From positions 1-22,128 of the IMG/VR virus record IMGVR_UViG_3300028175_000030: a stretch of 22,128 nt of DNA. One strand, 5' to 3'. Below the pieces are notes generated by a model that was not told where the DNA came from, searched no databases, and saw nothing but the letters and a program-made list of their open reading frames with translations. Every line of letters starts with the position of its first letter. The stretch's first letter is position 1. Shown piece after piece: positions 1-22,128 of this stretch. Source of the DNA: a virus. A program made the translations under genes and the position numbers.

Positions 1-80
1 AATAGTTGTTGTAAATGAACCACTTAGATCAATATCACCACCAATAGTTGTATTACCATCAATAGTTGTTGTAAATGAAC
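1..80. repeat. 60-bp-spaced direct repeat inside fibre gene
   Basis: The 20-base string AATAGTTGTTGTAAATGAAC occurs at 1-20 and again at 61-80. The 60-bp period equals 20 codons and matches the repeat in the encoded fibre protein. The repeat may continue to the left of the window. Confidence 0.8.
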
Positions 81-543
81 TATCTAATAAGATAGAAGTA
101 CTAAGAATTGGACTACCTAATGCCGACCAATTAGTTATGATACCTGGTGCTAAGGCAGCACCGACCTGTAATTCAGGTGTCAGTGATTGAGACACAGATA
201 TATTAAATAGTATATCCGTGGTCAGTGTTCCGTATATATTACACTGGTATGTTGTTGTTGTTGCAGTACTTAATGTTGCATTGATTTGATTCAATGGTGT
301 TAATGAGATACCAATTGTATTTGATAAGTCTAAAACACCATTGAATATATTCCCACCCACAATGGTTTTATTAAATGTGGAACTTATAGGCAATGTGCCG
401 TATAGTATTGTACCACTTACTAATTCACCACTGATGGTGGCTGTGAAGGTATTGGATATTACACCATTAAGGACATAGTCATCTTGATTTACTAGATAAC
501 CATCTCCTACATAATTCGATAATGTGCCGAATACCAATGCCAT
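1..543 (-). CDS. Tail fibre-like protein, 3' part beyond window (partial)
   Basis: An open minus-strand frame starts at the ATG at 541-543 and stays open to base 1, giving at least 181 residues. The stop lies outside the window. The protein is rich in Thr, Ser, Ile and Gly and has no Cys-rich or catalytic motifs. Towards the visible end it has a repeat of about 20 residues (SFTTTIDGNTTIGGDIDLSG, then SFTTTI again), which is typical of beta-structured trimeric fibre shafts. The start lies one base after the stop of the preceding gene (545-943) and has no clear Shine-Dalgarno sequence, so translational coupling is likely. The first residues are MALVFGTLSNYVGDGYLVNQ. A role in the virion, probably in the fibre, is inferred from position and composition; I do not recognise a named family. 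Confidence 0.75.
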   Translation of the reverse strand, partial: MALVFGTLSNYVGDGYLVNQDDYVLNGVISNTFTATISGELVSGTILYGTLPISSTFNKTIVGGNIFNGVLDLSNTIGISLTPLNQINATLSTATTTTYQCNIYGTLTTDILFNISVSQSLTPELQVGAALAPGIITNWSALGSPILSTSILLDSSFTTTIDGNTTIGGDIDLSGSFTTTI

Positions 544-544
544 A

Positions 545-943
545 TTATGCTAATGTAATAGTCAATTGGGAATCACTAATCTGGAATGTATCACCATCCG
601 TTACTGTCTTGGTTACTGTTAAAGCACCATAAAACAATAAGTTACCATCGGTTGCTGCATCATAGATACCTGCATGGGTTAATACCCCCCAGTTTCCACC
701 TGTTGCGGTTGGGAAAGTAATATCACCTGTATTGGCTGATGAACCACTTACTGCTGCACTGAAATTGGCACCAGTTCGTGCATACGCATTTCCTGCTACT
801 TCTGTCACTGTGCCGGCTTCACCATCTGCCACTGCTGTAAATAGTCCTATATATAAATTCGGTGGGCTAACAAAATCTCGTGTGCCTTCTCCTAAAATAT
901 GGTCTAGTACTTCATTCTCTAAATAATCTGTTGCTGCTGTCAT
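545..943 (-). CDS. Phage virion/tail-fibre-associated protein of ~130 aa
   Basis: This 132-residue protein has an N-terminus with YLENEVLDHILG and then PPNLYIGLFT. It also has the phrases YARTGANF, NTGDITFPTATGGNWG, THAGIYDAATDGNLLFYGAL and a C-terminal DGDTFQISDSQLTITLA. This is the pattern of a widespread small phage and prophage structural family found among tail-fibre genes; its exact function is not established. The start has a good ribosome site (AGGAG, about 8 bases before ATG). A terminator (982-1015) lies between this gene and the upstream DUF1566-like gene, so it is either expressed by readthrough or has a promoter I cannot locate. The next gene starts one base after its stop. Confidence 0.85.
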   Translation of the reverse strand: MTAATDYLENEVLDHILGEGTRDFVSPPNLYIGLFTAVADGEAGTVTEVAGNAYARTGANFSAAVSGSSANTGDITFPTATGGNWGVLTHAGIYDAATDGNLLFYGALTVTKTVTDGDTFQISDSQLTITLA

Positions 944-981
944 TTTAATTCTCCTAATTGACTTTTGTTTTTACTCTAATT

Positions 982-1015
982 AAAAAGCGAACTGAGTGAG
1001 TAACTTTCAGTTCAC
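982..1015 (-). terminator. Rho-independent terminator (minus strand)
   Basis: Read on the minus strand, GTGAACTGA (1015-1007) pairs with TCAGTTCGC (995-987), a 9-bp stem with one G-T wobble and an 11-base loop. It is followed at once by TTTTT (986-982). It lies 15 bases after the stop of the Lcl/DUF1566-like gene. Only about 40 bases separate it from the next start codon, so it may act as an attenuator inside the fibre operon. Confidence 0.8.
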
Positions 1016-1029
1016 GTCTATTGCAATTT

Positions 1030-1749
1030 CTATATTAATTCTCTACGTACAGCACGAACATGAAAAAGAGGAACCAATTGATATTGTGATCTTGATACTG
1101 TTACTGCGCTCAGTGTGCTGACACTCGGGTCAAGAATCCAATGTGCGCCTGTACCTGTATGCGTGCTTGAACTATAAGTCTCACTATTATCAAAATCTTC
1201 GCCGACAGGTAATTTGTTTCTATTATTTGTTACAAGTGTAAGTTCATCTTTACTTGGCCAATACCAATCATCGTAACCATTAATAGTTCTGCCAACCCAC
1301 ACTTGTTTTCTATTGCCTGCTACACCTGATACCAATCCGTACCCGGGTGGTTGTCCGGGTATTTGTCCACCAGTATGCGCCCACCAATAAAAGTTGGCTA
1401 CACCTGGCACATATTTCCAAAACAGATTACCTGTGTCCATATAACTACCATCACCATTACTGTATTGTGCTGAATTTAACCAACCGTCGTCGCTACTAGT
1501 ACCTGCACTTGATACTGATGTAGAACTACTAATATGGTCATAATAGAACGGTGAGTACGGGGACCAAACCGATGTGTTACTCCAAATTGATATGGGTGAT
1601 ATCGCGCGAGTAAGTACATTTGCATTTGGACTTACTATAATTCGGTACGTGTCACTACCGATTGTGTGATTACCCATATAAAAACCGCCATTGTAGTATT
1701 TGCCTACTTGCGCTTGTGCGATGATAAGTTTACCTACACCTAACGACAT
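1030..1749 (-). CDS. Lcl_C/DUF1566-like tail adhesin
   Basis: The 239-residue protein has the hallmarks of the Lcl C-terminal (DUF1566) fold in its second half. These are NGYDDWYWPSKDELTLV (about residues 157-173), the family's 'DW.LP...EL' segment; then ETYSSST (190-196), corresponding to 'YWSSS'; a Trp at 204; and a C-terminal VPLFHVRAVRREL. This C-type-lectin-related fold is common in phage receptor-binding tips and in bacterial adhesins. The region around residues 90-150 is rich in Trp, Tyr and Gly, as in ligand-binding surfaces. The start ATG overlaps the preceding stop (TAATG) and has AAGG upstream. It is the last gene before a terminator. Its place at the end of fibre cassette 2 suggests a host-binding tip; that role is inferred. 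Confidence 0.8.
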   Translation of the reverse strand: MSLGVGKLIIAQAQVGKYYNGGFYMGNHTIGSDTYRIIVSPNANVLTRAISPISIWSNTSVWSPYSPFYYDHISSSTSVSSAGTSSDDGWLNSAQYSNGDGSYMDTGNLFWKYVPGVANFYWWAHTGGQIPGQPPGYGLVSGVAGNRKQVWVGRTINGYDDWYWPSKDELTLVTNNRNKLPVGEDFDNSETYSSSTHTGTGAHWILDPSVSTLSAVTVSRSQYQLVPLFHVRAVRRELI

Positions 1750-2300
1750 TACACAAAACCTTGCTGTGCAACAAATCCTAACACTGTAGTACCTGCATCG
1801 ATTGTCATGAATGATATTACAACTAGACCTGATGTTGTTAAAGCAGGTGCACCTGCATCACCCCAATCAACTGAACTTGGCCAAGTAACATTAGTACTAC
1901 CATTGCGAATATGCATTTGCCATGTCGCTACTTTACCTGTTGATGGTAAGTTACTGAATGTGATAGTGGTCGCACCTGTTATTGTTTTAGTGTGTACTGT
2001 GCCTGCACTGTAATCAACATCGTTGGTGGACATGGCAACTACTGTTTCAGTGTAGTTTCTGTGTTCTGCATCTTTAACAACGTTATCCTGACAATCTAGC
2101 GTGCCACCTAACTGTGGTGTAGTATCTTCAACAATGTTCTGTAGTGCTGAATTTAACTTGTTACCATCACCAACAGCGAACTCATCCTTAATTGCATTTA
2201 CATTGTCTGCCATTTGTTTGATGTCAGGTCTTGCTAATGCTGGACTATCATTCCCCTCATCTAAGTTGGTAGTATCAATTGTGATTGTTGGCCACGTCAT
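1749..2300 (-). CDS. Short tail-fibre protein with MTWP...NLD N-terminus (copy 2)
   Basis: I take the start at 2300, giving 183 residues, because AGAGGA sits at a proper distance and the ATG overlaps the preceding stop as TAATG. A longer in-frame reading to 2369 would bury the upstream gene's end. The N-terminus has MTWPT, TTNLDEGNDSPALARPDI and then MADNVNAI, a motif common in short phage tail-fibre and structural proteins. It closely parallels the N-terminus of the gene at 11245-11667. The centre has 'TPQLGGTLDCQDNVVKDAE', and the C-terminal half (TKTITGATTITFSNLP, then SVDWGDAGAPALT) looks like a beta-rich head domain. It lies between a 67-aa protein and the DUF1566-like adhesin. Confidence 0.85.
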   Translation of the reverse strand: MTWPTITIDTTNLDEGNDSPALARPDIKQMADNVNAIKDEFAVGDGNKLNSALQNIVEDTTPQLGGTLDCQDNVVKDAEHRNYTETVVAMSTNDVDYSAGTVHTKTITGATTITFSNLPSTGKVATWQMHIRNGSTNVTWPSSVDWGDAGAPALTTSGLVVISFMTIDAGTTVLGFVAQQGFV

Positions 2301-2503
2301 TATAATTCCTCTTCCGTGGTTGTTATTGCTGTGAATGTATTGTTTACTTGCCAACCTATCATCTGCCATACTTCATCTGCTGTTTCAAACTCGATGGTTG
2401 CACCTCTAACTTTTTTCACAGTTACTTTATCACCTAGTTGGCGTAATTGGGTTAATGCGTTTGATGTTAATTGTTCTTCTCTTAATGTTACTTGTATTAT
2501 CAT
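2300..2503 (-). CDS. Small hypothetical protein in fibre cassette 2
   Basis: This 67-residue protein is charged in the middle (KVTVKKVRG), ends in a Thr/Glu-rich tail, and has no signal peptide, membrane segment or recognisable motif. The ATG at 2501-2503 follows the fibre gene's stop by four bases, with AGGAT upstream, so it is clearly part of the fibre operon. Its stop overlaps the next start as TAATG. No counterpart lies at the same place in fibre cassette 1, where the long fibre is followed directly by the 'MTWP' protein. A fibre chaperone or accessory role would suit the position, but nothing in the sequence proves it. Confidence 0.7.
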   Translation of the reverse strand: MIIQVTLREEQLTSNALTQLRQLGDKVTVKKVRGATIEFETADEVWQMIGWQVNNTFTAITTTEEEL

Positions 2504-2507
2504 ATTG

Positions 2508-5273
2508 TTATCCTACATACTCTATAAATTCTCTTGTTATTACATTTGCGAATGTTCTATACTTAATAATATATACCGAATCACCTGTTGGTGATCTTGG
2601 AACCGTTATTGAGTTATTTCCTAAATCAACCCACCATGGCAGATTGATATTAACCACATTATTAGGCAGCAATGAATCAGGGAACATATTAGTAACGGTG
2701 ACCGTGTCCAGATTGTGATAATACTCAATTCTTATCCAAAATTCAAACTCTTGCTTATTACCAAACCCTAATTTATCATTTCTGAATGGCCCTTGATCTA
2801 TCCATTGCTGTTCAGTCACATCAGCCAATACTACTTGAAAATCACCAGTAACATTATTATCATCATACTCCATCGCATAGTAGGCTGGTGTGTGTTCATT
2901 ATCAATGAGAAGGTTATAAAACAGTTTATCTCCAGCCGTAGCCCATCCAACTATGCCCCCTTGTTGTGCAATTATTGGTTTGGTGAATGTGGTTCTGCCT
3001 GTTTGGAATGTGGCATTATAATTATCCCAGAACCCAGGATCGCAATTGAATATGTCATATACATGTGGTTGATTGCCAGCAAATTCATCATTCGCAACTA
3101 CTTTGTGTTCTAATCGTACATTATTCCTACCTCCCCATCCCCAATCGTGTACATTATCCTCATTTGATGCATTAGATTGCATTTTTAGTGCAAGATATGG
3201 GTTCATGAACCCATTGGTATTCAAACCCCAAGTAGCATCGTGATCCCTGTATGCGGAAAACACAGTCTCTTCCGAGGATGGATTGGTGTTCGGTCTATCT
3301 GCTAATCTTATATTCAAATATGGGTCGCCATTTTGAATAGTTGTTGATGCCGCCACACCATCAATGGTAAATGTGTCGGTACTACCTCCGCCGACTTCGA
3401 TTTGGTCGCCAGCATCTATTTGTAATATACTAGTTGATGATATGGCTTCACCAATAACATGAATGCCATATTGATCTGATAATGCCCCAGAATCGGTAAC
3501 CCTATATGTTGATCCAGTTGTTAAATTAGAATGTATCGTTGATAATGAACCCAATAAATTAACTGGTTTAGATTGTCCTGTTGTTCCTGATTCTTGTAAA
3601 ATACCATCTGGAGTAACATCATTGATATTTGATATTGTGGTAGTACTAGTTTCCACAAATCTTCTAAGGGCTGTAACATTATCTGCATCAGAGTATGCCA
3701 TTAATATCTGGTCAGTATTATCTGGGATATAACAGAACTGTCTGCCGAAGTTAGGTGCCCAATAACCAAATGAACTAGAAGTGCCTGCGGCAAGTGTGTT
3801 GGTTTGCCTGTCTATTGTAATATTGGTTGCATGTAAGACCCCATTACCATCTTTGCCTACGAAAAAACCTTTGGTAGAATCAGTTGGGTGGAATTCAAAA
3901 AGGCTGAACTGCCTTAAATCTTCCACAACCAGATATGCATGTACGACCTGAACAACATCATTTATAATACTAAAATATATTAATGTTGAGTGAGAATTTT
4001 TAACCACTGGGATTACATAATGGTCTGGATTATGTGGGTCTGGAACAATTGAATATATATCCGTTCGTGAGAAACTCAATAGTTGAGTTATTGATCCTTG
4101 ATCTGCTGTTATTGACCAATCAGTATCATTCTGAATTAGTTTCTGGCATTGGACACTACCGTTGACTTTGTCTAGATAAACCAACCAAGGTGTGCCATTA
4201 CTTGTAATAACAGGACTTATTGAATGTTCTCCGTGTAGTATATTAGGGTTTATACCACTCATTCTAAGTTCTGTTGGTGTGCCAATATCAATAGTGGTTG
4301 ATTGGTCATTAAAACTACCATAACCAATATAAACATTAGTGCCTAACGAACTATCACTATGCCACGTTGCCACATATCGTAGGGTAATTGGGTTAATATA
4401 CGAGTATACTTTCCCATTTGAAGCCGCATTATTATCTAATGCTTGAATACCTGTTTGGTCACTTGTCCAATTATTGTCAAAATAAGGTACTTTCATCACA
4501 CAAGCACCTGGTAGTTGCGGTCTTGAAGCACCCCATGGTGATATCTGCCCTATAAAATACACATAACTATTTGTGCCAATGTGTGTCGCTTTTACACTTA
4601 TCAAACCTTCATCAGGGTTGTTGTAATATAACCCTGTTTTGCCCCATGTAGTACCATCTGGATTCATCCCCCACCATACCACACCTGACATAGTAATTGC
4701 GCTGAATACATTGTCAAAAGCAGTAGGTACATTATTGTTAACCCACCACACATCAGCCCCAGTATAATCAGTAGGTGGAACACCACCTACATTACCTATT
4801 GCGCCAGGGTTTAGGGATTCTGTTATTGTTTGGTTGCCTACTTTCCCTACTGTTCCATCACCACTAATATAAACCACATCACCTGCATTCATATCATAAT
4901 CTAATGTGAGATTTGCTTGTAAATTGCCACCACCTGAACCACCACCTGAGTCATCAGTTCCATTAACCCAATTAGCACCATTATATTTTAATACTTGATT
5001 GGTTGATGGAGTTGATATACTTACATCAGTTAAATCATTGATTTCTGATGCACCACCGCCTCCTGCTGGGGTTGTTGCTATCCATGTTGATGTTGCATTA
5101 TCCCATGTTAATGATTGGCCGTCAGTAGGGGTTACATTCACATCTGATAGATTAGCCAAGTTCTCGGCTGTTATGTCTTCTAACTTATCTGTATTCAGAT
5201 TGGTAAAGTTATTATCTAACTCTTCATGGGTTAATGGTTCTCCTTTTGCTGCCCTTGTTGTGATTGTCGTCAT
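2508..5273 (-). CDS. Large tail-fibre protein (cassette 2)
   Basis: The protein is 921 residues long. Residues 1-30 (TTRAAKGEPLTHEELDNNF) are a very common N-terminal anchor of phage fibres. Residues 41-70 and 78-108 hold two related modules of the type 'LSDV...P..GQ.L.WD.ATSTW' and 'NDLTDV.IS.PSTNQVLKY.GANWVNGTDD', followed by a Gly/Ser-rich hinge. The middle (about 170-500) is a long aromatic beta-rich region that could be a propeller-like or fibre-head domain. A later stretch has 'VNLLGSLSTIHSNLTTGSTYRV', also seen in other phage fibres. The C-terminus is aromatic and may bind receptor or sugar. The start is supported by AGGA before ATG; the upstream gene's stop abuts it. The DNA for residues 73-110 is nearly identical to part of the fibre gene at 11678-12877. 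Confidence 0.9.
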   Translation of the reverse strand: MTTITTRAAKGEPLTHEELDNNFTNLNTDKLEDITAENLANLSDVNVTPTDGQSLTWDNATSTWIATTPAGGGGASEINDLTDVSISTPSTNQVLKYNGANWVNGTDDSGGGSGGGNLQANLTLDYDMNAGDVVYISGDGTVGKVGNQTITESLNPGAIGNVGGVPPTDYTGADVWWVNNNVPTAFDNVFSAITMSGVVWWGMNPDGTTWGKTGLYYNNPDEGLISVKATHIGTNSYVYFIGQISPWGASRPQLPGACVMKVPYFDNNWTSDQTGIQALDNNAASNGKVYSYINPITLRYVATWHSDSSLGTNVYIGYGSFNDQSTTIDIGTPTELRMSGINPNILHGEHSISPVITSNGTPWLVYLDKVNGSVQCQKLIQNDTDWSITADQGSITQLLSFSRTDIYSIVPDPHNPDHYVIPVVKNSHSTLIYFSIINDVVQVVHAYLVVEDLRQFSLFEFHPTDSTKGFFVGKDGNGVLHATNITIDRQTNTLAAGTSSSFGYWAPNFGRQFCYIPDNTDQILMAYSDADNVTALRRFVETSTTTISNINDVTPDGILQESGTTGQSKPVNLLGSLSTIHSNLTTGSTYRVTDSGALSDQYGIHVIGEAISSTSILQIDAGDQIEVGGGSTDTFTIDGVAASTTIQNGDPYLNIRLADRPNTNPSSEETVFSAYRDHDATWGLNTNGFMNPYLALKMQSNASNEDNVHDWGWGGRNNVRLEHKVVANDEFAGNQPHVYDIFNCDPGFWDNYNATFQTGRTTFTKPIIAQQGGIVGWATAGDKLFYNLLIDNEHTPAYYAMEYDDNNVTGDFQVVLADVTEQQWIDQGPFRNDKLGFGNKQEFEFWIRIEYYHNLDTVTVTNMFPDSLLPNNVVNINLPWWVDLGNNSITVPRSPTGDSVYIIKYRTFANVITREFIEYVG
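4945..5057. repeat. 113-bp direct repeat, copy 1 (fibre module)
   Basis: This stretch matches 12198-12310 at 107 of 113 positions by hand alignment, in the same orientation, 7253 bp away. It encodes the 'SEINDLTDV.ISTPSTNQVLKY' module of the fibre. Confidence 0.9.
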
Positions 5274-5516
5274 TTATTTGTCCTGTTTTTGTTGGAGTAA
5301 TTGGTATATCTGATCTAATTGTTCCGTGATTCGTTTGAATTGGTCGGTATGATCTTGTTTCAAGACATAATTCACTGGTAAGTCTACTTGGCACGAAGTT
5401 ATTCTTGTTTCTAATGATTTCATATCATCTACTATCCTCTTCAAGAAGAAACCGAATGGTAAAAAAACTACGGTGATTATGATTTGCCAAATAAGTGATA
5501 TATCTATTGATTCCAT
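5274..5516 (-). CDS. Small membrane protein with one TM segment and a coiled coil
   Basis: The 80-residue protein has a hydrophobic N-terminal segment (about residues 8-26, including WQIIITVVFLPFGFFL), then a basic/acidic stretch (KRIVDD) and a predicted coiled-coil or amphipathic tail from about 50 to 80 (YVLKQDHTDQFKRI, then QIYQLLQQKQ). Small phage proteins with this plan (N-terminal anchor, a 'NYV.K.D' segment, C-terminal helix) are common next to tail or lysis genes. Some are annotated as holin-like or spanin-like, but function is usually unproven. It is the first gene after the 940-bp repeat-rich region and directly precedes the large fibre. No Shine-Dalgarno sequence is visible. A TATAAAT box ends about seven bases before the ATG, so a leaderless transcript is possible. 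Confidence 0.75.
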   Translation of the reverse strand: MESIDISLIWQIIITVVFLPFGFFLKRIVDDMKSLETRITSCQVDLPVNYVLKQDHTDQFKRITEQLDQIYQLLQQKQDK

Positions 5517-5605
5517 TGTATTTATTTATACCAAACACAACTTTATTGTAATATGGGGTTTTGTTTTACTTATGTATTTAGGTAAGGGGTTGTTATAGAT
5601 AAAAG

Positions 5606-5638
5606 AAACCCCCACAATCCGAAAGATGATAGGGGTTT
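5606..5638. terminator. AAACCCC/GGGGTTT stem-loop, terminator-like on both strands
   Basis: AAACCCC at 5606-5612 is the reverse complement of GGGGTTT at 5632-5638, with a 19-base loop. On the plus strand the stem ends in TTTT, and on the minus strand it is followed by CTTTTAT, so it could end transcription weakly in either direction. Further GGGGTTTT and AAACCCCC blocks at 5555-5562 and 5727-5734 could pair with the same arms instead. Confidence 0.4.
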
Positions 5639-5815
5639 TAAAGGATTATATTTAAATGCCAGCGATGCTGATATTTAATATGAATAGGATGAGCGCAAAA
5701 GGAATTCAATATGGCTATAATGAACTAAACCCCCATCCTGATTGTATTTATACAAGTCGATTGGTTACTTGAAAAAAGTTTATTGTTTTGTTCCTTTTCT
5801 GTGATCTTTCGCACG

Positions 5816-5844
5816 TTGATTCCTTTTTGTTTGATTCCTTTTTG
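5816..5844. repeat. 15-bp tandem repeat, two copies
   Basis: TTGATTCCTTTTTG occurs at 5816-5829 and 5831-5844. Its core GATTCCTTTTT resembles the inverse complement of the AAAAAAGGATT core of the repeats at 6251-6409, so the two groups may be inverted relatives. Confidence 0.6.
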
Positions 5845-5885
5845 CTTGCGCTGTTTATTACTCCGAATTTGAATTCCATATCAGG

Positions 5886-5933
5886 AACACCCTTTTTTTT
5901 TTTAAATAAACCACCGCACTACCTGTGGGTGTT
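5886..5933. repeat. 7-bp inverted repeat enclosing a T11 tract
   Basis: AACACCC (5886-5892) and GGGTGTT (5927-5933) are perfect inverted copies. The 34-base loop begins with eleven T residues and includes a small CCAC/GTGG hairpin. It could be structural or a weak terminator. Confidence 0.35.
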
Positions 5934-5978
5934 ACTCCCCCTTCCTATTTCTGTAGGTAAAGTAGTATTATTATTTAA

Positions 5979-6002
5979 TATATATATATATATATATATA
6001 TA
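5979..6002. repeat. (TA)12 dinucleotide tract
   Basis: Twelve TA units in a row form a 24-bp stretch, followed by further AT-rich sequence up to about 6060. Such DNA melts easily and would suit a duplex-unwinding element beside the iteron-like repeats; that role is inferred. Confidence 0.8.
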
Positions 6003-6070
6003 ACAGTATGTTATATGGAATTATATGTAATCGGTTTAATGTTTATATATGTTTATTACCCCATATACCT

Positions 6071-6093
6071 CCAATATCCCGATAGGATATAGG
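6071..6093. repeat. Imperfect 9-bp inverted repeat
   Basis: CCAATATCC (6071-6079) and GGATATAGG (6085-6093) are inverted copies with one mismatch around a five-base centre (CGATA). The inner six base pairs are perfect. It could be a protein-binding dyad or an RNA hairpin in the candidate origin. Confidence 0.5.
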
Positions 6094-6142
6094 TTTTGGT
6101 TACTTAATTAGGTCTTTGCCTGCAATGTTTTTTTGGTTTTTG

Positions 6143-6420
6143 TAACTACAAAGTAGTAGTTTTCTACCTAACTACAAAGTATTACTTCTCCTAAACCTAA
6201 CTACAAAGGAGTGGTTTCTACTCCCTAACTACAAAGGAGTGCTTTCTCATAAAACCATATAAAAAAGGATTTCTAACTACAAAGGAGTGCTTTCTCATAA
6301 AACCATATAAAAAAGGATTGCTTTTCCGAAAACCGTATAAAAAAGGATTGCTTTTCCGAAAACCATATAAAAAAGGATTGCTTTTCCGAAAACCATATAA
6401 AAAAGGATTCCTAACTACAA
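6143..6420. repeat. Interspersed iteron-like repeats, family A (six copies)
   Basis: The core TAACTACAAAG starts at 6143, 6169, 6198, 6226, 6274 and 6412. Four copies continue as GAG(T/G)G and the first two as TAGTA or TATTA. The first four are spaced 26, 29 and 28 bp. The next gap is 48 bp because a family-B repeat is inserted: a 47-bp A+B unit at 6225-6271 is repeated at 6273-6319. Several copies are followed by a short complement of their 3' end (for example GGAGT, seven bases, ACTCC at 6208-6224), so each may form a small hairpin. Confidence 0.85.
6251..6409. repeat. Family B repeats, 30-bp tandem array with 3.7 units
   Basis: The core CCATATAAAAAAGGATT, preceded by AA, occurs in copies spanning 6251-6271, 6299-6319, 6329-6349 (with CCGTATAA), 6359-6379 and 6389-6409. 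The last four are exactly 30 bp apart and are joined by GCTTTTCCG. On the minus strand each unit reads GGAAAAGCAATCCTTTTTTA, a short hairpin (AAAAG/CTTTT) running into a T tract. A 10-codon plus-strand reading (LLFRKPYKKG repeated) results only from the 30-bp period. Confidence 0.9.
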
Positions 6421-6438
6421 AGGAGGGGTTTCCCTCCT
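6421..6438 (-). terminator. Terminator after the helicase gene
   Basis: AGGAGGG (6421-6427) and CCCTCCT (6432-6438) form a perfect 7-bp GC-rich stem with a four-base loop. On the minus strand the hairpin lies about 17 bases after the helicase stop and is followed by only two or three T residues. The T-rich family-B repeats just downstream may strengthen it. Confidence 0.65.
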
Positions 6439-6454
6439 CCTTCGTTGTGTGTGA

Positions 6455-8158
6455 TTACCTACTTTTTGTCTTCAGAAGCAATGATTGTAGTTTCCCACTA
6501 TCAATATTTGAATCTGCTATATCTGTAAAGTTTTCTCTTTTCAGGGTATTCGATGGATCGTTAGAATATGCTTCTGTGGTGTAATCATTCCAATTAACTA
6601 TTTTGGTAATAGGTGCTGAGGAGGACAAATTATCACCAAATGCATATCCAGCAACTCGTTTTCGTTCGTAGATAGTAACCTGTCCATTTACAAAAGTGGT
6701 ACTAGTTGTCTGTAGTGAATAATGTATACCATTAATATTGAGATACGCCTCGTACCGTTTTTTTAGGCTAGATATTTTAAAACCGGCATTTTCGGTATAT
6801 CCTTTAATAAGAGGTAATAATAATTTAGTTGGCAGAACCCCGTGCTTCATTGCAATCTTAGTAATAAAGTCGAATGCTTCGGTTGTGTTATCTTTTTGTA
6901 GATCATATCTATGATGGTAATCTTCACCGTGTAATGGTGGTAATGATTGCATTTTATCTACATTGTATTGTTTGATAATACTCCCCAGAAATTTAGCAAT
7001 GGCATCCCTGTTATATAATATATTTTTAATATAGGCATCCACGAACGCATCCACATCATCATTATCTGATAATTCTTTCTTGAAGAATTTAGACATAGCA
7101 TCAACGAGTGTTACATTGGTAATAATAATACTCCATCTTCTATCTGACCCCCTTTTACCTCCACCCTCTAATTTAATCATTCCAGGCAGATGATTATTAA
7201 AGAATAAATAAACAAGATTATTATCAACAACACAGGCATCTATCCCTTTTGATTCGTGTCTTCTTGACTTACTTCCTATAATTGCTTTTAAGTCATTGGT
7301 ACTAATTTGTTCAGGGTGTGCTTCATCAATAATACCGTATAAGCCGTATGACAGTAAAGCATTGAACTTATCCATATCGTGGCGGGTCGCACCAACCACG
7401 GAACTCTCCCCATACATGATTTTAAGTATCCCCTCAAGTACACCTTTACCATTTCCCCCTGGCAGACCAGTAATTTCAATACTAGGGGTACTTGTACAGC
7501 GTTCTGGATAGAGGTAGGTATAAGCCAACCACTTCTTCAAGTATTCAATATTCTCTTCCTTACCGCCACCCAGTGAGTGCATAAGTGCATCAAAGCCTTT
7601 ATCGTATGATTGGTCGGTATAATTTGGTTGTATGAAGTGTTTTTTGAGTTTAGTAAAGACATTATAGAATAAATCGGAGTAATCATCCTCAAAGACCGAC
7701 ATAACTTTCTTCTTATGATGTCTTTTTTGCTTAAACATCCATTGTTTTAATAGATTCACTCTCAACGCACTAAAATCAACATTTGTCTCCAATCCAAGAG
7801 TATCTAGCATTGCTTGTCCTGAATAGGTCTCAACTTCAATATTAGGTCTGTCTGATATTCCTGTATTGATTACAGAAATGTATTTTTGTTCCATGGTTAG
7901 GTAAGCATAGGCATTTGTCTCTATTACATCCATTACGGCAATCTCATTCTCTGCTAGCACGTCTACCTCTACCTTTGATTTTTTAGAGTTTAATGTCTGT
8001 ATCCTTTTTTCTATTAGTTCTTGATGCTTTTTTAAATCTTGTAATACATCATCATCATCATTACTCTTTAATGCTTGCAAGACTTGTTCTAATGCGCCAT
8101 TTGCATCACTTAGTGATAGTTTATTGATGCTTGTTTTAGTTAGTTTATGTATATTCAT
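6455..8158 (-). CDS. SF3 (D5-like) replicative helicase
   Basis: The 567-residue protein carries a superfamily 3 helicase core. Walker A is GLPGGNGKG at 231-239 (Lys238). Walker B is YGIIDEAH at 274-281 (Asp278-Glu279). Motif C is VYLFFNNHLP at 316-325 with the sensor Asn, and the basic pair Arg340-Arg341 is in the arginine-finger position. The pattern matches phage and plasmid D5-like primase-helicase proteins, which unwind the origin and fork. Residues 1-150 are a charged, partly helical N-terminal region without a primase active site; the primase is the separate upstream gene. The C-terminal 150 residues resemble the D5-type DNA-binding tail. The ATG overlaps the primase stop as ATGA, with AAAGGA upstream, so the two are translationally coupled. 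A terminator follows. Confidence 0.93.
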   Translation of the reverse strand: MNIHKLTKTSINKLSLSDANGALEQVLQALKSNDDDDVLQDLKKHQELIEKRIQTLNSKKSKVEVDVLAENEIAVMDVIETNAYAYLTMEQKYISVINTGISDRPNIEVETYSGQAMLDTLGLETNVDFSALRVNLLKQWMFKQKRHHKKKVMSVFEDDYSDLFYNVFTKLKKHFIQPNYTDQSYDKGFDALMHSLGGGKEENIEYLKKWLAYTYLYPERCTSTPSIEITGLPGGNGKGVLEGILKIMYGESSVVGATRHDMDKFNALLSYGLYGIIDEAHPEQISTNDLKAIIGSKSRRHESKGIDACVVDNNLVYLFFNNHLPGMIKLEGGGKRGSDRRWSIIITNVTLVDAMSKFFKKELSDNDDVDAFVDAYIKNILYNRDAIAKFLGSIIKQYNVDKMQSLPPLHGEDYHHRYDLQKDNTTEAFDFITKIAMKHGVLPTKLLLPLIKGYTENAGFKISSLKKRYEAYLNINGIHYSLQTTSTTFVNGQVTIYERKRVAGYAFGDNLSSSAPITKIVNWNDYTTEAYSNDPSNTLKRENFTDIADSNIDSGKLQSLLLKTKSR

Positions 8159-9063
8159 TTTAGTTCCTTTTGTCGTTTATTTGATTGTTCTAAGACATAA
8201 TCCTGTGCCTCATACCAATTGATGTTGTGTGCCTTGTAAATACCATTCCAGTGTGGTGTTTTCGCATTACTCCAAGACGTAAATAATGCTTTGTACTCGT
8301 TTTTGTCTTGTTCAGGATAATAGGACTTCATTATATTCAATCCCTCTATCCCTAAAAACTCAATAGCCCTCCAAGTAGTATTACGCCATTCCATATAGGA
8401 TAATTCACCTAATTGTCCTAGCACATAATTAATCTCATCTACTTTCGTTGGCAATAACATTCCATCCGTAGGAGTATATATGATGGGTTGGGAGGTAGGT
8501 GTAACTATCTCCTCCGTCTCCGCATATTCCAGAATGACAGCATCCAATTCAATGAGTGGCAATATCTTATTATGATACTCATAGTCCTTGTTATCAGTAT
8601 TATTACCAAACATAACTCTTGTTGGATTAGCCGTAACCTTATCTGCTTTAAATAACCAATTCAATGAGTTACGAACCAACCTTACATAATCAGCATCATC
8701 TAATATATCATCTAGTACGAAGATAAGTCTAAATTTATTATGTTCATCGGAATGATTTTGTGTAGTATAGTACCCAGCCCCATATTGTTTGTATAGAGGG
8801 GTATTGATAGCATCTGCCAGAGTCATTGAATCATCAACATCGAGTAGAATAAGGTTTGTTTTAAGGAAGTCTTCTTCTCTTACTCTGCCTGTATTTGGGT
8901 TTATTTGTGCATTGATAGCGAACCCATCCTTTGTAACTACCTCAATAAATTCCTCAATAGATGATTCTATATTCACCCATTGGTTGTAATTAGTGCGATA
9001 TAAGTCAGTCTGACTATCTACCTTGTTGATGTAGTGAGGGTTTACTGCATAGAATAAAAGCAT
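8155..9063 (-). CDS. Archaeo-eukaryotic-type primase (AEP) with PriCT-like tail
   Basis: I place the start at 9063, giving 302 residues. GGAGG precedes it, and the ATG overlaps the preceding stop as TAATG; an in-frame ATG at 9174 would lie deep in the upstream gene. The three AEP motifs are visible: LILLDVDD (71-78, metal-binding Asp75/Asp77), TTQNHSDEHNKFRLIF (100-115, the His motif) and DKVTANPTRVMFG (141-153, third acidic/Arg motif). The C-terminal region (about 205-280, with EWRNTTWRAIEFLGIEGL and later YKALFTSW) resembles a PriCT-2-type helical domain. AEP proteins make primers and sometimes extend DNA. With the SF3 helicase just downstream, the pair forms the split equivalent of fused primase-helicases such as P4 alpha. 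Confidence 0.87.
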   Translation of the reverse strand: MLLFYAVNPHYINKVDSQTDLYRTNYNQWVNIESSIEEFIEVVTKDGFAINAQINPNTGRVREEDFLKTNLILLDVDDSMTLADAINTPLYKQYGAGYYTTQNHSDEHNKFRLIFVLDDILDDADYVRLVRNSLNWLFKADKVTANPTRVMFGNNTDNKDYEYHNKILPLIELDAVILEYAETEEIVTPTSQPIIYTPTDGMLLPTKVDEINYVLGQLGELSYMEWRNTTWRAIEFLGIEGLNIMKSYYPEQDKNEYKALFTSWSNAKTPHWNGIYKAHNINWYEAQDYVLEQSNKRQKELK

Positions 9064-10001
9064 TATATTCCCTCCGTTTCTCGTAATATTTCTGCTAACC
9101 AATCTGCAGATTGAGGGTGATTTCCAAGTTCCGCTTGGTATTTTGCCAGTTCTTCTGGGTGGTCCCGTCCCCATTTGAGGAATATCATTGCTTGTTCCAT
9201 TGGCGGTAACTCTTTTTGAATTGGACTTAGTAGTGCTTGTTCCCTTTTGAGTTTAAATATTGCTTGTGCTTTATCCCTTTTGAGTTTAATCATTGATGCC
9301 CCCATTTGCGGTAACTCTTTTGTGAGGGCTTCTAATTCCTCTTCCATTTGTTTTACCCAATATTGTGTATGAGGGTCTTCACTAACGGCATTATCCATAA
9401 TCTTCTGGGACAATCGGTTAAACTTCTTTAACTTCTTTTCTTCGATAACACTTCTTCTCGCATCACGGGATACATATAACGAGTCCATTACTGCTTTTCG
9501 TTTGGCAGCATTAACATCATCATCTTGTAAGTTCTTATATCCTGCACGAAGTTCATCTTGCCACCGCATTGCTTCTTTGAGTTGATCTTCTGGGGATGCC
9601 CCTGTTTTCTCTAATTGATGGATACGGGCATGATGTGCTTTTTGTGCATCTTGATTTAATCCACATTGCTTAACAGCCCACACACTATCACCTTTCTTCA
9701 TATTCTGTAATGTAACACCATCTAGGACTAATTTAAGAATATGTTGATCTTCCAGATTACTAGCCCCTTCCATCCCATACGACTTGATTGTGAACATGTT
9801 CCAAGCAACATCAGCAGCATCTAATTGTCTGATAAAGTGATATACCAAGCGATGATTACCAACTCTGGCTTCTCGTTGGTGTTCTGATACTCGTATTTCA
9901 GGACGGCTAGTTCTCCCTACATAGAATGGATACCACTCTCCCTCGATATTACATCTAAGTTCATAAATTACACCAGGTTTAAACTCGTTTGCATTAGCCA
10001 T
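9063..10001 (-). CDS. GIY-YIG domain nuclease with long helical tail
   Basis: Residues 11-100 of 312 fit a GIY-YIG nuclease: VIYEL (11-15, GIY position), FYVGR (26-30, YIG position), Arg37 and His41 in IRVSEHQREA, the catalytic Glu84 in NLEDQ, and Asn100 in LQNMK. GIY-YIG enzymes cut DNA with one metal-binding Glu and occur as homing endonucleases, repair nucleases and phage accessory nucleases. Residues 105-312 are highly charged and helical. They contain a partial internal repeat (KELPQMGASMIKLKRD near 238 and KELPPMEQAMIFLKWGRD near 268), with no HNH, zinc or classic NUMOD motif that I can see. The gene lies between a 46-aa gene and the primase, overlapping both, so it is an operon member and not an isolated insert. 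Its target is unknown. Confidence 0.85.
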   Translation of the reverse strand: MANANEFKPGVIYELRCNIEGEWYPFYVGRTSRPEIRVSEHQREARVGNHRLVYHFIRQLDAADVAWNMFTIKSYGMEGASNLEDQHILKLVLDGVTLQNMKKGDSVWAVKQCGLNQDAQKAHHARIHQLEKTGASPEDQLKEAMRWQDELRAGYKNLQDDDVNAAKRKAVMDSLYVSRDARRSVIEEKKLKKFNRLSQKIMDNAVSEDPHTQYWVKQMEEELEALTKELPQMGASMIKLKRDKAQAIFKLKREQALLSPIQKELPPMEQAMIFLKWGRDHPEELAKYQAELGNHPQSADWLAEILRETEGI

Positions 10002-10134
10002 TAGCCTTCTCCTTTACTCTTACCGCTTCTGCCCGTTCCATATACAAATAACCTAATTGCACATCCCCGATCTTAAACATAAGATCAGCCGCATCGACCA
10101 AATCATTTACATTCTCGCTTACATCTTCATTCAT
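9994..10134 (-). CDS. Small acidic hypothetical protein, first gene of the replication operon
   Basis: This 46-residue reading frame starts MNEDVSENVNDLVDAADLMF and ends with a basic segment, RAEAVRVKEKANG. The start has a strong ribosome site (AAAAGGA, seven bases from ATG). The stop TAA falls eight bases inside the start of the GIY-YIG gene, as in tightly coupled phage genes. It follows the divergent intergenic region, so it is the first translated gene of the primase-helicase operon. The size and charge pattern (acidic front, basic end) do not identify a family. A small regulator or inhibitor is possible but unproven. Confidence 0.7.
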   Translation of the reverse strand: MNEDVSENVNDLVDAADLMFKIGDVQLGYLYMERAEAVRVKEKANG

Positions 10135-10300
10135 AATAATATCCTTTTAATATAATGCACTGTGTCATCACAATGTATTTATATAATATCACAAAATCCC
10201 CTAAATAGCAAGATAAAAGTATATATAATTGAATTGGCATAAGAGAGATGGGTAACTTCCTCTTTTTAAAGTGCTATTTCCCATCATTATAAGTATTGGA
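10135..10300. promoter_or_regulatory. Divergent promoter region between the replication operon and plus-strand gene
   Basis: The 166 bases between the 46-aa gene and the divergent gene must hold the start signals for both. ATCACAA occurs at 10167-10173 and 10188-10194, exactly 21 bp apart, so both copies face the same side of the helix and could form an operator. A TATAAT on the plus strand at 10224-10229 is a possible -10 box for the plus gene, without a good -35. AT-rich TATATAA stretches on the minus strand could be -10 elements of the operon. GATGGG (10247-10252) and CCCATC (10280-10285) are inverted and could fold near the plus gene's start. Confidence 0.45.
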
Positions 10301-10843
10301 ATGGATCATAAAATATATACAGATTGGTTAAACAGGCATTACGAAACCACTAAATGTGCAGATGCAAGACCACACAGAGAACAAACAAAAGCGGTATTAA
10401 GCAATCCTGATTGTGGATTAGTAATAGTAAAAGAGAAGCCAAGGAAAAGGTATTGCAAGAATTGTGAAGAGATTGTGGATTTTAATCCAGTAATTCAGAT
10501 ACAAAAAACAAAAAAGGGTTGGTCACAGAAATGCAGTAGCCCGTGTTTAAAGCACTTGAATAACAGGACAGGTGAATGGAAAAAGAAATATAGTGTCGCT
10601 TATATACCTGTATCTGAACGTGCCATTGCTGCCACCACCCTATTACCGGGTCAATATATTGATCCAACAGGTAGAATTAAATCCCTTAAACTCCCAGTTG
10701 AAGCAATTAAAGACATTATGAAGAAGGAAGTACCTCAAGTAGAATATGCTATGATGTATGATACATCACAGGGGTTTATATCTATGTTACAGAATGGCAA
10801 ATTACACGCAGGTTACAACTTTTTAGACGATCCCCCTCCATAG
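10301..10843 (+). CDS. Plus-strand protein with four-cysteine (zinc-ribbon-like) motif
   Basis: This is the only convincing plus-strand gene here, with 180 residues from the ATG at 10301. An in-frame GTG at 10271 would add ten hydrophobic residues, and neither start has a clear Shine-Dalgarno sequence. From the ATG, cysteines at 52, 55, 78 and 82 (YCKNC and, 22 residues later, CSSPC) form a C-x2-C...C-x3-C pattern typical of zinc ribbons. The region is basic (KEKPRKRYCKN, QKTKKGWSQK), fitting nucleic-acid binding. The C-terminal half (GQYIDPTGRIKSLKLPVEAIKDIMKK) is unfamiliar. It is divergent from the replication operon and convergent with the gene at 10887-11180. A regulator of the divergent operon is an attractive guess; a structural or nuclease role is not excluded. 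Confidence 0.7.
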   Translation: MDHKIYTDWLNRHYETTKCADARPHREQTKAVLSNPDCGLVIVKEKPRKRYCKNCEEIVDFNPVIQIQKTKKGWSQKCSSPCLKHLNNRTGEWKKKYSVAYIPVSERAIAATTLLPGQYIDPTGRIKSLKLPVEAIKDIMKKEVPQVEYAMMYDTSQGFISMLQNGKLHAGYNFLDDPPP

Positions 10844-10870
10844 TATACCTTATACCATATATATGGAGGG
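10834..10870. terminator. Stem-loop between convergent genes
   Basis: CCCTCCATA (10834-10842) and TATGGAGGG (10862-10870) are perfect 9-bp inverted copies with a 19-base loop; CCATATATATGG (10855-10866) is itself a palindrome. The left arm overlaps the end of the plus-strand gene. There is no T tract on either side, so this is a plausible but atypical bidirectional terminator. Confidence 0.45.
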
Positions 10871-10886
10871 TTGGTCGTAGTACGGC

Positions 10887-11180
10887 TTAGGTTCGACCTG
10901 GTAGGGATGAAAAAGAGGGTTTCCGTAGTAGATCCCGTTCATTATTAAACACACGAGTTCGTTCTATATCACTTTGGGTGTTTAGTACTTGTAATATTTT
11001 ATAATCGACATCACCCATATCAATTGCACTTAGAATATCATCAATCAGTACCTCTTTAGATGTTGCTGTTAGTTCTAATTTTATTGGGGGTTCGTTATTA
11101 CTCCGATCACTGAGGAAAGCAATGAAATGCTTCACATGATTAGTCGGTTTTAATTTAGCCACTGCGTTTATTAAGTTCAT
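10887..11180 (-). CDS. Hypothetical protein with its own leader
   Basis: I take the start at 11180 (97 residues) because AAAAGGA lies seven bases upstream; an in-frame ATG at 11219 would add 13 residues across a hairpin and has no ribosome site. The protein begins MNLINAVAKLKP and has mixed alpha/beta character (HFIAFLSDRSN, KLELTATSKEVLIDDILSAI, DYKILQVLNTQSDIERTRVF) with a basic C-terminus. No known motif, membrane segment or Cys pair is visible. It is preceded by a TATAAT box and a hairpin, so it seems to be expressed separately from the fibre genes and may belong to the early block. It ends facing the plus-strand gene. Confidence 0.65.
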   Translation of the reverse strand: MNLINAVAKLKPTNHVKHFIAFLSDRSNNEPPIKLELTATSKEVLIDDILSAIDMGDVDYKILQVLNTQSDIERTRVFNNERDLLRKPSFSSLPGRT

Positions 11181-11196
11181 AATATAATCCTTTTGA

Positions 11197-11218
11197 TGAT
11201 ACCCATAATTGGATATCA
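11197..11218 (-). promoter_or_regulatory. Hairpin or operator upstream of the 97-aa gene
   Basis: On the minus strand TGATATCC (11218-11211) pairs with GGGTATCA (11204-11197), an 8-bp stem with one G-T wobble and a six-base loop. It lies between the TATAAT box and the ribosome site AAAAGGA. It could be a repressor-binding dyad or a leader structure that modulates translation. Confidence 0.45.
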
Positions 11219-11223
11219 CCCTT

Positions 11224-11229
11224 ATTATA
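11224..11229 (-). promoter_or_regulatory. Candidate -10 box (TATAAT, minus strand)
   Basis: TATAAT is read on the minus strand just after the stop of the preceding fibre-associated gene and 43 bases before the ATG at 11180. No -35 close to TTGACA lies at the usual distance, so this may be a phage-specific or activated promoter. Confidence 0.4.
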
Positions 11230-11244
11230 CACTATTTTTGCAGT

Positions 11245-11667
11245 TTATGTGGAACTAATTAATGAACCGAGTGATATACGATGCCAATCTAATCCATCAC
11301 TAAGTCCCAAACAGGCATTACCCCCGTCTCCATTTGAACAATATGCCAATGTCCCTGCGGGTTCAGTAAGGGATTCTAATTGCGCTGTTGATTTAGCAGT
11401 AAGTCCCAATGCATACTCTACGGTGGTTATTCCAGACCCCGGTGATAAGGTAATATTTGTGGTTCCGGCGGATGTGAGGGAATTAGGGATTTCTCCGGCT
11501 GGTATTTTACCACCAGCACCTAATGATGCTATCCCATCATTAGCAGACCTAGATGCTATAATCGCATTTAATGCTACTACGGCATTATATATTTCGGGTC
11601 TTGCTAACAGGGGGCTATCTGCGTCGTTATCTAAGTTGTTTGTTGTTTGTGTGTTTGGCCAAGTCAT
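11245..11667 (-). CDS. Short tail-fibre protein with MTWP...NLD N-terminus (copy 1)
   Basis: The 140-residue protein starts MTWPNTQTTNNLDNDADSPL and continues LARPEIYNAVVALNAI. It is clearly related at the N-terminus to the protein at 1749-2300. The middle has 'SLGAGGKIPAGEIPNSL', a low-complexity segment seen in phage fibres. The C-terminal half (TEPAGTLAYCSNGDGGNACLGLSDGLDWHRISLG) resembles fibre C-terminal domains that end in a 'W.R' motif after an 'AYC.NGDGG..CL' core. A strong ribosome site (AAGGAG) precedes the ATG. It follows the 399-aa fibre directly, so the pair (long fibre, then 'MTWP' protein) makes fibre cassette 1. Confidence 0.85.
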   Translation of the reverse strand: MTWPNTQTTNNLDNDADSPLLARPEIYNAVVALNAIIASRSANDGIASLGAGGKIPAGEIPNSLTSAGTTNITLSPGSGITTVEYALGLTAKSTAQLESLTEPAGTLAYCSNGDGGNACLGLSDGLDWHRISLGSLISST

Positions 11668-11677
11668 GGTTTTCTCC

Positions 11678-12877
11678 TTAATTTATTAGTAATCTATATC
11701 CGTTCAACGATATGGTTTGATTCATAGTGGTATGTGCAGTAAAGTGTATATACGCTGTTTGTGTCCAATCAACTTGTTGATATATCATGCCACTTGTGTC
11801 GTACTGTGAGTCAAGTTCAGTCGTTTGCTTATCATAGATGGTTGTATAATCATTGTTGTTATTTAGTATTCTGATATCAGTGCTATACCCCACCCCTTGC
11901 CATGCATTACTAAAGGTTACTGTATACGCACTGAACTGATTCTTCAATTCAGGGAATAGGTTATTTGATAAGTACGCACTAAAATACCCAGTCCCAGATG
12001 CAGTAAGATTTGATGGTATCCCACTCACAAACCCACCATGTATTAAGAATTGGTATTCAAATTCAAATATATTATTTGCTGTTAGTGTATTCGGTGGTAT
12101 AGTTATTGTTTTTAGTGTGTAAGATAAGGGTTCGGTAGTTGAGTAAGTTCCCCAATCCTCTTCCCACAGAGTCATCCCAGATCCACCACCACCACCGCCT
12201 GAGTCATCGGTTCCATTAACCCAATTAGTACCATCATATTTTAATACTTGATTAGTTGATGGAGTTGATATATTTACATCAGTTAACTCATTGATTTCTG
12301 ATGCACCACCTGTACCACCTGTACCTGAGTCATCGGTTCCATTAATCCAATTAGTACCATCATATTTTAATACTTGATTAGTTGATGGAGTTGATATATT
12401 TACATTGGATAAGTCGTTGACTGATATATTATTATTTTCCCAATGCGTACCGTTGTATACTAATAATTCACCTGGTGTTTCATTTGTAAGTAAGACATCA
12501 TCGTTTTCATTTATACTGTTTATTGTGTAGGAGGTTGATACCGTCTCGATTCCTTCCATTCCACTCTGTAATTGGACTGTAACTTTAGTACTAAACCACC
12601 TGGTTTTAAACACAGGGGTAGTAGTTTCGGTGTAGGTATCATTATCAGTGCTTGATAAGTAGGAGGTTGTTATTATTGTATTTGGTGATGTGTTTACCGT
12701 TACTACCTTGGTAGATGGGGTTATAAATTTCACCGATCCGAGATCAACGACACTTGAAATATATTCTATAGTAGAACCTGGTTGGAATATACCATTCCAA
12801 TTATACCATGTGTTTGAATAATCCCATTGCGAGGGTAAAGTAGTCCAACTTTCATTCACTCCAATATATTGTGTCAT
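11678..12877 (-). CDS. Tail-fibre protein with duplicated QVLKY module (cassette 1)
   Basis: The protein has 399 residues. Residues 1-120 are a beta-rich N-terminal domain, presumably the attachment end. Residues 154-187 and 196-229 are two almost identical modules ('NDLSNVNISTPSTNQVLKYD' and 'NELTDVNISTPSTNQVLKYD', each followed by GTNW.NGTDDSG), 42 residues apart. A half-module at 126-150 (ETPGELLVYNGTHWENN) may be a third, diverged copy. A poly-Gly hinge (227-234) leads to a C-terminal head of about 165 residues. The ATG overlaps the tail-tip stop as ATGA, so translation is coupled. The same module is found in the 921-aa fibre at 2508-5273. Confidence 0.87.
   Translation of the reverse strand: MTQYIGVNESWTTLPSQWDYSNTWYNWNGIFQPGSTIEYISSVVDLGSVKFITPSTKVVTVNTSPNTIITTSYLSSTDNDTYTETTTPVFKTRWFSTKVTVQLQSGMEGIETVSTSYTINSINENDDVLLTNETPGELLVYNGTHWENNNISVNDLSNVNISTPSTNQVLKYDGTNWINGTDDSGTGGTGGASEINELTDVNISTPSTNQVLKYDGTNWVNGTDDSGGGGGGSGMTLWEEDWGTYSTTEPLSYTLKTITIPPNTLTANNIFEFEYQFLIHGGFVSGIPSNLTASGTGYFSAYLSNNLFPELKNQFSAYTVTFSNAWQGVGYSTDIRILNNNNDYTTIYDKQTTELDSQYDTSGMIYQQVDWTQTAYIHFTAHTTMNQTISLNGYRLLIN
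12198..12310. repeat. 113-bp direct repeat, copy 2a (fibre module)
   Basis: Same orientation as 4945-5057, 107 of 113 positions identical by hand alignment. It also pairs in tandem with the copy at 12324-12405. Confidence 0.9.
12324..12405. repeat. 82-bp tandem partial copy 2b of the fibre module
   Basis: The 82 bases differ from the first 82 of 12198-12310 at a single position, and the two copies are 126 bp (42 codons) apart. This points to a recent in-frame duplication. Confidence 0.9.
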
Positions 12878-15800
12878 GTCTTATAAGTTCCATAGTCTGT
12901 GAATTCGGCTGGCGTGATTGTAATGCGATTGCTTGTTTCCATCCCTATACTACCGTAGTAAAAAACCACGTACCAAAATTCATATTCGTATCGTTGTCCG
13001 AAGTTATCAATAACCACATACCCATCTATTGTGGCTTGTTTTTGTTGTGCAGAGGTCAAGTATGCATGTTCGTTAATTGAACCGTCACTCCGTTTATAAT
13101 ATATATGTATCTCGGCCGCACTATCGTTATATGGGTAAGCACCGAAGTTAAATGTCATCTTGGTTCTTGGTTGTCCGTAATAGGTATGTTCTGATTTTTC
13201 TATATAGATATTTGTCAATATTGGTGCTGCTGATGAGACTGTATATACAGGTTCATCAAAAATATTTGATATATTCACTGGTGGGTTTAATAGATCATCT
13301 CTTGACACCCATATTTGATTACTGCCGGGGCTATATACGCCATTATTGGAAAGGAAGTGTAATCTGAATAAAGCACCACTGTTAGTGCTATCTGGCCACC
13401 AGTCGTATTTATCTATAACGCCTGTGGTGTTCACTCCCATCTCTTCTCGTAACATAATCCAAGTACCTTCGCCATTGATTTGTGTGAATATTGCTGTATT
13501 ATATATTCGTAGGTCGTTATTCGTATCGAAATTACACCGTATCCGATTAGTTGTCGCGCCGCCAGTTGGTGATAATATATCAATATCATTTAGTACTGGT
13601 GCAATGAACTCGCTTGGTGCGGGTTTATAGTCCCTTGTCACGGTTTGTGGTGGGTTTAATAGATCAGATGAAGAGATCCATATTTGATTACTATCAGCAG
13701 ACGAATATGGGTCACCGGCATTCTCTAATATCTGAATATCCGTTATAAATCTAACAGTTAAGAAGCCCTCTATTGTTGGATGGATGCCATCCCCTGTGTA
13801 TGTGATCACTCCATTGGCTAGGTCAGTTGTGGTGTATCCAAACCGGCTGATAGTACCAGCACCATTGATATTCAAATATAAGTCTGCATCTATAATGCGG
13901 TCATCCGTGCCAACATTAAAATTACAAACAAGGGTATTGTTATGGGCATTAATGGCAGATGATACCACTATATTGGTTATAACTGGTGTTTCTAATGGTA
14001 TTTCAGGTACAATTATTATTTGGTTTTGCGCACTAGTTATAATCGTGGAATCGGTTTGGTCTGTTGTAAGTAGGAATATCTGATTACTATATTCAGAACT
14101 TAGAGATGATGAGTATCCAGCAGAGTTATCATATTTTAATTTTAATGTCCAATCCCAAGCATTCCACACTTCCCAAGGGACTACTGTATATCCAGTAGGA
14201 TTATAATCCAAAAATGCAATTCGTCCCCATGGGTCAGACCCGTGACGAGAACCATATAAGTCTATTTGCATAATTCTCCCGTCATCCACATAATCATAAT
14301 ATAAATGTGCTTCTAATGACCCACCATTATCATGAAACTCTATCTTTGAAAAATTAGGAGTTGCCAATGGTGTAGTATCAGGCACTTCACTAGAAACAGA
14401 GGTAATGGTTGCATAATTCACTAAATCATAATTTGAAATATATGCTTTGTTACTCAATGCTGATGTGATATTAGGGCTTTTGAATTTCAATGCATATAAT
14501 CCTTCATGTGATGTATTCACGTGCCATATGGAATACCATCCACTCGCAACTGCCATTTCATTGGTAGTATATGAATAACGCAATAAGGCCCCCTGTCCAT
14601 ATCTCGCATGATATACCCCGACCTCGTTGATTAGGGGTTCGCTATTTGCATCAAAATAAAAAGTTATTCTTCTGTAATTACCTGTGTTTTCTGTATCAGT
14701 AAGGGGGTCATCCTCTATCACTATTTTTGTGATGTTTGGTGCATCAATATGTGATATTTCTGGGGTATATATAGCAACAGGTGCTTCGGTTTCATACAGA
14801 TCAGCACCTATATCATCCAACACATTTTCCACATTCTCTCGGGGTGTCTGCGTTGGATTATCCGATGCTTCGGTTGCTAATAAATCATCAAATGCGTGGG
14901 GGTCATCATAATTGGCACTGATAGTTCCATCAATGTTTGTGATGATATCATAATACACTGGTGAGTTGGTTGTTTGAACCCCCCCTGTTATACGCCTGTC
15001 TGATGCATAAGTGATTGGATTACCAGCATATACTAAATCATTGTGTTCTTCCGCCATTATTGTGAATGTATAATTATTATTCATAATAATATTTCTTATT
15101 CTGAAATTCCCATCAATCCCTAACCCATCATAGTGTATATTAATAATATCATTTATTTCCACTGCCTGTAATGATGCATCTCCAGTTAATGATATAAGTT
15201 TGCTTCTATATCTGGACTTAGTTAATATTATTTCAGCATATTTTTTTGCCACTGCATCTTGTGTGTGTTGTTCTAAGGTGTGTTTAATTTCATTTACCCT
15301 ATTGTTGTCCTCGGCAAGGTATGTTGCTTCTAGGGTGGACCCGACATCTGGGTATGTGTACTCAATAGTTTCGTTTGTTTCCTGTGTGCTGGTACCGCCA
15401 CCAAAATATGTGACTACGACCCTATTATATTTGGTCTTATTTGATTCAGCCTCAATACTTACGGTACCTATTATTTGGTCTTCGTTTATGTACATCGACG
15501 GGACTGCTGTTGGTCCGTATCTACTAGTATCTGATCTATTATCTTCCAATGACACTTTGAACTTGCCCTGTGAGTACGGCATTGCCGATCTCATATTGAA
15601 TAAGAAAGTTTTCACATTTGCCATCAGAGTCCGATCAGTAAACACAACAGCATTACATGATTGTAATAAGTCAGATGAAGCAGTGCTACCATCATCTAAT
15701 TTGGTAATTCTAATCGCTTCATTTTTTGCTGCTTGGAAATCAATCTTGTCATTAGCCAACCCCTTGCCATAAATCGGATTTCGTAAATAATCAATTAGGC

Positions 15801-16554
15801 AATTCACTGGGGAGGCGGTATACAGGCGATTTTCATCGTCGTATAGTGTGGATCTTGTGGTAGAATCAGGGAAGGTGCTGACATCCGCTATTTTCATCCC
15901 TTGTAAATTACAAGTAATATTTGGAATACCACCTCTCCATGGGGTGTTGTCTTGGTCTTCAGTTGACTCGATTTTGTACCATCTTAACCTAAATCCAATA
16001 TATACCAGTCCACTTAATTTATGTTGTGTTGTCCATCCGGGTGTTTGTTTTAATAATGGAGAAGCGGATTGATTGGCAGTACCATGAAAGGTTTCAAAAT
16101 CCACATAACCATTAAATTTCCCTTCGGTTGATGAGTATCGTTCCCCATGTGTAGAAGTTCCTGACCATACTAATTCATCATCAATATAAACTGTTTTCAC
16201 TGCATTGATTTCACCTTCTGCTAATACCAATGCGATATACAGATACTCATTGCTTTCTCCATTGCTTGCCACATAGACCCTATTACCACCAATATATCTT
16301 TCGCCATATATAACTGGGATATTGTTATTTGTCCCTTGTTTATTGACTGTGATGCCTTGGTTCTGATTGATATCATATTCGGGGGTATCAAACCCCGGAT
16401 TGAACATCGTCTCGACTAACGATTCAATTGCCGCACCAGTGCCATATCCTATACCTGCCCCAATTACTGCACCAACTGGTCCACCAACCATGAAGCCAAT
16501 TACGGCACCGCCAACGGTTGTGATTCCTTTCCAAAGTGATGACCAAAAACCCAT
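12874..16554 (-). CDS. Tail-tip host-specificity protein (lambda J-like)
   Basis: This 1226-residue protein has a glycine-rich hydrophobic N-terminus (about 8-45: GITTVGGAVIGFMVGGPVGA and onward), often seen in the first residues of phage tail-tip proteins. A hub region follows with IPVIYGERYIGGNRVYVAS and EYLYIALVLAEGEINAVKTV (about 75-125). Then come VNCLIDYLRNPIYGKGL (about 250) and the region to about 530 with 'TRSRYRSKLISLTGDASLQAVEINDIINI', as in J-family proteins that form the tail tip and ejection pore. From about 600 to the end lie five domains of 120-133 residues, each closing with a 'SN.I.IS..DL' motif (near 704, 824, 955, 1079 and 1212), which look fibronectin-III-like. The gene starts one base after the upstream stop, and the first fibre overlaps its end. 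Receptor contact is inferred. Confidence 0.92.
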   Translation of the reverse strand: MGFWSSLWKGITTVGGAVIGFMVGGPVGAVIGAGIGYGTGAAIESLVETMFNPGFDTPEYDINQNQGITVNKQGTNNNIPVIYGERYIGGNRVYVASNGESNEYLYIALVLAEGEINAVKTVYIDDELVWSGTSTHGERYSSTEGKFNGYVDFETFHGTANQSASPLLKQTPGWTTQHKLSGLVYIGFRLRWYKIESTEDQDNTPWRGGIPNITCNLQGMKIADVSTFPDSTTRSTLYDDENRLYTASPVNCLIDYLRNPIYGKGLANDKIDFQAAKNEAIRITKLDDGSTASSDLLQSCNAVVFTDRTLMANVKTFLFNMRSAMPYSQGKFKVSLEDNRSDTSRYGPTAVPSMYINEDQIIGTVSIEAESNKTKYNRVVVTYFGGGTSTQETNETIEYTYPDVGSTLEATYLAEDNNRVNEIKHTLEQHTQDAVAKKYAEIILTKSRYRSKLISLTGDASLQAVEINDIINIHYDGLGIDGNFRIRNIIMNNNYTFTIMAEEHNDLVYAGNPITYASDRRITGGVQTTNSPVYYDIITNIDGTISANYDDPHAFDDLLATEASDNPTQTPRENVENVLDDIGADLYETEAPVAIYTPEISHIDAPNITKIVIEDDPLTDTENTGNYRRITFYFDANSEPLINEVGVYHARYGQGALLRYSYTTNEMAVASGWYSIWHVNTSHEGLYALKFKSPNITSALSNKAYISNYDLVNYATITSVSSEVPDTTPLATPNFSKIEFHDNGGSLEAHLYYDYVDDGRIMQIDLYGSRHGSDPWGRIAFLDYNPTGYTVVPWEVWNAWDWTLKLKYDNSAGYSSSLSSEYSNQIFLLTTDQTDSTIITSAQNQIIIVPEIPLETPVITNIVVSSAINAHNNTLVCNFNVGTDDRIIDADLYLNINGAGTISRFGYTTTDLANGVITYTGDGIHPTIEGFLTVRFITDIQILENAGDPYSSADSNQIWISSSDLLNPPQTVTRDYKPAPSEFIAPVLNDIDILSPTGGATTNRIRCNFDTNNDLRIYNTAIFTQINGEGTWIMLREEMGVNTTGVIDKYDWWPDSTNSGALFRLHFLSNNGVYSPGSNQIWVSRDDLLNPPVNISNIFDEPVYTVSSAAPILTNIYIEKSEHTYYGQPRTKMTFNFGAYPYNDSAAEIHIYYKRSDGSINEHAYLTSAQQKQATIDGYVVIDNFGQRYEYEFWYVVFYYGSIGMETSNRITITPAEFTDYGTYKT

Positions 16555-16555
16555 A

Positions 16556-16954
16556 TTATGTGATCCTGTATGTTTTAATTACTGGGGTTAAATTAGATAT
16601 ATTATATTCATTGCCTTCAAATAAACTAATTTGAACCTCTGTTAGGTTATTATTACTAGCCCATTCGAGTATATTATTAACTAGGGGTTGTGCTTCGTTG
16701 TTCCGGGTGTATATATTAGAAATAATGACTGTATTTGTGGTACTAAATCCATTATTCATAACCACCGCAAAAGCAACTGCTTGAACTTCCTCTTTCTTAA
16801 CTGAAACGACAACATAACTATTAGATAATATACACAATCTTCTTGTTGATTCCAAGCACTCATCATAATCAAAGTCCATCTCCAATTCCTCTGCTTGTTG
16901 TTGTAATAATCCAGTTATTTGTCTTATATGTTTACTTACTGCTTCTTGTATCAT
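16556..16954 (-). CDS. GNAT-acetyltransferase-like protein in the tail-tip operon
   Basis: I take the ATG at 16954 (132 residues): it overlaps the upstream stop as ATGA and has GGGGGA before it; an ATG four codons earlier is possible. Residues 1-40 are helical. Then VVVSVKKEEVQAVAFAVVMN, TVIISNIYTRNNEAQPLV and WASNNNLTEVQISLF follow the strand-strand-helix-strand order of a GNAT fold, including 'I.NIYT...' before a helix and a late 'A....L..V.I'. A perfect acetyl-CoA Q/R-x-x-G-x-G/A loop is not visible, so activity is doubtful. It sits where many siphophages have an NlpC/P60 hydrolase gene, between a minor tail protein and the J-like gene. The family call is tentative; tail assembly or a modified tail part are possible roles. 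Confidence 0.75.
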   Translation of the reverse strand: MIQEAVSKHIRQITGLLQQQAEELEMDFDYDECLESTRRLCILSNSYVVVSVKKEEVQAVAFAVVMNNGFSTTNTVIISNIYTRNNEAQPLVNNILEWASNNNLTEVQISLFEGNEYNISNLTPVIKTYRIT

Positions 16955-17523
16955 GGTTTCCCCCATTGTATATCGGCTATGGCAGAGGTGCTAAATTCCA
17001 TCCCCATATCTGATGGGTAGTGTCGTTGTTGGCTACCATTATTTGTCCTTCGACCAGCGACTCGTTCAAAATCGTAGAACTCATTTGATGTTGCTAATGT
17101 CACGATTGCTTCTTGGGGTGATTCTTTTACACTCGCCCCTGTTATCTGCCCATCATATATTAAGATTGGGGCTACTTCTGGTGCAAGGGTATCTTGATCT
17201 AATAATACTTTATATATTTTAATACTTCTATGCAAATAATTATCATTTAATACGATATTCCGATAAGTCGCTGTCGCCCCTTGTAAAGAAATACTCACAT
17301 TATTTATTTTAACTTGATCGGTCTCTCTCACCCCACTAAAGGCAATGAAATCCCCTTGTGCTATATAAGTTTGTGTGCCACTACTACTAGGGGTATCTGT
17401 CATTACATCATACCCTGCGGTGCTAAGATAGAGTGGGGTATCTAAATGAAGTTCCACTAGTTCTGTTGTAATAAAAGTATGGCTTGCTAATATAGCGGAT
17501 GTTGCTGAATCAAACCCCCTCAT
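16951..17523 (-). CDS. Minor tail (hub) protein, DUF2163-like
   Basis: The 190-residue protein begins with helix-rich MRGFDSATSAILASHTFITT, followed by a beta-rich stretch (TELVELHLDTPLYL, YIAQGDFIAFSGVRETDQVKI). It ends in 'FERVAGRRTNNGSQQRHYPS' and 'DMGMEFSTSAIADIQWGKP'. That ending, with 'S...D.GM......I.D..I.WG', is the signature of the DUF2163/hub-type minor tail proteins that join the distal tail to the tip. The ATG overlaps the preceding stop as ATGA (AGGAAAG is the ribosome site), and its stop overlaps the next gene. Protein-family knowledge supports a structural role in the tail tip. Confidence 0.75.
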   Translation of the reverse strand: MRGFDSATSAILASHTFITTELVELHLDTPLYLSTAGYDVMTDTPSSSGTQTYIAQGDFIAFSGVRETDQVKINNVSISLQGATATYRNIVLNDNYLHRSIKIYKVLLDQDTLAPEVAPILIYDGQITGASVKESPQEAIVTLATSNEFYDFERVAGRRTNNGSQQRHYPSDMGMEFSTSAIADIQWGKP

Positions 17524-18176
17524 ATACTTTCCTGTAAGGTCAATGTAATTTCGGTTGTATCACCGAGGGTAAAACCTATATCCTGTGCACTTTGTGTGTT
17601 GTATACTACAAAAGGCACATCATTATAAATTATTTCTTCTCCCGATGATATATTAGACATTAAATTAGGGAATACAGTAAATGTGCCTCCACCAGTGCCA
17701 TTAAAATCCACATTATCTAGTACTTGGTATACTTTATTATGACCTGTAAAGGTTATGAAATCCCCCGACACTAACCCCTCGGATGCATCCACATTTAAAT
17801 CAGTGAAATACGATGAGTTGATTGCTGTGTCAAATGATAAGGTGTTGTTTCCAGCACTTACATCACTAGTGACTGTCATTAGTGTGTTTAATGCGGGGTT
17901 AGATGCAATCACATCATTTACTGATCCTGATGAATGACTAATGTTTGGGACAACAACATCAAAATCATATAAACTATTCCGTTGTTTTGCTAAAAACCCC
18001 ATAATTTCTTTTGATTCTTTAATGTTTAATGGCACATAGTCCGCTTCTATAGTCCAGAATTGGGTTGCTATTTGCTTGCTTTGCCTCATACCCGACACAC
18101 TTGTTGTTGTTATGGTTGGGGTATTTGATGAGATAACTACATTTAAAAATTTATTATTTGGTAATGTTCCTGACAT
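17520..18176 (-). CDS. Distal-tail-type minor tail protein
   Basis: The 218 residues have an N-terminal beta-rich domain with 'MRQSKQIATQFWTIEADYVPLNIKE' split by turns and 'IMGFLAKQRNSLYDFDV' (about 55-75). This is the usual 'R..Q.W....Y..L...E...I..FL..QRG....F' pattern of distal or minor tail proteins encoded just after tape-measure genes. The rest is a long, Ser/Thr-rich beta region with a central GTGGGTFTVFPNL. Ribosome site AAAGGA precedes the ATG by nine bases. The gene follows the tape measure with a 30-bp gap and overlaps the next gene. Function is by position and pattern. Confidence 0.75.
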   Translation of the reverse strand: MSGTLPNNKFLNVVISSNTPTITTTSVSGMRQSKQIATQFWTIEADYVPLNIKESKEIMGFLAKQRNSLYDFDVVVPNISHSSGSVNDVIASNPALNTLMTVTSDVSAGNNTLSFDTAINSSYFTDLNVDASEGLVSGDFITFTGHNKVYQVLDNVDFNGTGGGTFTVFPNLMSNISSGEEIIYNDVPFVVYNTQSAQDIGFTLGDTTEITLTLQESI

Positions 18177-18206
18177 ACTTGTTGTCCTTTATCATATTTA
18201 TTATTT

Positions 18207-20642
18207 TCACACAAGGCTAGTGTATCCATTATCTTCGGTTGCTTTTCGTATCATACTAACTATCATTGGTTTTCTTTCTACCAATAACTCATCAATTGAA
18301 CTGCTATCTACCGCATTTATTTCAAATGTGATATTAACCGTCTTATTTCCGGATAGTGGTGATATATGTCCTGGTGTGTTTGGGGTAAACATTTCCGTTC
18401 CCGTTTCACCTACTAGATATGATGAGTCTGGATTTACTGGTCCACCAATAGCACGCCCCCTATATTGTTGTGATTTAATGGCTGACACTTGCGCCAAACC
18501 TGTTCCTAGGATTAATGCACCAGTGATGAAGCCAAACATACCGCCCTGTGCAAACGCCTTTGTAACACCCACGTAGGTGTTCATAATGGCTTCCGCTATA
18601 TTGGCTGCTTTCGCTACTTCAAATGCTTCCCTACTCATTGTGCCTAATTGGTCGAATGTGTCTGATGCATTTTTAATTATCCACTGGTTCTTCTCAGTAT
18701 CTGTCTTCATTTCATAGTCGGCTAATTGGTCTGCCATCCCCATTGATTCACCATGTGACCAACCCCCAGTCTTGAACCTTTCATATGCTTCTTTCTTGGC
18801 ATTCTTCTTCCGCATATTGAATAGCCGATTTTCTAATTCCACCTCAGCATCAAACTTCTTCATTCTATAATTGTCTTCTAATATGGACAATGATTCTTGT
18901 TGGGTTTGTGCTGATATGTAACTAACTTCCATGAAATAGTTTTCTAATGTTATTTTGGCATCAATATAATCTTGTTCTACCGCAATTCGTGGGTCAGCAC
19001 CTCTCATTACTTGTTTTAATTGTTCTTCACCCGCAGTTAATATCTGTTCTCGTAACTCTCGTTCTTCTTCAGTTGCTTTTATGATATCAAATAGGTAACG
19101 CAACCTCCCCTGTTCAACAGTGGTTAATGCACCACCAATCTCCATTTGCTTTTCGGCAAGCATAGTCTGCCATTCCAGTTCTTTCCCGGTGTATTTCAAT
19201 AAACCGACCTGTTTTGCATAATCTTGTGTGATATTATCAACAATCTTCTTTCTATCTTCCAATGCTTGATTAAATGTGCTTGCCGGCATTGCTTTTTTCT
19301 CTGGTAGATTATCAAATAGGAGTGGTGATTCTTGTTGCTTCATTCCCCAAATAGGTGCAGGGCCATCTATATTTATAAGTGGTTTGTTGCCCCGTTCATC
19401 CATGGCCCCTATTGCCCATAATATATCCTGTATATGGTTTTTTAATGCAACAGCCTGATTTATAACCCATTCAAACCCCACCTCAACAGTGTCAAAGAAC
19501 ATAGAAAACCCTGTCTCTAACATTGTAATTGCTGTTAGTAGACCTGGGAATGAAGCGGCGAGTTCACCAATGGTTACCGCCAGGGTTACTAACCCCATGC
19601 CAATACCCCTTAATATCTTAGAAAGGATAGTTTCCCCCCCTTTCATATATGATATTGCTTTCCCCCAAAGGCTGATAATCCAGTTAATCGCTTCTCTACT
19701 GGTTCTGGTTATCCTACCCCAAATCGTGGAAAAACTGATTGCGATCTCTAGCACATCACCAGCGAACTGTGTGGTAGCCTCCCCAAGCGCAACAAATACT
19801 GATCTGACAATAACAAAGACTTTTCGTAGGAATACAATCATAATGATTTCACCCAATGCCTGGAATATCACTCCTACTCTCTCAGCATCGGCTGAAAATT
19901 TTGTTAATACTTCAGATATATTAATGATCGCTTCTGAAACTTTGGCTGATGCGCCTGTTGTCTGATCTAGGGTATTAACAAAACCAACTGTTGAAGTTTT
20001 CAACACTTCTATTGCTTGCCCTATAGTGGATGTTGTTTTCCCAAAATCCGTTGCCACCTTATCAGCAGCACCTTCTAGTGCTTCGACTAATACCCGACCT
20101 GTGATTTTACCTTCTGATGCTAATTTTTTAAGTGCGCCTTTGGGTACTTTTAAATGAGTTGCTAATGCAGTCAAAACCTGGGGCAACCCTTCCGATACTG
20201 ATCTAAATTCATCACCTGCCAATCTACCTGATTGGAATGCCTGTGATAACTGTAACAATGGTCCAGCGGCTTCTTGTGCAGATAACCCTGATGATGTTAC
20301 TGCTTGTGATAGAGTAGTAGTGATATTCGCCACTCTCTCCTGTGATATACCTAAATCCTCACTAGCCCTAGACAATCTAAAGTATGTAGTGGTTACTGCT
20401 TCTAGTGGAGTTCTGGTGTCTCTGGCTATTTTAATAACTGTCTCAAAAGCATCAGATGTCTCCGCAGTTGAAGTTGTGACAAGTTTTAATTTGTTATTGA
20501 GGGAAGTGGCCGCATCGGCTAGATCCACCAATCCTCGCACTACTAATCCAGTTGCTACTGCCTGTAATGCTTTGGTGAACTTCCCTAACGCCCTGTCTGC
20601 TTCCCTGACATCTAACCCTACCGTCAATACTGCATCAGCCAT
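18207..20642 (-). CDS. Tape measure protein
   Basis: The protein is 811 residues long. The N-terminal part (about 80-165, including QLSQAFQSGRLAGDEFRSVS and EGLPQVLTALATHL) is the conserved tape-measure N-terminal region. Hydrophobic segments near 255-290 (GEIIMIVFLRKVFVIVRSVF), 345-385 and 700-722 (FGFITGALILGTGLAQVSAI) are typical membrane-active stretches. Between about 480 and 680 it is charged and helical, as expected for a coiled rod. Tape measures set tail length; at about 1.5 angstrom per residue this would give a tail near 120 nm, an inference. AAGGAG precedes the ATG, and the reading frame of the chaperone's -1 extension overlaps its start by eight bases. Confidence 0.95.
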   Translation of the reverse strand: MADAVLTVGLDVREADRALGKFTKALQAVATGLVVRGLVDLADAATSLNNKLKLVTTSTAETSDAFETVIKIARDTRTPLEAVTTTYFRLSRASEDLGISQERVANITTTLSQAVTSSGLSAQEAAGPLLQLSQAFQSGRLAGDEFRSVSEGLPQVLTALATHLKVPKGALKKLASEGKITGRVLVEALEGAADKVATDFGKTTSTIGQAIEVLKTSTVGFVNTLDQTTGASAKVSEAIINISEVLTKFSADAERVGVIFQALGEIIMIVFLRKVFVIVRSVFVALGEATTQFAGDVLEIAISFSTIWGRITRTSREAINWIISLWGKAISYMKGGETILSKILRGIGMGLVTLAVTIGELAASFPGLLTAITMLETGFSMFFDTVEVGFEWVINQAVALKNHIQDILWAIGAMDERGNKPLINIDGPAPIWGMKQQESPLLFDNLPEKKAMPASTFNQALEDRKKIVDNITQDYAKQVGLLKYTGKELEWQTMLAEKQMEIGGALTTVEQGRLRYLFDIIKATEEERELREQILTAGEEQLKQVMRGADPRIAVEQDYIDAKITLENYFMEVSYISAQTQQESLSILEDNYRMKKFDAEVELENRLFNMRKKNAKKEAYERFKTGGWSHGESMGMADQLADYEMKTDTEKNQWIIKNASDTFDQLGTMSREAFEVAKAANIAEAIMNTYVGVTKAFAQGGMFGFITGALILGTGLAQVSAIKSQQYRGRAIGGPVNPDSSYLVGETGTEMFTPNTPGHISPLSGNKTVNITFEINAVDSSSIDELLVERKPMIVSMIRKATEDNGYTSLV

Positions 20643-21131
20643 TCTTTATCTCCTTGTTTCTATCGTGCTCTATTTTAAAATATGCACCCCATAACCTGAT
20701 TTCGGACACCGACATCTCCATCCCTTGTTCTAAACTAATACCTAACTCTTTGCATAATGACATTAAGAAGTATAAGTCAGTGTCCTCTATTAGTTTTTTT
20801 CAACTTCCTCAAAGGTTTCTTCAACCCCATTAATAGCACTTGCTATTTTAATCAGCACAGCAGGGTCAACTTCATTTAATAATGTCACTCTATCTGCTGG
20901 TTTGAACATTCGTTTTCCATCTTCCGCTAGTGCTTTCACTACAATGCTTTCCACTAGTGCCTCAACTGCTTTACCTTCTTGCTGTAAATTTAATATTTTA
21001 CTTTCGTTCTTGAAACTAGTTGTCTCTTTGAAAAACACATCTATTTGCCATTCATCAACATGAAAGGAGTGTAGTTCTTTATCTAATTTTTCACGAAAGT
21101 GTGATATTGCTTTATCTAATACATTATTCAT
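20635..21131 (-). CDS. Tail assembly chaperone -1 frameshift fusion (gpGT-like)
   Basis: The chaperone frame ends at 20790, but the -1 frame entered at the A AAA AAC site (20799-20793) is open for another 52 residues to a TGA at 20637-20635. The extension begins LIEDTDLYFLMSLCKELGIS and contains MSVSEIRLWGAYFKIEHDR, which resembles the T part of lambda gpGT ('...S..EI..W.AYF..EH'). The fusion would have about 165 residues. In lambda and many tailed phages, a -1 slip in this gene makes a minor product that brings the tape measure and tube subunits together. The slip site, open extension and position between chaperone and tape measure fit this well. The frequency cannot be read from sequence. 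Confidence 0.85.
20790..21131 (-). CDS. Tail assembly chaperone (gpG-like, unshifted form)
   Basis: This 113-residue acidic, helical protein has the plan of siphophage tail assembly chaperones: 'FHVDEWQIDVFFKETTSFKN' (about 23-42), 'LQQEGKAVEALVESIVVKAL' (about 49-68), 'EDGKRMFKPADRVTLLNEVD' (70-89) and 'PAVLIKIASAINGVEE'. These proteins coat the tape measure before the tube polymerises. The ATG overlaps the preceding stop as TAATG, with only a weak GAG upstream, so coupling is likely. The last codons GAA AAA AAC TAA form the -1 slippery site used for the fusion protein. Confidence 0.88.
   Translation of the reverse strand: MNNVLDKAISHFREKLDKELHSFHVDEWQIDVFFKETTSFKNESKILNLQQEGKAVEALVESIVVKALAEDGKRMFKPADRVTLLNEVDPAVLIKIASAINGVEETFEEVEKN
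20793..20799 (-). promoter_or_regulatory. -1 frameshift slippery heptamer A AAA AAC
   Basis: Within codons GAA AAA AAC just before the zero-frame stop, seven consecutive bases fit the X XXY YYZ rule. A slip puts the ribosome into the 52-codon -1 extension. It is the recoding signal expected between tail chaperone and tape measure genes. Confidence 0.85.
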
Positions 21132-21442
21132 TATTTTCTACTCTTTATAGTTCGTAATTTAAGTTCTTTTATTGCTGGAGTCAATATACCATCTGGTTTT
21201 TGCTTACTCCAACCTCGGTCTAACCGTGCAATATATACTATTCTGTTATATATTACCTGTTTAGTCCCCCTGAGTTTCTTCTTCCAATGGCGGCGAGCAT
21301 TTCCTGTGTCAATTGGGGTATGTTTTTTAAGAACTGGAAGGGCTTTAGTCATGATAAACTCACTGAACTGATCTAAAGCCCTTTCAACCTTTCTATTAAA
21401 CGACCTGTTAAACTTTAACCGTTGATTAATAGTCCTTGCCAT
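21131..21442 (-). CDS. HK97 gp10-like tail-completion/structural protein
   Basis: The 103 residues are very basic (MARTINQRLKFNRSFNRKVE) and contain LPVLKKHTPIDTGNARRHWK (about 36-55), the 'HTPVDTGNLR..W' signature of HK97-gp10-like proteins. These join head and tail or complete the tail. Usually this gene precedes the major tail protein; here it follows it. The start overlaps the major-tail end region with AGG about eight bases before ATG. The gene's stop overlaps the chaperone start. Confidence 0.8.
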   Translation of the reverse strand: MARTINQRLKFNRSFNRKVERALDQFSEFIMTKALPVLKKHTPIDTGNARRHWKKKLRGTKQVIYNRIVYIARLDRGWSKQKPDGILTPAIKELKLRTIKSRK

Positions 21443-21450
21443 TTAGTAGC

Positions 21451-21849
21451 CTAATCGCTAGCGATTAATAAATCACCAGTGCCTTGAAAACTAATTGCGG
21501 ATGTCACCATCCCATCCATCGAAGAGTCCACACTTAATCCAGTGATTAATATGTTCCCTGCTAGTTTTGGATCAGCACTACCCGCAGTTGAACCACCAGG
21601 ATAGGCTACTAATGCTACTTCTACTCCTGCATCAATTGCACTTTGTATGATACCTACATCTGTAACATCATAATATATATCTGCACTACCACTCCATTCT
21701 TTTAAATTTGATTTAAAAGATCGGGATGTGTCACCCATTACTGTGCGTTCAACTGTGTTAATGCTGCTCGCAATACTATAATTGCGAAGGGATGCCATTG
21801 CACTCCCACCAATTGATAATGTACCTTCTTGTCCTGTATGTGTTGTCAT
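21451..21849 (-). CDS. Major tail (tube) protein
   Basis: This 132-residue protein begins MTTHTGQEGTLSIGGSAMAS and has 'SINTVERTVMGDTSRSFKSN', 'LKEWSGSADIYYDVTDVGII', 'AYPGGSTAGSADPKLAG' and a terminal 'SFQGTGDLL'. That is the recognisable order of siphophage major tail proteins ('HTG..G', 'D.S.MGD..R', 'W.GS....YD..D', '...F.G.G'). It should polymerise into the tail tube and be one of the most abundant late proteins. The ATG overlaps the stop of the 53-aa gene as ATGA. The end of the gene coincides with a 16-bp palindrome. Confidence 0.9.
   Translation of the reverse strand: MTTHTGQEGTLSIGGSAMASLRNYSIASSINTVERTVMGDTSRSFKSNLKEWSGSADIYYDVTDVGIIQSAIDAGVEVALVAYPGGSTAGSADPKLAGNILITGLSVDSSMDGMVTSAISFQGTGDLLIASD
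21452..21467. repeat. 16-bp perfect palindrome at the end of the major tail gene
   Basis: TAATCGCTAGCGATTA is its own reverse complement and overlaps the last codons and stop of the major tail gene. In RNA it could fold as a six-bp stem with CTAG loop. There is no T tract. A processing or stability element is possible, but one such palindrome in 22 kb can also occur by chance. Confidence 0.5.
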
Positions 21850-22007
21850 TCTTCTTTCTCCTTGACTTTGTTAACTTTTTCGACCTTTACGATCTTTTGG
21901 GGGTCTTTGACTTTATTAGTGGCACGCCACCCCTTGGCTTCCCAATCCGATAATATACTAGAATTGATACATCGGGTTCTTTCACCATCTGTTATTTGTA
22001 CTGTCAT
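21846..22007 (-). CDS. Small basic protein upstream of the major tail gene
   Basis: This 53-residue frame begins MTVQITDGERTRCINSSILS, has DWEAKGWRATNKV in the middle and ends in a Lys/Glu-rich tail (KVEKVNKVKEKEE). Short 'W..KGW' proteins of about 50 residues sit before major tail genes in other siphophages; the function is not established. GAGG lies close upstream of the ATG. Both ends overlap neighbours (ATGA), the sign of a tight late operon. There is no membrane segment or clear enzyme motif. Confidence 0.75.
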   Translation of the reverse strand: MTVQITDGERTRCINSSILSDWEAKGWRATNKVKDPQKIVKVEKVNKVKEKEE

Positions 22008-22128
22008 AATTGACCTCGTGTGTATGTATAATATATTTCTAATGTCATTTCAACACTACCAAATGGTTCGACTATATCAAAATCAACAGTAATATCAACA
22101 AGTTGAGTCGATTTAGCATTGCCATTTC
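22004..22128 (-). CDS. C-terminal end of a tail-terminator-type protein (partial)
   Basis: Only the last 40 residues are in the window (NGNAKSTQLVDITVDFDIVE and then FGSVEMTLEIYYTYTRGQL), ending in TGA that overlaps the next start as ATGA. The start lies beyond the right edge. Beta-rich endings of this kind, one gene before the 53-aa protein and the major tail protein, suit a tail-terminator or tail-completion protein. The identification rests mainly on gene order. Confidence 0.6.
   Translation of the reverse strand, partial: NGNAKSTQLVDITVDFDIVEPFGSVEMTLEIYYTYTRGQL

Follow-up and report, generated by a model that had tools for sequence, protein, structure and literature searches.

Satellite phage P4 has two separated cis regions with iterons, ori and crr. 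In PICI satellites the origin lies immediately 3' of rep and consists of an AT-rich region with a set of iterons on either side; rep and ori have been cloned together and tested as a replicon on a plasmid, and an alpha-cognate cis site is named in the same paper (PMC6092414). For the PLE satellite, the iteron was shown to be a repeat that lies in non-coding DNA (PMC7145576). GTAG REPs are extragenic palindromes of 20-40 bp that occur in high copy number downstream of genes (PMC3733652). The origins of uncultured marine phages are rarely located.

We analysed one linear viral record from IMG/VR of 22,128 bp (hereafter the window). The window is a fragment of a tailed phage of about 30 kb that is related to Pelagibacter phages, the genome size being the sum of contig overlaps with no assembly. 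With the terminase of a near-identical contig (L005) as the query, the nearest cultured phages were DSL-LC06 and the Pelagibacter phages HTVC111P, 202P and 026P, at about 50% identity. Nearly all genes of the window lay on the minus strand, in the order tail genes (tape measure, distal tail, tip), a GIY-YIG-like gene, a primase-like gene, an SF3/DUF5906 helicase, the stretch at 5517-6454, an 80-aa gene and long fibre-like genes. Both genes that flank the stretch run in the same direction, the helicase ending at 6455 with its stop codon abutting the array region and the 80-aa gene starting at 5516. The features of the locus were as follows:

8155-9054, minus strand: probable AEP-type primase; matches PHROG DNA-primase families, best annotated E = 4e-11.
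6455-8158, minus strand: SF3-type helicase (DUF5906); Pfam PF19263, E = 3.9e-10, above the gathering cutoff.
6138-6433, plus strand: mosaic repeat array; A core TAACTACAAAG six times, B core CCATATAAAAAAGG five times.
5966-6025, no strand: 60-bp stretch with the highest A+T content in the window (92%); contains (TA)12 at 5978-6002.
5858-5877, minus strand: GGAATTCAAATTCGGAGTAA, common to the copies at both loci described below.
5816-5848, minus strand: 15-bp repeat AAAAAGGAATC, twice; B-core-like, inverted, on the far side of the AT tract.
5600-5745, minus strand: predicted structured RNA with a Rho-independent-type terminator at its end; preceded by TATAAATA (5745-5752).
5274-5516, minus strand: 80-aa gene (PHROG 462), downstream of the intergenic region; preceded by TATAAATA (5523-5530).

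The mechanical ORF of the primase starts at 9174, in overlap with the GIY-YIG gene; we took a start further downstream. The helicase also showed a weak match to 'phage/plasmid primase, P4 family' (TIGR01613, E = 1.2e-4, below the cutoff). The 80-aa gene was the first of the fibre/terminase/portal block. Searches of the window for tRNA, tmRNA and Rfam families gave no matches at gathering cutoffs. On the plus strand, 10271-10843 encodes a Cys-rich 190-aa protein with an HTH-like C-terminus that is conserved at 46% in a relative (L092 4720-5289) and is a candidate DNA-binding regulator. Segments of about 120-130 bp were repeated between the 921-aa and 399-aa fibre-like genes (window 4927-5057 and 12180-12425). 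Relatives with the same late genes (L026 7804-9174, L027 215-1576) had, in place of the primase and helicase of the window, a protein of 453-456 aa that contains an HDGVY motif and matches no family, and in these relatives the replication module appears to have been swapped.

The A core was found as exact copies at 6143, 6169, 6198, 6226, 6274 and 6412; a search that allowed one mismatch gave no further copy in the window. The B core was found at 6255, 6303, 6333, 6363 and 6393, the copy at 6333 being CCGTATAAAAAAGG with one mismatch, and the spacing of the last four was exactly 30 bp. The repeats, coordinates and spacing given in the original prediction were confirmed. Over the whole window and at the mismatch levels used, 0.64 copies of TAACTACAAAG and 0.47 of CCATATAAAAAAGG were expected by chance; six copies of TAACTACAAAG were reached in 0/100 shuffles, and 500 shuffles of the region gave at most two copies of any 11-mer, compared with six observed. 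Tandem Repeats Finder reported a perfect 48-bp unit present twice (6225-6319), a 30-bp unit repeated 4.3 times and a 28-bp unit repeated 3.8 times. The two cores had been taken for two repeat families; both are real, but they are not independent, being the halves of one 48-bp unit that is partly deleted in the other units. The 30-bp B-only units lay on one side of the 48-bp A+B pair and the A-only units of 26-29 bp on the other. The unit spacings (48, 30, 26-29 and 19) were not multiples of the helical repeat.

Several A units carried hairpins (stem sum 27 versus 19.1 in shuffles, P = 2e-4). The minus strand from 6454 to 6210 was open for 79 codons in phase after the helicase stop and repeated NPFLYGFRKS. 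A coding reading of the array was rejected, because the gene that precedes the array in L005 and in a second contig, L006, stops in a different phase; the open frame was put down to chance and unit lengths divisible by 3.

The most AT-rich 100 bp of the window (87%) started at 5958, and this peak (5958-6057) lay about 80-110 bp from the array. The (TA)12 that had been predicted was present as (AT)12.5 at 5978-6002, and the 60 bp around it (5966-6025) are a candidate unwinding element. The strong repeats of the window were confined to one side of the AT tract, and the other side had only the two B-like inverted repeats, the AAAAAGGAATC pair, which is a weak candidate for a second repeat set. 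Compared with the PICI layout, the window has the place, the repeats and the AT-rich region, but only this weak candidate second set (5816-5848).

The stretch had been described as 940 bp free of genes. It indeed held no sizeable protein genes, but it held other features, among them the structured RNA predicted at 5600-5745. This RNA had a fold of -41 kcal/mol (z = -4.6), which none of 200 shuffles equalled. A similar predicted RNA was found in a related phage (G013; L035/L042) with z = -5.3, and both RNAs shared AGCCATATT...TCCTTTT and the terminator. The RNA of L042 lay at 968-1140, and L006 had a predicted RNA of this kind at 5247-5395. Double changes were seen in 4/38 pairs, covariation too thin for proof. 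The loop of the RNA was complementary to a ribosome-binding-site-like sequence (AAAAGGA...AUAUGG). The TATAAATA boxes were T4-late-promoter-like; all four copies in the window were on the minus (gene-sense) strand, including those at 5523-5530, 5745-5752 and 10176-10183, and three of the four were intergenic. The box was also present upstream of the scaffold gene in two other contigs (L009/L050). Across the window as a whole, TATAAATA showed no enrichment.

To place the array among other helicase neighbourhoods, we used a profile built from the window helicase together with three of its distant relatives, since no close homologue of the helicase was found in viral contigs or phage records. The profile fetched 80 viral loci (best identity 32%), and the helicase gene was recoverable in 72. 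The scan covered intergenic stretches of 120 bp or more and looked for at least four copies of a 9-mer on either strand. Iteron-like repeats were found directly 3' of the helicase gene in 6/19 cases versus 0/211 other gaps (P = 1.4e-7), in 4/9 versus 0/74 with one locus per helicase cluster (P = 7e-5), and in 4/6 versus 0/10 after dereplication at a length of at least 250 bp (P = 0.008), P values that are somewhat optimistic because two such arrays had already come to light before the scan was devised. Shuffled sequences were positive in 0/1900 cases. The comparator repeats (CCCTGCTACC, GCCCTAAGTTG, CCTTCACAA and CCCTAGACA) were unlike those of the window but stood at the same place. In these arrays the repeats tended to fall into two or more sets on either side of a gap with more A+T than the average of the locus, as reported for PICI origins. 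The comparison suggests a simple rule for short repeat arrays in the neighbourhood of SF3/DUF5906 phage helicases: irrespective of sequence, they occupy the gap immediately 3' of the helicase gene, as in PICI satellites.

The array is real and is probably a functional cis element. We favour, with some reserve, the reading that the array (6138-6433) and the AT-rich tract (5966-6025) form a phage theta-type replication origin. The argument for an origin is one of architecture: the array lies directly 3' of the DUF5906/SF3 helicase, with a primase-like gene before the helicase, the AT maximum of the window adjoins the array, and unrelated repeats recur at the same place in distant relatives of the helicase. 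Under this reading, a phage initiator, either the SF3 helicase or the primase that partners it (the genes for both lie just upstream), would recognise the A/B repeats as binding sites and melt the (TA)12 tract, after which the helicase-primase would be loaded; the identity of the binding protein and the start of melting at (TA)12 are what we infer from the layout. The original prediction of an iteron-type origin beside a primase-helicase was thus left as the best-supported reading after the helicase-neighbourhood test, although the repeats were also found away from the helicase and skew gave it no support. The cumulative skew that had been expected to mark the origin did not do so: GC and AT skew, over the whole window and at third positions (composite gene order), showed no switch at the site, where the genes on either side run the same way. 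If these repeats are origins, much of the PICI satellite arrangement is shared by ordinary tailed phages, and it could become possible to predict origins and initiator-iteron pairs across many contigs.

Scans of viral contigs found the repeats in two other contigs, L005 and L006. In both, the repeat cores followed a head-morphogenesis gene, away from any helicase, so adjacency to a helicase is not required. We call the position between the head-morphogenesis and scaffold genes int1 and the helicase-side stretch of the window int2. L005 (10,995 bp) was 98% identical to the window over the 921-aa gene, ran on through the terminase and portal genes, and ended inside an array that began at the stop codon of a head-morphogenesis-like gene. 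L006 (5,464 bp) carried a head-morphogenesis-like gene followed by a shorter array, a (TA)9 tract and a 61-aa ORF, so that the array/(TA)n layout of the window was seen again. The block after the 61-aa ORF was 98% identical to window 5824-5532, and L006, in which the block runs into an int2-type RNA region, may be a chimaeric join or a recombinant. The numbers of A and B copies varied (6A/5B, 4A/2B, 1-2A/1B), with cores nearly exact throughout.

Further contigs came from searches with portal and scaffold. In L048, L049 and L050, the post-array block of the window was found just upstream of scaffold, with (TA)12 where covered, GGAATTCAAATTCGGAGTAA and an end at CGCAAG as in the window; the block shared between int1 and int2 stops just past GGAATTCAAATTCGGAGTAA, at ...CGCAAG (5845), and the (TA) tract was conserved in the int1 copies and in L006. 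L050 was 99.9% identical to window 9068-17767 as a contig, and its block was 98.4% identical to window 6099-5845. L048 and L050 had common differences from the window copy (AACACTAAGCC against AACATTAAACC, and homopolymer length), so the int1 and int2 copies are likely paralogous. L005 and L049 come from the same source metagenome, so the end of L005 within the array probably joins the end of L049 within the block. The int1 and int2 copies are likely to occur in one genome; no single contig covered both arrays. Contig ends clustered in and around the array and block, as a repeat would give. L010 was 99.5% identical to window 5892-7 and extended into portal.

The array at int1 was absent in the near-identical L009, L011 and L047, all of which kept the scaffold leader, and the int1 copy is therefore dispensable. 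L011, 100% identical over 501 bp that overlap window 22128, showed head-morphogenesis, then a hairpin region without an array, then scaffold. In the array-less genomes, a 26-bp exact duplicate of the 3' end of the head-morphogenesis gene (L009 4433-4458/4619-4644, L011 3776-3801/3962-3987) flanked a hairpin segment of about 160 bp at int1, with the look of an inserted element. A reading of L005 and L006 as a deletion derivative (a genome lacking capsid and tail) was dropped, as L049 and L050 show the block followed by scaffold and capsid. The int1 copy would be either a spare cis element, comparable to ori and crr in P4, or a recombination duplicate. A fuller version, which we regard as doubtful, holds that two near-identical iteron origin cassettes, homogenised by recombination, stand at both module borders and serve both as origin or origins (an ori/crr-like pair) and as an exchange point between the head-tail and replication modules, with a dedicated structured RNA beside one copy.

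The position of the cassette at module borders among mosaic genomes also bears on a selfish or neutral origin of the array, either as REP-like short palindromes with a GTAG tag or as a variable tandem repeat that serves mainly as a recombination linker between gene blocks. The minus strand reads CTTTGTAGTTAG, with hairpins in several A units, and in a Thalassolituus MAG a RAYT-like transposase gene is followed directly, in two places, by a similar tandem array of CTTTGTAGTTA. However, tandem CTTTGTAGTTA was found in only one MAG of roughly 760 related genomes, and no transposase was seen in the phage. As folded RNA, the whole array showed no excess of structure over shuffles on either strand (z about -1.2), the B units had no GTAG, and the GTAG tag in the window was confined to the array copies. 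GTAG REPs are high-copy palindromes of 20-40 bp (PMC3733652), a description that the array does not fit. We consider this explanation unlikely and the link of the array to RAYT/REP weak. The Thalassolituus arrays (L098 4800-6082, L100 602-1942) contain the same 11-mer as the phage A core.

The array could also be an operator or regulatory cassette before the late transcription units, bound by a DNA-binding phage protein such as the plus-strand Cys-rich 190-aa protein (10271-10843) and controlling the scaffold/tail unit and the 80-aa/fibre/terminase/portal unit. The cassette does precede both blocks, at int1 before scaffold and at int2 before the 80-aa gene, and promoter-like TATAAATA boxes lie downstream of it. 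We nevertheless judge a regulatory cassette quite unlikely, as the genomes with no array at int1 keep the scaffold leader, TATAAATA is not enriched window-wide, and a regulatory role gives no reason to expect that other SF3 helicase genes, too, have repeats on their 3' side, with sequences unrelated to these.

In lambda, cosB lies near cosN. The array could, finally, be a cosB- or pac-like site at which the small terminase subunit recognises DNA for packaging, a reading that we judge unlikely here. The repeats of Serratia phage Smarc1 lie 3' of primase, 90-360 bp from the annotated cos overhang and at a distance broadly like that of lambda cosB from cosN, so that 3'-of-helicase arrays could be packaging sites in the chi-like family, and a cosB-like role deserves consideration across the whole class. 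Against it, the repeats, or the block next to them, occur at two distant loci in near-identical genomes; such duplication would be incompatible with a cutting site unless cosN were missing from one of the copies. The terS gene lies elsewhere (L005 6850-7236), and the window contig continues through the site.

The theta-type origin that we favour can be set against four described systems. The chi-like phages MA11, MA12, Smarc1 and UF_RH7 (Casjensviridae) have a distant homologue of the helicase (25%), and MA11/MA12 and Smarc1 have six CCCTAAGTTG-type repeats 3' of the helicase gene around an AT-richer gap. They differ from the window in repeat sequence and genome layout, and in Smarc1 a cos end lies beside the repeats. 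The CCCTAAGTTG repeats lie between the primase 3' end and the genome end (L199 1-534, Smarc1, with cos annotated; L120 6164-6838), and no origin was annotated in the stretches of chi-like phages examined. GTAG REP/RAYT systems are alike in having GTAG beside short hairpins that are extragenic and downstream of genes (PMC3733652), whereas the window units are in tandem and in the same orientation, half of them lack GTAG, their palindromicity is low and no RAYT was seen in the window phage. P4 has in common with the window an SF3 helicase of P4-family-like type (the weak TIGR01613 match) and two separated cis regions, ori and crr in P4 and probably int1 and int2 here. The window differs in that separate genes encode primase and helicase and in that its repeats bear no relation in sequence to those of P4. 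In the rep-ori replicons of PICI/SaPI elements such as EcCICFT073, primase/helicase-type initiator genes are likewise followed immediately 3' by short iterons and an AT-rich stretch (PMC6092414). Unlike these, the window belongs to a tailed phage with its own head and tail genes, its cassette is partly duplicated, and its iterons, composite units of 48/30 bp, are longer and stand almost exclusively on one flank of the AT tract. The locus would thus be an origin of known layout, set apart by its new repeat sequences and by the unusual duplication of part of the cassette.
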